Assembly (NCBI RefSeq): GCF_006716745.1
Contig: NZ_VFPP01000001.1
Coordinates: 4,092,001 to 4,156,000, forward strand
Direction: 5' to 3'
Length of the DNA stretch: 64,000 nt
From: Saccharothrix saharensis
GTDB lineage: Bacteria > Actinomycetota > Actinomycetes > Mycobacteriales > Pseudonocardiaceae
The notes under the pieces are model-generated. The model saw nothing but the letters and a program-made list of their open reading frames with translations. It made no database searches and was not told the origin of the DNA. Positions 1-64,000 of the stretch are shown here, in pieces (position 1 is the stretch's first letter; each line of letters opens with the position of its first letter). Made by a program: the position numbers and the translations under genes.

Positions 1-201
1 GTGACGGCGCTGAAGGGCGCCAAGCTCCTGCTCTTCACCGTCACCCAGGAGGGCGGTGTCCACTCGGTCTCCATCCCCCCGGAACTGGACGGCACCCACG
101 GCCGCCTGCGCGGCGCCGAAACGGCCCCCGACGGCTCGCTCTACGTCACCACCTCGAACGGCACCGACGACAAGATCCTCCGCCTCACCCCCTCCTCCTG
201 A
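1..201 (+). CDS. PQQ-dependent sugar dehydrogenase, C-terminal end (partial)
   Basis: Only the last 66 residues are present; the reading frame is open at the left edge, so the gene begins outside the window. The text [21 protein letters not shown] followed by DKILRL is typical of the last blade of the soluble glucose/sorbosone dehydrogenase beta-propeller family, which oxidises aldose sugars with pyrroloquinoline quinone, usually outside the membrane. The GTG at position 1 is probably internal. The TGA stop is followed immediately by the first copy of an intergenic repeat. Family assignment rests on a short segment, so subfamily and substrate cannot be given. Confidence 0.6.
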
Positions 202-355
202 CCCGCGAGTCGAACGCTCAGGTCCCGAGTGTCGAACGCTCAGGACCCCTGAATTCAACGTTCAGGACAGCCAACCCGGGCCCCACGCGTCCTGAGCGTC
301 GAATTCAGGGGTCCTGGAGGTTCGACACTCGGGACCTGAGCGTTCGACACGCGGG
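202..355. repeat. Giant inverted repeat of three 22-bp units per arm (copy A)
   Basis: Two arms of 67 bp (202-268 and 289-355) are inverted complements with about six mismatches, separated by a 20-nt loop. Each arm is itself three tandem variants of a 22-bp unit with the core GAGTGTCGAACGCTCAGG; the innermost unit carries GAATTC. The left arm starts on the base after the sugar dehydrogenase stop codon and the right arm starts two bases after the TetR stop codon, so it fills the whole gap between convergent genes. It could act as a bidirectional terminator. Related copies lie at 16522-16683 and 19627-19711. Not a family I recognise. Confidence 0.85.
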
Positions 356-357
356 GG

Positions 358-1008
358 TCAGCGGGTGCGGAGGCGGGGTTTGTGGTCCATGTGGGACAGG
401 CCCTTCCAGGCCAGGTTGACCAGGTGGGCGGCGACCTCGTCCTTCTTCGGCTTGCGGACTTCCAGCCACCACTGGCCCGTCAGCGCCACCATGCCGACGA
501 GGGCCTGCGAGTAGAGCGCGGCCAGCTTGCGGTCGTAGCCCTGGCGCGAGAAGTGCAGCCCCAGGATCGACTCCACCTGGGACGCGATGTCGTTCAGCAA
601 CGACGAGAACGTGCCGGTGGACGACGCCACGGGCGAGTCGCGCACCAGGATCCGGAAGCCGTCGGTCGAGCCCTCGATGTAGTCCAGCAACGCGCACGCC
701 GCCTGCTCCAGCAGCTCCCGCGGGTGCCCGCCGGACAGCGCGTTGACGATGTGGTCCATCAGGTACTGCATCTCGCGGTCCACCACGACGGCGTAGATGC
801 CTTCCTTGCCGCCGAAGTGCTCGTAGACCACGGGCTTGGACACGCCCGCCCGGTGCGCGATCTCCTCGATGGAGGTGACCTCGAAGCCCTTCTCGGCGAA
901 CAACGCGCGGGCCACGTCGAGCAGTTGCTCGCGCCGCTCCTTGCCCGTCATCCGCACGCGCGGCACCGGTGTCCCGTCGCCGCGCCGTCTCCCCGCCACC
1001 CAGACCAC
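358..1008 (-). CDS. TetR family transcriptional regulator
   Basis: A 216-residue TetR/AcrR protein. The N-terminal helix-turn-helix is clear (ALFAEKGFEVTSIEEIAHRAGVSKPVVYEHFGGKEG, read here as separate helices around residues 35-70), followed by a helical ligand-binding domain. It lies downstream of the acyl desaturase on the same strand, and tandem TetR-type palindromes sit in front of that desaturase. The likely role is therefore a lipid-responsive repressor of desaturase expression, which is an inference from position. A strong hairpin separates the two genes, so it may also have its own promoter. Start is uncertain: GTG at 1008 or ATG at 951, the latter giving a more usual N-terminus. Confidence 0.85.
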   Translation of the reverse strand: MVWVAGRRRGDGTPVPRVRMTGKERREQLLDVARALFAEKGFEVTSIEEIAHRAGVSKPVVYEHFGGKEGIYAVVVDREMQYLMDHIVNALSGGHPRELLEQAACALLDYIEGSTDGFRILVRDSPVASSTGTFSSLLNDIASQVESILGLHFSRQGYDRKLAALYSQALVGMVALTGQWWLEVRKPKKDEVAAHLVNLAWKGLSHMDHKPRLRTR

Positions 1009-1014
1009 CCTAAA

Positions 1015-1049
1015 CGCCTGCCCCCCGCGTGGAGCGCGAGGGGCAGGCG
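1015..1049 (-). terminator. Hairpin between desaturase and tetR
   Basis: A perfect 10-bp stem, CGCCTGCCCC at 1015-1024 and its complement at 1040-1049, with a 15-nt loop. It lies in the 57-bp gap between the desaturase stop and the TetR start and probably ends or attenuates the desaturase transcript. There is no U-tract, as is common in high-GC actinobacteria. Confidence 0.6.
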
Positions 1050-1065
1050 ACAGCTCGTCGTCCGA

Positions 1066-2025
1066 CTACTTCTTGGCGCTGATGCGGGCCAGGCGCTGCT
1101 GGTTCGGCCAGCGCACGTTGGTCGCCCAGCCGAACTTCTCGAACAGCCAGATCATCCGCGCGGACGTGTCGATCTGACCGCGCTTGACGCCGTGGCGCGC
1201 GCAGGTCGGGTCGGCGTGGTGCAGGTTGTGCCACGACTCGCCGAAGCTCAGGATCGCCAGCGCCCACACGTTCGCGGAACGGTCACGCGCGGCGAACGGG
1301 CGGTCACCCACCATGTGGCAGATCGAGTTGACCGACCACGTCACGTGGTGCAGGAACGCCACCCGGACCAGGCCCGCCCAGAAGAACGCGGACAGCGCGC
1401 CGGCCCACGACATGGTGATCAGGCCGCCCAGCGCGGCGGGCGCGAGCAGGCTGATGGTCGTCCACAGCCAGAACAGGCTGTCGATGCGGACCAGGTCCTT
1501 GTCGGCGAGCAGGTCGGGCGCGAACCGCTGCGCGTTGGTCTTGTCGCGCTCGAACAGCCAGCCCATGTGCGCGTGCCAGAAGCCCTTGGCCAGCGCGACC
1601 GGGCCGCTGCCGAACAGCCACGGCGAGTGCGGGTCGCCCTCGCGGTCGGAGAACGCGTGGTGGCGGCGGTGGTCGGCGACCCAGACGATCACCGGTCCCT
1701 GCAGCGCCATGCTGCCCGCGATGGCCAAGCCGATCTTGAGGGCGCGGTTGGCCTTGAACGAGCCGTGCGTGAAGTACCGGTGGTAGCCGATGGTCACGCC
1801 GAGGCCGGCCAGGTAGTAGAACGCGACGAACAGCGCGACGTCGACCCAGCCCAGCCCCCAGCCCCAGGCGAACGGAACGGCCGCGAGCAGAGCCAGGAAC
1901 GGCACGATGACGAACACGTACACGCCCAACTGCTCGACGTGCCCTCGTCGCCCTTCGATCATCGGCTTGGGTCCGCGATCCTCCGGACCTTGCGGCGTGG
2001 ACCTGCTCTCCAGGGTGCTGGTCAT
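1066..2025 (-). CDS. Fatty acid (acyl-CoA) desaturase
   Basis: A 319-residue membrane di-iron desaturase that would introduce a cis double bond, most likely delta-9, into an acyl-CoA or phospholipid chain using O2. The three histidine boxes are intact: HRYFTH, then HRRHH, and HNLHH near the C-terminus. Hydrophobic stretches around residues 35-75 and 185-225 fit the usual four membrane helices. The ATG at 2025 is preceded by a region containing two tandem TetR-type operators. TetR lies downstream on the same strand. The pair resembles the regulated desaturases that tune membrane fluidity in mycobacteria; the exact substrate cannot be told from sequence. Confidence 0.9.
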   Translation of the reverse strand: MTSTLESRSTPQGPEDRGPKPMIEGRRGHVEQLGVYVFVIVPFLALLAAVPFAWGWGLGWVDVALFVAFYYLAGLGVTIGYHRYFTHGSFKANRALKIGLAIAGSMALQGPVIVWVADHRRHHAFSDREGDPHSPWLFGSGPVALAKGFWHAHMGWLFERDKTNAQRFAPDLLADKDLVRIDSLFWLWTTISLLAPAALGGLITMSWAGALSAFFWAGLVRVAFLHHVTWSVNSICHMVGDRPFAARDRSANVWALAILSFGESWHNLHHADPTCARHGVKRGQIDTSARMIWLFEKFGWATNVRWPNQQRLARISAKK

Positions 2026-2056
2026 ACATGTACCTCGTTGTGTGTTCGGGGCTACC

Positions 2057-2087
2057 TACGGAACCGTAACTTACGGAAGCGTAAGTT
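2057..2087. promoter_or_regulatory. Two tandem TetR-type operators upstream of the desaturase
   Basis: Site 1 is TACG-GAAC-CGTA (2057-2068). Site 2 is a perfect 8-bp inverted repeat, AACTTACG-GAAG-CGTAAGTT (2068-2087). Their centres are 15 bp apart and they abut, 32-62 bp before the desaturase start. The form TTACG-N4-CGTAA is typical of TetR-family operators. The adjacent TetR at 358-1008 is the obvious candidate ligand-responsive repressor. Confidence 0.75.
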
Positions 2088-2177
2088 AGGTCGAGCTCGT
2101 GCCGCCATAGCCGGAGCCAAAGTCATGGCGTCTTCTCAGGAAGTCGGGCGTGTCGATCAACGCCGGGGCATCATTCG

Positions 2178-3326
2178 GTGATGGGGTCACCGACCGTTCG
2201 CCGACACCGCAGGCCGCGCATCGCGCTCGTCACGTTCGCGGTCGTGTTACTGCTGCTCAGCGGCGGTCTGCTGGGGTTCGGTTGGTACTACAGCGGCGAG
2301 CTGCTCGACCCGGAGAACGCGCGTCCGGGGTACCGGGACACGGTCACCTCGTCGGCGTTCGGGACCGTCTCGCTGGCGGAGTCCAGGGTCACAGTGCTCC
2401 CGGGCACATGGGGTCTCGTCTGGCCGGACGGCGGCGCGAAGGTGGGCCCGGTGACCCACCGGTCGGAGGGCACCGTGGTGCGCGAACTGCAGGGCACGGC
2501 GCCCGCGGACGGCACCATGGTGCGACTGGAGACGTCGGTCTGGCGCACGGACCCGGCCACGGCACTCGACCTCGAGTACACGGAAGTGCGAATTCCGACC
2601 GAACTGGGTGACGCTCCGGCATGGCTGGTCCCGGCGACGTCGCCCACCTGGGTCGTCGCCGTCCACGGTCGGGGCGGCACGAGGGCCGAGGCGCTGCGGG
2701 TCATGCCGGCGTTGCACGCCCTGGGGCTACCCGTTCTGGCCGTGACCTACCGCAATGACGACGGCGCGCCCCGATCGCCGGACGGCCTCTACCACCTGGG
2801 CGACACGGAGTGGCGGGACGTCGAGGCGGCCGTGCGCTACGCCCGCGAGCACGGCGCGCGCGACGTCGTGCTGTACGGCTGGTCGATGGGCGGCGCGATC
2901 GTCGGCCAGTTCCTGGGCCGGTCGGACCTGGCGGGCGACGTGGTCGCCGCGGTGCTGGACGCGCCCGTGGTGAGCTGGACGAAGACGCTGGAGCTCCAGT
3001 CGCGCAACCGGGGCGTGCCGGAGCAGCTGGTGCCGATCGCGGAGCTGGTCTCGGACTGGCGGGCCGACCTGGACTTCACCCGGTTCGACCTGCTCGCCAA
3101 CCCGCCCGCGCGCCGGCCGCCGACGCTGCTGTTCCACGGCGGCGCGGACGGCACCGTGCCGGTGCAGGCGTCACGGGAGCTGGCCGCGGCGGCGGACCGG
3201 CTCGACTGGCCCCTGCGGTACGTGGAGGTGCCCGAGGCGGAGCACACGGCGGCGTGGAACGTCGACCCGGAGTCCTACGACCGGGCGCTGACCGATTTCC
3301 TCGGCTCGGTCGACGGCATCGGGTGA
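2178..3326 (+). CDS. Membrane-anchored alpha/beta hydrolase
   Basis: A 382-residue protein with one N-terminal membrane helix or uncleaved signal anchor (about residues 13-36) and a C-terminal alpha/beta-hydrolase fold. The nucleophile elbow reads GWSMGG, and a late histidine in EAEHTAAW completes the expected triad; the oxyanion region is VHGRGG. The catalytic domain would face outside. Substrate is unknown (ester, peptide or amide). GTG 2178 and ATG 2181 are both possible starts. It is transcribed away from the desaturase and is followed by about 300 bp without a gene. Confidence 0.85.
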   Translation: MMGSPTVRRHRRPRIALVTFAVVLLLLSGGLLGFGWYYSGELLDPENARPGYRDTVTSSAFGTVSLAESRVTVLPGTWGLVWPDGGAKVGPVTHRSEGTVVRELQGTAPADGTMVRLETSVWRTDPATALDLEYTEVRIPTELGDAPAWLVPATSPTWVVAVHGRGGTRAEALRVMPALHALGLPVLAVTYRNDDGAPRSPDGLYHLGDTEWRDVEAAVRYAREHGARDVVLYGWSMGGAIVGQFLGRSDLAGDVVAAVLDAPVVSWTKTLELQSRNRGVPEQLVPIAELVSDWRADLDFTRFDLLANPPARRPPTLLFHGGADGTVPVQASRELAAAADRLDWPLRYVEVPEAEHTAAWNVDPESYDRALTDFLGSVDGIG

Positions 3327-3634
3327 CGGCGTCGGTCCACCCGGCCGTGCCCGAATGACTACGCCAGGTAGTTAAGCGGGTGATTGTTTTGCCCGAAATC
3401 GTGTCGCACAGGGGTCCCACGACCCTCGCGCGGGACCGCCGGCAGTCGATCGGAAGCCGCGCGGAGTTCACCCGATCGTGACGCGGGCCACGTCACACAT
3501 GCGCTTGACCTGCGACAACACGCAGTGTCATGATCGAGTCACGGTCCGGTTGCCGCCACTTGAGTGGTGGTGCTGACCTTCGAGGGTCACTCGTGACAAC
3601 ATGTGTTCGCGCGGTCGGGGTGAGCCTCGACCGT
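3327..3634. other. Gene-free interval upstream of tRNA-Gln
   Basis: About 308 bp without a supported protein gene. It contains a plausible promoter for the tRNA (TTGACC at 3505-3510 and a CATGAT-like -10 at 3529-3534) and small inverted repeats around 3555-3590. Nothing else is evident. Confidence 0.6.
3505..3534 (+). promoter_or_regulatory. Candidate promoter of tRNA-Gln
   Basis: TTGACC at 3505-3510 and CATGAT at 3529-3534 with an 18-bp spacer, about 100 bp before the tRNA. Visual match to a housekeeping sigma consensus only. Confidence 0.35.
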
Positions 3635-3705
3635 TCCGCCATGGTGTAAAGGCAGCACCTCGGATTTTGGTTCCGATGGTCCAGGTTCGAATCCTGGTGG
3701 CGGAG
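3635..3705 (+). tRNA. tRNA-Gln (TTG anticodon)
   Basis: A full cloverleaf can be folded. The 7-bp acceptor stem pairs 3635-3641 with 3698-3704 and has a G discriminator. The anticodon stem-loop carries TTG, and the T-arm contains the GGTTCGAATCC motif. The D-loop is slightly short. CCA is not encoded. It lies directly upstream of the GGDEF gene. Confidence 0.93.
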
Positions 3706-3711
3706 CGAGGA

Positions 3712-3735
3712 GGCCGGGCCACGAAGGTCCCGGCC
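3712..3735 (+). terminator. Possible terminator after tRNA-Gln
   Basis: GGCCGGG (3712-3718) pairs with CCCGGCC (3729-3735) around a 10-nt loop, starting 7 nt after the tRNA. No U-tract. Confidence 0.4.
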
Positions 3736-3797
3736 GCCCTGCGTCTGCATGGGGGTGTGAGTCGCTGCACGAGGAAGCGGTCGACGAGCAGGGCAAC

Positions 3798-5444
3798 GTG
3801 GCGCCGGCGCTCCACGAGATGTCCGACGCGTGGCTGGTCGGCCGCGCGAGTGAGCTCGTGGCCGTGGCCCAGAGCAGCCACCTCTCCGACCAGCTCGACG
3901 CGGCGCACGAGGTGGACGAGATCCTGGCCGAGGCGCAGGGCCGCGGCGAGCCGCGGATCGTCGGCCAGCTGCTGCGCGCGGCGGCCGTGGTCCGGATCGT
4001 CACGCCCGGCCTGGTCGACCTGTCCGACACCGTGCTGGACGAGATGCTGGCGCACTGCCGCCGGCACGGCCTGCTCGTGCTGGAGGCCGAGGCGCACGCC
4101 CTGCGCGGGCGGCGCTACCTGCTCGGCGGGTTCGAGGACCGGGCGTTGACCGAGGTCGCCAGCGGCCTGGCGATGCTGGAGGAGGACCTCGCACCCGACC
4201 CGATGCTGGACAAGCGCACGTGGGACCGGCTGCTGGCGTCGGCGTTGCAGTCGACCGGGCTCGTGCTCACCCAGCTCGGCGTCTACGAGATGGCCGACGA
4301 GGTGCTGGCGCGGGCGCACAACGCGATCCGGGACAGCGCCAACCCGCACCAGATCTACGTGCACCTGGTCAACCGGGCCCGGCTGCTCATCGGCTGGGGG
4401 CTGCGGCTGGAGCGGGTGGACAACTTCGACGAGGCGGGCGAGCGGTTCGCCACCGCGTCGGCCATCGCCACCGCCGTCGAAGGGCCGTTCCGCGAGTCGC
4501 TGCACCCCGGCAGGCGTGACCGCAGCGCCGCCGAGCAGGTGCCGGTGATCGGCGCGGCGCACGCGCTGGCCAAGCCGGGGGCGGAGCACATCGCGCGGCT
4601 GTGGACCCTGCGCGAGCTGGCCATGTACGCCCGCGAGCTGATCATCGTGTCGATCGCGCTGGCCCGCTGCCTGGAGATGGAGGAGCTGCCGCAGCAGGCG
4701 CTCCAGGTGCTGCACGACGCCCGCGACCGGCTGGAGCACGACACCTCCGAGCCGACCCTGATGCTGTGCCTGACCCGCGAGTACGCCCGCATGTCCGGCC
4801 CGCACGGCGAGCGCACCATCTCGGCGCTGCAGACCTACGCCAACGCGCTGGAGGTGGAGCTGTGGCTGATGCAGGAGGCGCGCACCGCCACCCTGCTCAC
4901 CCGGCGCGACCACGAGCGGCTGACCCGGGCGCACGGCGCGATCGCGCAGCAGGCGCTGCAGGACCCGCTGACCGGCCTGCCGAACCGGCGCGCGCTGGAC
5001 GACCGGCTGGCCGCGCTGATCAACGCCCAGACCCACCCGATGGCCATCGCGCTCGTCGACCTCGACGGGTTCAAGGTCGTCAACGACAAGCACTCGCACG
5101 CCGAGGGTGACGACGTCCTCCGCGTGATTGCGAGCACACTGCGCCAGGCGTTGCGTGGTGACGACCTGGTGGCGCGGTACGGCGGTGACGAGTTCGTCGT
5201 GCTGCTGCCCGGAGCGCCCCTGCACGCCGCCGAAGCGGCCCTCGCCCGGGCCGTGGACGCCGTCGCCGCACTGCCTTCCGACCTGTCCAGGGGCGTGACG
5301 CTGTCGGTGGGCGTGATCTCCGTGCGGCCGCGCGAGGCGGCGCACGCGGCGCTGGCGCGGGCCGACTCGGCGATGTACGTGGCGAAGCGGCGAGGTGGCT
5401 GCCAGGTTGCGGCCGTGGAAGTCGAGCCCTCCTCGGAGGCTTAG
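3798..5444 (+). CDS. GGDEF-domain diguanylate cyclase with N-terminal helical sensor region
   Basis: A 548-residue protein. Residues about 1-385 are helical and TPR-like with no membrane segment. Residues about 390-540 form a GGDEF domain with an intact RYGGDEF active-site loop. An inhibitory-site motif RGDD lies five residues before it ([14 protein letters not shown]), so it should make cyclic di-GMP from GTP and be feedback-inhibited. There is no EAL domain. The [12 protein letters not shown] segment that opens the domain is clear. GTG 3798 is chosen as start; ATG 3819 is an alternative. It is the first gene after tRNA-Gln and runs toward glmU. The input signal is unknown. Confidence 0.88.
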
Positions 5445-5511
5445 TATCGGCACCTGGCGGGAAGCCAGGCCCCTCCCGCTGAAGGCACGCACTCAGCTAG
5501 GGAGAGCGCTG

Positions 5512-6990
5512 ATGCTCGAGGGTGTCCCCACCCCAGTCAGCACGATCGTCCTCGCAGCGGGTGAAGGCACCCGCATGCGCTCAGCCACCCCCAAGGTCTT
5601 GCACCGCATCGCCGGTCGTTCGCTGGTGGAGCACGCCGTGCGCGCCGCCGCCGGCACCGAGCCCGACCACCTCGCCGTCGTGGTCGGCCACGGCCGCGCC
5701 GCCGTCGCCGACCACCTCGACAGCCTGTCCACCGCGCTGGACCGCAAGGTCACGGTGGCCGTGCAGGAGCAGCAGAAGGGCACCGGGCACGCGGTCGGCT
5801 GCGGCCTGGCCGAACTGCCCGACGACCTCGGCGGCACGGTCGTCGTCACCTACGGCGACGTGCCGCTGCTGGACGCCGACACCCTGCGCGGTCTGCTGGC
5901 CGAGCACGGCGCGCGCGGCAACGCCGTCACCGTGCTGACCGCCGTGGTGGCCGACCCGACCGGGTACGGGCGGATCGTGCGGTCCGCGGACGGCTCGGTC
6001 GAGGGCATCGTGGAGCAGAAGGACGCCACGCCCGAGCAGCGGGAGATCACCGAGATCAACTCCGGGGTGTACGCGTTCGACGCGGCCGTGCTGCGCGACG
6101 GGCTCTCCCGGCTGTCCACCGACAACGCCCAGGGCGAGCTGTACCTGACCGACGTGCTGACCATCGCGCGCGGCGACGGGCGGCGGGTGGGCGCGCTCGT
6201 CACCGACGACGCCTGGCTGGTCGAGGGCGTGAACGACCGCGTGCAGCTGGCCCGGTTGGGCGCGGAGCTCAACCGCCGGCTCGTGGAGCGGGCCATGCGC
6301 GCCGGTGTCACCGTGGTCGACCCGGCCACGACCTGGCTGGACGCCGACGTGCGGCTGGAGCGCGACGTGCTGGTCGAGCCGAACGTGCAGCTCAAGGCGG
6401 GCACGTCGGTCGGCGAGGGCGCGGTCGTCGGTCCCGACACCACGCTGTCGGCGTGCGCGGTCGGTGCGGGCGCGACCGTGGTCCGCACGCACGGCACCGG
6501 CGCGGAGATCGGGCCCGGCGCGTCCGTCGGACCGTTCGCGTACCTGCGGCCGGGTACCCGGCTCGGCGAGCGCGGGAAGATCGGCACCTTCGTGGAGACG
6601 AAGAACTCCGACATCGGCGCGGGCAGCAAGGTGCCGCACCTGAGCTACATCGGCGACACCACCATCGGCGAGCACTCCAACATCGGCGCCGCCAGCGTCA
6701 CGGTCAACTACGACGGCGTGAACAAGCACCGGACCACGATCGGGTCCTACTGCCGCACCGGTTCGGACAACATGTTCGTCGCCCCGGTCACCGTGGGCGA
6801 CGGCGCGTACACCGGCGCGGGGACCGTGGTGCGGCGCGACGTGCCGCCCGGCGCGCTGGCCGTGTCCGGCGGACCCCAGCGGAACCTGGACCGATGGGTG
6901 GTGTCCCGCCGCGCGGGCACGCCTTCGGCCGAAGCGGCGGAGCGCGCTCTGACGCCCGAGAATGCAGGCACAACCGATGAAGGGCGCTGA
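5512..6990 (+). CDS. glmU: Bifunctional GlmU: GlcN-1-P acetyltransferase / GlcNAc-1-P uridyltransferase
   Basis: A 492-residue cytoplasmic enzyme that makes UDP-GlcNAc for peptidoglycan and other glycans. The N-terminal pyrophosphorylase half starts with the nucleotide-binding [18 protein letters not shown] loop. The C-terminal half is a left-handed beta-helix with hexapeptide repeats and the acetyl-transfer region around VPHLSYIGD and VNYDG. ATG 5512 follows GGGAGAG at a good distance and gives the family N-terminus. Its stop is separated from the prs start by a single base, so the two genes are an operon, as in mycobacteria (Rv1018c-Rv1017c). Confidence 0.97.
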
Positions 6991-6991
6991 C

Positions 6992-7975
6992 GTGAACCCC
7001 ACGATGGCCGGGACACCCAAGAAGAACCTGATGCTCTTCGGCGGGCGGGCCTACCCCGAGCTGACCGAGCAGGTGGCCAAGCACCTGAACGTGTCGGTGA
7101 CCCCCCAGTCGGCGTACGACTTCGCCAACGGCGAGATCTTCGTGCGGTTCGAGGAGAGCGTGCGCGGCTGCGACGCGTTCGTCATCCAGTCGCACTGCGC
7201 GCCCATCAACCAGTGGCTGATGGAGCAGCTGATCATGGTGGACGCGCTGAAGCGGGCGTCCGCGAAGCGCATCACCGTGATCATGCCGTTCTACCCGTAC
7301 GCGCGGCAGGACAAGAAGCACCGCGGCCGCGAGCCGATCTCGGCCCGCCTGGTCGCCGACCTGTTCAAGACCGCGGGCGCGGACCGGCTGGTGGCCGTCG
7401 ACCTGCACACCGCGCAGATCCAGGGCTTCTTCGACGGCCCGGTGGACCACCTCTGGGCCATGCCGCTGCTGGCCGAGCACATCAAGGAGAAGTACGCGGG
7501 CCGCGACATCACCGTCGTCTCCCCCGACGCGGGCCGCACCAAGCTGGCCGAGAAGTGGGCGGACACCCTCGGCGGCTGCCCGATCGCGTTCATCCACAAG
7601 ACCCGCGACCCGCTGCGGCCGAACGAGGTCGTCGCCAACCGGGTCGTCGGCCAGGTCGAGGGCCGGCTGTGCGTCGTCATCGACGACATGATCGACACCG
7701 GCGGCACGATCACCAAGGCGGTGGAGCAGCTGCTCGCCGAGGGCGCGTCGGACGTCGTCATCGCCGCCACCCACCCGGTCCTGTCCGGCCCCGCCATCGA
7801 GCGCCTGCGCGACTGCGGCGCCCGCGAGGTCGTGTTCACCGACACCCTGCCGATCCCGGCCGAGAAGCGCTTCGACGCGATGACGGTCCTCCCGATCGCC
7901 CCCCTGCTGGCCCGCGTCATCCAGGAGGTCTTCGAGGACGGCTCGGTGACCTCCCTGTTCGACGGCAACGCCTGA
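6992..7975 (+). CDS. prs: Ribose-phosphate pyrophosphokinase (PRPP synthetase)
   Basis: A 327-residue enzyme that makes PRPP from ribose-5-phosphate and ATP, feeding nucleotide, His and Trp synthesis and, in actinobacteria, the decaprenyl-phosphoryl-arabinose route. The N-terminal segment LMLFGGRAYPEL, the RQDKKHRGREPISA catalytic flexible-loop region and the PRPP-binding motif VVIDDMIDTGGTI are all present. GTG 6992 is taken as start, one base after the glmU stop and behind GAAGGG; ATG 7004 is possible. The distal neighbour is the STAND gene after a 31-bp gap. Confidence 0.96.
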   Translation: MNPTMAGTPKKNLMLFGGRAYPELTEQVAKHLNVSVTPQSAYDFANGEIFVRFEESVRGCDAFVIQSHCAPINQWLMEQLIMVDALKRASAKRITVIMPFYPYARQDKKHRGREPISARLVADLFKTAGADRLVAVDLHTAQIQGFFDGPVDHLWAMPLLAEHIKEKYAGRDITVVSPDAGRTKLAEKWADTLGGCPIAFIHKTRDPLRPNEVVANRVVGQVEGRLCVVIDDMIDTGGTITKAVEQLLAEGASDVVIAATHPVLSGPAIERLRDCGAREVVFTDTLPIPAEKRFDAMTVLPIAPLLARVIQEVFEDGSVTSLFDGNA

Positions 7976-8006
7976 CACCCCGCGCGCCCTGCGGGATGAT
8001 CCCCGG

Positions 8007-11000
8007 ATGGCGCTCGAACGCGAACGGCCCGGCGCACCCGATGCGCCGGGCCGTTCGTCGTCCAACTCCGTGTCCGGCACCGTGCACGGCCCGGTGGCGC
8101 AGATCGGCGTCGTGCGGGGCGACGTGAACCTGATGACCGGCGCGCCGGTGCGGACCCGGTACCGGGAGACGGTCCGGCGGATCGCGCCGCCGGAGCTGGT
8201 CGGCCGGGAGGCCGAGCTGGCGGAGCTGGCGGCGTTCTGCACGTCCTCCCCCACCCCGTACCGCTGGTGGCGGGCGGCGGCGTGGTCGGGCAAGTCGGCG
8301 CTGATGGCGACGTTCGCGCTGAACCCCCCGCCGGGCGTCCGCGTGGTGTCGTTCTTCATCACCGCCCGCCTGGCCGCCCAGAACGACCGCCACGCCTTCA
8401 TCGACAACGTGCTGGAGCAACTGGTCACCCTGCTGGACCAGCCCCTGCCCCCGCTGCTGACCGAGTCGACGCGGGAAGCGCACCTGCTGGGCCTGCTCAC
8501 CGAGGCCGCCGAGGCGTGCCGCGACCGCGGCGAGCACCTCGTGCTGCTGGTGGACGGGCTGGACGAGGACCGGGGCGTCACCACCGGCCCGGACGCGCAC
8601 AGCGTCGCCGCCCTGCTGCCGGTGGACCCGCCGGCCGACCTGAGGGTGGTCGTGGCGGGCCGCCCGAACCCGCCGATCCCGACCGACGTCCCGGACCACC
8701 ACCCGCTGCGCGCACCGGACGTCGTCCGGCCGCTCGCGCCGTCCGACGCGGCGGTGGCGGTGCGCGCCGACATGGAGCGCGAGCTGAAGGCCCTGCTGCA
8801 CGGCACGCCGACCACCCAGGAACTGCTCGGCCTGGTCGCGGCGGCGGGCGGCGGCCTCACGGCGGCCGACCTGGCGGAGTTGACCAGGTCGTCGGAGTGG
8901 GACGTGGACGACCACCTGAACACCGTGACCGGCCGCAGCTTCAGCCGCCGTCCCGGAGCTGCCTCGGACGCCTACGTGCTCGGTCACGAGGAGCTGCACC
9001 TGAAGGCGATCGAGGTGCTGGGGCCCACCCGCCTCGCCGCCTACCGCGAGCGCCTGCACCGGTGGGCCGACGGCTACCGCGACCGCCGCTGGCCCGCCGA
9101 CACCCCCGACTACCTCCTCCGCGACTACTTCGCCCTGCTCGGCCTCACCGGCGACGTGGTGCGGATGCTCGCCTGCGCGACCGACCCCGACCGGCACGAC
9201 CGCATGCTCGACCGGTCCGGTGGCGACGCCGACGCGCTCAACGAGGTCCTCGAGACCCGGTCGCTCCTCATGGCCGACGACGTGCCCGACCTGGTCGCGA
9301 TCAGCCGCCTCGCCGTCCACCGGGACCGGCTCGTCGGTCGCAACGCCTCGCTGTCACCCACCCTGCCGGGGTTGTGGGCCTCGCTCGGGCGGATCTCCAG
9401 GGCGGTGGCGGTGGCCAGGTCCTTCGACGACGCGCACGCCCGGGATCTCGCCCACCTGTCGGTCGTCCGCGCCCTCGTCCGCCAGGGACACGTCACGCAG
9501 GCGGTCGACCTGGCCGACGCGATCGGTGACGTGCTCCTGCGCACCAGGGCGCTCACGGCGCTGGCGCCGGTCGGCCGAGGGCACGACGGGGTGCGGAGCC
9601 TGCTCGACCGGCAGGACCGGGCCGTTCGGCTCATCGAGGTCACCACCAGGCGGGACCGCGAGTTGCGCGCGCTGGTCCGTGCCGCCGCCCGACTGGGTGA
9701 CATCCCCCGTGCTCTCGCCCTGCTCGACCCGATCACCGACGACGCCGTCCGGGCCCTGGCCGTGCTCCCGATCGTCCGGGCCGCGATCACGGGCGGCGAC
9801 CTCGAACTCGCACTCGTCGTCGCCGACCAGGCCGCCGGAACCGACTCCCACGTCGACGCGATCGCCCGGGTGGCGACCGCGTTCGGCGAGTCCGGGGACG
9901 TCTCCCGGGCACGGGAGCTGCTGGACCGGATCACGGCCCTCGGCCCGGGCCACGACCAGGCGCCCGACGGGGAGGCAAGGCGCTCGGTCCGCGATCTGAC
10001 GGCCGTGGTCGACGGGCTCGACCGGCCGGAAGAGCCGGAGCCGTCCCCGCCCGACGACGTGCGGCAGGGCACCGACCTCGCGCAGGCCCGCCGGCGCGTC
10101 GAGTCGATCGCCGACGACGTCGAGCGCGCGCGGGCGACGCTCGACCTGGTCCGCACGGCGGTCGCGCAGGGCGACCTCGTGACGGCCGGGTCCCTCACCG
10201 ATTCCCTCGACGACCCCGCACGTCGGGGTGACGCGCTCGAGGCCCTGGTGCCGGCGTTGATCTCCGGCGGCGACCGGGAGCGGGCCGTCGCGGCGCTGCA
10301 CCGGGCCGAGGTGTCGGCTCGTGCCCACGGTCACACGGCCCGCCGGGACCAAGTGGTGGTCTGGGTGGTCGGCGCAGTGATCGCGGCCGGTGACCTCGAC
10401 CAGGCCGAAGCGCTGGCCCGGTCGGTCCTGGGCCCGCGCCACCGCGGCCACGCGCTGAACCTGGTCAGCCGCGCCGCCAGGGGAGCCGGCGACGAGGCCA
10501 GGGCCCGACGCCTCGTGCACGACGCCGTGACGGCGGCGCACTCCATCACGGACATCGGCCGACGCGAACAAACGCTGGCGGCCATCGCGCACACACTCGC
10601 GTCGCTGCACGACCTGACCGCGGCCGAGGCTCTGGCCGACACCATGCGGAGCCATCACCTTCGCGACTCGGTCCTGCGGTCGGTCGCGCGCTTCTCCACG
10701 CCGGGCGAGGGGCACGACCAACCGCGCGCCCTGCCTTCTCCCACGGCGGACGAGGACGGGCCCGAACCCCCACCCGAACTGGTGGCCCTGATCGCCCGAG
10801 GGGATTTCGACTCCGCCGAGGAGCTCGCCTTCTCGACCACCGACTGGTTCACGGGCACCAGGGCCGTCGAGGAAGTGCTGACGGCGGCGGTCACCGCCGG
10901 AGACCTCGACCGAGCGGAGCAAGTCGCGATCCGCGCCGCGCTGAACCGGCGCCCGCTGTCGGCGGTCGGCTTCGCCGTGGACGCGATGACCGCGCACGGG

Positions 11001-11456
11001 CACGCCGACCGCGCGCGGACCCTGCTGCACCGGGTCGAGCTCGCCGCGAGGTCGACCGGCCACCTCGGGTCGGCCGCGACGCTCAGGACCGTCGTCGGCT
11101 GCCTCGTGGGCTTGGCGGACCTGGACCGGGCTGAGGAGGTCGCCAGGAGCATCGCCGACCCGTACTACCGGCACGCCTCGCTGTGGGGGGTGGTCGAAGG
11201 GATCCTGCGCACGGGTGACGTCGACCGCGCGAGCGCCGTCGCCGACTCGATCGGCGACTCCGAGCCACCGGTCGCCGCCGGCTACCTCATCCCGAAGCTC
11301 GCCCCCGACTCGGCGCGGCGCGCGGTCGCCCGCGGCCTCTTCGGCCGGAAGTGGCAGCGCAGCGTCGACGTGCTCAGCCGGATGAGCCCGGCGTCGTTGG
11401 AGGCGCTCGTGCGGGAGCTCACCGTCATCGACGAACGCGCCCGTCGGCCGGTCTGA
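8007..11456 (+). CDS. NLR-like STAND ATPase with N-terminal RHIM-like motif and helical repeats
   Basis: A 1149-residue protein. Residues 20-42 hold a glycine-spaced segment with core GPVAQIGVVRGDV, resembling the RHIM/PP-like bacterial amyloid signalling sequences (BASS) found at the ends of bacterial NLRs. An ATPase domain follows, with a degenerate P-loop AAAWSGKS (Lys96), Walker B LVLLVDGLDED near residue 183 and an arginine in VVAGRP. From about residue 400 to the end are repeated alpha-helical, TPR-like units (patterns such as GDLDRAEQVA and GDVDRASAVA). This is the layout of STAND sensors: signalling tip, ATPase switch, repeat sensor. No effector with a matching motif is next to it. 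It splits the prs-rplY pair that is nearly adjacent in mycobacteria. Confidence 0.75.
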   Translation: MALERERPGAPDAPGRSSSNSVSGTVHGPVAQIGVVRGDVNLMTGAPVRTRYRETVRRIAPPELVGREAELAELAAFCTSSPTPYRWWRAAAWSGKSALMATFALNPPPGVRVVSFFITARLAAQNDRHAFIDNVLEQLVTLLDQPLPPLLTESTREAHLLGLLTEAAEACRDRGEHLVLLVDGLDEDRGVTTGPDAHSVAALLPVDPPADLRVVVAGRPNPPIPTDVPDHHPLRAPDVVRPLAPSDAAVAVRADMERELKALLHGTPTTQELLGLVAAAGGGLTAADLAELTRSSEWDVDDHLNTVTGRSFSRRPGAASDAYVLGHEELHLKAIEVLGPTRLAAYRERLHRWADGYRDRRWPADTPDYLLRDYFALLGLTGDVVRMLACATDPDRHDRMLDRSGGDADALNEVLETRSLLMADDVPDLVAISRLAVHRDRLVGRNASLSPTLPGLWASLGRISRAVAVARSFDDAHARDLAHLSVVRALVRQGHVTQAVDLADAIGDVLLRTRALTALAPVGRGHDGVRSLLDRQDRAVRLIEVTTRRDRELRALVRAAARLGDIPRALALLDPITDDAVRALAVLPIVRAAITGGDLELALVVADQAAGTDSHVDAIARVATAFGESGDVSRARELLDRITALGPGHDQAPDGEARRSVRDLTAVVDGLDRPEEPEPSPPDDVRQGTDLAQARRRVESIADDVERARATLDLVRTAVAQGDLVTAGSLTDSLDDPARRGDALEALVPALISGGDRERAVAALHRAEVSARAHGHTARRDQVVVWVVGAVIAAGDLDQAEALARSVLGPRHRGHALNLVSRAARGAGDEARARRLVHDAVTAAHSITDIGRREQTLAAIAHTLASLHDLTAAEALADTMRSHHLRDSVLRSVARFSTPGEGHDQPRALPSPTADEDGPEPPPELVALIARGDFDSAEELAFSTTDWFTGTRAVEEVLTAAVTAGDLDRAEQVAIRAALNRRPLSAVGFAVDAMTAHGHADRARTLLHRVELAARSTGHLGSAATLRTVVGCLVGLADLDRAEEVARSIADPYYRHASLWGVVEGILRTGDVDRASAVADSIGDSEPPVAAGYLIPKLAPDSARRAVARGLFGRKWQRSVDVLSRMSPASLEALVRELTVIDERARRPV

Positions 11457-11691
11457 GGGACGCGGGGACGGCGGAAGAACCCCCGATTAGGCCGAGTCCG
11501 CCGGTCGGGCCTACACTGGCCAGGTTGCCTCGGCGAGGGCGAGCATCACGCTCGGCGTGATCGACGCGGCGGTTGTGATGCCGCGCGTGTTCACCCTCCG
11601 CGCCGCCCGCCGCCGCAGGCCAACCCCCGCTTCGCCCCGCCCGACGCACCCGCCGACGTTTACCAGGCCAGACCGTTAGGAGAGCCCCACC
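11457..11691. promoter_or_regulatory. Leader region of rplY
   Basis: The 235-bp region holds a TACACT -10-like box at 11512-11517, small inverted repeats near 11535-11555, and a ribosome-binding site (TTAGGAGAG) just before the GTG of rplY. The promoter call is by eye only. Confidence 0.35.
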
Positions 11692-12297
11692 GTGTCCGAG
11701 GTCCGTCTCGCCGCAGAGCAGCGCACCGAGTTCGGCAAGGGCGCCGCCCGCCGCACCCGCCGCGCCGGCAAGATCCCCGCGGTGCTCTATGGCCACGGTT
11801 CCGACCCGAAGCACCTGGCCCTGCCGGCGCTGGAGTTCGCCCGTGTCGTCCGTGAGCACGGTCAGAACGCAGTTCTCACGCTGGACATCGAGTCCTCCAC
11901 CGAGCTGGCGCTGACCAAGACCGTCACCACCCACCCCATCAAGAACTACATCGAGCACGTCGACCTGCTGCTCGTGCAGCGGGGCGAGAAGGTCACCGTC
12001 GAGGTGCCGATCGTCCTCACGGGCGACGCCGCCGCGGCGACCCTGCTCACGCAGGACCTCACCACCATCCAGGTGGAGGCCGACGCGCTCAACATCCCCG
12101 AGCAGGTCGAGTACTCCATCGCCGGGCTGGCCGCGGGCACCCAGGTGCACGCCTCCGACCTGACGCTGCCCGCCGGCACCTCGCTGGTGACCGACGCGGA
12201 CGCCCTGGTCCTCGCGGTGAACGCCGCGCCGACCGCCGCCGAGATGGACGGCGACTCCGGTGAGGCCACCGACGCCGAGGCCACCGAAGAAGGCTGA
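11692..12297 (+). CDS. rplY: 50S ribosomal protein L25 / general stress protein Ctc
   Basis: A 201-residue long-form L25 (Ctc/TL5 type) that binds 5S rRNA in the large subunit. The N-terminal L25 domain is seen in MSEVRLAAEQRTEFGKGAARR and IPAVLYGHG. A C-terminal beta-domain with an acidic tail ([13 protein letters not shown]) is usual for actinobacteria. The GTG start follows a clear GGAGAG. A near-perfect long hairpin starts 22 nt after the stop codon. Upstream of pth, as in Rv1015c-Rv1014c, but with a DivIVA-like gene in between. Confidence 0.96.
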   Translation: MSEVRLAAEQRTEFGKGAARRTRRAGKIPAVLYGHGSDPKHLALPALEFARVVREHGQNAVLTLDIESSTELALTKTVTTHPIKNYIEHVDLLLVQRGEKVTVEVPIVLTGDAAAATLLTQDLTTIQVEADALNIPEQVEYSIAGLAAGTQVHASDLTLPAGTSLVTDADALVLAVNAAPTAAEMDGDSGEATDAEATEEG

Positions 12298-12868
12298 GCC
12301 CATCACGTCGGGCAACTCGAACGGCACGCCTCCCCCGCCGCACGGCTGGGGTGGCGTGCCGTTCCCGTTCCTGAGCCCGGCGCAGGTCCGCGCGACCCGG
12401 TTCCCCCGCAAGCGCGGCCGCGGCTACGACCCGGCGCAGGTCGACGCGTTCGTGCTGCGCATCGCCGACGCGCTCGCCGGCCGCACCCCGCTGCACCCCG
12501 ACCAGGTGCGCGCGATCGCGTTCACCGAGATCGCCGGCGGCTACGACCAGCGGGCCGTGGATGACTTCCTGGCCGCGTGCGAGCACCAGCTGCGGTCCGG
12601 GCACGTGCCGCCGACCACCTTGCAGACCGGTGCGGCGTTGCTGGCGGTGAAGCTGCCGCGCTCGCCCAACGGCTACGATCGCGGCGAAGTCGACGCGTTC
12701 CTCGGCCGGGCCGCCGCGGCGCTGGACGGCCGGGGGCGGATGACCTCCGGCGAGGTGCGCCACACCCGGTTCACCACCACGTCCGGCCTGCGGCGGGGCT
12801 ACCAGGTCCGCGCGGTGGACGCCCTGTTGGACGAGCTTGAGCAGGAGTTGCGGTTCCGTGGTCGATGA
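12260..12868 (+). CDS. DivIVA-like repeat protein, four repeats
   Basis: Up to 202 residues holding four tandem copies of a module of about 37 residues: V-R-x-x-x-F, then GYDxxxVDxFL, then an amphipathic helix. These resemble the short DivIVA-domain motif (curved-membrane/cell-pole binding) of actinobacteria, without a long coiled coil. Start is unclear: GTG 12260 overlaps rplY by 38 bp, whereas GTG 12356 lies inside the 3' arm of the rplY terminator hairpin and would give about 170 residues starting just before repeat 1. It overlaps the pth start by 11 bp, implying translational coupling. A larger relative lies at 15235-16521. The function at poles or septa is inferred. Confidence 0.75.
12319..12364 (+). 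terminator. Long hairpin after rplY, overlapping the next ORF
   Basis: A 12-bp perfect stem pairs 12319-12330 with 12353-12364; inside it, 12332-12335 pair with 12348-12351, and a further 3 bp form before a small loop. It begins 22 nt after the rplY stop and looks like a strong terminator or attenuator. It lies in the annotated 5' part of the DivIVA-like gene, so either that gene starts later or transcription reads through. Confidence 0.7.
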
Positions 12869-13427
12869 CGTCGCCCTGGTCGTCGGGCTGGGCAACTCCG
12901 GCCCCAAGTACGAGGGCAACCGGCACAACGTCGGCTTCCTCGTGCTGGACGAGCTGGCCGCGCGCGTGGGCGGGAAGTTCAAGGCGCACAAGGGCGGCGC
13001 CGAGGTGGTGGAGGGCCGGTTGGCCGGTCGCCGGGTCGTGCTGGCGAAGCCTCGCGGCTACATGAACACCTCGGGCGGCCCGGTGGCGGGCACGGCGAAG
13101 TTCTACAAGACGCCGCCGTCGTCGATCATCGTGGTGCACGACGAGCTGGACCTGCCGTTCGGCACGGTGCGGCTCAAGCTCGGCGGCGGCGAGAACGGCC
13201 ACAACGGCCTGCGGTCGATCACGAAGTCGTTGGGCACCAAGGACTACCACCGGGTGCGGTTCGGCGTGGACCGGCCGCCGGGCCGGATGGACCCGGCCGA
13301 CTACGTGCTGCGCGACTTCTCGCTGGTCGAGCGCAAGCAACTGGCGCTGGAACTGGACCGGACGGCGGACGCCGTGGAGGCGTTGCTGGAGCTGGGGCTG
13401 GAAGCCGCCCAGAACAAGTTCCACTGA
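12858..13427 (+). CDS. pth: Peptidyl-tRNA hydrolase
   Basis: A 189-residue essential enzyme that releases peptides from drop-off peptidyl-tRNA. Family motifs are present: [20 protein letters not shown] with the catalytic His, [22 protein letters not shown] with the catalytic Asp, and [15 protein letters not shown] 12858 is chosen because it gives the normal N-terminus and overlaps the end of the DivIVA-like gene by 11 bp. A strong bidirectional hairpin separates it from the convergent fatty-acyl ligase gene. Confidence 0.96.
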
Positions 13428-13434
13428 GCCCGCC

Positions 13435-13465
13435 ACCTCCTGGGGCTGAACGCGCCCCAGGAGGT
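13435..13465. terminator. Bidirectional terminator between pth and the fatty-acyl ligase
   Basis: ACCTCCTGGGGC (13435-13446) and its exact complement (13454-13465) form a 12-bp stem with a 7-nt loop in the 51-bp gap between convergent genes. Confidence 0.8.
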
Positions 13466-13478
13466 TCTGCCGGCCACA

Positions 13479-15128
13479 TCACACGGCGGGCACCAAGGAC
13501 GCGGCGGCGGAGCGGCGGAGCTTGCCGGACGGCGTCTTGGGCAGGCTGCCGGGCTTGAGCACAACCACGGAGAACGGCCGCAGGCCGACCGCGTCCACGA
13601 CCCGGGCGCTGATCTCCTTGCTCAACGCGCGCACCGCGTCGTCCTCACCGGCCAGCTTCGACTCGACCACCACGGCGAACCGCTCCCGCCGCGTGCCCGC
13701 GTCCAGCCGCACGGCCACCGCGTTGCCCGCGCGCACGCCCTCCACGGCCGTCGCGGCGCGCTCGATGTCCGTGGGGTAGATGTTGCGTCCACCCATGATG
13801 ATCACGTCCTTGCGCCGCCCGCACACGACGACCTGGCCGTCCACCACGTAGCCCTCGTCGCCGGTGTCCAGCCAGCCCTCGGCGTCCTGGGTGTCCAGCG
13901 GGCCGTTCACGGTGAGGTAGCCGGGCGTCACAGCTTCACCGCGCACCCTCAGCTGCCCGACCTCCCGCTCGCCGAGCACCTTGCCCTCGCCGTCCACCAC
14001 CTGCACCTCCAGGCCCGGCAGCGGCGGCCCCAGCAGCGGGAACGCCCGCGCGTTCGGGCTGTCCGGCGGCACGGGCACGGCGCGGTGGCCCGCCTCCAGC
14101 TCCTCCGGGTCCACCACGTCGACCGAGATGCCGGTGAACACCGGCGCGAACGCCACGCCCAGCGTGGTCTCCGCCATGCCGTACGCGCACAGCACGCACT
14201 CTGGCCGCAGCCCGAACCGCGCGCCCGCGTCGGTGAACAGCTTCACCGCGGCCGGGTCGATGGGCTCGGCGCCGTTGAGCGCGATCCGCAGCTTCGACAG
14301 GTCGAACGCGCCGTCGTCCACGCCCTTCATGCGGCGCGCGGCGATGGCGTAGGCGAAGTTCGGGGCGGCCGTGATGGTGCCCTGGTAGCGGCTGATCAGG
14401 TCCGGCCACAGGGTGGGCCGGCCGAGGAAGTCGACCGGGGTGACCTTGACCAGGTCGATGCCGAACAGCATCGGCACGGTCAGGAAGCCGACCATCCCCA
14501 TGTCGTGGAACAGCGGCAGCCAGGAGACCATCCGGTCGGTCTCCGGGTCGAGCTCGGCGGCGGTCTCCATGGCCTTGGCGTTGGACCACAGGTTGCCGTG
14601 CGTGATGCGGACGGCCTTCGGGTCGGCGGTCGAGCCGCTGGTCAGCTGGAGCAGCGCGGGCATGTCCTCGTCGACGTCGACGGGCACGGCCAGCGGCTCG
14701 CCGTCCAGCTCGGCCAGCCTGCGGTAGGCCACGCCGTTCTCGTCGAGCACGCCCGAGAGCGCGTCGAACGGCGCGCCCAGCAGCACCAGCTTCGCGCCGA
14801 TCATGCCCAGCACGCGCAACGTGTCGGCGGCCCACTCGCCGAGGTCGGTGCGGGCCGTCGGCTGGTGCAGCATGGTCGTGCTGCCGCCCGCCAGCCACAC
14901 CGCCTGCACGGCGGGCGCGATCTCGGCCGGGTCGCCCGCGAGGACCGCCACCGACTCGCCGCGCGCCACCCCGCCCGCGACGAGTGCGCCGGCCATGCGG
15001 GTGGCCTGCTGGTGCACCTCCGCCCACGACCGGCGGGTCGGAGCGTTCGGCTCCCCCGTGGTCATGCCCCGCGCCCGTCCCCCGGCACCCGCAGCGGTTG
15101 CCACCATCGTGTCCACGAACCGGCTCAT
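13479..15128 (-). CDS. Fatty-acyl-AMP ligase / acyl-CoA synthetase
   Basis: A 549-residue adenylate-forming enzyme. The ATP-binding loop LQLTSGSTADPKAV, the WLPLFHDMGM segment, the LCAYGMAETTLGVAFAP segment and the DTGDEGYVVDGQVVVCGRRKD hinge region are all visible. The HDMGM and GMAETTL features are those of fatty-acyl-AMP ligases (FAAL/Pks16 type, cf. Rv1013 at the same syntenic place), which activate fatty acids to acyl-AMP rather than making acyl-CoA. No polyketide synthase lies nearby, so the acceptor is unknown. ATG 15128 is chosen (MSRFVDT); the longer upstream extension does not look like the family. Confidence 0.88.
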   Translation of the reverse strand: MSRFVDTMVATAAGAGGRARGMTTGEPNAPTRRSWAEVHQQATRMAGALVAGGVARGESVAVLAGDPAEIAPAVQAVWLAGGSTTMLHQPTARTDLGEWAADTLRVLGMIGAKLVLLGAPFDALSGVLDENGVAYRRLAELDGEPLAVPVDVDEDMPALLQLTSGSTADPKAVRITHGNLWSNAKAMETAAELDPETDRMVSWLPLFHDMGMVGFLTVPMLFGIDLVKVTPVDFLGRPTLWPDLISRYQGTITAAPNFAYAIAARRMKGVDDGAFDLSKLRIALNGAEPIDPAAVKLFTDAGARFGLRPECVLCAYGMAETTLGVAFAPVFTGISVDVVDPEELEAGHRAVPVPPDSPNARAFPLLGPPLPGLEVQVVDGEGKVLGEREVGQLRVRGEAVTPGYLTVNGPLDTQDAEGWLDTGDEGYVVDGQVVVCGRRKDVIIMGGRNIYPTDIERAATAVEGVRAGNAVAVRLDAGTRRERFAVVVESKLAGEDDAVRALSKEISARVVDAVGLRPFSVVVLKPGSLPKTPSGKLRRSAAASLVPAV

Positions 15129-15234
15129 GCCCGTCAGGGTAGAGCGATCTTCGGTCGCATTGAGCCGATAGGGCGAAACATCGGGCGCACCATGAGGCGA
15201 TACTCCCCGGTACACCACACGAAGGAGGTAACGG

Positions 15235-16521
15235 GTGGCCGGGTTCGACGCTCGTCAGCACCTGCCGGCCCATCCGGCGCCGCTGTTGGGCGCGCAGGAT
15301 CTGCGGCAGGTCGCTTTCCACCGCCCGCCGCCCGGCCAGCCGGGGTACGACGAGGGTCAGGTGGACGCCTTCCTGGACCGCATCGAGGCGACCCTGCTGG
15401 GCCGGGACGACGTGACCGAGCAGGACGTGCGGCAGGTGCGGTTCAGACCCGCGCGGCCGGGTTACTACGCGGCCGAGGTCGACGCGTTCATGGACCTGGC
15501 GGCCGAGACGCTCGGCTCCACGCCCCAGCGGCGCCAGGCCACCGCTCCGGCGCAGGGCGCGCACGCCACGTCGACCGGGATGAGACCGGCGCCCCGGCTC
15601 ACGCCGCAGGACGTGCGCGGGGTGCGGTTCCACAAGCCCAGACCGGGCAACCGCGGTTACCACGAGGGCGAGATCGACGCGTTCCTCGACCGGATCGAGA
15701 ACACCCTGGCGGGTCGGGACGACCTGACCGCCCGCGAGGTGCAGGACTTCGAGTTCCGCTACGCCCCACCGGGTCAGGTGGGGTACGACGAGGACGACGT
15801 CGACACGTTCCTGGACCTCGTCGTCGTGACGTTGGAGCGGATGCCCCCGCCGCCCGTCCGCCCTTCCGCTCCCACCGCTGTTCCCCCCGCGGCTGTTCCC
15901 CCCGCGGCTGTTCCCGCCGCCGTTGTTCCGGCCACCGCGCCCGTTCCCCCTGTTCCCCCGCGTCCGCGCCCAGGCCCCGGCACGCGCCCGCTGACCGCCC
16001 GTGACGTGCGCACCGCCGCCTTCGGCAAGCCGCCGCGCGGCCGGCGCGGCTACCAGGAGTCGCAGGTCGACAAGTTCCTGGACCGGATCGAGAACACGCT
16101 GCTCGGGCAGGACGACCTGACCGCCCGCGAGGTCCGCGAGGTCCGCTTCAGCCGGCCCATGTTCGGCCGGCGCGGGTACGACGAGACCGAGGTGGACGCG
16201 TTCCTGGCACGGGTGGAGAAGCAGCTGGGCGACGGACCGCTGCCGCCGAGCGCGCTCCCGCCCGTGACGTCGTGGAAGCAGTTGCGGTTGATCAAGATCC
16301 CGCTGGCGGGGCCGGCGCAGCGCGGGTACCGGACGTCCCAGGTGGACCGGGTGCTGGAGGAGGTCGGCATCGCGCTGGACGGCATGATCGGCGCTTCGTC
16401 GTCCGAGGTGGCCAAGACCAAGTTCGCCACCTCCCTGATGGCGGGCCAGGGCTACGACTGCGCGTTCGTGGACGAACTGATGCCCCTCCTCGCCGCCGAA
16501 CTCCGCCGCCGCGGCCGCTGA
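15235..16521 (+). CDS. DivIVA-like repeat protein, eight repeats
   Basis: A 428-residue protein with eight modules of V-R-x-V-x-F, then GYDExxVDAFLDRIExTL, starting at about residues 16, 62, 121, 163, 247, 288, 340 and 383. An Ala/Pro/Val linker of short AVPPA repeats sits around residues 205-240. This is a many-repeat cousin of the protein at 12260-12868. DivIVA-like modules suggest membrane-curvature or pole/septum association, but the long parallel coiled coil of Wag31 is absent. The GTG start is preceded by an excellent GAAGGAGGT. Divergent from the fatty-acyl ligase gene. The stop codon runs directly into intergenic repeat copy B. Confidence 0.82.
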   Translation: MAGFDARQHLPAHPAPLLGAQDLRQVAFHRPPPGQPGYDEGQVDAFLDRIEATLLGRDDVTEQDVRQVRFRPARPGYYAAEVDAFMDLAAETLGSTPQRRQATAPAQGAHATSTGMRPAPRLTPQDVRGVRFHKPRPGNRGYHEGEIDAFLDRIENTLAGRDDLTAREVQDFEFRYAPPGQVGYDEDDVDTFLDLVVVTLERMPPPPVRPSAPTAVPPAAVPPAAVPAAVVPATAPVPPVPPRPRPGPGTRPLTARDVRTAAFGKPPRGRRGYQESQVDKFLDRIENTLLGQDDLTAREVREVRFSRPMFGRRGYDETEVDAFLARVEKQLGDGPLPPSALPPVTSWKQLRLIKIPLAGPAQRGYRTSQVDRVLEEVGIALDGMIGASSSEVAKTKFATSLMAGQGYDCAFVDELMPLLAAELRRRGR

Positions 16522-16683
16522 CCCGAGTGTCGAACGCCCAGGTCTCGAGTGTCGAACGCCCAGGTCTCGAGTGTCGAACGCTCAGGACCCCCGAATTCGT
16601 CACTCAGGACGTACCTGAACGTTGAGTTCAGGGGTCCCGAAGGTTCGACTCACGGGACCTGAGCGTTCGACTCACGGGACCTG
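16522..16683. repeat. Intergenic inverted repeat of 22-bp units (copy B)
   Basis: Immediately after the stop of the DivIVA-like gene come three tandem units with core GAGTGTCGAACGCCCAGGT or variants, then a fourth unit with GAATTC. After a short turn near 16610, about three units in the opposite orientation run to 16683. It lies between convergent genes (the ABC-F gene ends at 16734). Same family as copies at 202-355 and 19627-19711. Confidence 0.8.
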
Positions 16684-16733
16684 ATCGGCGGCAGGCCGTC
16701 CACCCGGGCGGTCCCGGCCCGCCGGCGGGCCGG

Positions 16734-18503
16734 TCAGCCTTCGGCGGTTTCGGCGGCGGCCAGCCACTGGGCCTCGACGTCCTCCGCCTCGGCCAGCACG
16801 GCCTTCAGCTCGGCGTCCAACGCCAGCAGGCGCTCCGGATCGGTGGCGGCCTCGGCCAGCGCGGCGTGCAGCCGGACCTCCTTCTTCTGCAACGCCTCCA
16901 GCCGGCGTTCCAGGCGGGCCAGCTCCTTGCGCGCCGCACGCTGGTCGGCCGCCGACGACGGCGCGGACGTGGGCTTCGCGCTCGGCACGGCCGCCGCTTC
17001 CCTCTGCTTGTCCCGCCGCCGCAGGTACTCGTCGATCCCGCCGGGCAGGTCGGTCAACCCACCGTCGCCGAACAGCGCCACGACCTTGTCGCACACCCGT
17101 TCCACCAGGTAGCGGTCGTGCGAGATGACCACCAACGTGCCCGGCCACGAGTCCAGCAGGTCTTCCAGCTGCTGGAGCGTGTCGATGTCGAGGTCGTTGG
17201 TCGGCTCGTCCAGCAGCAGCACGTTCGGCTCGGCCATCAGCAACCGGCACAGCTGCAACCGCCGCCGCTCACCGCCGGACAGGTCGCCGACCGGCGTCCA
17301 CTGCTTCTGCGACGAGAACCCGAACCGCTCGGCCAGCTGCGACGCCGACATCTCCTGCTTGCCCAGCACGACCCGCCGCGCGACCTCCTCCACGGCCTCC
17401 AGCACCCGCATCGACCCGTCCAGGTCGTGCAGCTCCTGGCTGAGGTGCGCGAGCTTCACGGTCTGCCCCTGGACGCGCTTGCCGGTCTCCAGCTCGCGCT
17501 CACCGGCCAACGCCCTCAGCAGCGTCGTCTTCCCCGACCCGTTCACGCCGACGATCCCGATCCGGTCACCCGGCCCGATCCGCCACGTCAGGTCGCGCAC
17601 CAGCACCCGGTCGGGCACGGTCAGCGTCGCGTCCTCCAGCTCCAGCACCGTGCGCCCGAGGCGGCGCTTGGCGAACGCCAGCAGCTCCACGGAGTCGCGC
17701 GGCGGCGGCACGTCGGAGATCAGCGCCTCGGCGGCGTCGATGCGGTAGCGCGGCTTGGACGTGCGGGCGGGCGCGCCGCGGCGCAGCCACGCCAGCTCCT
17801 TGCGGGCCAGGTTGCGGCGCTTCTCCTCGATCGCGTCGGCCAGCCGGGCGCGTTCGGCGCGGGCGAAGATCCAGTCCGCGTAACCGCCCTCGTACTGCTC
17901 CACGCGGCCGCCGACGACCTCCCACGTGCGGCTGCACACCGTGTCCAGGAACCACCGGTCGTGTGTCACCACGACGAGTGCCGTGCGGCGGGCCAGCAGG
18001 TGCTCCGCCAGCCACCGGACACCCTCGACGTCCAGGTGGTTGGTCGGCTCGTCCAGCACCACCAGGTCCAGGTCCTGCACGAGCGCCGCGGCCAGCGCCA
18101 CCCGCCGCCGCTCGCCACCGGACATCGTGCCGACCGGCGAGTCCAGCCCGAACCCGGTGATGCCGAGCCCGTCCAGGATCGACCGGACCCGCGCGTCGGC
18201 GGCCCACTCGTGCTCGGACTCGAAGCCCAGCGGGTCGATCACCGCGTTGCGGACCGTCGACCCCTCCGGCAGCTCGGTGCGCTGCGTGACCACGGCCATG
18301 CGCAGGCCGCGGTTCTGGCTGACGCGCCCGTCGTCCGGCTCGGCGATCCCGGCCAGCACTTCCAGCAACGTCGTCTTGCCGCCGCCGTTGAGGCCGACGA
18401 CCCCGATGCGGTCGCCCTCGCCGACGCCGAGGGACACCCCGTCGAGCAGCGGACGCACGCCGAACGACTTGGAGACGTTCTCCAAGTTGACCAAGTTGGC
18501 CAT
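16734..18503 (-). CDS. ABC-F family ATPase, Uup-like
   Basis: A 589-residue soluble protein with two ATP-binding cassettes and no membrane segments. Cassette 1 has Walker A GLNGGGKTT, signature MSGGERRR and Walker B LVVLDEPTNHLD; cassette 2 has GVNGSGKTT, LSGGERRR and VLLLDEPTNDLD. After the linker comes a charged C-terminal coiled coil (about residues 520-585) of the kind Uup uses to bind nucleic acid. ABC-F proteins act on the ribosome or, for Uup, on branched DNA and ribosome-associated substrates. It follows ispE in the same direction with a 67-bp gap. Confidence 0.9.
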   Translation of the reverse strand: MANLVNLENVSKSFGVRPLLDGVSLGVGEGDRIGVVGLNGGGKTTLLEVLAGIAEPDDGRVSQNRGLRMAVVTQRTELPEGSTVRNAVIDPLGFESEHEWAADARVRSILDGLGITGFGLDSPVGTMSGGERRRVALAAALVQDLDLVVLDEPTNHLDVEGVRWLAEHLLARRTALVVVTHDRWFLDTVCSRTWEVVGGRVEQYEGGYADWIFARAERARLADAIEEKRRNLARKELAWLRRGAPARTSKPRYRIDAAEALISDVPPPRDSVELLAFAKRRLGRTVLELEDATLTVPDRVLVRDLTWRIGPGDRIGIVGVNGSGKTTLLRALAGERELETGKRVQGQTVKLAHLSQELHDLDGSMRVLEAVEEVARRVVLGKQEMSASQLAERFGFSSQKQWTPVGDLSGGERRRLQLCRLLMAEPNVLLLDEPTNDLDIDTLQQLEDLLDSWPGTLVVISHDRYLVERVCDKVVALFGDGGLTDLPGGIDEYLRRRDKQREAAAVPSAKPTSAPSSAADQRAARKELARLERRLEALQKKEVRLHAALAEAATDPERLLALDAELKAVLAEAEDVEAQWLAAAETAEG

Positions 18504-18570
18504 GTACCAGCACCTTCATCGAGATCGGGTGACAACGCAGTGCGCCAGCCTAGCCACCGCGCCGGACGCG

Positions 18571-19536
18571 TCAGGCGTGCACTTCGGGCGGGATCGGCCG
18601 GGGCGCCTCGTCGGTGCCCACGACCCGCGCGCCGTGCACCGGCCCCTGCGCCACCCGCACCGTCCGGCAGACACCCGCGCCCGCCAGCTCGGCCGCCACC
18701 CGCACCGCCGAGTCGGCGTCCGTGCAGAGGAACGCGCAGGTCGGACCCGACCCGGACACCATGCCGGCCAACGCGCCCGCGTTCACGCCCGCGCGCAGCG
18801 TCCGCCGCAGGTTGGGCCGCAGCGACACGGCCGCCGCCTGCAGGTCGTTGCCCAGGAGCAGCGCGAGCTGCCGGGGGTCGCCCGAGGCCAGCCCTTCGAG
18901 CACCGCTTCCGCCTCGCCGACGCGGGGCGGGTCACCGTCGGCGCGCAACCGGTCCAGCTCGTCGAACACCTCGGGCGTGGACAGGCCGCGGCGGTCGAAC
19001 GCGAGCACCCAGTGGAACGTGTGGCGGGCCAGCACGGGCACGATCCGGTCGCCGCGGTCGGTGCCGAGCGCCGTGCCGCCGTAGACGGCGAACGGCACGT
19101 CCGCCCCGATCCGGCCCGCGAGGCCGGCCAACTCGTCCCGGCTGATCTCCAACCGCCACAGCGACGCGAGCCCGACCAACGTCGCCGCCGCGTCCGCGCT
19201 GCCACCCGCCATGCCACCCGCCACCGGGATGGACTTGCGGATGACCACGCGGACCTTCGGGTCCTCCGGATCGCGACCGACGTGCTCCGCCAGCACCCGC
19301 ACCGCCCGCCAGGCGAGGTTGGACGCACCGGTGGGCACCGAGTCGGCACCCTCGCCGTGCACCTCGACGCCGGGGTCTTCGGCGATGGCGACCGTCACCT
19401 CGTCGGTCAGCGACAAGGCCTGGAAGATCGTCACCAGGTCGTGGTACCCGTCCGCGCGAAGATCGCCGACGGCCAGGTGCAGGTTGACCTTGGCCGGGAC
19501 GCGGACGGTGACCGGGGGCGGGACGACAGCGAGCAC
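18571..19536 (-). CDS. ispE: 4-diphosphocytidyl-2-C-methyl-D-erythritol kinase
   Basis: A 321-residue GHMP kinase of the MEP isoprenoid pathway; it phosphorylates CDP-ME. The substrate region [11 protein letters not shown] at the N-terminus and the ATP-binding glycine-rich loop [14 protein letters not shown] are intact. The GTG at 19536 gives the normal N-terminus; the frame stays open upstream, but that segment is unlike the family. In mycobacteria ispE directly follows ksgA; here the methionine importer is inserted between them. Confidence 0.94.
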
Positions 19537-19626
19537 GCCATGCAGCGTACGGGCGTTTCCCCGTCTCCCGCTCCCACCACCCGCTGACCTGCGACGGAAC
19601 ACACCCCCCACCCACGCCGGCGCACC

Positions 19627-19711
19627 TGAATGCAGAACTCAGGGGTCCTGGACGTAGGACTCTCGGGACCCGGGTGTTCGACACGCGGGACCCGAGAGTT
19701 CGACACGCGGG
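19627..19711 (-). repeat. Intergenic 22-bp unit repeat, single-armed (copy C)
   Basis: Read on the minus strand, four tandem units (for example CCCGCGTGTCGAACTCTCGG and variants, ending with an inner unit containing CCCCTGAGTTC) start right after the metQ stop codon. Unlike copies A and B there is no opposite arm. It separates metQ from ispE and may terminate the metNIQ transcript. Confidence 0.75.
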
Positions 19712-20518
19712 TCAGACGGGGAGGACGGAGCCCGAGAAGGTCTGCTCGATGTAGGCCTTGACCTCGGACGACTGGAGCAGGGTCAGCAGGTCCTTGATCC
19801 GCTGGTCGTCCTTCAGCTCGGCCCGCGTGACCAGCCCGTTCGCGTTCGGGTTCCCCTCGGCCTTCTCCAGCGCCAACGCGTCGGAAGCCGGGTTGAGCCC
19901 CGCGTCGATGGCGTAGTTGCCGTTCACCACCGAGGCGTCCGTGTCGTCCAACGACCGCGGCAGCTGGGCGGCCTCCAGCTCCACGAACTCCAACCCCTTC
20001 GGGTTCTCCGCGATGTCGCGCACGGTCGCCGTCTTCTCCGTGCCCGGCGTCAGCTTGATCAGCCCGTTGTCCTGGAGCAGCTTCAGCCCGCGCGCCTCGT
20101 TCGTCGCGTCGTTCGCCACGGCCACCCGGGCGCCCGACGGCAGGTCGGCCAGCGACCGGTGCTTCTTCGAGTACACGCCCAGCGGCTCGAGGTGCACCGG
20201 CCCGATCCACTCCAGCGTCGCGCCGCGCTCCGCCTTGAACGTGTCCAGGTACGGCACGGTCTGGAAGTAGTTCGCGTCCAGCGACCCGTCCACGAGCGCC
20301 TCGTTCGGCTGCACGTAGTCGGTGAACTCCACGACCTCGACCTTCAGGCCCTTCGACGCGGCCAGGTTGTCCGCCACGTACCGCAGCACCTGGGCGTGCG
20401 GCACGGGGCTCACCCCGACCTTCAACGGCGCATTCGGGTCGGACGCGGCGCCGGTGTCGCCACTACCGCAGCCCACTGCGGTCAGCAGCACGGCCAGCAG
20501 GGCAGCACGAATACGCAT
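19712..20518 (-). CDS. metQ: Methionine-binding lipoprotein MetQ
   Basis: A 268-residue substrate-binding lipoprotein of the NlpA/MetQ family. It has a short lipoprotein signal peptide with lipobox TAVGC (Cys17). The mature part begins with LKVGVSPVPHAQVL and contains FTDYVQPNEALVDGSLDANYFQ, a hallmark of MetQ. Last gene of the metN-metI-metQ operon, 30 bp after metI. It delivers L- or D-methionine to the permease. Expression should be controlled by the upstream SAM riboswitch. Confidence 0.94.
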   Translation of the reverse strand: MRIRAALLAVLLTAVGCGSGDTGAASDPNAPLKVGVSPVPHAQVLRYVADNLAASKGLKVEVVEFTDYVQPNEALVDGSLDANYFQTVPYLDTFKAERGATLEWIGPVHLEPLGVYSKKHRSLADLPSGARVAVANDATNEARGLKLLQDNGLIKLTPGTEKTATVRDIAENPKGLEFVELEAAQLPRSLDDTDASVVNGNYAIDAGLNPASDALALEKAEGNPNANGLVTRAELKDDQRIKDLLTLLQSSEVKAYIEQTFSGSVLPV

Positions 20519-20548
20519 TTCATTCCTTACGGTGGGAAACGAAAACGA

Positions 20549-21232
20549 TCAGACGGACGCGGTGCGGCGCCGGTCGACGCCGCGGGCCACGCGGTTGGTG
20601 ACGAACTGGATCGCGGTGGCGATGATCGCCAGCACGACGACCGTGCTCCACAGGTAGCGGTCGTTGAACCGCTGGTAGCCCATGCGCACGGCGAGGTCGC
20701 CGAGGCCGCCGCCGCCGACCACCCCGGCCATGGCCGAGTAGCCGAGCAGCGCGACCGCGGTCACGCCGACGGCGTTCACCAGCGCGGGCATCGACTCGCG
20801 CAGCAGCACGCTGCGCACGATCCGCAGCGTGGACGACCCGGTGGTGACGGCGGCCTCGACCACCGACACGTGCACCTCGGCCAGCACGTTCTGGACCAGC
20901 CTGCCGACGAACGGGATGGCGCCGACGGCCAGCGGCACGATGGCCGCCGTGGGTCCGATGGTGCTGCCGAGCAGCAGCCTGGTCAGCGAGGTGAGCACCA
21001 CCAGCAGGACCAGGAACGGCATCGAGCGGCCCAGGTCCACGACGAACCCGAGCACCTTGTGCAACACCGGCCGGGGCTTCAGCCCACCGGGTGCGGTGAG
21101 CTGAAGCCAGATGCCGACGGGTGCTCCGAGCAGAACAGCGATCAGGGTGGAGACGACCACCATGTACAACGTCTCGCCGGTGGCTACCAGCACGTCGTCG
21201 AGCACGGTGGACCAGGGTGTTGCGGACCTCAC
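20549..21232 (-). CDS. metI: Methionine ABC transporter permease MetI
   Basis: A 227-residue inner-membrane permease with about five helices and the EAA-type cytoplasmic loop (AAVTTGSSTLRIVRSVLLRESMPAL). The start GTG at 21232 overlaps the metN stop (GTGA), giving tight coupling. The frame extends far upstream through metN but that part is a shadow. Partner of MetN and MetQ in methionine uptake. Confidence 0.94.
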   Translation of the reverse strand: MRSATPWSTVLDDVLVATGETLYMVVVSTLIAVLLGAPVGIWLQLTAPGGLKPRPVLHKVLGFVVDLGRSMPFLVLLVVLTSLTRLLLGSTIGPTAAIVPLAVGAIPFVGRLVQNVLAEVHVSVVEAAVTTGSSTLRIVRSVLLRESMPALVNAVGVTAVALLGYSAMAGVVGGGGLGDLAVRMGYQRFNDRYLWSTVVVLAIIATAIQFVTNRVARGVDRRRTASV

Positions 21233-22251
21233 GCAGCTACTCCCTGCGGACCCGACAGGGTCCGTCGCACCGAGCCGCCCGCTTCCGAGATCCACTCCAG
21301 CGCCGAGTCGGCGCGCTCGCCCTTGAGGCCGACGCGGAACCGCGCCACCGGGGTCTCGCCGAGCCTGGTCAGACCGCCGCCGAGCAGGTTCAGCTCGACG
21401 CCGAACCGGCTGGTGGCCTCGGGCAGCAGCGCGCCGACGGCCGCGAAGCCGATCAGCACGACGTCCGCGACCCGGTCGAACGAGGCCTCCGCCGCCGGGT
21501 TCTGGTCCACGGCGGGCAGCAGCGACGCGGCCGTGCGGCTGGCGGCGTCGGACACCAGGTCGAGCACCTTGCCGTGCTCCACCACCCGGCCGTCCTCCAG
21601 CACCGCGACGTCGTCGCAGATCTTGCGGACCACGCCCATGTCGTGCGTGACCACGAGCACCGTCACGCCCAGCTCGGCGCGCGCCCGGTCCAGCACGGTG
21701 AGCACCGAGCCGGTCGTGTCCGGGTCGAGCGCGGAGGTCGGCTCGTCGGCCAGCAGCACGGACGGCGACGCGGCGAGCGCCCGCGCGACCGCGATCCGCT
21801 GGCGCTGACCACCGGAGAGCTGGTCGGGGTAGGAGCCGGCCTTGTCGGTCAGGCCGACCAGGTCGAGCAGTTCGGCGACGCGGGTGCGCCGCTGCGGCCC
21901 GGCCACGCCCGCGGCCTCCAGCGGCAGCGCGACGTTGCCCGCGGCGGTGCGCTGGCGCAGCAGAGAATCCCCCTGCGGCACAACGCCGATCTGCCGGCGG
22001 GCGGCACGCAGCGCGGTGCCGTCGAGGGAGACGAGGTCGGTGCCGTCGACGCGGATCGCACCGCTGTCGGGGCGCTCCAGGAGCGCGACGCACCGGGCCA
22101 GGGTGGACTTGCCCGCCCCGCTGGGGCCGACGACGCCGAGCACGGTGCCCGCGGCGACGTCCAGGTTCACGCCGTCCAGCGCGCGAACCTGCCCGGTACT
22201 CCCGGGGAAGGTCTTGGTGAGGTTCTCGACAGTGATCACGTTTCGCTCCAC
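21229..22251 (-). CDS. metN: Methionine ABC transporter ATP-binding protein MetN
   Basis: A 340-residue ATPase: Walker A GPSGAGKST, signature LSGGQRQR, Walker B VLLADEPTSALD. The C-terminal NIL domain (about residues 265-340) senses intracellular methionine and inhibits transport in the family. The GTG start at 22251 lies behind a structured leader with a SAM riboswitch and a small leader ORF. First gene of the operon metN-metI-metQ. Confidence 0.95.
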   Translation of the reverse strand: MERNVITVENLTKTFPGSTGQVRALDGVNLDVAAGTVLGVVGPSGAGKSTLARCVALLERPDSGAIRVDGTDLVSLDGTALRAARRQIGVVPQGDSLLRQRTAAGNVALPLEAAGVAGPQRRTRVAELLDLVGLTDKAGSYPDQLSGGQRQRIAVARALAASPSVLLADEPTSALDPDTTGSVLTVLDRARAELGVTVLVVTHDMGVVRKICDDVAVLEDGRVVEHGKVLDLVSDAASRTAASLLPAVDQNPAAEASFDRVADVVLIGFAAVGALLPEATSRFGVELNLLGGGLTRLGETPVARFRVGLKGERADSALEWISEAGGSVRRTLSGPQGVAA

Positions 22252-22266
22252 GACGGCATGCGGCAG

Positions 22267-22326
22267 CGCACGCTCATGGCGTGCGTGACCGACGGCTCAG
22301 CTCAGCAGGTGTCCTGAACGCAGGAC
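22267..22326 (-). promoter_or_regulatory. Two small hairpins in the metN leader
   Basis: GTCCTG-AACG-CAGGAC (22311-22326) and a 7-bp stem CGCACGC/GCGTGCG (22267-22285) lie between the leader ORF stop and the metN start. They may form the attenuation or anti-RBS part of the leader. Confidence 0.4.
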
Positions 22327-22352
22327 GCGAGGATTCGAAGGCGCCTAGGGCT

Positions 22353-22436
22353 TCAGCGGAAGCTGCGACACGCTGACGAGGTCCGGCGGCCGTGGTCGAC
22401 GACCCGCCGGCGGGTGAGCATTCGCATCCTGGGCAC
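22353..22436 (-). CDS. Putative leader peptide upstream of metNIQ
   Basis: A 27-codon ORF starting at GTG 22436 (internal ATGs at 22427 and 22421) with GGAGG five bases upstream. The product is basic and ends RRTSSACRSFR. It resembles the small actinobacterial sulfur-gene leader peptides that carry an R-rich stretch and an SSA(L)C motif and are thought to sense cysteine supply through ribosome stalling. Its ribosome-binding site overlaps the closing stem of the SAM riboswitch. Too short for confident gene calling; support comes from position, RBS and motif. Confidence 0.55.
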   Translation of the reverse strand: MPRMRMLTRRRVVDHGRRTSSACRSFR

Positions 22437-22444
22437 GTGATCCT

Positions 22445-22531
22445 CCATCGATCCTGGCTGAAGCACCTGCCCCCATGGAGGGGTGGTTGCTGCGGCGTCG
22501 TAGAGCCAGGTCTCTCGGCCGCTCGGGATGG
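22445..22531 (-). ncRNA. SAM riboswitch (SAM-I/SAM-IV clan) of metNIQ
   Basis: On the minus strand a three-helix aptamer can be drawn. P1 pairs CCATC (22531-22527) with GATGG (22449-22445). P2 pairs GCGGC with GCCGC around the CGAGAGA loop. P3 is CCACCCC/GGGGG. A six-base pseudoknot pairs CCTGGC (22510-22505) with GCCAGG (22458-22453). The conserved GCAACC and AGGTGCTTC segments of the SAM-I core are present. I see no clear P4, so a SAM-IV or SAM-I/IV variant is possible. It binds S-adenosylmethionine and should repress the methionine importer. Confidence 0.82.
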
Positions 22532-22538
22532 CACCACG

Positions 22539-22568
22539 AGTACACCCGACCGAGCCCGTGCGACGCAA
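22539..22568 (-). promoter_or_regulatory. Candidate promoter of metNIQ
   Basis: Minus-strand TTGCGT (22568-22563) and TGTACT (22544-22539) are separated by 18 bp. A start about 7 nt further falls at 22532, exactly at the 5' end of the riboswitch, which supports both calls. Confidence 0.55.
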
Positions 22569-22620
22569 GCCCGAAAACGGATCGTCCGGCAAATCACACT
22601 TTCGGCCGAAAGATCATCGA

Positions 22621-23499
22621 CTACCGAGTGGACGCGGCTTCGGCTATCCGGATGAAGTCACTGACGGCCAGTTGTTCGCCGCGCACCGCCGGGTCCACGC
22701 CCGCGGCCTCGAGCAGCCGCTGCGCCTCCGCCGCCGAACCGGCCCAGCCGGACAGCGCGCCGCGCAGCATCTTGCGCCGCTGGGCGAAAGCGGCGTCCAC
22801 CAACGAGAACAGCCCCTTCGGATCCACAGTGGACAGCGGCTCGTGCCGCTCGAACGCGACCAGCGCCGAGTCCACGTTGGGCACCGGCCAGAACACCGAG
22901 CGCGGCACGGGACCGGCCCGCCGGGCGTCGGCGTACCAGGCGAGCTTCACGCTGGGCACGCCGTAGACCTTGCTGCCGGGACCGGCGGCCATCCGGTCGG
23001 CCACCTCGGACTGCACCATCACCAGGCCCGTGCGCAACGACGGCAGCACGGCCAGCAGGTGCAGCACCACGGGCACGGCCACGTTGTAGGGCAGGTTCGC
23101 CACCAGCGCCGTGGGCTCCAGCGGCAGTTGGGACGGCGTGACGCGCATCGCGTCCTCGTGCACGACCGTCAGCCGGTCCGCGAGGTCGGGGGCCCGCTCG
23201 GCCACCGTGACGGGCAGGCGGTCGGCCAGCACACCGTCGATCTCCACGGCCACCAGCGCGCGACAGGAGGGCAGCAACGCCAGCGTGAGCGAGCCCAGCC
23301 CGGGGCCGACCTCCAGCACCACGTCGTCCGGGCGCAACCCGGCCGCCGCCACGATGCGCCGCACCGTGTTCGGGTCGTGCACGAAGTTCTGGCCCAGCTT
23401 CTTGGTGGGCCGGATGTCCAGCTCGGCGGCCAGCCGACGCACGTCGGCCGGCCCGAGGAGGTGGCTCCCCGAACCGGCCGACGTCGAGTCCTCAGTCAC
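22621..23499 (-). CDS. ksgA: 16S rRNA dimethyladenosine transferase KsgA/RsmA
   Basis: A 292-residue SAM-dependent methyltransferase that dimethylates A1518 and A1519 of 16S rRNA. Motifs: [24 protein letters not shown] (SAM-binding motif I), catalytic NLPYNV, and [15 protein letters not shown] 23499 is chosen as start because the upstream residues are unlike the family. It follows rpfB in the same direction, as in the mycobacterial rpfB-ksgA-ispE operon. Confidence 0.95.
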
Positions 23500-23665
23500 C
23501 CGTGCATTCTCCACCACGTCACGCACGCCCCTGGACCACCACGCGAGGTCGCGTCGATCGTTCGCGCCTCATTTTCCGGCGATCACGCTTGTCGAGCGTC
23601 GGAAGATCAGGCGCGAGCGGTCGACTTCCAGGCGATCTCGCCGCGACGCCGGAGGCGGCGCCATG

Positions 23666-25376
<1,711 letters not shown>

Positions 25377-26213
25377 TTACGACTTCGCCGCGTCACGAAG
25401 ACCGAAGACGCGTTCGGCGTTTCGGGTGATCTTCGTGGCCAGCTCACCGAGGTCGGTCTCACGCAGCGTCGCCATGTCACGGAGGGTGTAGTTGGCGCAA
25501 TAGGGCTCGTTCGGGCGACCTCGGTACGGGTGGGGCGTGAGGAACGGCGCGTCGGTCTCCACCAGCACGTGGTCCTCCGGCACCCACCGCGCGGCTTCCC
25601 GCAACGCGCGGGCGTTGCGGAACGTCGTGGTGCCCGCGAAGGACAGCACGAACCCCCGCTCCACGCACGCGCGCGCGAAGGGGAGGTCACCGGAGAAGCA
25701 GTGGAAGACCACGGTGTCCGGCGCGCCCTCGGCGTCGAGCACCGCGAGGATGTCGTCGTGCGCGTCCCGGTCGTGGATCATCAACGGCTTGCCGACCCGC
25801 TTGGCCAGGTCGATGTGCCACCGGAACGCCTCGTGCTGCGCGGATCTCGGCGCGTAGTCCCAGTAGTAGTCCAGACCGGTCTCCCCGATCGCCACCACCC
25901 TGGGCTGCCCGGCCAGCCGTGCCAGCTCGGCCTGCTCCACCTCGCCGAACGTCGACGTGCGCGTCGGGTGCAGGGCGACCGCGGCGAACACCCGGTCGTC
26001 CCACGTGGCGGCTTCGGCGGCCCACCGCGCGGCGTCGAGGTCGTCGGCGACGGTGATCACCCGGTCCACACCGGCTTCGACGGCCCGGTCGACCACCTCG
26101 CGGACCTGCTCGGGCGTCCTCGCGCCGCACGCGTCCAGGTGGGTGTGGGCGTCGACCACCGGCGCCGGCAGCGCCTCCGGTACCGGTGGCCGTTCGCCCC
26201 TCCGCTTCGTCAC
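25377..26213 (-). CDS. tatD: TatD family metal-dependent deoxyribonuclease
   Basis: A 278-residue amidohydrolase-fold nuclease. The metal site motifs DAHTHLD at the N-terminus, [23 protein letters not shown] and ETDAPFL are complete. The family acts as 3'-5' exonuclease in DNA fragmentation and repair. GTG 26213 overlaps the metG stop as GTGA, so the genes are coupled. Same order metG-tatD-rpfB as Rv1007c-Rv1009, though metG is on the same strand here. Confidence 0.93.
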
Positions 26214-28000
26214 TTGACGATCGGGGCCCACTCGGGGCCGGTCTCGCCCAGCTCGGGGTCGAGCTTCGCGAACAGCGGCGCGGGCTTGGCCAAGGGCCGG
26301 CCCACCTCGATCGGGGTGGACGCCCACGTCGCCTGCTCGCCCGCGTAGTCGCCGGTCAGCACCGGGTACTCGCGGTCGGGCACGTCCAGGTCGGCGACGT
26401 CGGTCAGCTGCGGCTGGGCCGCCCACACGCCCGTGCCGCCCAGCGCCTCGTGCACCTTCTGCGCCGAGTGCGGCAGGAACGGCGTCAGCAGGGCGTTGGC
26501 GTCCTGGACGACCTGCAACGCGGTGTGCAGCACGGTGTCGCGGCGCTCCGGGTCGTCCTTGAGCTTCCACGGCTCCTGGTCGGACAGGTAGCGGTTGGCC
26601 GCGCCGACCACCTTCATGGCCTCGCCGGACGCCTGCTTGAACCGGGAGCGGCGCAGGTGCCCGCCGACCACGTCGAACGCCTTGCGGGACAGCTCCAGCA
26701 GCTCGTGGTCGGCCTGGGTGGGGTTGGTCGGCCTCGGCACCGCGCCCACGTTCTTGTGCGCCATGGAGATCGACCGGTTGACCAGGTTGCCCCACTCGTT
26801 GGCCAGCTCGAAGTTCGTGCGGCGGACGAACTCCTCCCAGGTGAAGTCGGTGTCCTGGTTCTCGGGGCCGGCGACCGAGATGAAGTAGCGCAGCGCGTCC
26901 GGGCCGAACTCCTTCAGGAAGTCCGTCACGTAGATGACCGTGCCGCGGGACGTGGAGAACTTCGATCCGCTCATGGTCAGGAACTCGGAGCTGACCACCT
27001 CGGTGGGCAGGTTCAGCGTGCCGAACGCGCCCGGCTGCCCGCCCTTCGCGCCCTGGCCGTTCTGCCCGAGGAGCAGGGAGGGCCAGATCAGCGAGTGGAA
27101 GACGATGTTGTCCTTGCCCATGAAGTAGTAGCCCTGGGCGTCACCGGTCCAGAACTCCTTCCAGGCGTCGTCGTCGCCGCTGCGGCGGGCCCACTCGACG
27201 GACGCGCTGAGGTAGCCGATCACCGCGTCGAACCACACGTAGAAGCGCTTCATCGGCTGCTCGCGCCAGCCGTCGAGCGGGATCGGGATGCCCCAGTCCA
27301 GGTCGCGGGTGATGGCGCGGGGGCGCAGGTCGTCGATGAGGTTCCGGCTGAACTTGAGCACGTTCGGCCGCCACTCGGTGCGGGTCTGGAGCCAGCCGCC
27401 GAGCGCGTCGATGAACTGCGGTAGGTCGAGGAACAGGTGCTCGGTCTCGACGAACTTCGGGGTCTCGCCGTTGATGCGCGAGCGCGGGTTCTTCAGGTCG
27501 ACGGGGTCGAGCTGGTTGCCGCAGTTGTCGCACTGGTCGCCGCGGGCGCCGTCGTAGCCGCAGATCGGGCAGGTGCCCTCGATGTAGCGGTCGGGCAGGG
27601 TGCGCCCGGTGGAGGGGCTGATCGCGCCCATCTCGGTCTTGGGGATGACGTAGCCGTTGCGCCAGAGGGCGAGGAACAGCTCCTGCACCACCTTGTAGTG
27701 GTTGCCGGTCGTCGTGCGGGTGAACAGGTCGTAGGACAGCCCCAGGCCGTGCAGGTCGTCGGCGATGACGCGGTGGTACTTGTCCACGAGCTGGCGGGTG
27801 GTCAGGCCCTCCTTCTCGGCCTGGACCGAGATGGGCGTGCCGTGCTCGTCCGAGCCGGAGACCATCAGCACCCGGTTGCCCGACATGCGCATGTAGCGGG
27901 AGAACACGTCGGAGGGGACACCGAAACCGGAGACGTGACCGATGTGGCGGGGGCCGTTGGCGTAGGGCCACGCCACCGCGGTCAGCACGGAGGCACTCAT
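26210..28000 (-). CDS. metG: Methionyl-tRNA synthetase
   Basis: A 596-residue class I aminoacyl-tRNA synthetase. The HIGH-equivalent signature is [10 protein letters not shown], the KMSKS-type loop is KFSTSRG, and a zinc knuckle [18 protein letters not shown] lies around residue 145. DEHGTP and [13 protein letters not shown] are family-typical. No C-terminal tRNA-binding extension is present. ATG 28000 fits the expected N-terminus. I see no T-box in front of it. Confidence 0.97.
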
Positions 28001-28112
28001 GGGCCAAGCCTACGGAGGTCCTTCCAGCGGGTTTTCCCGGGTTGGACCTGGCGGCGGCCGGTCGCGGGTCCCCGTTCGGAGCCGGCGGTCAACGATCTAC
28101 GACGACCGCTCG

Positions 28113-28354
28113 ATGCACGGCGGTACCCACCCGCCCGGCCTTCCCGGAGCGCCGCGTGGCAGCCGTACCAACAGCCGACCCGGCCGTACGCGCCGCCGCC
28201 GTACGTCCAGCCCGTGGCGCCGCAGCAGGACGTGCAGGTCAACGTCATCGCCGGTCGACGCGGCGTCAACCACGGGCCGCACCTGATCCTGACGAGCCTG
28301 ACCTGCGGCCTCCGGGCGATCGTCTGGATCACCGTGGCGATCCCGAACAGCTAG
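28113..28354 (+). pseudogene. Small Pro/Gln-rich membrane protein gene, frameshifted
   Basis: The frame ending at 28354 encodes a C-terminus typical of small actinobacterial membrane proteins: PYAPPPYVQPVAPQQDVQVN, then VNHGPHLILTSLTCGLRAIV. This frame has no start codon nearby. The only sensible start (ATG 28113, MHGGTHPPG) is in another frame, and the two would join by one shift near 28150, where the text changes to WQPYQQPTRPY. Arg replaces the expected Trp in the membrane helix. I judge it a decayed gene; a sequencing error is the alternative. Its stop overlaps the rsmI stop by 2-3 bp. Confidence 0.55.
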
Positions 28355-29196
28355 CCCTGGCCGATCGCGGCGTCGTAGAGGGCCTTCTTGCTCACCCCCG
28401 CGGCCTCCGCGACCTCCGCCGCCGCGGTCTTCAGCCGTTCCCCGTCGGCCACGCGTTGGCGCACCTCGGCGACCAGCGCCTCCATCGGAGGGGCCTCGCG
28501 GACTTCGGCGGGGGCCAGCACGACGGTGACCTCACCGCGCACGCCCTCGGCGGCCCACTCGGCCAGCTCGCCCAGGCCACCCCGCTTGACCTCCTCGTAC
28601 GTCTTGGTCAGCTCCCGGCACACGGCGGCACGGCGGTCCGGGCCGAGCACGTGCGCGGCGTCGGCGAGGGTGTCCGCCAGCCGATGGGGTGATTCGAAGA
28701 AGACGCACGTCCGGGGCTCCTGGGCCAGCGCGGCGAACCACCGGCGACGTTCGCCCTGCTTGCGCGGCGGGAAGCCGTCGAAGCAGAAGCGGTCCGAGGG
28801 CAGTCCGGACACGGCCAGCGCGGTCGTGACGGCGGACGGGCCGGGCAGGCACGTCACCCGGATGTCCTCCGCCACGCACGCGTCCACGAGGCGGTAGCCG
28901 GGGTCGGACACGCTCGGCATGCCCGCGTCGGTCACCAGCAGCACGGTCCGGCCGTCCCGCAGCGCCTCCAGCAGGCCGGGCAGCCGGGCCGTCTCGACCT
29001 GGTCGTAGAAGCTCACCACCCGCCCCGAAGGCGTCACGTCCAGGGCCGAAGCGAGCGAGCGGAGCCGCCTGGTGTCCTCGGCCGCGACCACGTCGGCCGT
29101 GCCCAGCGCCTCGACCAGGCGCGGTGACGCGTCCCGGACGTCGCCGAGCGGAGTAGCCGCCAGCACCAAACGGCCTGATCCAGATACAGGTCTCAC
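28351..29196 (-). CDS. rsmI: 16S rRNA (cytidine1402-2'-O)-methyltransferase RsmI
   Basis: A 281-residue tetrapyrrole-methylase-fold enzyme; it 2'-O-methylates C1402 of 16S rRNA. Motifs: GRLVLAATPLGDVRDASPR, AEDTRR, VLLVTDAGMPSVSDPGYRLV, LPGPSAVTTALAVSGL and ESPHRL. The start is GTG 29196 or 29205; both are within 25 bp of the divergent pmt start, so the promoters must overlap. It corresponds to Rv1003 beside Rv1002c. Confidence 0.94.
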   Translation of the reverse strand: MRPVSGSGRLVLAATPLGDVRDASPRLVEALGTADVVAAEDTRRLRSLASALDVTPSGRVVSFYDQVETARLPGLLEALRDGRTVLLVTDAGMPSVSDPGYRLVDACVAEDIRVTCLPGPSAVTTALAVSGLPSDRFCFDGFPPRKQGERRRWFAALAQEPRTCVFFESPHRLADTLADAAHVLGPDRRAAVCRELTKTYEEVKRGGLGELAEWAAEGVRGEVTVVLAPAEVREAPPMEALVAEVRQRVADGERLKTAAAEVAEAAGVSKKALYDAAIGQG

Positions 29197-29220
29197 GCCT
29201 CTCACCCTACGATCGGGCCC

Positions 29221-30792
29221 GTGAGCCTGATCGCACCGCAGTCCGCAGACGATGTGGTCGAAGCCGGCGAGGTCCCGCCGACGAGCCCGCCACCGGGCAA
29301 CGACCGCGAACAGCGGGCACGCCTGCTCGAACCCGGCCCGATGAGCACCGCCCTGCGGGGCTGGCTCGTCACCCTGTCCGTGGCGCTGATCGGCGGCGTG
29401 GTGCGGTTCTGGAACCTCGGGTTCCCGACCGACAAGGGCACGCCGATCTTCGACGAGAAGCACTACGTGCCGCAGGGCGCGCAGGTGCTGCGCAACGGCG
29501 GGTACGAGGACAACCCGGGCTACGAGCTGATCGTCCACCCGCCGCTGGGCAAGCAGCTCATCGCGATCGGCGAGTGGCTGTTCGGCTACGACGGCGTGGG
29601 CTGGCGGTTCGCGTCGGCGGCCGTGGGCACGCTGACGATCCTGCTGGTGGTGCGGATCGCCCGGCGGATGACCCGGTCGGACCTGATCGGCGCCATCGCG
29701 GGTGTGCTGCTCATCGCGGACGGCCTGAGCCACGTGCAGTCGCGGATGGGGATGCTGGACGCGTTCCTGACGTTCTTCGTGGTGGTGGCGTTCGCGTGCC
29801 TGGTGGTGGACCGGGACCAGGTGCGCAAGCGGCTGGCGGAGGCCACGCGCGAGGGCTGGGTGACCAACTCGCCGTACGGGCCGTGGCTGGGTTTCCGCTG
29901 GTGGCGGTTCGCGGGCGGGATCGCCCTGGGTCTCGCGTGCGGCGTGAAGTGGTCCGGCGTGTGGTACATCGCGTTCTTCGGCGTGCTGTCGGTGGTGTGG
30001 AGCGCGCTGGCCCGGCGTGCGGCGGGCGTGGAGCGGCCGTGGCTGGGCTCGTTCGCCAAGGACCTGCTGCCGTCGCTGTTCGCGCTCCTGGTCGTGCCGC
30101 TGCTGGCGTACCTGGCGACGTGGTGGGCGTGGTTCGCGTCGGAGACGGCCATCGACCGGCACATCGCGGGCACGAAGATCCCCGAGGAGGGCTGGATCCC
30201 GGCCCCGTTGCGGGCGCTCTGGTACTACAGCGGCAACGTGCTGGAGTTCCACACCAAGCTGGTGACGTCGGAGACCAACCGGCACCCGTGGGAGTCGAAG
30301 CCGTGGACGTGGCCGATGGGGCTGCGGCCGATGCTGTACTACTTCGAGGGCTCCGTGCAGGGCTGCGGCGGGCCGAGCTGCGTGGGCGCGATCATGCTGA
30401 TCGGCACGCCCGCGATGTGGTGGCTGGCGTTCCCGGTGCTGGCGTTCGCGATGTGGCAGGCGATCGCCAAGCTGGACTGGCGGTACGCGGCGGTGCTGGT
30501 CGGGTACGGCGCGGGCTTCCTGCCGTGGTTCATCAACGTGGACCGGCAGATGTACTACTTCTACGCGATGCCGATGGCGCCGTTCCTGGTGCTGGGCATC
30601 GCGCTGGCGCTGGGCGAGGTGCTCGGCAAGCGGACCGACGGCAAGGAGCGCCGGGGCACCGGCCTGCTCGCCGTGGCCCTGTACGTGGGCCTGGTCGTGG
30701 CCAACTTCGTGTGGCTGTGGCCGATCCTCAACGGCATACCGATCACCCCGGAGGTGTGGGACGCCCAGAAGTGGCTTCCGTCCTGGAACTGA
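29221..30792 (+). CDS. pmt: Protein O-mannosyltransferase (PMT)
   Basis: A 523-residue polytopic GT39 enzyme that transfers mannose from polyprenyl-phosphate mannose to secreted proteins. The first extracytoplasmic loop carries the catalytic acidic pair in IFDEKHYVPQ; VHPPLGKQLI and GVKWSG are family motifs. About ten membrane helices. GTG 29221 gives a length close to mycobacterial Pmt (Rv1002c); ATG 29341 is internal. Its last 50 bp overlap the 3' end of the convergent gene at 30743. Confidence 0.95.
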   Translation: MSLIAPQSADDVVEAGEVPPTSPPPGNDREQRARLLEPGPMSTALRGWLVTLSVALIGGVVRFWNLGFPTDKGTPIFDEKHYVPQGAQVLRNGGYEDNPGYELIVHPPLGKQLIAIGEWLFGYDGVGWRFASAAVGTLTILLVVRIARRMTRSDLIGAIAGVLLIADGLSHVQSRMGMLDAFLTFFVVVAFACLVVDRDQVRKRLAEATREGWVTNSPYGPWLGFRWWRFAGGIALGLACGVKWSGVWYIAFFGVLSVVWSALARRAAGVERPWLGSFAKDLLPSLFALLVVPLLAYLATWWAWFASETAIDRHIAGTKIPEEGWIPAPLRALWYYSGNVLEFHTKLVTSETNRHPWESKPWTWPMGLRPMLYYFEGSVQGCGGPSCVGAIMLIGTPAMWWLAFPVLAFAMWQAIAKLDWRYAAVLVGYGAGFLPWFINVDRQMYYFYAMPMAPFLVLGIALALGEVLGKRTDGKERRGTGLLAVALYVGLVVANFVWLWPILNGIPITPEVWDAQKWLPSWN

Positions 30793-32134
30793 CCTCGGGG
30801 CCGTCCTGCGAGGACGGCGCGGTGGACACGAGTGCCGGAGGAACGTCGACGGGCGGCGCGAAGGCTTCCTCCGGCCGAATCCGCGGCGGTGCGGCCGCCC
30901 ACGGCTTGAGGTTTTGCACGACCTCTTCGTAGAAACTCGCGACGGCACCGAGCACGGAATCGATGAACGAATTCCGGCCAGTGCCGCGCTTGCTGCCCAG
31001 GGGCACCGAAATGGCGACCCGGAATCCGCGGATCTCCTTCGCCGGGTCGACCACCAACGCCATCGGGTCGCCTCTCACCGTGCGCAGCAGCTCCGACGCG
31101 CCCGCGCCGCGGCCGTGCAGTGCGAATGCCTCCAGCCGGACGGTTTCCGGCGCGTCCTTCAACTGCCGGACCAACCAGTTGACGCGGGTGGTCGGACGCC
31201 CCTCCCGCGGCCCGTCGAAATCGACGTGGCACGAGACCCGGCCCGCCCGCAGGTCGGCGGTCACCTGGAGCGCGCCGACCGTGCCCGGGATGTGGACACC
31301 GGCGGTCAACTTGCCCTCGGCGACGAGTTGGCCGACTTGCTTCGCGACCCGCGTCTGCGGCTCGGCCAACTCCTTGCGGGTCAGCGCCGGAGTCACCTCC
31401 GCACCGAGCCGCCGGCCGAGCTGGAGGCACGCGAACCGCATGAGGGCGTCGAAGCGCAGGGCCACCTCGGGTGCGGTCCTGTCGGTCGCCCGTAGCGTCC
31501 CGGTCCGGACGGACTCGCGCAGCGGCACCCACGCAGGCCCCATGTCCTCGAACGCCATGGCGCCTGATCGCGGGTGTTCGAGGTAGCGGATGAGCTCACC
31601 GAGGATCCACGCCTGATCGGTGTCCGCGACACCCCGGTGCTCCTTCTGCATCACGGCTTCGCAGAGCACTTCGGTCCATGACCGGTGGTGCAGGGCGACC
31701 TTCCTGAGCTTCCGCCGGTCGACCGCCACGGGGTGCTGACCGGGCAGCGCGGGGATCTCGTTGGAGATGGTGATCACCGCGTCGAAGCCCCGGTCGCGGG
31801 CGACGTCGAGGTAGTTCTCGACCTGCTCGACCTGCAGCTCGTTGGCACCGGTCTTCACCTCGACGAGCGCCGTCCACGACCGCTGACCGCGCACCACTCG
31901 GATCAGCCCGTCCGGGATCACCTTGCGGCCTTCGAGTTCGAACGGGACCTCGATGAACGTCTGCACGGGAGCGGCCGGCGCGCCCAACGGCTGCGTGAGC
32001 GCCCGCCCGAATTCGCGCACCGCGGACATCACCGCCAGCAATGCGGAAGTCGCCCGTCGTTCTTGTTCATCCGCACCGTTGATACCCGAAGTGGGAATCA
32101 GTCGGGCGGCGTGCCGGCTTTCCTCGGACGACAC
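30743..32134 (-). CDS. Uncharacterised protein with PD-(D/E)XK-like nuclease signature
   Basis: A 463-residue soluble protein. Residues about 65-140 contain IPDGLIRVV, then ALVEVKTG, an ordered Asp ... Glu-x-Lys pattern of PD-(D/E)XK nucleases. QVENYLDVARDRGFDAVITISNEIP follows (read in two parts). The rest is an alpha/beta region with no recognised motif and a Pro-rich tail. I do not recognise a named family. The 3' end overlaps pmt by 50 bp in antisense. Could be a stand-alone nuclease or a DNA-binding relic of a restriction domain. Confidence 0.7.
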   Translation of the reverse strand: MSSEESRHAARLIPTSGINGADEQERRATSALLAVMSAVREFGRALTQPLGAPAAPVQTFIEVPFELEGRKVIPDGLIRVVRGQRSWTALVEVKTGANELQVEQVENYLDVARDRGFDAVITISNEIPALPGQHPVAVDRRKLRKVALHHRSWTEVLCEAVMQKEHRGVADTDQAWILGELIRYLEHPRSGAMAFEDMGPAWVPLRESVRTGTLRATDRTAPEVALRFDALMRFACLQLGRRLGAEVTPALTRKELAEPQTRVAKQVGQLVAEGKLTAGVHIPGTVGALQVTADLRAGRVSCHVDFDGPREGRPTTRVNWLVRQLKDAPETVRLEAFALHGRGAGASELLRTVRGDPMALVVDPAKEIRGFRVAISVPLGSKRGTGRNSFIDSVLGAVASFYEEVVQNLKPWAAAPPRIRPEEAFAPPVDVPPALVSTAPSSQDGPEVSSRTEATSGRPTPPG

Positions 32135-32257
32135 GGCCCACCTCGCTGACTGTTCTGTTCACACGGATCATCGCGTAATTCGGCAACCGGCGGGGGTCCG
32201 TTACCCGGGTACGTCGCGTTCACCCGTTCGACGCAGCCGACCACGACCGCGCGAAGG

Positions 32258-32716
32258 TCAGCTCGGCAGCTCGGTGAGCACGGGGTTGCGGATGCTCTCG
32301 TAGATCACCGAGCTGCGGAAGCTGATCACCTCGCGGCGTTCGCTCAGGCGGTCGATGAGGAACGCGTGCAGGTGCTCCAGGTCCGGCACGGCGAGGTGGA
32401 TGAGGAAGTCGTCGTCGCCCGCCACGACGTACATCGCGGTCACCTCGGGCAGGGCGCCGATGGCGGCCTTGAAGGTGTCGATCACGGCCCGGCTCATCGG
32501 GCGCAGGCGGGCGGCGACGAAGGCTTGCACGGGCCGGTTGAGCGCGACCGGGTCCACGTCCGCGTGGTAGCCCTTGATCACCCCGCGCTCGCGCAGCGCG
32601 CGCACGCGTTCCAGGCACGTCGACGGGGCGATGCCGAGCCGCCTGGCCAGTTCGCGGTTGGTCAGCCGCGCATCCAGTTGCAGATTCCGGATGATCGCCG
32701 AATCAAGTTCGTCCAC
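32258..32716 (-). CDS. Lrp/AsnC family transcriptional regulator
   Basis: A 152-residue regulator with N-terminal winged helix-turn-helix (LDSAIIRNLQLDARLTNREL, then LGIAPSTCLERVRALRERGV) and C-terminal RAM ligand-binding domain (YVVAGDDDFLIHLAV). It is divergent from the DUF2000 gene, separated by 103 bp, and probably controls it. Amino acids are the usual effectors. Confidence 0.9.
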   Translation of the reverse strand: MDELDSAIIRNLQLDARLTNRELARRLGIAPSTCLERVRALRERGVIKGYHADVDPVALNRPVQAFVAARLRPMSRAVIDTFKAAIGALPEVTAMYVVAGDDDFLIHLAVPDLEHLHAFLIDRLSERREVISFRSSVIYESIRNPVLTELPS

Positions 32717-32819
32717 GTCCCGATCATGCCGCAGCGCGCCGAACGAAGTTCGGTGGCACTGGAAGCAGTCATCCAAGTGGGCAATCCTGGCGTCAATCCA
32801 CCGAACGAATGGACCCCAC

Positions 32820-33212
32820 GTGCTGCCCACCAAACTCGCCCTGGTCCTGCGTGACGACCTGCCGGCCAACCTCGCCGCGAACGCGGCCGCGGTGCTCGGC
32901 CTGAGCCTCGGCGCCCGCCTGCCCGACCTGCTCGGGGAGGACGCGAAGGACGCCGACGGGACCGTCCACCTCGGTTTGAACACCCACCCGGTGCCGGTGT
33001 TGACGACGTCGGCCGAGCACCTCAAGGCCCTGCACCGGGCCGAGGGCGTGCTGGCGGTCGGCTTCACCGAGGTGGCCCGCCGGTCCCGCGCGTACCCGGA
33101 GTACCTGGAAGCGCTCGCGCTCGCCGAGGGCCCCGAGTTCGTCGCCGTCGCCCTGCACGGGCCGCGGGCCGAGGTCACCCGGCTGACCCGCAAGCTCCCG
33201 CTGCTGGCATGA
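32820..33212 (+). CDS. DUF2000 family protein
   Basis: A 130-residue protein of the DUF2000 family (KLALVLRDDLPANLAANAAA at the N-terminus, LSLGARLPDLLGED). The family is often found beside Lrp/AsnC regulators; its biochemical role is unknown. GTG 32820 is in frame and gives the family start. The stop overlaps an ATG that opens a 31-residue ORF of no clear identity. Confidence 0.8.
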   Translation: MLPTKLALVLRDDLPANLAANAAAVLGLSLGARLPDLLGEDAKDADGTVHLGLNTHPVPVLTTSAEHLKALHRAEGVLAVGFTEVARRSRAYPEYLEALALAEGPEFVAVALHGPRAEVTRLTRKLPLLA

Positions 33213-33521
33213 GGCTCACCGCGATGTACGTCGGCGCGGTGCTCGGGCCCGGGGTGGCGGACGGCACGTCGCACGCGCCCTCGGTCGCGGTGATCCCGTG
33301 CTGATCGGCGTGGCGCTGTCGGCCGTGCGGACGGCACGGCCTGACCGGTTCGCTGGTGCTGTGCGCCCTGCTCACGGCCGTGACGGCGGCGGGGCCGGCC
33401 GCCGCCGTCACGCTCCTCCGCGGCCGCACGGCCGCGTTCGCCCTCGGCCGCACCGCGCCGGTGCTCGCGTTCCCCGGCGCGCCGCCGGCCGTGCCGCTGG
33501 TGATCGGAATCGCGGCGCTGG
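33213..33521. other. Region without an intact gene, possible transporter remnant
   Basis: A 31-codon ORF (33209-33304, with MYVGAVLGPG) and a hydrophobic ORF at 33356-33571 (LVIGIAALVSARVG) look like pieces of a broken membrane protein, possibly an exporter downstream of DUF2000. No continuous frame can be supported. Confidence 0.4.
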
Positions 33522-35498
33522 TCAGCGCACGGGTCGGGTCGGCGGCTCCGGCCGGTCGATCATCCTCGTGACGGGGCCCTCCTTGCTCAACCCGGCCTGC
33601 GACAGCCACGTGCCGAGCTCGGTGCGGATCGCGGTCAGCGACGGCCGCTTGGCCGGGTCGGCGTCCAGCGCGTCGGTGAGCAGCCGGGTGTGGGCGCTGT
33701 GCTGGGGCAGCTTCACGCACGGCTCGCCCTGCGCGGCGGCCATCAGCGACGAGATCGGGTTCTCCCGCGAGCCGCGCGGCGGGTGGCCGGTGAGCGCGTA
33801 GCTGACCGTCGCGGCCAACTGCCAGGCGTCGGACGCGGGGCTCGCCGCCTCGCCGCGGGCGGTCTCCGGGGCGAGGAAGTCGGGCGTGCCGACCATCATC
33901 CCGGTGGCGGTGAGCGTGCTGTCGCCCTTGGACCGGGCGATGCCGAAGTCGATCAGGTGCGCGGTGCCGTGGGTGTCCACGATGACGTTCGACGGCTTCA
34001 CGTCCCGGTGCAGCACGCCCTGCTCGTGCGCGGCGGCCAGCGCGTCGGCCATGTTCACCCACAGCCGGGCGGCGAGCGTGTCGGCGAGCAGGCCGCTCTT
34101 GCCCACCACGTCCGACAGCGGCTGCCCGTCGATGTACTCCATCACGATCGCCAGGCCGTCCGGGTCCTGCACGATGTCGAACACGCGCACGCAGTTCGGG
34201 TGCCGCACGGCGGCCAGAGCGCGCGCTTCACGCAACATGCGCTGCTCGGTGTCGTTGTCGGGCGCGTGCGCGAGCTTGACCGCGACCGTGCGGGCCAACT
34301 GCTCGTCCACGGCCAGCCACACGGTGCCGAACCCGCCGCGACCGAGCTGGCGGATCCGCCGGAACCGACCGCCCGCGGGGTTCCACACCTTGCCGGAGTC
34401 GGGCGTGGGCGTGGGCGCGCTGTTCGGGCCGCTCCCGGGGCCGAACGGCAGCGGGCCGGGCGTGTCGGCCAACGGCGCGGACTGGTCCACTCGGGTCGGC
34501 TTCGGCGGCTCCACCGGCACCGCGGGCACGTCGGCGACCCGCGTCGGCGGGTAGTGCCGCCGCGGCGGGGTCGGCCGGTAGGGCGGCACCGGCTGGTACG
34601 GCGGGATCTGCGCCGGCTGGTAGGGCGGCGGCTTCTCCACCTGGTACGGCGGCGGCTTCTGCGGCTGGCTCGGCTGCGGCCGGCCGGGCTGCGGGTGGCC
34701 CTGCGAGGCCTGCGCCTGCGCGGAATGGCCCTGCGCGGAATGGCCCTGCGCGGGGCGGCCCGGGGGTTGCTGGGGTTGCGGCGGCGGTGTTCTCGACACC
34801 GCGGGTTGCGGGCTCGGGTTCCCGCGATCGCGACCGGGGCGGTTCAGCATGGCGGTAGTCAACCCGAAAACCCGCACGACGAGGGAGCCCAGCACCGCGA
34901 TCGGGAAGAAACCGAGCAGCAGGTGGCCCACGAGCGCGACCGGCAGCGCGGACGTCGACAGCAGCAGGACCAGGAACGGCGGCCAGAACAGCCGGCGCGG
35001 CCAGTTCGGGCCGAGCCGGAACGCCGAGCCCGCCTGCAGCATCACGAACAGCAGGCAGAGCAGCCCGAGCAGCCCGGTGACACCGGCCGCGATCACCTCC
35101 TCGATCCCCGCCCGGCCGGAGATCGCGGTGACGAACGAGCGCGTGCCGACCAGGTAGTCGTACTGGCTGAACGCCATGCACGGCGTCGAGTCCAGCGTCT
35201 CCGTGCCCGGCAGCGCACGGGTGCGCAGCAGCTTGAAGGTCGCCGAGAACGCCATCCACGGCACGACCAGCGTGCTGACCACGCCGAGCACGGCGAACAA
35301 CGCGCCGGTGACCGGGCCGTAGGAGTTGCCGACGACGCGGCGGATGGTGATCGACAGCAGGGCGGCGACCGTCGGCAGCACGCCGATCAGGGCGCCGAAC
35401 GCGGTGACGGTCCAGGCCCAGTCACCCGGGCAGAGCGGCACGCCGGTCCAGCCGTGCAGCCACGCCAGCAGCGACTCGGCCAGCTCCACGACCCGCAC
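33522..35498 (-). CDS. Ser/Thr protein kinase with N-terminal membrane domain
   Basis: A 658-residue protein. Residues about 20-235 contain four or five membrane helices. Next comes a long Pro/Gln/Tyr linker with short repeats (QGHSA, PPYQP). The kinase domain starts near residue 375: LGRGGFGTVW glycine loop, VAVKLA lysine, LHRDVKPSNV catalytic loop, LIDFGIAR and FLAPETARG. All catalytic residues are present. The order is the reverse of PknB-type kinases, whose kinase domain is N-terminal. The membrane part could be the sensor. GTG 35498 chosen among several (35501, 35489). Confidence 0.87.
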   Translation of the reverse strand: MRVVELAESLLAWLHGWTGVPLCPGDWAWTVTAFGALIGVLPTVAALLSITIRRVVGNSYGPVTGALFAVLGVVSTLVVPWMAFSATFKLLRTRALPGTETLDSTPCMAFSQYDYLVGTRSFVTAISGRAGIEEVIAAGVTGLLGLLCLLFVMLQAGSAFRLGPNWPRRLFWPPFLVLLLSTSALPVALVGHLLLGFFPIAVLGSLVVRVFGLTTAMLNRPGRDRGNPSPQPAVSRTPPPQPQQPPGRPAQGHSAQGHSAQAQASQGHPQPGRPQPSQPQKPPPYQVEKPPPYQPAQIPPYQPVPPYRPTPPRRHYPPTRVADVPAVPVEPPKPTRVDQSAPLADTPGPLPFGPGSGPNSAPTPTPDSGKVWNPAGGRFRRIRQLGRGGFGTVWLAVDEQLARTVAVKLAHAPDNDTEQRMLREARALAAVRHPNCVRVFDIVQDPDGLAIVMEYIDGQPLSDVVGKSGLLADTLAARLWVNMADALAAAHEQGVLHRDVKPSNVIVDTHGTAHLIDFGIARSKGDSTLTATGMMVGTPDFLAPETARGEAASPASDAWQLAATVSYALTGHPPRGSRENPISSLMAAAQGEPCVKLPQHSAHTRLLTDALDADPAKRPSLTAIRTELGTWLSQAGLSKEGPVTRMIDRPEPPTRPVR

Positions 35499-35738
35499 CA
35501 CCCCTTCTCGTCGCCTCTCAGGGTACGGGTGCGGGCCACACCGACAGCGCTGTGCGGGCGACATCGTGCAGATCAGCCCGCGTGGCGCCGCGCTGGCCAG
35601 CGACGACACGCCCCGCACGCGCGGTGGGCCGCTCCCGGAGCGGGACGCCGGGGTGGTGGCGGCCCGCGACCGGTGACGCGAGATGGGGCCCGGCTCGCCG
35701 CGTGTCCGCGAACCGGGCCCCGGCGCGTGCGCTCGCCG

Positions 35739-37055
35739 CTAGCTCACACGCTCCCACAAGGCGGGCACCGCCGGCGGATCCCAGCCTGGTTGGGACGTGT
35801 GCCCCTGCAAGCACCTGTACCCGACGCCGTCGTACGTCACGAGGGAGCCGGTCGCGTACGCGACGCCTGGCTGCCAGGTGGTCTGGCCCGGGTTGGAGGT
35901 GGTCGTGGTCGGCGAGGTGGTGCTGGTGGGACCGCCGCCACCGACGAGCAACCGGAGGCCGTAGACCTGGAGGATCTCGTTGACCGGCTGGAAGTAGATC
36001 GTCCCGCCGGACGTGCAGTTCCCGGAGCCACCGGAGGTGACGCCCTGCGCCTGGTCACCGGTCAGCCACGAGCCGCCGGAGTCGCCGGGTTCGGCGCAGG
36101 CGTTCGTGCGGGTCAGACCGGTGATCGTGCCTTCGGGGTAGGTCACGGAGGTGTTCTTCTGCTGGATGGTGCCGCAGCGCCAGCCCGTGGTGGAGCCGGA
36201 GCGGCACACCGACGCGCCCACCGGCGCCTCGGTCGAACCCGCCACCGGGACCGTGCCGGGGTAGCGGTTGACCAGGGCGCGGCCGGTGTTGCCGGCGGCC
36301 GTGCGGACCCAGGCGTAGTCGTTGCCGGGGAAGCTGGAGCCGGCGAACGTGCCGCTGGGCTGGGTCGTGCTCGCGCCCGCGCGGCCGCAGTGCCCGGCGG
36401 TGACGAACCCGCCCTCGACCGCGAAGCCGACCGAGCACCGCGAGCCGCTGCCGATGTAGTAGGCGTTGCCGCCGATCACGTCGATCAGCGGGCGCGGCTC
36501 CTCGGTCGACGGCTCGACCCGGACGTCGGCGTCCGCCAGGCCACTGGCACGCGCAAACGTTTGCGCGGCCGTGGCGTCACGGGCGAGCAGGACGACGGTG
36601 TTCGTGGGCGTGTCGACGTACCAGCCGGGCACGGTCTTCGGCGCGTTGCGGGCGTTGCGGTCGAGCTTGACCTTGAGGGCGTCGAGCTGGGCGAGGGAGC
36701 GCTGCACCACCTTCGGCCGCGCGCCCGCCGCCTCGACGGCCTGGATCTGCGACGCGGCCGTGACGCCGACGACGAGCTCGGTGGCGTCCTCGTTCAGCCA
36801 GGCGCCGGCGAAGGCCGGGCCGAGGCGGGTCTTGAGCGTGCCCTCCGTGCGGGCCGCGTCGGCCTCCCGGTGGAGGCGGGCGCGGGCTTGGTCGGGGGTC
36901 AGGTGGAGGTCGCGCGCCAGGGCGTCGACCATGCCGCCGTCCAGGGCGAGCCGGGGCGGTGGTGGACCGGCGGTGGCCGTGGTGGCCAGCGCGGCTGCCA
37001 GACCGGCAGCGCTCAGGACCGCCACGGCGACCGCGGCGACGCTACGTCGAGTCAT
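35739..37055 (-). CDS. Secreted S1 serine protease (alpha-lytic type) with carbohydrate-binding tail
   Basis: A 438-residue preproenzyme: signal peptide (residues 1-30, ending ATAG), pro-domain (about 40-185), and chymotrypsin-fold catalytic domain. The His is in VTAGHCG (near 221), the Asp in NDYAWV (near 246) and the Ser in PGDSGGSW (near 325). A Thr/Ser linker leads to a C-terminal module (WQPGVAYATGSLVTYDGVGY) of the CBM5/12 chitin-binding type. Streptogrisin/alpha-lytic proteases fold with the help of their pro-domain and are released outside. Likely role: degradation of protein in chitinous material. Confidence 0.93.
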   Translation of the reverse strand: MTRRSVAAVAVAVLSAAGLAAALATTATAGPPPPRLALDGGMVDALARDLHLTPDQARARLHREADAARTEGTLKTRLGPAFAGAWLNEDATELVVGVTAASQIQAVEAAGARPKVVQRSLAQLDALKVKLDRNARNAPKTVPGWYVDTPTNTVVLLARDATAAQTFARASGLADADVRVEPSTEEPRPLIDVIGGNAYYIGSGSRCSVGFAVEGGFVTAGHCGRAGASTTQPSGTFAGSSFPGNDYAWVRTAAGNTGRALVNRYPGTVPVAGSTEAPVGASVCRSGSTTGWRCGTIQQKNTSVTYPEGTITGLTRTNACAEPGDSGGSWLTGDQAQGVTSGGSGNCTSGGTIYFQPVNEILQVYGLRLLVGGGGPTSTTSPTTTTSNPGQTTWQPGVAYATGSLVTYDGVGYRCLQGHTSQPGWDPPAVPALWERVS

Positions 37056-37186
37056 CCGCTCGTCTCCTTGCAGGGGTGGTGACACGGGATGCGGGGCCGT
37101 GAGCGTGACGCTAGCCGGCGGGATCGCCCGCCGGATATGCCAATCCAGTCATAACGCCGGGTTATGGTCTAGTCCACTCCTGATCT

Positions 37187-40159
37187 TCACAGCAGGCTGA
37201 GCTGGGTGCCCTTGCGCCGGCGCCGCGGCTGGGCGTCGCCGAGCCGCTCGTACGACTCCAGCGCCGCCAGGAACGGCGACCGGGGCCGGCCGCTCGTGTG
37301 GCTGAGGAACAGGTGGCGCCGCGCCCGCGTCATCCCGACGAACAGCAGCCGCCGTTCCTCGTCCACCGCCTCCGCGTCGTCCGCGCCCGGCCACCGCAGC
37401 GGCAGCAGGCCGTCCTCGCACCCGACGATGAACACGACCGGGAACTCCAAGCCCTTCGACGCGTGCAGCGTGAGCAGCGAGATCCGGTCCGCGCGCGGGT
37501 CCCACGTGTCGACCTCCACGCCCAGCGCGAGGGCCGAGTGGAAGCGCTCGAAGTCCGTGCCGCACGACGCGGCCAGCGGTTTCAGCAGCTCGTAGGCGGT
37601 GTGGTCGTCCCCCGCCACGGCACGCACCCGCTCCGACACCGTCTCCCCGGCGGCGAACCGCAGGTCGTGGGCGATCCGCGCCACCCCGGGGCGGTCCGCC
37701 AACCGGTCGTGCGACCGCTTCTGGAACGGCAGCCCGGACCGGGTCAACGCCTCCACCAGCGCCCGCGACTGCCGATCGGTCCGGTAGAGCACGGCGAAGT
37801 CGGCGAAGCCCAGGCCCTGCGTCCCGTCGCCCACCACCCGACCGCTGTCGAACGCGTGGAACGACGCGCCGCCCAGCACCTGCTCGACGGTCCGCGCCAC
37901 GAACGCGGCCTCGGCCGCCTCCGACGACGCGTGGTGCACGCCGATCGGCGCGTCACCGTGGTCCGCCATCGGCCGCAGCTCCCGCCCCGGCACGAGCGAC
38001 GACGGCGCGATCACCTCCAACGCGCCCGCCACCACCGCCGCCGAAGACCGGTAGTTCCTGGTCAGCTGCACGGTCCGGGCACCGGGGAAGTCCTCCCGGA
38101 ACCGCAGGAAGAACCCGACGTCCGCGCCCCGGAACCGGTAGATCGCCTGGTCCGGGTCGCCGATCGCGGTCAGGTTGCCGTCCGGCGGCACGAGCAGCCG
38201 CAGCAGCCGGTACTGCTGCTCGTCCACGTCCTGGTACTCGTCCACGGACACCCACCGCCACCGGGCGCGGTAGGCGTCGACCAGCGCGGCCGACTCCTCC
38301 AACAACGCCAGCGGCAACGTGATCAGGTCGTCGAAGTCCACCAGGTCCTGCGCCCGCAACGCCTTCTTGTACCGCGCGTCCCCGGCCGCGACCAGCGCCC
38401 GCGCCTCCTTCTCGTCCGCCACCACGGACGAGGCCACCGCGAGCTGCCGCTCCGGGTCGGCCACCCCGAACGACGCCGACAACCCGAACGCCGCACCGTG
38501 CTCGCGCAGGATCAGCACCCCGAGCGAGTGGAACGTCGCGATCGTCAGCTCGCCGACCGCGTCCGGCGCCAACGCGGCCAGCCGTTCGGCCATCTCCTCC
38601 GCCGCACGCCGGGTGAACGTGATCGCCAGGCACTGCGCCGCGGGCACACCCCGTGACGTCACGAGGTCCGCGATCCGGTGGGTCAGCGTCCGGGTCTTGC
38701 CCGTCCCCGGCCCGGCGATGATCAGCAACGGCCCACCGTCCACTTCCGCCGCCGCCCGCTGCTCCGGGTCCAGACCGTCCAACAAGGACGAACCGGCCAC
38801 GACCGGAGCGGGAACGGCGGCAGCGGCGACGGGAGCGGGAGCGGGCCGTGGACGTTCCACAGTAGACGGCCGCGGGGCGTCGTAGTCGAACAACGCGAAG
38901 GCCGACCGCCGGCGCTCCAGCTCGCCGGGCTCGAACACCCGGATCACGCCGTACTCGCCGTCGTACCCGGAATCGCGCACCACCTCGCCGCGCCGCAGCC
39001 GGGTCACCGCCTCGGCCAGCAACGGCGAGTGCGCGGCGATGTCGTCCACCGGCACGTCCCGGAGGATCACCAGCTCCGGCCCGAGCGCGGCGGTCAGCTT
39101 GTCGATCTCCGCCAGCACCTTCTTGCTCTTGGGCCCGGTGCCGACGATCTCGCTCACCACCTCGGGCAGCGGCACGAGGCTGGTGAACCCGGCCGCGCCC
39201 GGCGGCCGCGCGCCGTGCGGCCGGTCGGCCAGCTCCTCGACCCGGCTGAGCACCCCGACCGTCAACGGCTTGCCGCACTCCGGGCAGGTCCCGTTGTGCG
39301 CCGACGTCTCCCGCGGTTCCATCCGCACACCGCACTTGCGGTGCCCGTCGACGTGGTACTTGCCCTCCTCGGGGAAGAACTCCAGCGACCCGGCGAACCC
39401 CTCCCCCGTCTCCAACGCCTTGCGCACCGAGTAGTAGTCCAGCTCCGTGTCGAACACGGTCGCCTCACGCCCCAACACCGGCGGCGAGTGCGCGTCGGAG
39501 TTGCTGACCAGCCGGTACTTGTCCAGCCCGGACACCCGCCAGTTCATCTCCGGGTCCGACGACAGCCCGGTCTCCACCGCGAACACGTGGGAGGCGAGGT
39601 CGACGTAGCAGTCCTCGATCGCGTCGAACCCGGACTTCGACCCGAGCACCGCGAACCACGGCGTCCACACGTGCGCGGGCACGAGGTACCCGCCGCACTC
39701 CAGCGTGATCTCCAGCAGGTCGCGCGAGTCCAACCCGAGGATCGGCCGCCCGTCCGACCCGAGGTTGCCGATCTTCGCGAGCCGCGCGTTGAACCGCGCC
39801 GCCGACGACAGGTCGGGCATGTAGATCAAGTGGTGCACCTTGCGGGTGCGGTCGCCGCGCTTGTAGATGGTGGAGATCTCCACCGACAACATGAACCGCA
39901 CCGGCGCCCCCGCCAACGACGGCGGCAGCCTGCGGTCGATGTCGCGGTCGAGGTCGTCCCGCAGCCGGAACACCCCGGGCGCGGCCTCGACCAGGTTCTC
40001 ACCGAGGTGGTCGTACCAGGCGGGGTGGGTGAAGTCGCCGGTGCCGACCAGCGAGATTCCCTTGCGCCGAGCCCACCAGGTCAGGTGTTCGAGGTCGCAG
40101 TCGCGACTGCAGGCCCGGGAGTACTTGGAGTGGATGTGGAGATCGGCCACAAAGCGCAC
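37187..40159 (-). CDS. Endonuclease Q-like PHP domain fused to UvrD-type helicase
   Basis: A 990-residue fusion. Residues 1-270 are a PHP-like metal-dependent nuclease domain. Metal ligands are visible as DLHIHS (H8, H10), GTGDFTH (D42), SVEIS (E94), KVHHL, PAHVW (H163) and SDAHSP (D222, H224). A zinc ribbon (C276, C292, C295 with H273) follows, which is the arrangement of archaeal endonuclease Q. From about residue 465 comes a superfamily 1 helicase: AGPGTGKTRT, TFTRRAAEEMA, SVDEYQDVD, GDPDQAIYRFRGAD, TLHASKGLEFP and FVGMTRAR. EndoQ nicks 5' to deaminated or abasic sites, so the fusion suggests incision plus unwinding in one protein. Confidence 0.88.
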   Translation of the reverse strand: MRFVADLHIHSKYSRACSRDCDLEHLTWWARRKGISLVGTGDFTHPAWYDHLGENLVEAAPGVFRLRDDLDRDIDRRLPPSLAGAPVRFMLSVEISTIYKRGDRTRKVHHLIYMPDLSSAARFNARLAKIGNLGSDGRPILGLDSRDLLEITLECGGYLVPAHVWTPWFAVLGSKSGFDAIEDCYVDLASHVFAVETGLSSDPEMNWRVSGLDKYRLVSNSDAHSPPVLGREATVFDTELDYYSVRKALETGEGFAGSLEFFPEEGKYHVDGHRKCGVRMEPRETSAHNGTCPECGKPLTVGVLSRVEELADRPHGARPPGAAGFTSLVPLPEVVSEIVGTGPKSKKVLAEIDKLTAALGPELVILRDVPVDDIAAHSPLLAEAVTRLRRGEVVRDSGYDGEYGVIRVFEPGELERRRSAFALFDYDAPRPSTVERPRPAPAPVAAAAVPAPVVAGSSLLDGLDPEQRAAAEVDGGPLLIIAGPGTGKTRTLTHRIADLVTSRGVPAAQCLAITFTRRAAEEMAERLAALAPDAVGELTIATFHSLGVLILREHGAAFGLSASFGVADPERQLAVASSVVADEKEARALVAAGDARYKKALRAQDLVDFDDLITLPLALLEESAALVDAYRARWRWVSVDEYQDVDEQQYRLLRLLVPPDGNLTAIGDPDQAIYRFRGADVGFFLRFREDFPGARTVQLTRNYRSSAAVVAGALEVIAPSSLVPGRELRPMADHGDAPIGVHHASSEAAEAAFVARTVEQVLGGASFHAFDSGRVVGDGTQGLGFADFAVLYRTDRQSRALVEALTRSGLPFQKRSHDRLADRPGVARIAHDLRFAAGETVSERVRAVAGDDHTAYELLKPLAASCGTDFERFHSALALGVEVDTWDPRADRISLLTLHASKGLEFPVVFIVGCEDGLLPLRWPGADDAEAVDEERRLLFVGMTRARRHLFLSHTSGRPRSPFLAALESYERLGDAQPRRRRKGTQLSLL

Positions 40160-40375
40160 CGGTCAGATCGTAGTGAGTGATCGACAACGGCCCTCCGTCG
40201 GACGTGCCTCCGGCGACTTACCCGGTCAGAGACCTGTAAGGCAATGAAATCAGACGGTTGCTCACATCACCCTCTTGGGCCTTCCTGAGATCCACCTCGG
40301 CCATGCATGCTGCACCGGCACATCTGCGGTTCGCACGTCGTCGGGGGACGAGCGCCGAATCCGAGGGGGCTCGTC

Positions 40376-43300
40376 GTGTTCACCCGCCGCACCGCGGCGC
40401 GGGGCTTCGGCCTGCGCAAAAGACCCACCGTCCTCGTCCTCGTCGCGGCACTGGGCGCGGCCGTCCTGGTCACGGCCGACCGGCCCGCCACACCGGAGGC
40501 CCCGCCGCCCGCGCTGACCGAGGCGCCGACCTCGGCCCTGGCCATGAACGCCGCCCAGCGCCAGGGCACGCCGGTCGAGGCGCTCGACCAGCGCACCGAG
40601 AAGCGGACCGTGTTCGCCCAGCCGGACGGCACGTTCACCGCCGACCTGCACGTCACCCCGCAGCGGGTGCGCAAGGGCGACGGCTGGGTCGCGCCCGACC
40701 CGGCGCTGGAGCGCTCGGACGCCGGCATCACGCCCAAGGGGACCGTGCCCGAGCTGGCCCTGTCCCGTGGCGGGACAGGCGCGCCGCTGGTCCGGATGGC
40801 GCGCGACGGCCACGAGTACACCCTCACCTGGCCGGGCGCGCTGCCCGAGCCCCACCTCGACGGCGCCACGGCCACCTACGCCGACGTGCTGCCCGACGTC
40901 GACCTCAAGATCACCACCACGGTCACCGGCTACGCCCAGCACATCGTGGTGAGGACTCCGGAAGCCGCGGCGAACCCCGCGCTCCAGCGCATCCGGTTCG
41001 ACCTGCGCACGAAGAACCTCCTGCTCAAGGCGCACGACGACGGCAGGCTCACGGCCACGAGCCCGTCCGGCGAGACGATCTTCGAAGCCGCGAGCTCGTG
41101 GATGTGGGACTCGGCGAAGCGCGAGACCGACAGCCCGCTGGAGGGTCGTTCGCCCGTCGGCGTCGAGATCACCGAGGACTCGCTGGCGCTGGTGCCGGAC
41201 GCGGCCGCGCTGGCCGATCCGCACGCGGTGTTCCCGCTGGTCATCGACCCGTCCTGGCACACGCCGGACAAGCAGAGCTGGACGTCGGTCTACGACGACG
41301 GCACGGACGCCATGCGCCGCGGCACGCACTGGAACGGTGCGAACTCGCAGGCCGAGACCGCCTGGTGGCTCAGCGGCATCACCACCGCCCGGTCCGGCAA
41401 GGCCTACAGCCAGAAGCTCGTGGTGCGCAGCTACTTCCAGTTCGACACGGGCTTCCTGGCCGGTCGGCAGGTGCTGAGCTCCAAGTTCATCACCTCGGTC
41501 GTCTACGGCCCGACCGCGTGCGGCACGTCGGAGACCCAGGCGCTGTACGACGCGGGAACGATCTACTCCGACACCAACTGGTACAACCAGCCCGCGGGCG
41601 GGCACCTGCAGAACGTGTCCGTGCCGTCGGTCTACAGCGGTTGCACCGGCTTCCAGGAGGTCGGGTTCGACAAGGCGGCGGGTGGCACCAACGCGGGTGG
41701 CGTGTCGACGTTCTTCCTCACCGCGGCGAGCGAGACCACGGACAACGCCTGGCGGAAGTACCACCCCGACCACACCAAGCTCTCGGTCAACTACAACCAC
41801 CAGCCGGGCAACGCCTACGAGGTGCGGACGGACCGCGACATGACGCCGTGCCACTGGTGCGCGGGCGTCACGTACCTGTCCGGCCCCGAGGTCACGTTGC
41901 ACGCGCGGCTCAGCGACCCCGACGACAGCACGCTGTTCCCCATGTGGGAGGTGACGCGCAACGGTGTGACGGTCCCGTACAACGGCGCGTCCAACAACTC
42001 CGGCGCGCCGTTCACCTCGACGCTCGACCTGACCGGCAAGCACGACCAGACCGTGTCGTGGCGGGTCAAGGCCAACGACGGCAACTGGGAATCGCCCGAC
42101 TGGGTCAACGGCCCGTCGTTCAAGGTGGACGTCGTCCCGCCGAAGAACCCGCCGCTCGTGGTCAGCCCGCTCTACCCGGAGGACAACCGCTGGCACGGCG
42201 GCGCGAGCGTGCCCGGCGCGTTCACCTTCACCGCGAAGGACGACGACGTCGACCACTTCGCGTACGGCTGGGACGGCGCCATGACGGAGACCGCCCACCC
42301 CGACAAGCTGGGCTTGGACGGCCAGGCCGTGGTCCCGCTGACCCCGCCCGGTGACGGCCCGCAGGACCTGCACGTGCGCAGCGTCGACCGCGCGGGCAAC
42401 CCCGGCCCGACCAGGATCTACCACTTCTACGTGCGCGGCGGCACCGGCCCGCTCGCGCAGTACGCGTTCGACGGCGACACCAAGGACTCGGCCTTCCTCG
42501 GCTGGCGTGACGCCACCGCGCACGGCGGGCCCTCGTACGTGCCGGGCGCGCTCGGTTCGGCGCTGCGCTTCGACGGCACCGGGAAGAGCGTCAGCGCCCC
42601 CAACGCGGTGCGCACGGACGCGAGCTTCTCCGTCTCGGCGTGGGTGCGGCTGGAGGACGACGCCCACAGCGCCGTCGTCCTGAGCCAGGAGAGCACGCGC
42701 GGCTACCCGGACCTGGTGCTGTGGTACCAGGTCGAGAGCCGGAAGTGGGCGTTCGGCATGCCGCGGGCCGACCTCGCCGGCACCGACGTCGTGGTGTCCG
42801 CCGCATCTCCCGTCGTCGGCTCCTGGACGAAGCTGACGGGCGTCTTCGACGCCTCGACGCGGCAGCTCAAGCTCTACGTCGACGGTGAGCCCGCCGAGAC
42901 GACGAGCCGCACCGGCCTGGACTGGCACGGCGGCGGCAACCTGCGCGTCGGGTACTCCCTCTGGGGTGGCAACGACGTCCAGAGCCCGTTCCGCGGTTCC
43001 GTGGACGAGGTCGCGCTCTACGACCGCGTGGTGAGCGACGCCGAGGTCAAGGCCGGTATCCGCGCGGACAACGTGCAGCTCGGCCACTGGCGGTTCGACC
43101 AGCGGGCGCCCTCGGTGAACGAGGTGTCCGGCGGTCCGGCGGTCGTGCTGTCGCCCGGCGTGTCCGCCACGACCACCGACATCGCGCTGAAGACCGGTGA
43201 CAAGCCCGCCGCGCTCCACTTCCCGGGGGCCGGCGAAGCCAGGAGCGACGGCCCGGTGCTGCGCACCGACCGCGACTTCACCGTGGCCGGCTGGGTCAAG

Positions 43301-46300
43301 GTCCCCTCCGCCGCGCCCGCCGACACGACTTACACCGTGGTGTCCCAGGACGGCACGGCGTCCAGCGGGTTCGAGGTGTTCCTGCGGAACGGCCAGTGGC
43401 ACTTCGGCGTCCGCGCGGCGGACGGTGCGGCGGGGTGGAACGCGCTCGCCACCACCACCGGCGGCGCGGGCACCGACTGGACGCACCTGACCGCCACGTT
43501 CGACGCCTCGACGCGCACGGCGCGGTTGTTCGTCGACGGGACCGGTGACGGCGAGGCCGTCGGCCTCGACACGCTGTGGGACGCCACCGGCGACCTGGTG
43601 TTCGGCCGGTCGCACGGCGGGAACCACCTCAACGGCTTCGTGGACGACTGGCGCGCCTACAGCCGGGTGCTCGCGCCGGAGGAGATCCAGGGCATCGTCG
43701 CCCAGGACGGCGTCACGGCGGGCACGTGGAAGCTCGACACCAACGCCGTCGAAGCCTCCCTGCCCGCCCGCGACGGCAAGCTCAACGGCGACGTGACGTG
43801 GACGCCGGGCCAGAGCAGCCTGCCCAACCCCGCCGACCAGGCGGCCCGGCTCTCCGGGGCCGGTCACGTCAGCGCGCCGCAGACGATCGACACCAGGCGC
43901 AGCTTCTCCGTCACCGCGTGGGCGAAGGTGGACCGGGTCGGCAGCGCGATGTCGGTCGTGTCGCTGGAAGGCCGGGCGGTCGGGGCGTTCGACCTGCGCA
44001 CCACCGACGACGGCCGGTGGGCGTTCACGATGGCCCGCCTCGACCACGGCTCGACGACGCGCGACCACGCGTACGGCGGGCCGGTGCAGGTCGGCGTGTG
44101 GACGCACCTCGCGGCGGGCTACGACCGGTCGACCGGCCGGATGTCGCTGTACGTCAACGGTGTGGCCGCCGGCTCCGCGCCGCACCTCGGCGCGTGGAGC
44201 CCGGACCCGGCCACGGGCAGCCTGCGCATCGGGCGCACCCTCCAGGGCACGACCGCCGTGCAGCACTTCAGCGGCGCCATCGACGACGTGTCGGTCTACA
44301 GCCGACCGCTGTTCGTGGACGAGGTCCGCCGGCTCGCGGGCCGTGACCTGGCGCTGGTGCACGAGTGGCGGCTGGACGAGCCGAGCGGCACGTCGGCGGC
44401 GGACTCGGTCGGGGTCCGTTCGGCGACGTTGACCGGCGGCGCGACGCACGCGCCCGGCCGGCTCGGCAGCGCGCTCGCGTTCGACGGCGCCGGCGCGGCC
44501 ACCACCCAGGGCGTCGACCTGCGCACCGACGAGAGCTTCACCGTGTCGGCGTGGGTCTACCTGCCCACCGGGCGCACGTGCGAGTTCACCGAGGACGTCC
44601 AGTCCTGCGAGTGGGTCGCGCTCAGCGTGGACGGGCAGCACACCAGCAAGTTCCGCCTCGGCCACCTGATCAACGACGACGGCCACCGGGACGGCAAGTG
44701 GTTCTTCGAGATGCCGGAGGGCGACGCTGTGGACGCCGTCGTCACCAAGGCCGCCGTCACCACCGCCGCCAGCGAGGTCGACACGTGGGTGCACCTCACC
44801 GGGGTCTACGACGCCAAGCACAAGAAGATCTGGATCTACGTCAACGGCACCCGCATCGGTGACGGCACGCTCAACACGCCGTGGCACACCACCGGTGCAC
44901 TCGTGCTCGGCCGGGGCAAGGTCGGCGGCACCCCGGCCCAGCACTGGGTCGGCAGCGTGGACGAGGTCCGCCTCTACACGGGCCCGCTGACCGACGACCG
45001 CGTGTCGACGCTGCACGGGTCGTACCCGGAGGAGAACGCGACCCCGACCATGCCCACGCCCACCGGGCACTGGAAGTTCAACGAGAACACCGGCACCACC
45101 GCCGCGGACGGCGTCGGCGGCCGGACCGCCACGCTCAAGAACGGCGCGGGCTGGATCGCCGGCCGCACGGGCCACGCCGCGTGGCTCGACGGCGTCGACG
45201 ACCACGCCGAGACGGCGGGTCCGGTGCTGCTCACCGAGCCCGGCAAGAGCTTCACCGTCGCGGCCTGGGCCTACCTGCACGGCTCGGGCAGCACCGGCTA
45301 CCGCACGGTCGTGGCGGAGGACGGCGACCAGGTCAGCTCGTTCCGGCTCGGGTACGACGCCGCGACCGACCGGTGGACCGGCGTGGTGCCGAAGGCCGAC
45401 TCGGACGGCGCGGAGACCTCCGTCGTGCGGTCGAGCACACCGGCCGCGAAGAGCAACTGGACGCACCTGGCGTTGAGCTACGACGCGGGATCGGGCCACC
45501 TGAAGCTGCACGTCAACGGCGTCCCGTCGGGCACGGTGGTCGGCGCGACGGCGATCAGGTCCACCGGTCCGCTCACCGTCGGCCGGATGAAGGCGGGCGG
45601 CGGCCCGGCCGGGTTCTTCCCGCGCGGTGTGGACGACCTGAGGGTGTACGACCGGGCGTTGAGCGACGGCGAGCTGAAGCTGGTGTCGGCCGACGTGACC
45701 GCGGTGGCGTCGGGCATGTGGCGGTTCGACGACGACACCGTGCGCGACCACTCCCAGCGCAACAACCCCACCGCCGCCAAGGGCCCGGTGTCGTTCACGG
45801 ACGGCGTCAACGGCCGCGCGCTGAAGCTCGACGGCACGTCCTACGCCACCACCACGGAGTGGGGCGCGTCCATGCGGGACAGCTTCACCGTCTCCGCGTG
45901 GGCCCGGCTGGAGGCGCGCGACGCGGTCGCCACCGTCGTGGGCCAGGACGGCTCGGTCGTGAGCGGGTTCGTGCTGCAGTACCGGCCCGAGGCCGATCGC
46001 TGGGTGTTCGGCGGGCCGACGCAGGACACCGAGCAGGCGCCGCTGGTGTGGGCGGCGTCCGCCCAGCCGCCGAAGACGAACTCGTGGACCCACCTGACCG
46101 GCGTCTACGACCGGCCCAACGGCAGGCTGCGGCTCTACGTCGACGGCAAGCTCGCGGGCATCCGGGACGGCGTCGCGCTGCCGGAGACCCTCGCCCCGCT
46201 GACCATCGGCGCGGGCAAGGTCGCGGGCAAGCCCGGGAACTTCTTCCGGGGCTCGATCGACGAGGTGCGCACCGAGCTGGGCGTCCAGACCGAGGCCGTC

Positions 46301-47089
46301 ATCGCGGGGCGCGGCGGTTACGCCGCCCCGGCGGCGGGGCAGCTCGGCGTCCTGGTCAACGGTTCGGGCGACCACGCGACGGGCAGCACGACCGGGCCGT
46401 TGCGGGAGGGCTACCACCTGCTGAGCACCCTGGGCACGCTGGTCGACCCGGCGCACGCGAACACGCGACCGCTGTACTCGTGCCTGTTCCACGACGACGT
46501 GTTCACCTCGCTGCTGGCCGACTGCGAAGGTCAGACCGTGCTCGGCGTGATCGGCGCGGTGTACCGCGTCGCGCCGTCGAACGTGCCGACGATCCCGATC
46601 TACCGGTGCGCCGGCGCGGGTGACCACTTCGAGTCGCGCCGGTCCGACTGCGCCGGCGCGAGGGTCGAAGGGCTCCTCGGTCACACGGTGGCGTACGCGG
46701 CGTTGACCCGGAACTTCAACCGGGACACCGGCGACCACGCGGTGACCGTGGAGGGCACGCCGGCCGGCTACCGGTCGGAGGGTCCGCTCGGCTTCCTGTC
46801 ACTGGTGGCCAAGTCCGGCACGCACCAGCTCATGAGCTGCCACGACGGCTACGACCAGTTCGTCTCGACCAGCGCCACGTGCGACGGCAAGACCGTCAGC
46901 GGCGGCCTCGGCTGGGCGTGGACGCAGCCACCGGCCGACGTGGCCACCCGGCCGCTCTACCGGTGCCGGACGTCCGCCGGGCAGGCGTTCGCCTCCCTCG
47001 AGCCGACCTGCGAGGGCCTGACCGCGGACGGCCTGCTCGGCCACGTGCAGATGGCCGTCCCGACCACCCAGCCGGTGTTCCCGGCCTGA
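40376..47089 (+). CDS. Giant secreted LamG/DNRLRE multi-domain protein
   Basis: A 2237-residue exported protein. A signal peptide or anchor spans residues about 17-40. Next comes an N-terminal region like that of actinobacterial RHS/wall proteins (to about 290), then a DNRLRE domain (about 290-475). Six LamG/concanavalin-like modules follow (about 690-1970), each opening with a W-x-F/L-D line and containing FTVSAWV and LYVDG. The C-terminus has Cys-containing repeats (YRC ... C-x-G ... LLGH) from about 1985. GTG 40376 follows a GAGGGGG site. Forty-two bases before the RHS toxin gene and co-oriented, so probably one operon. LamG modules bind glycans or proteins; a delivery or adhesion role is inferred. 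Confidence 0.85.
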   Translation: MFTRRTAARGFGLRKRPTVLVLVAALGAAVLVTADRPATPEAPPPALTEAPTSALAMNAAQRQGTPVEALDQRTEKRTVFAQPDGTFTADLHVTPQRVRKGDGWVAPDPALERSDAGITPKGTVPELALSRGGTGAPLVRMARDGHEYTLTWPGALPEPHLDGATATYADVLPDVDLKITTTVTGYAQHIVVRTPEAAANPALQRIRFDLRTKNLLLKAHDDGRLTATSPSGETIFEAASSWMWDSAKRETDSPLEGRSPVGVEITEDSLALVPDAAALADPHAVFPLVIDPSWHTPDKQSWTSVYDDGTDAMRRGTHWNGANSQAETAWWLSGITTARSGKAYSQKLVVRSYFQFDTGFLAGRQVLSSKFITSVVYGPTACGTSETQALYDAGTIYSDTNWYNQPAGGHLQNVSVPSVYSGCTGFQEVGFDKAAGGTNAGGVSTFFLTAASETTDNAWRKYHPDHTKLSVNYNHQPGNAYEVRTDRDMTPCHWCAGVTYLSGPEVTLHARLSDPDDSTLFPMWEVTRNGVTVPYNGASNNSGAPFTSTLDLTGKHDQTVSWRVKANDGNWESPDWVNGPSFKVDVVPPKNPPLVVSPLYPEDNRWHGGASVPGAFTFTAKDDDVDHFAYGWDGAMTETAHPDKLGLDGQAVVPLTPPGDGPQDLHVRSVDRAGNPGPTRIYHFYVRGGTGPLAQYAFDGDTKDSAFLGWRDATAHGGPSYVPGALGSALRFDGTGKSVSAPNAVRTDASFSVSAWVRLEDDAHSAVVLSQESTRGYPDLVLWYQVESRKWAFGMPRADLAGTDVVVSAASPVVGSWTKLTGVFDASTRQLKLYVDGEPAETTSRTGLDWHGGGNLRVGYSLWGGNDVQSPFRGSVDEVALYDRVVSDAEVKAGIRADNVQLGHWRFDQRAPSVNEVSGGPAVVLSPGVSATTTDIALKTGDKPAALHFPGAGEARSDGPVLRTDRDFTVAGWVKVPSAAPADTTYTVVSQDGTASSGFEVFLRNGQWHFGVRAADGAAGWNALATTTGGAGTDWTHLTATFDASTRTARLFVDGTGDGEAVGLDTLWDATGDLVFGRSHGGNHLNGFVDDWRAYSRVLAPEEIQGIVAQDGVTAGTWKLDTNAVEASLPARDGKLNGDVTWTPGQSSLPNPADQAARLSGAGHVSAPQTIDTRRSFSVTAWAKVDRVGSAMSVVSLEGRAVGAFDLRTTDDGRWAFTMARLDHGSTTRDHAYGGPVQVGVWTHLAAGYDRSTGRMSLYVNGVAAGSAPHLGAWSPDPATGSLRIGRTLQGTTAVQHFSGAIDDVSVYSRPLFVDEVRRLAGRDLALVHEWRLDEPSGTSAADSVGVRSATLTGGATHAPGRLGSALAFDGAGAATTQGVDLRTDESFTVSAWVYLPTGRTCEFTEDVQSCEWVALSVDGQHTSKFRLGHLINDDGHRDGKWFFEMPEGDAVDAVVTKAAVTTAASEVDTWVHLTGVYDAKHKKIWIYVNGTRIGDGTLNTPWHTTGALVLGRGKVGGTPAQHWVGSVDEVRLYTGPLTDDRVSTLHGSYPEENATPTMPTPTGHWKFNENTGTTAADGVGGRTATLKNGAGWIAGRTGHAAWLDGVDDHAETAGPVLLTEPGKSFTVAAWAYLHGSGSTGYRTVVAEDGDQVSSFRLGYDAATDRWTGVVPKADSDGAETSVVRSSTPAAKSNWTHLALSYDAGSGHLKLHVNGVPSGTVVGATAIRSTGPLTVGRMKAGGGPAGFFPRGVDDLRVYDRALSDGELKLVSADVTAVASGMWRFDDDTVRDHSQRNNPTAAKGPVSFTDGVNGRALKLDGTSYATTTEWGASMRDSFTVSAWARLEARDAVATVVGQDGSVVSGFVLQYRPEADRWVFGGPTQDTEQAPLVWAASAQPPKTNSWTHLTGVYDRPNGRLRLYVDGKLAGIRDGVALPETLAPLTIGAGKVAGKPGNFFRGSIDEVRTELGVQTEAVIAGRGGYAAPAAGQLGVLVNGSGDHATGSTTGPLREGYHLLSTLGTLVDPAHANTRPLYSCLFHDDVFTSLLADCEGQTVLGVIGAVYRVAPSNVPTIPIYRCAGAGDHFESRRSDCAGARVEGLLGHTVAYAALTRNFNRDTGDHAVTVEGTPAGYRSEGPLGFLSLVAKSGTHQLMSCHDGYDQFVSTSATCDGKTVSGGLGWAWTQPPADVATRPLYRCRTSAGQAFASLEPTCEGLTADGLLGHVQMAVPTTQPVFPA

Positions 47090-47131
47090 CCGTTCCTCCC
47101 TGCCCTGCTCCCGCTCACCTTTGGAGAGGTA

Positions 47132-50100
47132 ATGCGGTCCGACAGACGTACCTTCCGCGCGCTCTCGAGAGCGCTCGTGGTCACCTTGGGGTTCTCCCTG
47201 GTGACGGCGGTCGCCCCGACACCGGCCACGGCCCAGGCGGGGCCCTCGGCCGCCCTGCCCGACCTCCCGTCCGTACCCGTGACCAGCCCGTCGTGGGGGT
47301 CGACGCCGACCGGGGAGAGCACGTCCCGGGCGCTGCGCGGCAACCAGTCGGCGTCCACCGCCGCACCCGACGGCGGCGGTTCGTTCAAGGCCACGCCGCT
47401 GTCGCCCACGGCCAGTTGGGACGTGGCCCGGCAGACCGGTGACTTCAGCTGGTCGTACCCGCTGCGCGTACCCCCGTCGCCGGGCGGTTTCGAGCCGTCG
47501 CTGGGGCTGTCGTACCGGTCGTCCCTGGTGGACGGTCGGACCAGCGCGACGAACAACCAGTCGTCGTGGGTCGGTGAGGGCTGGGAGCTCGGCGCCGGGT
47601 ACGTCGAGCGCAGCTACGGCGGGTGCACCGACGACACCGAGGGCACCGCCGCGCCCACCGACACCGGCGACCTGTGCTGGCGCAGCCACAACGCCACCGC
47701 CACCTACCCCGGCGGCGGCGGGATGCTGGTGCGCGACGAGGGCAGCGGCACGTGGCGGCAGAAGTCGGACAACGGCGCCCGGATCACCCTGGGCACCGGC
47801 GTCGACAACGGTGACGACAACGGCGAGCACTGGACGATCACCACGGTCGACGGCACCACCCACTACTTCGGTTCCCGCAAGGAGTCGAACTCGACGTGGA
47901 CCGTGCCGGTGTTCGGCGACGACCAGCACGAGGAGTGCAACGGCACGACGTTCGCCACCTCGTGGTGCACCCAGGCGTGGCGCTGGAACCTCGACAAGTC
48001 GGTCGACGCGCGGGGCAACGTCATCCTGTACGACTACGAGACCGAGACGAACTCCTACGGGCTCAACGCCGAGGACGCCGCCGTTCCGTACGTGCGCGCG
48101 GGCACCCTGAAGTCCATCGTGTACGGCCTGCGCGACGAGGTGGCCGTGCAGGCGTCCGCGCGGGTGGACTTCGAGCTGGCGGACCGGTGCGTGCCGGGCA
48201 GCGACTGCGTGCCGGAGAAGCCGGAGAACTGGCCGGACACCTCGTTGACCGACCGGTGCGTCGCGTCGACGTGCGCGGACCTGCACTCGCCCACGTTCTG
48301 GTCGACCAAGAGGCTGAGCCGGGTCGTCACCAAGGTGTGGCGCGGCACCGGCTTCGACGACGTCGACTCCTGGTCGCTCGGGCACGAGTTCCCCGATCCC
48401 GGCAGCGGCGAGAAGGCCGCGCTGTGGCTCAAGAGCATCACCCACACCGGGCACGTCGGCACGACCGACGTGGCGCTGCCGGCGGTGACCTTCGAGGGCA
48501 CCCGGCTGGCCAACCGGGTCGAGCAGCCGACCGACGCCGGGCCGCTCCAGCGGTTCCGGCTGACCGCGATCATCTCCGAGGCGGGCGGCATCACGTCGAT
48601 CGCCTACGCGGACCCGGACTGCGCGGCCGGCTCCATGCCGGCGAGCGCGGAGTCCAACACGCAGCGGTGCTTCCCGGTGACGTGGACGAAGAAGGACTTC
48701 GCCGAGCGCACCGACTACTTCCACAAGTACGTGGTGGCATCGGTGACCACGTCGGACCGGTTCGGCGCCAACGCCATGCAGAAGGTGTCCTACGAGTACC
48801 TGGACGGCGCGGCCTGGCACTTCAGCCGGTCCGAGTTCACCCCGGCGGACCGCAAGACCTGGGACGAGTACCGCGGCTACGCGCGGGTGAAGGTGCGCAC
48901 GGGGCTCCCGACGGACACCAGCGGGCCGACCACGCTGGCCGAAGAGCGGTTCTACCGCGGCATGGGCGGCACGTTCACCGACTCGGCGGGCGGCGCGCAC
49001 ACCGACCACGACTGGCTCCAGGGCGTCCGGTTCGAGTCGACGACCTACCTCGGTGAGAGCGAGGAGGTCGTCAGCCGCACCATCGACACCCCGTCGTGGC
49101 AAGGCCCCACGGCCAGCCGCGGTGAGTACCAGGCTTACGTGGTCCACAACGCGTCCTCGACGACTTACACGGCGTTGAAGGCCGGGGGCTGGCGGACGAC
49201 GAAGACCGAGTCGACCTACGACGACCTCGGCCTCGTGCTCACCGTGAACGACCTCGGTGACACGACCACCGACGCGGACGACAAGTGCGTCACCACGACC
49301 TACGCGCGCAACACCGCGAAGTGGCTGATGAACCTCCCGTCCCGCCAGGAAGCCGTGGCGGTCGCCTGCGGCACGCCGCCGACGTTCCCGGCGCACGCCC
49401 TGGCCGACGAGGTGTTCGCCTACGACGGCCAGGACTTCGGCGTCGCACCCGCCAAGGGCGACCTGACGTCCAAGAAGTCGCTGCGCGACCGCCCCCAGGC
49501 GGCCCCCGGCTACGGCGTCGACGGCTCGGCCACCTACGACCGGTTCGGCCGCCCGCTGACCATCACCGACGGCGCGGGCAACGAGTCGAAGCTCGCCTAC
49601 ACCCCCGCGGACGGCGGGCCGCTCACCAAGACCGTCACCACCGACGCCCTCGGCTACACGACGACGTTGACGGTCGAGCCGGCGTGGGGTACGCCGACCA
49701 GGACGGTCGACGCCAACCTGCGCGTCACCGAGGTCGCGTTCGACGCGCTGGGCCGCAACACCGAGGTGTGGCTGCCCAACCGGAGGAAGACCACCAACCC
49801 GTCCGGCAGCGCCAAGTACAGCTACCTGATCCGCAACGACGCCCCGTCCGCGGTCAGCGAGACCAAGGTCGGCCCGAACGGCAACCACACCACCAGCACC
49901 ACCCTCTACGACGGCCTCTACCGGGTCAGGCAGGTCCAGACGCCGACCCACGGCGGTCGGGTGCTCGCCGAGACCCGGTACGACTCGCACGGCCGCCAGT
50001 ACCGGACCACCCAGCCGTACTACAACGCCGCGCCCGTCGACACCACGCTGTGGACCGCGGCGGACAACGCCGTGACGAGCGTGACCTGGACCAGGTTCGA

Positions 50101-53100
50101 CGGCGCCAGCCGCCCGGTGAAGCAGATGTTCTACGCCGGCGCGCAGAAGAAGTGGGAGTCGACCACCGCCTACGACGGCGACCGGGTGCACGTCACCCCG
50201 CCGGCCGGCGGCACCGCCACCACGACCGTCTCCGACGCCCGCGGCCGCACCACCGAGCTGCGCCAGTACCACGGTCCCACGCCCACGGGCACGTTCGACG
50301 CGACGACCTACGCGTACTGGCCGACCGGCGACCTGGCGTCCGCGACCGACCCGGCGGGCAACACGTGGCGGTGGACCTACGACGTCCGCGGCCACCTCAC
50401 GCGGTCCGAGGACGTCGACCGCGGCGCGACCACGACGGTCTACAACGCGCTCGGCCGGCTCGAGACGTCGACCGACGCCCGGGGCCGCACCACGTGGAAC
50501 GGGTACGACAAGGTCGGCCGGCGCACCGAGGTCCGCGAAGGCGGCCCGACCGGTCTCCTGCTGCACAAGTACGCGTACGACACCGCGGGCGGCGGCAAGG
50601 GCAGGCTCGCGTCGGCCACCCGGTACGTCAACGGCGCGGCCTACACCCAGCAGATCGGGAGCTACGACTCGCGGTACCGGCCGGCCAGCGTGTCCGTGAT
50701 CATCCCCGAGGCCGAAGGCCTGCTCCGGAACACCTACACGTCCTACTACAGCTACAACCAGGACGGCACCGTCGCGGGCGAGACGTTCGCCGCGGCGGGC
50801 AACGTGCCCGCCGAGACCGTGCTGCACGTGTACGACGACTTCGGGCGGCCCACGACCACCAACGGCGGGATCGACGGGACGACGACCACCATCGCCTCGC
50901 AGACGTCGTTCACCCGGCTCGGTGAGCTGGAGCGGATCCACCTCGGTGACGGGGGCAAGCGCACCTGGCTGTCGTACTACTACGAGTCCGACACCCGGCG
51001 GCTCAACCGGTACATCGTCGACACCGAGACGCCCGCGCCCATGCAAGCGGACGTCTCCTACTCGTTCGACGACGTCGGCAACGTCCGGTCCGTCTCGGAC
51101 GCGCCCCGCGACCAGCCCGTCGACCTGCAGTGCTTCACCTACGACCACCTGCGGCGGCTGACCGGGGCGTGGACGCCCGCGGGCGGCGTCGGCTGCGGTC
51201 CGCAGCCGACGACCACGGGCCTGTCCGGTCCCGCGCCGTACTGGCAGTCGTACGAGTACGACAAGGCGGGCAACCGCCTCACGGAGGTCGACCACAAGGC
51301 CGGCGGCGACACCACGCGCACGTACAAGTACCCGGAACCCGGCACGCCGCAGGCGCACACCCTGCGCAAGGTGGTCCAGGAGGGCCCGGGCGGGACCCGG
51401 ATCGAGGAGTTCGGCTACGACGCGGCGGGCAACACGGTCACGCGGACCGAGCCCGAGGGTGTCCAGGAGCTCGACTGGGACGCCGAGGGCAAGCTGGTCG
51501 AGGCGTCCGGCGGGGTGACGTTCATCTACGGCGTCGACGGCACCCGGCTGCTGCGCAAGGACGCCGAGTCCACCACGCTCTACCTCGGCAACCAGGAGGT
51601 GGAACTGGCGGTCGGCGCGCCCACGCCCGCCGTGACCAGGTACTACACCCACGCGGGCCACACCGTCGCGATGCGCGAGGGCAAGACCAGGCTGACCTGG
51701 CTCGGCTCCGACCACCAGGGCACCTCGCACGTGTCGGTCGACGTGGGTTCGATGACGGCCACCAAGCGCCGCCAACTGCCGTTCGGCGGCGAACGCGGCC
51801 CGGCCGTGCTGTTCCCGGGCGAGCGCGGGTTCGTCGGCGGCACGAACGACGAGGCCACCGGCCTGGTCCACATCGGAGCCCGGCAGTACGACCCCGACCT
51901 GGGCAGGTTCCTGTCGGTCGACCCGATCATGGACATCACCGACCCGCAGCAGTGGCACGGCTACGCGTACGGCAACAACTCGCCGCTGACGTTCAGCGAC
52001 CCGACCGGTCTCGCCTACTGCGACTACAACTCGTGCCCCGGCGACGGCGGTCACAACCCGAACGGGCCGGTCAACAACAGCAACGGCGACTGCGTCCGCA
52101 ACTGCCAGAACAAGCACGACAACTACCAGCCCGGCGGCGACCCCCCGGCCGGCGCGTACTACCCGCCGATCACGAACCACGGCGACGGCTGGTACGGCGG
52201 GTACGACTCCGAGACCGGTGGCACGACGCTGAACGGCGTCCCGACCCCGTGGACCGCCGCGGAGGCCGAGAAGATCCTGCCGAAGGTCGTCGCGGGCTAC
52301 GGCGGCCCCAACGTCCACCCGCTCGGCAGCGAGATGAACGTCGAGAACACCTACGGCGCGCTGCTCGCGTTCTGCCGGGAGAGCGACGACTGCTCGCTCG
52401 ACGACTACCAGGAACTGCAGTGGCCGTGGATCCAGTTCCTCGGTGAGACCGGCGGCCTGGACGGCGGCGGCCGGGGCGGCGGCGGCAAGCTGGCGCGGTC
52501 GGTCAAGCAGCTCGTGGACATGATGGACGGCTGCGGACCGAACAGCTTCGACGGCGACACCCTCGTGCTGATGGCCGATGGCACGACCAAACCGATCGAG
52601 GACCTCGAGGTCGGCGACGTGGTGCTCAACGCCGATCCGGAGAGCGAGCGGACCGAGTCCCACGTCGTCACCGCTGTCCACGTCACGGACGCGGACAAGC
52701 AGTACGTGGACCTGACCGTCTCGACCACCGACGGCCCGCGGACGATCACGACGACGGCCCACCACCCGTTCTACGAGGCGTCCCGGCACCGGTGGATCCA
52801 CGCCGGCGACCTGCGTCCGGACGACGTCCTCGACACCGGCTTGGGCGGCCGTGCGACCGTCCTGTCCGCACGGGCATACGCGGCTACCATGCGGACCTAC
52901 AACCTGAGCGTCGACACGGTCCACACGTACTACGTGCTGGCGGGCCGCACGCCGGTCCTCGTCCACAACGCGCCGCCGGCCGTGTGCCGGATCACCTCGA
53001 AGCCCGACTCACCGAACTTCCAGAGCAAGACCATGACCCCGTCCAGCATCAGGGACTACCGGATCGACGTGGAGAACCCCGCTCCGGGCAAGAAGGGGGC

Positions 53101-53275
53101 CGCGCAGATCCACGTCCAGTTCATGGGCCGGGGAGCGGACAAGACGAAGTACTACTTGAACCCCAAGACCAGGACCTGGATCTCGGAGAACGGTGCGACG
53201 CTCGCTCCGGGAGTGGCGCGGAAGATCGACCAGAAGTACGTCGACCGCGCACTCGAGTACTTGGGAGTGCGATGA
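47132..53275 (+). CDS. RHS polymorphic toxin with Hint domain and novel C-terminal toxin
   Basis: A 2047-residue exported protein. It has a signal peptide (residues 1-34) and an N-terminal beta-rich region starting VTSPSWGSTP. YD/RHS repeats run from about 780 to 1560, and the RHS core reads ARQYDPDLGRFLSVDPI near 1590-1620. A Hint autoprocessing domain runs from Ser1805 (NSFDGDTLVLMADG) to His-Asn1946 (VLVHN). The last 101 residues after Asn1946 are the variable toxin, with IHVQFMGRG and KTRTWISENG; I cannot assign its activity. The start has GGAGAGG upstream. The stop overlaps the next gene by 4 bp (ATGA), the expected place for an immunity gene. Confidence 0.9.
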   Translation: MRSDRRTFRALSRALVVTLGFSLVTAVAPTPATAQAGPSAALPDLPSVPVTSPSWGSTPTGESTSRALRGNQSASTAAPDGGGSFKATPLSPTASWDVARQTGDFSWSYPLRVPPSPGGFEPSLGLSYRSSLVDGRTSATNNQSSWVGEGWELGAGYVERSYGGCTDDTEGTAAPTDTGDLCWRSHNATATYPGGGGMLVRDEGSGTWRQKSDNGARITLGTGVDNGDDNGEHWTITTVDGTTHYFGSRKESNSTWTVPVFGDDQHEECNGTTFATSWCTQAWRWNLDKSVDARGNVILYDYETETNSYGLNAEDAAVPYVRAGTLKSIVYGLRDEVAVQASARVDFELADRCVPGSDCVPEKPENWPDTSLTDRCVASTCADLHSPTFWSTKRLSRVVTKVWRGTGFDDVDSWSLGHEFPDPGSGEKAALWLKSITHTGHVGTTDVALPAVTFEGTRLANRVEQPTDAGPLQRFRLTAIISEAGGITSIAYADPDCAAGSMPASAESNTQRCFPVTWTKKDFAERTDYFHKYVVASVTTSDRFGANAMQKVSYEYLDGAAWHFSRSEFTPADRKTWDEYRGYARVKVRTGLPTDTSGPTTLAEERFYRGMGGTFTDSAGGAHTDHDWLQGVRFESTTYLGESEEVVSRTIDTPSWQGPTASRGEYQAYVVHNASSTTYTALKAGGWRTTKTESTYDDLGLVLTVNDLGDTTTDADDKCVTTTYARNTAKWLMNLPSRQEAVAVACGTPPTFPAHALADEVFAYDGQDFGVAPAKGDLTSKKSLRDRPQAAPGYGVDGSATYDRFGRPLTITDGAGNESKLAYTPADGGPLTKTVTTDALGYTTTLTVEPAWGTPTRTVDANLRVTEVAFDALGRNTEVWLPNRRKTTNPSGSAKYSYLIRNDAPSAVSETKVGPNGNHTTSTTLYDGLYRVRQVQTPTHGGRVLAETRYDSHGRQYRTTQPYYNAAPVDTTLWTAADNAVTSVTWTRFDGASRPVKQMFYAGAQKKWESTTAYDGDRVHVTPPAGGTATTTVSDARGRTTELRQYHGPTPTGTFDATTYAYWPTGDLASATDPAGNTWRWTYDVRGHLTRSEDVDRGATTTVYNALGRLETSTDARGRTTWNGYDKVGRRTEVREGGPTGLLLHKYAYDTAGGGKGRLASATRYVNGAAYTQQIGSYDSRYRPASVSVIIPEAEGLLRNTYTSYYSYNQDGTVAGETFAAAGNVPAETVLHVYDDFGRPTTTNGGIDGTTTTIASQTSFTRLGELERIHLGDGGKRTWLSYYYESDTRRLNRYIVDTETPAPMQADVSYSFDDVGNVRSVSDAPRDQPVDLQCFTYDHLRRLTGAWTPAGGVGCGPQPTTTGLSGPAPYWQSYEYDKAGNRLTEVDHKAGGDTTRTYKYPEPGTPQAHTLRKVVQEGPGGTRIEEFGYDAAGNTVTRTEPEGVQELDWDAEGKLVEASGGVTFIYGVDGTRLLRKDAESTTLYLGNQEVELAVGAPTPAVTRYYTHAGHTVAMREGKTRLTWLGSDHQGTSHVSVDVGSMTATKRRQLPFGGERGPAVLFPGERGFVGGTNDEATGLVHIGARQYDPDLGRFLSVDPIMDITDPQQWHGYAYGNNSPLTFSDPTGLAYCDYNSCPGDGGHNPNGPVNNSNGDCVRNCQNKHDNYQPGGDPPAGAYYPPITNHGDGWYGGYDSETGGTTLNGVPTPWTAAEAEKILPKVVAGYGGPNVHPLGSEMNVENTYGALLAFCRESDDCSLDDYQELQWPWIQFLGETGGLDGGGRGGGGKLARSVKQLVDMMDGCGPNSFDGDTLVLMADGTTKPIEDLEVGDVVLNADPESERTESHVVTAVHVTDADKQYVDLTVSTTDGPRTITTTAHHPFYEASRHRWIHAGDLRPDDVLDTGLGGRATVLSARAYAATMRTYNLSVDTVHTYYVLAGRTPVLVHNAPPAVCRITSKPDSPNFQSKTMTPSSIRDYRIDVENPAPGKKGAAQIHVQFMGRGADKTKYYLNPKTRTWISENGATLAPGVARKIDQKYVDRALEYLGVR

Positions 53276-53781
53276 AGACCAACTCGGCGATGCGGGCCTT
53301 GATGCGGGACCTCGGCCAGGAGGTTGAGGCGCCCTTCCCGGAGGAACTCGACCACATCCTCCGCGCCGGCTGGTACACCGCCGACTGCGGGGCTCTCCTG
53401 CTGCGCGCGACCGGGCTGCACGCGAGGTCCTGGCCGTGTGACGAGCGTGAGGTGGCCAACCGGGAGTACGAAGTCAATGACATCAGGGTGCCGGAGCACG
53501 GGAGCGAGCAGGAGAGGGACCGTTTCCTGCTCACGATGGTGTCGCGGGCGTTGTGGTTCACGAAGGCCGCGATGCGGGGCGCCAGGGGAGTGCCGGAGAG
53601 CGACAAGCTCACGGCGTTGGTGAGCACGGGCATCGATGACGACTACCTGAGTCACGGCACCACCGTCAGGTTCTTCACCACCAGAGGTGGTCATCCGGAC
53701 TGGCTCGACGACCTGGAGAACTTCAGGATCGAGGCGATGATGGTGCTGGACATGTCCGACGTGGACCCGGGGAACGGCTGA
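53272..53781 (+). CDS. Putative immunity protein for the RHS toxin
   Basis: A 169-residue soluble acidic protein with no signal peptide. ATG 53272 overlaps the RHS stop by 4 bp, so the two are translationally coupled. Position, size and cytoplasmic nature fit a cognate immunity protein; no known immunity family motif is recognised. It is followed by a very strong terminator. Confidence 0.7.
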   Translation: MKTNSAMRALMRDLGQEVEAPFPEELDHILRAGWYTADCGALLLRATGLHARSWPCDEREVANREYEVNDIRVPEHGSEQERDRFLLTMVSRALWFTKAAMRGARGVPESDKLTALVSTGIDDDYLSHGTTVRFFTTRGGHPDWLDDLENFRIEAMMVLDMSDVDPGNG

Positions 53782-53859
53782 CGTCCACGGATGCCCCTCG
53801 CCCGGCCGCGGTCCCACTGCTGGGCGAGGCGGCGTCCGGGCGATCGATTCGTGCCGCAC

Positions 53860-53907
53860 ACGCCGAAGGGGCGGGAACCGGCTTACCGGTTCCCGCCCCT
53901 TCGGCGT
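53860..53907 (+). terminator. Strong terminator after the RHS-immunity operon
   Basis: A perfect 22-bp stem (53860-53881 with 53886-53907) and a 4-nt loop, 78 bp after the immunity gene. It marks the end of the LamG-RHS operon and the start of the decayed region. Confidence 0.88.
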
Positions 53908-54059
53908 TCGTGCACGTTGTTCTTCGGTGGACCTCATCACCGCTTACTCGAACGGGGGTGGCGTGGCGTTTGAGCTGGCTACGGCGCTGCGGGAGCTGGG
54001 CAAGGCTCAGGAGGCCGACTCTTCGGAGCAACTAAGCGTGCGCTCGACCGGGCGTAGTG

Positions 54060-54331
54060 AGCGAACGTGGCGAGTAGAAGATCAACTTGGTGAGACCAAC
54101 CTCAAGTTGGTGATCAAGCAGTACCAAGAGGGAGCTATCGCTCGGGAGCTTGCGGAGCAGTACAAGCTTGAGCAGCGTGCGGCGGATGCTGCGGAAGCAC
54201 GGAGGACGGTTAAAAGACAAGTAAACTCAGACGGAACGAAGCGAGTCGTCTTTTCACCACGCCACAGAGTTCAACGGGTCCTCAGCGATGACGTGATCCG
54301 TGGATGGCCAGAACGAAGCAGGTTGTTTTGA
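54060..54331 (+). pseudogene. Recombinase-like HTH fragment
   Basis: Within an ORF ending at 54331, the segment LGETNLKLVIKQYQEGAIA and RELAEQYKL is a resolvase-type helix-turn-helix, as found at the C-terminus of large serine recombinases. The text before and after does not fit, and the frame ends abruptly in a rearranged sequence. It is probably a fragment. The downstream 54332-54548 holds no gene that I can support. Confidence 0.45.
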
Positions 54332-54548
54332 CCGAACTGAAACGAGTTTTTGATAGATGGCGTAACGCGTGGCCAGTAGGTGCTGTTGCCGGCAAAGCAA
54401 GACAGTAAGCACGTAACCGCAGCCGCTTACTCCATCGGTGGACTATCTGGCGTTACAACTGACAAGGCGTTCACAAAGAACTCGTCGATGTACTTGTCAC
54501 CCAGAATGAAGACGGTTCTCTTTCCTACGGCAGTCGACGTTCATTAGG

Positions 54549-54950
54549 TCATTCTACGTGATAGCCCAGGAAGTCCGGAAGCGGGAATTCGTAGCTAGCC
54601 CACTTGCGTGGCTCCCCCAAACTGAGTTTGCCTGGTTGAACGTCACCCTTCACGACATCCTGCGGCTCGAACTCAGGAACATAGATATTGGCCGTGGTGA
54701 TGATGACAGGAACATACAACCTTGTGGGGTAGGCGTCATCGTTCCGAAAGTAGTTCACACCTTCTACAACTTTGGGATGCATCGACTCGAAGGCGTGGGT
54801 GGCGTGAGCCACCTGCTTCAACGGTTTATAGACCTTTTCGTCTTGCATGTTGTTCTGACGAGTCCTTGCAGCATTGACCTCAACTCCGTTTACACAGTAG
54901 TCATAGTCACCACCCCTACGATAGCCCAATGCCGGAAATGTAACGGACCT
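54549..54950 (-). pseudogene. Truncated hypothetical protein gene (C-terminal fragment)
   Basis: About 130 residues in frame (from YRRGGDYDYCVNGVEVNAAR to SYEFPLPDFLGYHVE) look like the C-terminal part of a conserved hypothetical protein (VPVIITTANIYVPEF). The frame continues upstream only into sequence antisense to the end of the transporter, so the N-terminal part is missing. Composition is clearly lower in GC than the flanks, suggesting transfer. Confidence 0.5.
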
Positions 54951-54957
54951 GCTCACA

Positions 54958-55833
54958 CTAAGCAAGCTGTTCTGCTTTGCCCGCCGCCAGCACCGAACCC
55001 ACAATGATCGCCACCAGGCCAACCACCGTCGACCACTGCACCTGCTCATCGAGCAGCAACCAGCCAAGCACCACCGTCACACCAGGCGAAAGATAAAACG
55101 CCAGCGTCGCTTTGCTTGGCCCAGCTCGTGCGATGAGGCCGTAGAAGACGGTGAGTGTCAGGGCCGTGAACACCACGCCGAGCGCCACCAATGCCACCAC
55201 ACTGGCGGATGACGGCATCTGGTCCGGCGTCATCAGTGCGGCTGGAATGGCGGTTACTGCGCTGCTCACCAGCATGGCCGAAGTGGCAATGCCCAGCGGC
55301 TGGGCAAAGCTAAACTTGCGGTGGATCAGGATAGAGCCAGCGGCGTAACACATGGCAGCCGCGGTAACCAGGATTCCGCCGAGCAGCAAGTGCGAACTAC
55401 CGCCGATGTCCACACCGAACAGCAGCCCGATACCAGCGAAGCCCATAACGAGCCCGAGGATTCCTCTGACACCCTCCGGCCTCTCGTCGGATGCGAACCA
55501 GGTAGCAAGGGCCGCCACGAACAGCGGCTGCGCCCCAATAAGGACGCCCGTAAGGCCAGCAGACAGCCATTGCTGCCCATAAGTAAGCAGGAGCAGAGGC
55601 GCGGTGGACTGTACGAGGACGGTCACGAGCACCCACCACGGATGCTTCAGCAGTGGTCTCAAGACATCACGGCGGATAGCCAATGGTGTCAGAAATAGCG
55701 CAGCGAGGAAGACCCGCCCGAACACCACAACCACCGGCGGAAACCCACGCAATGCGACCGCGATTACCAGGTAGGCCGCACCCCACAGGAAGGACAGTGC
55801 CACGAGCAGCAGCCAGTTCCTACGGTTCATCAC
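54958..55833 (-). CDS. EamA/DMT superfamily transporter
   Basis: A 291-residue membrane protein with ten predicted helices arranged as two EamA repeats (first repeat WGAAYLVIAVALR, second starting GGILVTAAAMCYAAG). The family exports amino acids, metabolites or drugs; the substrate cannot be given. Start ATG 55833 or 55830. GC is lower than the surrounding core genes, and it lies in the decayed accessory segment. Confidence 0.88.
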   Translation of the reverse strand: MMNRRNWLLLVALSFLWGAAYLVIAVALRGFPPVVVVFGRVFLAALFLTPLAIRRDVLRPLLKHPWWVLVTVLVQSTAPLLLLTYGQQWLSAGLTGVLIGAQPLFVAALATWFASDERPEGVRGILGLVMGFAGIGLLFGVDIGGSSHLLLGGILVTAAAMCYAAGSILIHRKFSFAQPLGIATSAMLVSSAVTAIPAALMTPDQMPSSASVVALVALGVVFTALTLTVFYGLIARAGPSKATLAFYLSPGVTVVLGWLLLDEQVQWSTVVGLVAIIVGSVLAAGKAEQLA

Positions 55834-55881
55834 CTGGTGCTTCCGGTGCGGTCTTCACTCCTAATCGGCACGGAGCCGATG

Positions 55882-57070
55882 CTACGGGGCTGCCTCAAGC
55901 AACGTCCGTACAGCGCCGAGCTGCCGGTAGGGCTGGAGCTGGGGCAGCAGCTCGCGTACCCGGCGTTGGTTGCGGCCGGAACCGGTCTGGACAGCCAGCT
56001 CCCAGGCTTCGAGCGCAGCAGTGGCAGCAGCCTCGGGTTCGACGGCTGAAGTGTGGCCGGTGCGCGACGGCATCAGGCGAGCGATGGCCAAGTCGATAAG
56101 CGTGCCGGAACGCTCACGGACGTAGTGCACGGGCAACGCCTGGACGGCTTCCTCCAGCGCGGTCACCGCAGCCGCACCATCGCCCAGCCGCACGAGGCAG
56201 CGCCCCTTCAGCCGCATGATGTGCTCAGCCCCGTTGTAGAACCCGAGCCACGCCGGTACGTCGGGCTTGGTCGACGCCATCGAACAACCGCTCAGCCTTA
56301 GCGAGCGCTGCTGCTCCTGCCCGATGGTCTCCCGCCAGGGCGTACGCCTCCCCGATGGCTTCCGACAGCCAGGAGTGGACAGCTTGGCTGATGCCGAAGC
56401 GCGGGTTCTCCGCGAGGTGCAACGCTGCCAGCAGCAAGCGCACCGCGTCCGGCCCTCGCCCCGCGTGCAGGTGGATGTAGCTCATGATCCCCAGCACGTA
56501 GGCATGGAGCTGGGCTTCCTCGCCTTCCTGTGCGCTGGACAAGGCCAGTGAGGTGTAGCGCCGGGCTGCGCCGTAGTCCTGGTGGTCGATCGCCAACCAG
56601 GCAGCGAGCTGGGCAGTGTCACCAAGTACCAGGGCGAACCGCTGGTAGTGGGATGACGGCACGTTGTCCGCCATGCTCATCAGGCGGTTGAGCTGCGAGA
56701 CGGTCTGCTCGTACACCGCTGCCGAACCGGCCTGGTAGTCGATCTGGCGGTAGGCACTTGTCAGCGCTTCGTACTGCGTCAGTAGCTCGGCTTGGACCAC
56801 TCGTGGCGAAGGCACCACGACGGCGGGCGGACTCGCATGTTGCGTCGCCGCAACGCTTTCGACCTCGGGGTGCAGCAGCTCGTCCAGCTCGTTCATCGTG
56901 ATCTTCAGCAGCCGAGCCAGCTTCGGGCGCTGGTATGGCAGCGGCTCTCGCGTGCCCTGCTCCCAGCGGGCCACCGTGGAGCGGTCAACGTGCATGACTT
57001 CCGCGAACGACTCCTGAGTGAAGCCAGCGGCCTTCCTCGCCCGGACAAAGCCGGTTCGCCGTACTGCCAT
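55882..57070 (-). pseudogene. HTH (XRE)-TPR regulator, frameshifted
   Basis: The N-terminal frame starts at ATG 57070 (MAVRRTGFVRARKAAGFTQE) with a clear XRE-type helix-turn-helix (MHVDRSTVARWEQGTREP) and TPR-like helices. It ends at 56225 soon after AERLFDGVD. The natural continuation (KPDVPAWLGFYNGAEHIMRL and further TPR helices to LLEAAP) is in another frame ending at 55882. One shift near 56270 joins them. Such regulators are common in actinobacterial integrative elements. Sequencing error or programmed frameshift are alternatives to decay. Confidence 0.65.
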
Positions 57071-57390
57071 CGGATGACCTCCTGGCGCTGGCTGCCGCAT
57101 TCCGCAGTGCGGGTTGTGCCTGGTCAAGCGTAGCGGTGCATCCGGCTGGCCCCGTTCGGGCGATACGCCGGCCTTACAGCGGCGCTGGGCGTCGCCCCTC
57201 GGGGATTCCACCCTTGATCACGGCCCCAGCGCCAGGCAAGCCCCCGGTGGAGATGCCTCCCGAAGTCCCCGGTGGTCCCCGCGCCGCCTGGTGCTGGGCC
57301 ACCCGACGACAACACCCAAACGCCGCAAGAGAGCAGTGATCATGCCGCCCCGACATACACCCGTGTCCACATAGGACAGGTACGCCAGGG
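57071..57390. other. Intergenic region between divergent HTH genes
   Basis: About 320 bp between the HTH-TPR gene and the small HTH gene. No protein gene can be supported. It must hold the divergent promoters; no clear boxes are visible. Confidence 0.5.
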
Positions 57391-57756
57391 ATGTCGCACA
57401 CCGTCCGCTTGCGTACCGACGTCTTCACCAAGGCTGCGCGACTTGCGGGCTTCCGCTCGGACTACGCGCTTGCCAAGGCGATGGACGTCAACCGCTCCAC
57501 GGTTGCACGGGTGCTGAGCGGCGAGCTTCAGCCCGGTCCGGCGTTCATCGGCGGCGCGCTCATCGCCCTCGCGCCCATGCAGTTTCACGACCTGTTCGAG
57601 GTCGTACCCGCTTCCACTTCCACAGACGATTCCTCGACAGAAAGGCAAGGCAGTGCCGACCAGCACGCCGAACACCGAACCGTCCACGACCTTGCAGGCC
57701 GCCCTGGCCCACGCCGAACTGGGCTGGCCCGTGATACCGGGAGCCATCTGGCATGA
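57391..57756 (+). CDS. Small XRE-type helix-turn-helix protein
   Basis: A 121-residue protein whose first 70 residues form a helix-turn-helix (ARLAGFRSDYALAKAMDVNR, STVARVLSGE) ending with FHDLFEVV. The last 35-40 residues are unstructured and overlap the next gene by 104 bp, so a lost stop codon is possible. Likely a regulator in an element. Confidence 0.7.
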   Translation: MSHTVRLRTDVFTKAARLAGFRSDYALAKAMDVNRSTVARVLSGELQPGPAFIGGALIALAPMQFHDLFEVVPASTSTDDSSTERQGSADQHAEHRTVHDLAGRPGPRRTGLARDTGSHLA

Positions 57757-58231
57757 CGGACACTTCGCCAGTCCGGTGGACGAGCTGCCCGTCACCAGTC
57801 CGTGCCTGCGCCCCATCAAGGCAGCCACCACCGACGCCGAACTGGTGCGCGAGTGGTGGTCGACGCCTGGGCTGCACCAGCCCAACGTCTTCACCGTGAC
57901 CGGTCCGGAGGTGGGCGCGTTCGCGGTAGCCGAGTCACTGGTCATGACGCTCGCGGATGACCCGTGGTTCGCTGGTCTGCCGACGCCGGTGCTGGCCTTC
58001 CCGAACATGCCCATCGCCTACTTCCTCGTCCGACCGCCGATGCCCTCGGTGCTCATGAGCGACGAAGCGCGGGTCATGAAGGCCGGGATGCCGATGCCCC
58101 TGCCACCCAGCGCACTGGAGACCACGCCGGTGATCTGGCTCGTCACCCCCGAACAGGCGGGCAACCGCCTGATGCCCGGTGACGCCCTGGCCGACCTGAT
58201 CCAGAGCTACGAGAAGAGGAAGAGCGCGTGA
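57653..58231 (+). CDS. Bifunctional DNA primase/polymerase-like (Prim-Pol N-terminal) protein
   Basis: A 192-residue protein with the opening ALAHAELGWPVIPGAIWHDG, then a KAATTDAELVREWWSTPG block, matching the N-terminal part of Prim-Pol domains in actinobacterial integrative elements. Catalytic Asp pairs typical of active Prim-Pol are not obvious, and the protein is short, so it may be inactive. GTG start; overlaps the HTH gene by 104 bp and the next gene by 4 bp (GTGA). Confidence 0.6.
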   Translation: MPTSTPNTEPSTTLQAALAHAELGWPVIPGAIWHDGHFASPVDELPVTSPCLRPIKAATTDAELVREWWSTPGLHQPNVFTVTGPEVGAFAVAESLVMTLADDPWFAGLPTPVLAFPNMPIAYFLVRPPMPSVLMSDEARVMKAGMPMPLPPSALETTPVIWLVTPEQAGNRLMPGDALADLIQSYEKRKSA

Positions 58232-58569
58232 CTGAGCTGGCCGAACGGACGCCACCGACCATCACCCGACTGCCGTGGAGCGCGGAGGAGTTCACCAGGC
58301 TCATGCGGGAGCTGGCCGTGTCCGAAGTCCCACGGCTGTTCGCGCTCGTGGAGGAGTACGGCGAAGGAGAAGACGCCCGCGTTGCGGGCTACGGCCTGGC
58401 CTACGCCGACCGGGTTGACGTCAACTCCGTGGAAGGCGACTTCCAACTGAACTCCGAGAGTGCGGAGCGTGCCCGGACGCTGTTCGAGATCTCCTCACGG
58501 TCGACGGGGGTTTCACGGGTGCACGTGGTGTGGCTGGACGAGACAACCACTGCGGCGCATCAGGGCTAA
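58228..58569 (+). CDS. Hypothetical protein of the element
   Basis: A 113-residue acidic soluble protein with no recognised motif. It starts with GTG overlapping the Prim-Pol-like stop by 4 bp, so it is co-translated. Confidence 0.55.
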   Translation: MTELAERTPPTITRLPWSAEEFTRLMRELAVSEVPRLFALVEEYGEGEDARVAGYGLAYADRVDVNSVEGDFQLNSESAERARTLFEISSRSTGVSRVHVVWLDETTTAAHQG

Positions 58570-58772
58570 AGCGACGCCCAGCAGACGACTCGGAGGAGGC
58601 GACCCCGTGCGTGAGGGCTACCTCCTCCGTCTGCCTGTGGGGACGTGCTGCTTCCTGGCGCCCTCAGATGGAGGGACGTGATCGCCGTGGGTGCACACCA
58701 CGGGCGTGGACCGCAGTCGGTGACCGTGGCAGAGCTGGCGGAGCGGGCACCAACGTCCAGCTCAGTGACGAC

Positions 58773-59201
58773 ATGCGGCAGCAGTACGCGCGGAACCTCG
58801 AAGAGTTGGAGCGCAAGGAGGACTATCTCCTCGACCTCGCGGCCGACCAAGGCCGGTCGAAGGAGAAGCTGCGCGTCAAGATCGACGGCATCCGCGCGGA
58901 GCGATCAGAGATCGAGAGCACGTCGGCAACGTGCCGGACAGCAGCTCGACGCTGGCCGTGACGTGTCCCTTGCCGCGCTCACGCTTCTGGAACAGCCCGC
59001 ACGGGCCTACGAACGCGGCAACGCGACTGTACGCACCATCCTGAACCGGGCGTTCTTCACAAAGCTGTAGGTCGACGGCGAGAAAGTCATCGAGCACCAG
59101 GCCGAAGAGCCCTTCGACACTCCAAGAGCGGCGTACACCGTCTACCTCAGCAACCGGACAGCCGTCACGACCCAGCGGAAGGCCGACGGCGCGCACAACA
59201 A
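58773..59201 (+). pseudogene. Serine recombinase C-terminal remnant
   Basis: The text LEELERKEDYLLDLAADQGR and SKEKLRVKIDGIRAER is the coiled-coil/zinc region of a large serine recombinase. The sequence continues in a second frame (LLEQPARAYERGNATVRTIL, NRAFFTKL), then an in-frame TAG at 59068, then VDGEKVIEHQAEEPFDT. So there is one frameshift near 58930 and one nonsense codon. The catalytic domain is absent. It lies between the element genes and tRNA-Ala. Confidence 0.6.
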
Positions 59202-59204
59202 AAA

Positions 59205-59248
59205 GGGCTCACCCCATCTGACCTATGAGGGTCAGATGGGGTGAGCCC
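59205..59248 (-). terminator. Intrinsic terminator of tRNA-Ala
   Basis: A 19-bp perfect stem (59205-59223 with 59230-59248) and a 6-nt loop. On the minus strand it is followed by TTTTT (plus-strand 59200-59204), a classic Rho-independent terminator 8 bp after the tRNA. Confidence 0.9.
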
Positions 59249-59255
59249 CCTGTGG

Positions 59256-59328
59256 TGGAGCTGAGGGGAATCGAACCCCTGACCTACTCGATGCGAACGA
59301 GTCGCGCTACCAACTGCGCTACAGCCCC
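59256..59328 (-). tRNA. tRNA-Ala (CGC anticodon)
   Basis: 73 nt; the acceptor stem GGGGCTG pairs with CAGCTCC and has an A discriminator. The anticodon loop TTCGCAT gives CGC. The T-arm GGTTCGATTCC is canonical. CCA is not encoded. The decayed element region lies on its 3' side, the usual integration side. Confidence 0.95.
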
Positions 59329-59366
59329 GTGTTCTGTTGTCGTGCGGGGGAAGCATATCAGTAGTC

Positions 59367-59389
59367 GGGGGGTGGTTTTGCCACCCCCC
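59367..59389 (-). terminator. Hairpin between sepX/glpR and tRNA-Ala
   Basis: GGGGGGTGG (59367-59375) and CCACCCCCC (59381-59389) form a 9-bp stem with a TTTTG loop directly after the sepX stop. Confidence 0.7.
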
Positions 59390-59390
59390 T

Positions 59391-60089
59391 CTACTCACCC
59401 GACGCCCGCCGGTACGGGAGGGCTTCGGGGCCGTCCAGCTCGACGAACAGCGGGTCCTCGTCGTCCGGGTCCACCACGACGGTGCCGGGGCGCGGCTGGT
59501 GCTGGAAGCGGGGCTGCGCGGGCAGACCCGGCTGGTCACGGGGTTGCTCGGCGTCCTCGGCGGACGACGTGGTCGCGGCGTGCCGCCGGGGGTCCGCGGC
59601 GGCCTGCCGCGTGGCCGGGCGGCGGCGGGACTGGGCCAGCCTGGCCTGGCGTCGGGCGCGGATCTCCTCCTCGATCCGGACCTGCCGGCGCAGGTAGCCG
59701 AGGTAGGAGACGAGCGTCACGTCGACGGCCGCGTGGCCCCACCAGACCAGCGGGTAGAGCACGCCCGCGACGATGCCCGTGACGAGGGCCAGGAGCAGCA
59801 GCGTGCCGACGACGCGGCGGCGGAACGCGTACTTCGCCTGGGCCACGATCGCGGCCGTCTCCGGGTCGTAGCCACCGCGGCCCGGGCGGAACGGCCGGTG
59901 CTCGACGAAGTCCAGGTCCGGCTCGTCGTAGTCGTCGTAGTCGTCGAAATCCGGGTCGGCCTCGGGCATGGCGTCGTACTCCTCCTCCACGCCGCCGCGC
60001 GAGGCGTCGGCGCGCTTGCGCGCGACCATGGGCACGAGGACGACCAACCAGGCCACGACCAGTCCCACGACGATCAGCGAGCTCGGCAT
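59391..60089 (-). CDS. SepX/GlpR-like divisome membrane protein
   Basis: A 232-residue protein with an N-terminal membrane helix (PSSLIVVGLVVAWLVVLVPM), an acidic Asp/Tyr-rich linker, and a second hydrophobic stretch (about 95-120, VVGTLLLLALVTGIVAGVLY). A basic, low-complexity C-terminus follows. By position (beside rimJ, glp/moeA and galU) and topology it is the counterpart of Rv0996, Streptomyces SepX and corynebacterial GlpR, membrane proteins of the cell division machinery. ATG 60089 has GGAGG at proper distance; GTG 60098 is an alternative. Confidence 0.75.
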   Translation of the reverse strand: MPSSLIVVGLVVAWLVVLVPMVARKRADASRGGVEEEYDAMPEADPDFDDYDDYDEPDLDFVEHRPFRPGRGGYDPETAAIVAQAKYAFRRRVVGTLLLLALVTGIVAGVLYPLVWWGHAAVDVTLVSYLGYLRRQVRIEEEIRARRQARLAQSRRRPATRQAAADPRRHAATTSSAEDAEQPRDQPGLPAQPRFQHQPRPGTVVVDPDDEDPLFVELDGPEALPYRRASGE

Positions 60090-60250
60090 CCCCGTCACCT
60101 CCCCCTACCCCGCGGCGCGCTCGGTGGTGCGCTCGCCACGCTAGTCACAACAGTCACACCTGTGTCGGAGGCACGCCGACTGGCGTACGTACCAAAGTGT
60201 GGTGTATCACCCACTTTCGGGTGATCCGAATAAGCCGGTCGGCCCGCAGA

Positions 60251-60907
60251 TCAGGCAGTTCGGGCGTATCCCTGTGCGACCAACCGGCGTACCAATCCCT
60301 CCGGCGACGCCTCCTCGGCGGTCATCGCGAAGCACAGGTGGTCGCGCCAGTCCCCCGCCACGTCGAGGTACCGCAGGAACAGGCCCTCCTCGCGGAACCC
60401 GGCCTTGGCGAGCACCCGGAGGCTGGCCCGGTTCTCCGGGCGGACGGTGGCCTCCAGCCGGTGCAGGCCGCCCTCGCCGAAGCAGTGGTCGACCACGAGC
60501 GCCAGCGCCGCCGTGGCCACGCCGCCGCGCGCCCGGTCGGCCGCCACCCAGTAGCCGACCCACGCCGAGCGCAACGACCCGCGCACGATGTTGCCCACGG
60601 TGATCTGACCGGCCAGCTCGCCGTCCACGGTGATCACGAACGGCAGCGCCTGGCCGCGCCGGGCCAGCGACTTGAGCGACGACCACTGCGGCGGCCACGC
60701 CAGCGGCGCGTTGCGCTCGTGCCAGCCCTCGGCGGCGGTGGGCTCCCAGTCCTCCAGGTACGCCCGGTCGCGCAGCCGGGCCCGCGACCACGCCGAGGCG
60801 TCCATCAGCTTCGGCGGGCGCAGCGCCACCAGGCCCGCGGGCACCCGCAGCGGGCCGAGCCGCGCGGGCCAACCGGGGTGCCGACCACCGTCACCCGCGA
60901 AACTCAT
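60251..60907 (-). CDS. rimJ: GNAT acetyltransferase RimJ-like
   Basis: A 218-residue N-acetyltransferase of the RimJ/RimL group: VGYWVAADRARGGVATAALA (acetyl-CoA loop) and LHRLEATVRPENRASLRVLAK (read in parts) are typical. In enterobacteria RimJ acetylates ribosomal protein S5; the actinobacterial target is not established (cf. Rv0995). It lies between glp and sepX, all on the minus strand. Confidence 0.88.
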   Translation of the reverse strand: MSFAGDGGRHPGWPARLGPLRVPAGLVALRPPKLMDASAWSRARLRDRAYLEDWEPTAAEGWHERNAPLAWPPQWSSLKSLARRGQALPFVITVDGELAGQITVGNIVRGSLRSAWVGYWVAADRARGGVATAALALVVDHCFGEGGLHRLEATVRPENRASLRVLAKAGFREEGLFLRYLDVAGDWRDHLCFAMTAEEASPEGLVRRLVAQGYARTA

Positions 60908-60940
60908 CCATCCCCACCGTGCTCGTCCCCGGTCGGACCG

Positions 60941-62179
60941 TCATCCCCGCTGCGCCAGGAAGCTGACCACGACCTCTTCGCCGACCGCCACGTCCGTCAC
61001 GTCCTCGTCGACCATGATCAGGCAGTTCGCCTCGGCCAACGACGCCAGCAGGTGCGACCCGGAGGTACCCAGCGGCTGCACCAGGTACTCGCCGTTGTCC
61101 GCGTCGCGCAGCAACTGGCCGCGCAGGTAGCCGCGCCGCCCCTTGGTCGAGGTCAGCGGCGACAGCAGCCGCGCGCTGACCGCCCGCCGGTACGGGTTGC
61201 GCTTGCCCAGCGCGGCCCGGATCAGCGGACGCACCAGCACCTCGAAAACGACCAGCGCGCTCATCGGGTTCGCGGGCAGCAGGAACGTCGGCACCGCGTC
61301 CGGTCCGAGCCGGCCGAAGCCCTGCACCGAACCGGGGTGCATGGCCACCCGCGTCACGTCCACGTCGCCGAGGTCGGCCAGCGCCGCGCGCACCTCGTCG
61401 CCGATGACGCCCCCGACGCCACCCGCGACGACCACGATCTCCGACAGCAGCAACCTGCCCTCGACGACCTCGCGCAACCGGCGGGGGTCCGGCGACTGGA
61501 TGCCGACCCGGCTGACCTCGGCGCCCGCGTCCCGCGCGGCGGCGGCCAGCGCGTAGGAGTTGACGTCGTAGACCTGCCCCTGGCCGGGGGTGCGGTCGAC
61601 GTCGACCAGCTCCTCGCCGATCGAGATCACCGACACCCGCGGCCGGGGGTGGACCAGCACCTTGTTGCGGCCGACCGCGGCGAGCAGCCCCACCTGGGCC
61701 GCGCCGATCGACGCACCCCGGCGCACCGCCACGTCACCGGTCTGCACGTCTTCGCCGGCGCGCCGGACGAACGCCGCGGACGGCACGGAGCGGTGCACCG
61801 TCACCTTCGCCGCGTGCCCGTCGGCGTCACCGCGGTTGGTGTAGCCGGCGGGCACCACGGCGTCGGCCAGGGTCGGCAGCGGCGCGCCGGTCGCGACCCG
61901 GACCGCCTGACCGGGTTGCAGCCGTCTGGGCTGGCGGGACCCCGCCGGGATCTCGCCGACCACGGGCAGCGTGACCGGTTCCTCGTTCGCCGCCTGCACG
62001 TCGACGCTGCGCACCGCGTAGCCGTCCACGGCCGCCTGGTCGAACCCGGGCAAGGCGCGCTCGGCGACGACCTCCTCGGCGCAGAGCAGGCCCTGCGACT
62101 CGGAGATCGCCACCCGCACCGGGGCGGGCCGCACGGCGGCGGCGACCACCTTGGCGAGCTGCTCGTCCACTGACCTCAT
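60941..62179 (-). CDS. Gephyrin/MoeA-like protein (Glp)
   Basis: A 412-residue MoeA-fold protein: ALPGFDQAAVDGYAV, GEIPAG, VATGAPLP, VVVAGGVGG-VIGDEV and LPANPMSALVVFEVLVRP. The usual MoeA motifs TGGTSVGDYD and LPGNPVS are altered, suggesting loss of molybdenum insertion activity. Its place next to galU, rimJ and a SepX/GlpR-like gene matches the corynebacterial Glp, which binds FtsZ, and its receptor GlpR. A true MoeA is the alternative. ATG 62179 follows GAGGTC; 14 bp after galU. Confidence 0.78.
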   Translation of the reverse strand: MRSVDEQLAKVVAAAVRPAPVRVAISESQGLLCAEEVVAERALPGFDQAAVDGYAVRSVDVQAANEEPVTLPVVGEIPAGSRQPRRLQPGQAVRVATGAPLPTLADAVVPAGYTNRGDADGHAAKVTVHRSVPSAAFVRRAGEDVQTGDVAVRRGASIGAAQVGLLAAVGRNKVLVHPRPRVSVISIGEELVDVDRTPGQGQVYDVNSYALAAAARDAGAEVSRVGIQSPDPRRLREVVEGRLLLSEIVVVAGGVGGVIGDEVRAALADLGDVDVTRVAMHPGSVQGFGRLGPDAVPTFLLPANPMSALVVFEVLVRPLIRAALGKRNPYRRAVSARLLSPLTSTKGRRGYLRGQLLRDADNGEYLVQPLGTSGSHLLASLAEANCLIMVDEDVTDVAVGEEVVVSFLAQRG

Positions 62180-62193
62180 AAGTTGACCTCGTT

Positions 62194-63075
62194 TTAGGAG
62201 TTGGCGAGGCGTGCCCGCAACCACTCCCCCAGCTCGGGCCCGTAGTCGGGGTGCTCCAGTGCGAAGTCAACCGCAGCTTTGAGGAATCCCCCCGGATTGC
62301 CCAGGTCGTGTCGCCCACCGCGGTGGACGACGACGTGCACCGGGTGGCCCTCGTTGATCAGCAGCGCGATGGCGTCGGTGAGCTGCAGCTCGCCGCCGGC
62401 GCCGGGCGTGATGCGCTTGAGGGCGCCGAAGATCGCCCGGTCGAGGAGGTAGCGGCCGGCCGCGGCGAACGTGGACGGCGCGTCCTCGGGCTTGGGCTTC
62501 TCGACCATGCCGACGACCTGCTTGACGTCGTCGTCACCGGTGTCCTTGACGTCGAAGACGCCGTAGGCGGAGATCTGCTCCTTGGGGATGTCGAACGCGC
62601 ACAGCACGCTGCCACCGAGCTTCTCGCGGACCGAGGCCATCTTCTTCAGCACGCCCGTGGGCAGCACGAGGTCGTCCGGCAGCAGGACGGCGACGGCCTC
62701 GTCCGCGCCGGTCAGGTTGCCCTCGGCGCAGGCCACCGCGTGGCCCAGGCCCAGCGCCTTGTCCTGGATGGCGGTCTCGACGGCGAGCAGGTCGGGCGCG
62801 CGGCGGACCTTCGCGAGCAGGTCGGACTTGCCGCGTTCTTCGAGCGTCGCCTCCAGCTCGGGCTGCGGGCGGAAGTACTCCGCGACCGCGTCCTTGCCGG
62901 GTGAGGTCACGATCACGAGCTTCGTCGCGCCCGCCTCGGCGGCTTCGGTGGCGACGAGTTCGATGCCAGGGGTGTCGACGACCGGCAGCAGCTCCTTGGG
63001 CACCGCTTTGGTGGTGGGGAGGAAGCGCGTGCCCAGGCCTGCCGCCGGCACGATTGCTGTCTGGAAGGCGCTCAT
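62194..63075 (-). CDS. galU: UTP-glucose-1-phosphate uridylyltransferase
   Basis: A 293-residue enzyme making UDP-glucose. Motifs: AIVPAAGLGTRFLPTTKAVPKELLPVVD (read in parts), EKPKPEDAPS, AGRYLL and GGELQLTDAI. ATG 63075 is chosen; the open frame beyond it is a shadow of the divergent cyclo-ligase gene. Divergent from the 5-FTHF cyclo-ligase gene with a 38-bp gap. Confidence 0.96.
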   Translation of the reverse strand: MSAFQTAIVPAAGLGTRFLPTTKAVPKELLPVVDTPGIELVATEAAEAGATKLVIVTSPGKDAVAEYFRPQPELEATLEERGKSDLLAKVRRAPDLLAVETAIQDKALGLGHAVACAEGNLTGADEAVAVLLPDDLVLPTGVLKKMASVREKLGGSVLCAFDIPKEQISAYGVFDVKDTGDDDVKQVVGMVEKPKPEDAPSTFAAAGRYLLDRAIFGALKRITPGAGGELQLTDAIALLINEGHPVHVVVHRGGRHDLGNPGGFLKAAVDFALEHPDYGPELGEWLRARLANS

Positions 63076-63113
63076 GAGCTGCGAGCGTAACGGCGCGCTT
63101 AGGGTGACCTGCC

Positions 63114-63680
63114 ATGACGTCCGGTGAACGTGATCGGAAGGCGACTCTGCGCACACGGCTGCGGGCCGGGCGGCGTGGCGCGGTGATGCCCTCGATGGCC
63201 GCCGAGGTGCTGGCCGCCGTGGTCGAGTTCGACGTTTCACCTGGTCAGACGGTGTGCGCTTATGTCGCTTCGGCGGTGGAGCCCGGGTCGTTGGCGATGG
63301 TGGAGGCGTTGCGGTCGCGCGGGTTGCGGGTGTTGCTGCCCGTGGTGGTCGGCGAGGCGTTGGACTGGGCGTCCTACGACGGGCGGTTGCGCGTGGGGGC
63401 GTTCGGGCTGCGGGAGCCGGTGGGGCCGTTGCTCGGTGCGGAGGCGGTCGGGTCGGCGGCGTTGGTGCTGGTGCCGGCTTTGGCGGTGGACCACGCGGGG
63501 GTGCGGTTGGGGAAGGGCGGCGGGTACTACGACCGGGTGTTGGGTTCGGCGGCGGGGCCGGTGGTGGCGGTGGTGCGGGACGAGGAGTTCGTGCCGTCGT
63601 TGCCCGCCGAGCCGCACGACGTCCGGGTGGACGCGGTGCTGACGCCGGGGCGGGGTGTGGTGCGGCTGCCGGTGCTGTGA
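63114..63680 (+). CDS. 5-formyltetrahydrofolate cyclo-ligase
   Basis: A 188-residue folate enzyme converting 5-formyl-THF to 5,10-methenyl-THF with ATP. The signature RLGKGGGYYDRVL and the opening RKATLRTRLRAGRR are clear. It corresponds to Rv0992c between galU and the FmdB gene. Confidence 0.93.
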   Translation: MTSGERDRKATLRTRLRAGRRGAVMPSMAAEVLAAVVEFDVSPGQTVCAYVASAVEPGSLAMVEALRSRGLRVLLPVVVGEALDWASYDGRLRVGAFGLREPVGPLLGAEAVGSAALVLVPALAVDHAGVRLGKGGGYYDRVLGSAAGPVVAVVRDEEFVPSLPAEPHDVRVDAVLTPGRGVVRLPVL

Positions 63681-63730
63681 CGTTGACCTGTGATGTTTGC
63701 GCCACCTGTGCCGGTTGCCGCATCATCGGT

Positions 63731-63759
63731 GTTGGCACTCGTGACGCAGGAGTGCCAAC
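63731..63759 (+). promoter_or_regulatory. CIRCE operator (HrcA site)
   Basis: GTTGGCACTC, 9 nt, GAGTGCCAAC: a perfect 10-bp inverted repeat with the 9-nt spacing of CIRCE (consensus TTAGCACTC-N9-GAGTGCTAA, with GG/CC at the variable positions as in high-GC bacteria). It ends 22 bp before the start of the FmdB/Ruc gene and implies heat-shock control by HrcA. Confidence 0.85.
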
Positions 63760-63781
63760 CAGGACTCGTGGAGGGCTCACC

Positions 63782-64000
63782 GTGCCGACTTACCAGTACG
63801 CCTGCACCGAGTGCGACCACCGGTTCGAAGCGGTGCAGTCCTTCTCGGACTCCGCGCTGACCGAGTGCCCGCAGTGCTCCGGCAAGCTGCGCAAGCTGTA
63901 CGGCGCGGTCGGTGTCGTGTTCAAGGGCAGCGGCTTCTACCGGACCGACAGCCGTTCGACGTCGTCCTCTTCTTCGACTTCTTCGGCGTCGTCTTCCTCG
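63782..64000 (+). CDS. FmdB-family zinc-ribbon protein, Ruc-like (partial)
   Basis: The first 73 codons are present; the gene runs off the right edge. The N-terminal zinc ribbon has two Cys pairs (CTEC and CPQC), then VVFKGSGFYRTDSR and a Ser-rich low-complexity tail. It matches Rv0991c (Ruc), a redox-regulated chaperone with a disordered tail. GTG 63782 follows GGAGGG. The CIRCE operator in front fits Rv0991c being in the HrcA regulon. Confidence 0.88.
   Translation, partial: MPTYQYACTECDHRFEAVQSFSDSALTECPQCSGKLRKLYGAVGVVFKGSGFYRTDSRSTSSSSSTSSASSSS

Follow-up and report, generated by a model that had tools for sequence, protein, structure and literature searches.

The 154-bp gap between two convergent genes at the start of the window (the whole 64-kb stretch of DNA analysed, corresponding to positions 4,092,001-4,156,000 of the 8.92-Mb chromosome of Saccharothrix saharensis, genome G000) holds one array of a 22-bp repeat family that is dispersed over the genome, and the long hairpin predicted for it would tentatively serve to protect the 3'-end of the mRNA and to stop read-through, a role to which we give a little short of an even chance. 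Arrays of this family recur at orthologous gaps while the sequence of their units has been homogenised across each species, and it is this combination that forms the striking and well-supported part of our findings.

The arrays of the window and the grammar of the repeat

The array in the 154-bp gap (copy A, Table 1) is a 67-bp inverted repeat with three 22-bp units per arm, exactly as the original prediction had described it: the arms at 202-268 and 289-355 are identical at 61 of 67 positions (91%), and 2 nt separate the right end of the array from the stop of the TetR gene (TCA, 358-360). Both of the related arrays claimed elsewhere in the window are present as well, copy B with two arms and copy C with one, the latter comprising four units when its cap is counted and ending 0 nt from the stop of gene 19712-20491. 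The accompanying rule that arrays begin zero to two bases from a stop codon holds for copies A and C and for the left end of copy B (0 nt past the TGA at 16519-16521), but fails for the right end of copy B, which is found 55 nt from the stop of the next gene (16734). Matches to the unit core (≤3 mismatches) number 9 in the 64-kb window against 0.07 expected, and an 18-base core affords 379 matches genome-wide at the same tolerance against 3 in the control: the proposed repeat family is thus dispersed well beyond the three copies of the window. In a survey of three 400-kb stretches of this genome (1.2 Mb), an iterated 21-base profile identified 166 units, compared to 4 control hits on reversed sequence, and a broader profile identified 33 arrays of at least two units. 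Elsewhere in the window, two adjacent and very large open frames are found on the forward strand (40307-47089 and 47132-53275; 2260 and 2047 aa), the first of which exhibits six concanavalin A-like lectin (Laminin_G_3) stretches together with a weak match to PF07953 (lectin-type).

Table 1. Array copies in the window, their parts and the genes that flank them (window coordinates).
Feature	Position	Strand	Remarks
Copy A, whole mirrored array	202..355	both	fills 154-bp gap between convergent genes
Copy A, left arm	202..268	+	units 202-222, 224-244; cap unit 246-266; 0 nt past TGA at 199-201
Copy A, right arm	289..355	-	cap 291-311; units 313-333, 335-355
Copy B, left arm	16522..16608	+	units 16522-16542, 16544-16564, 16566-16586; divergent cap 16588-16608
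Copy B, right arm	16614..16678	-	cap 16614-16634; units 16636-16656, 16658-16678
Copy C, single arm	19625..19711	-	cap 19625-19645; units 19647-19667, 19669-19689, 19691-19711
Gene left of copy A	1..201 (3' end; start lies before window)	+	glucose/sorbosone dehydrogenase domain
Gene right of copy A, convergent	358..966	-	TetR-type regulator
Gene left of copy B	15235..16521	+	DivIVA domain
Gene right of copy B, convergent	16734..18503	-	ABC transporter ATPase domains
Gene whose stop touches copy C	19712..20491	-	NlpA-type lipoprotein

A half-array starts with at least one unit (CCCGAGTGTCGAACGCTCAGG or a variant of it, plus one linking base) and is closed by a cap, which is a distinct unit type (the CCCCTGAATTCAACGTTCAGG type) and is innermost in each arm of arrays resembling copies A and B. 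Of 427 pairs of neighbouring units within one arm, 419 are spaced at precisely 22 bp. Half-arrays were found in three forms: single, facing each other with the caps innermost (type I, as in copies A and B) and back-to-back with the caps outside (type II); the 107 arrays collected over 15 species comprise 44 of type I, 20 of type II, 41 single and 2 other arrays, with the arm, unit-consensus, form and middle-sharing analyses all confined to arms of at least two units. The best-conserved positions of the unit (C3, G4, G6, G8, T9, C10, C14 and C18) flank the freely varying positions 11 and 12, and the symmetry of this conservation about the centre of the unit is not significant (r 0.44, p 0.10). 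As judged by eye, the consensus of the individual species starts mostly with C[CG]CG (ACCG in G079) and ends mostly with AGG, AGA or GGA. Positions i and 22-i within the unit pair no more often than the column composition predicts, and the unit as an RNA stem-loop was ruled out on this lack of co-variation.

Placement at gene ends and recurrence at orthologous gaps

The genomic context was analysed with gene calls from a purpose-made codon-usage caller rather than from the annotation, using the 105 of 107 arrays with a gene on both sides (2 were dropped). When orthologues are pooled over the 15 species, 59 of the 391 convergent gene pairs carry an array, as do 43 of the 1419 pairs that are co-directional and 3 of the 380 that are divergent; the corresponding counts for G000 alone are 17 of 213, 14 of 709 and 2 of 210. 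None of the 105 arrays lies inside a called coding sequence. The median distance between an array and the nearest stop codon is 1 nt; it falls between -15 and +10 nt for 74 of 102 arrays and is 0-3 nt for 45 of them. The negative distances cluster at -5, -7, -11 and -12 nt, where the unit or cap itself provides the stop codon. Of the 43 arrays between co-directional genes, 37 are closer to the stop upstream than to the start downstream. The preference for convergent over divergent pairs and the median distance of 1 nt thus bear out the suggestion that these arrays are concentrated at gene 3'-ends. One of the two seemingly divergent arrays of G000 (at 3022032) is preceded by an apparent reading frame that the caller missed. 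A back-to-back array at G000:C1 4061819-4061944 (L062) lies between co-directional genes whose orthologues overlap by 4 nt in the gene calls of G063 and G064; its site looks like the inside of an operon or coupled gene pair, which speaks against the 3'-end reading. A link between array form and gene arrangement (caps inward with convergent, caps outward with co-directional genes) is not claimed, with the p of 8.6e-6 over all arrays becoming 0.25 once orthologues are collapsed to 40 loci.

The closest named records to G000 belong to Saccharothrix. The original prediction had suggested a search of the genome and of related genera: beyond the 379 matches in the genome itself, a two-unit sequence model matches 73 of the 390 genomes of the taxonomic family, spread over 22 of its 46 genera, and 16 of the 25 genomes of the genus. 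The best E value is below 1e-6 for 35 genomes in 14 genera and lies between 1e-6 and 1e-3 for the other 38, some of which may be chance matches, the search having been made without a shuffled control. Scoring covered the 16 best candidates of each genome, making the per-genome match counts floors; full scoring of 11 chosen genomes from nine other genera afforded 26-136 matches each. From an order-level draw 11 of 298 genomes match, all of them within the same taxonomic family. Among 30 loci fetched from other genera, the array touches a stop codon in at least 15 (by eye).

The gap occupied by copy A shows how variable an individual site can be: the adjacent TetR protein has a best match that is 94-100% identical in each of the 25 genus genomes, and the adjoining gap varies highly. 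An array is present in this gap in 13 of the 25 genomes as judged by eye (reduced to a single unit pair in G074) and in the remaining genomes the gap is short or different, spanning approximately 6-22 nt with no obvious hairpin in the array-less G056, G058, G067 and G071. The sequence of this gap in G071 (L140) is TGA-CCCTGGG-TCA, and its short palindrome may be the remnant of a lost array. Stretches of up to 100 kb around this locus contain arrays in 13 of 14 species, the exception being G058.

Grouping of the arrays by at least one orthologous flanking gene afforded groups of 12, 10, 9, 9, 9 and 8 members, followed by smaller ones; the form of the array is mostly uniform in five of the six large groups and mixed in one. 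Under the stricter requirement that both flanking genes be orthologous and lie next to each other, the gap was filled in 294 of 371 comparisons within the main clade of 11 species, and the same gaps looked up in four species outside the clade were filled in 79 of 170 cases. In a tree calculated from two gene ends, the 11 array-bearing species form one clade (support 91/95, which is below the star threshold of the tool). From the recurrence at orthologous gaps we infer that the positions are inherited, with repeated independent insertion being a formal possibility. G071 and its sister G060 carry a complete array, five or six units long, in one gap that is without any in nine other compared species. 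A classical hairpin borders this array on one side, and the stop to its right follows after 10-11 nt; since the hairpin has been retained beside it, the arrangement reads as the gain of a whole array by insertion in this lineage. At a second gap, the arrays of G071 (254835) and G060 (26829) lie 0-6 nt behind the stop and the downstream sequence is as in five array-less relatives; a second gain is not claimed here, because a single arm is also present in this gap in G079, a species that does not belong to the clade, which makes loss in the five relatives possible. In G065 (C58), the gap orthologous to G071 237908, which otherwise bears a hairpin, includes extended tracts of G and C; these may reflect an error of assembly or be another unusual palindrome.

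Homogenisation of the units and pairing of the arms

The middle three bases of the unit are mainly CGA, CCA, CCT or CGT, with TGT in G079. We compared these middles over 70 arrays from 10 loci and 14 species, using groups of at least three members for which one orthologous flank sufficed: identical middles make up a fraction of 0.456 when the species is shared but the locus is not, of 0.244 when the locus is shared but the species is not, and of 0.245 where neither is shared. Permutation of the species within loci reduced the first value to 0.258 +/- 0.021, with a maximum of 0.340 in 2000 trials, and an effect of the locus is nil in these 70 arrays and 10 loci (p 0.27). With all groups included the fractions become 0.61, 0.24 and 0.22 (same order of classes), and for the cap units, which share their spelling less, they are 0.33, 0.28 and 0.27. 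Several unit spellings or types can coexist in one genome. The unit sequence thus tracks the species and not the locus, which is concerted evolution at kept positions; interlocus conversion, re-copying or a co-evolving binding partner are possible routes to it.

The RNA of copy A is predicted to fold into a hairpin of -132 (+ strand) or -134 kcal/mol (- strand), compared to about -56 (+/- 4) and -61 kcal/mol for block shuffles of two-base pieces, and in prediction both copies A and B form GC-rich hairpins at the gene end on both strands. Single-arm arrays fold modestly better than swap shuffles (30 each), with a mean z of -1.6 and z < -2 in 12 of 36 and 14 of 36 cases on the two strands. The claim that pairing between the arms is maintained stood in one respect: at three type I loci compared across species, the arms of the same array are identical at 17.07 of 21 positions against 15.30 for arms taken across species, with the higher value found in 23 of 24 cases (p 1.8e-7), and hence the arms do change together. 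As evidence of compensatory change this result is weakened, because the genome-wide concerted evolution of the units alone largely predicts it, and the claim that pairing as such is kept was not supported within species, where exchanging arms costs little, or by the 41 of 107 arrays that have one arm. In the exchange test, the duplex energy per nt is -1.535 for native and -1.458 for swapped arms (p 0.03), and the identity is 0.808 and 0.789, respectively (p 0.05), in 42 arrays: 15 of the 64 two-armed arrays were dropped, and for 7 of the remaining 49 their species offered no second array to swap with. When the units are taken separately, type I arrays show a small excess over swapped arms for the first unit (16.97 vs 16.12 of 21, p 0.03), with p 0.08 for the second unit and p 0.37 for the cap; in type II arrays it is absent (first unit 16.83 vs 17.45 of 21, p 0.88). 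Mirrored order of the unit types is not significant overall (p 0.18 and 0.06) or in arrays with arms of equal length (p 0.89 for 12 type I arrays; p 0.16 for 9 type II arrays). Thus, arm pairing is strong in prediction, but given the small cost of swapping arms and the lack of mirrored unit order, independent selection on pairing is weakly indicated.

Hairpins also occur in gaps of this kind where no array is found, with a stem of at least 10 bp in 99 of 184 convergent array-less gaps of 20-400 nt. Where a type I array lies between convergent genes, the rest of the gap has a median length of 4 nt, and another stem of at least 10 bp is found in 3 of 33 such cases, there being little room left for one; convergent single arms have a separate stem of this length alongside in 10 of 21 cases. 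By eye, some orthologous gaps contain an array in one species and a plain GC-rich hairpin in another.

Relation to known elements and possible roles

The nearest comparison is with REP, BIME and REPIN elements, described as extragenic repeats of ~20 bp that are present in hundreds of copies, often as opposed pairs able to fold together, and that are found mainly between convergent and same-direction genes, downstream of coding regions (PMC3733652, PMC3116915). It is also reported that REP ends often provide the stop codon of the flanking gene (PMC3733652), and REPs within 15 nt of a stop codon can stall ribosomes in E. coli (PMC12306157). The arrays resemble REPs and BIMEs in being short, high-copy, extragenic and mostly located between convergent or same-direction genes, and their units likewise sometimes supply the stop codon (at gaps of -5, -7, -11 and -12 nt). 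However, the REP unit is a kept palindrome with complementary changes whilst the array unit shows no such co-variation; the GTAG/CGTC tag given for REPs (PMC3733652) is missing from the unit consensus as judged by eye; REPs are accompanied by a Y1 (RAYT) transposase, PF01797, which G000 lacks; and the arrays are built head-to-tail with a period of exactly 22 bp and carry a distinct cap, their positions recurring while their sequence evolves in concert. Membership of the REP family was rejected on the missing tag and, in G000, the missing Y1 transposase. PF01797 is present in 5 of the 25 genus genomes (G060, G061, G067, G071 and G079), of which G067 has no match to the array model.

Bidirectional intrinsic terminators are hairpins between convergent genes that are symmetric for both strands, and the arrays likewise form predicted hairpins between convergent genes on both strands; the array stem is however far longer, its tandem repeats are shared genome-wide and one-armed forms exist. 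No T run was read from the sequence beside the hairpins of copies A-C, and because of this they are not classical intrinsic terminators. The MIRU repeats of mycobacteria are tandem intergenic repeats at stop codons with units of ~50-100 bp that are not mirrored: the arrays share with them, in related actinobacteria, the tandem arrangement in intergenic regions at stop codons, but have a unit of 22 bp (419 of 427 pairs) and are often mirrored. No Rfam family matches the array at gathering score, the window containing only a SAM riboswitch (RF00162, 56 bits, 22442-22534, - strand) and two tRNAs (3635-3705, + strand; 59256-59328, - strand) by this measure. Plasmid, phage and viral collections afforded no copy of the array, the pattern used for the viral collection being narrow, and the open-licence papers listed in literature searches afforded no description of this family; a term search of the S. 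espanaensis genome paper (PMC3469384) gave no occurrence of "repeat" or "palindrom". The original impression that no described family resembles these arrays agrees with both Rfam and the open-licence papers listed, REPs being close in location and likely function. By analogy, the 22-bp arrays are likely a REP-like 3'-end element in terms of function, and a family of their own in terms of their features.

For the role favoured here, arrays directly behind stop codons would be transcribed as part of the message of the gene, and the RNA of a mirrored array would fold into a long hairpin that could both shield the 3'-end of the mRNA and halt transcription before the neighbouring gene is reached. 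The hairpin alone leaves the exact period, the cap and the concerted evolution unaccounted for. A putative protein-binding array is an alternative that we regard as somewhat unlikely: here the 22-bp unit would be the site of a DNA- or RNA-binding protein acting as a roadblock or in chromosome organisation, mirroring would reflect the presence of two gene ends and the spelling of each species would follow changes in the putative protein. The spacing that is exact in 419 of 427 cases despite strong sequence divergence, the conserved positions on both sides of the variable positions 11 and 12, the lack of i/22-i co-variation (the unit not being kept as an RNA stem) and the occurrence of single arms and back-to-back arrays are all consistent with such a protein, but conservation is not significantly symmetric (r 0.44, p 0.10), several unit types occur within one genome, and a fixed period is also the result of tandem duplication alone.

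A mobile or self-spreading repeat without host function, copied into harmless gene ends and homogenised by ongoing copying or conversion, appears rather unlikely to us. It would accommodate the whole array in G071 and G060 where nine other compared species have none, the effect of the species without an effect of the locus on the unit sequence and the patchy presence over genera; against this, orthologous gaps are filled in 294 of 371 comparisons in the clade and 79 of 170 outside it, rather than being scattered as would be expected of an active element, the placement right at the stop rather than anywhere in the gap goes unexplained, G000 is without a Y1 transposase (PF01797) and no copy was found in the plasmid, phage or viral collections. 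Finally, a translational attenuator, in which by analogy to some E. coli REPs a hairpin less than 15 nt from the stop would slow the terminating ribosome and lead to mRNA cleavage, would suit the 45 of 102 arrays at 0-3 nt from the stop, inside the 15-nt limit given for REPs (PMC12306157), but is improbable in that mirroring, the cap and the preference for convergent pairs are left unexplained.

The arrays might, as a possibility that we hold with considerable reserve, represent a new class of bacterial 3'-end element: arrays locked in position behind stop codons throughout a family of actinomycetes, whose sequence is rewritten in each species by copying or conversion, or by tracking a partner protein, such that the places are inherited and the spelling is not. 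If the positions are indeed inherited and the sequence homogenised, there must be either a process that moves information among dozens to hundreds of dispersed sites or a partner that acts in trans, and either of these would, as far as is known, be new for 3'-end elements. Should the role in termination prove true, the arrays could be useful as compact two-way insulators, and the existence of both filled and empty orthologous sites makes the function of REP-like repeats testable.
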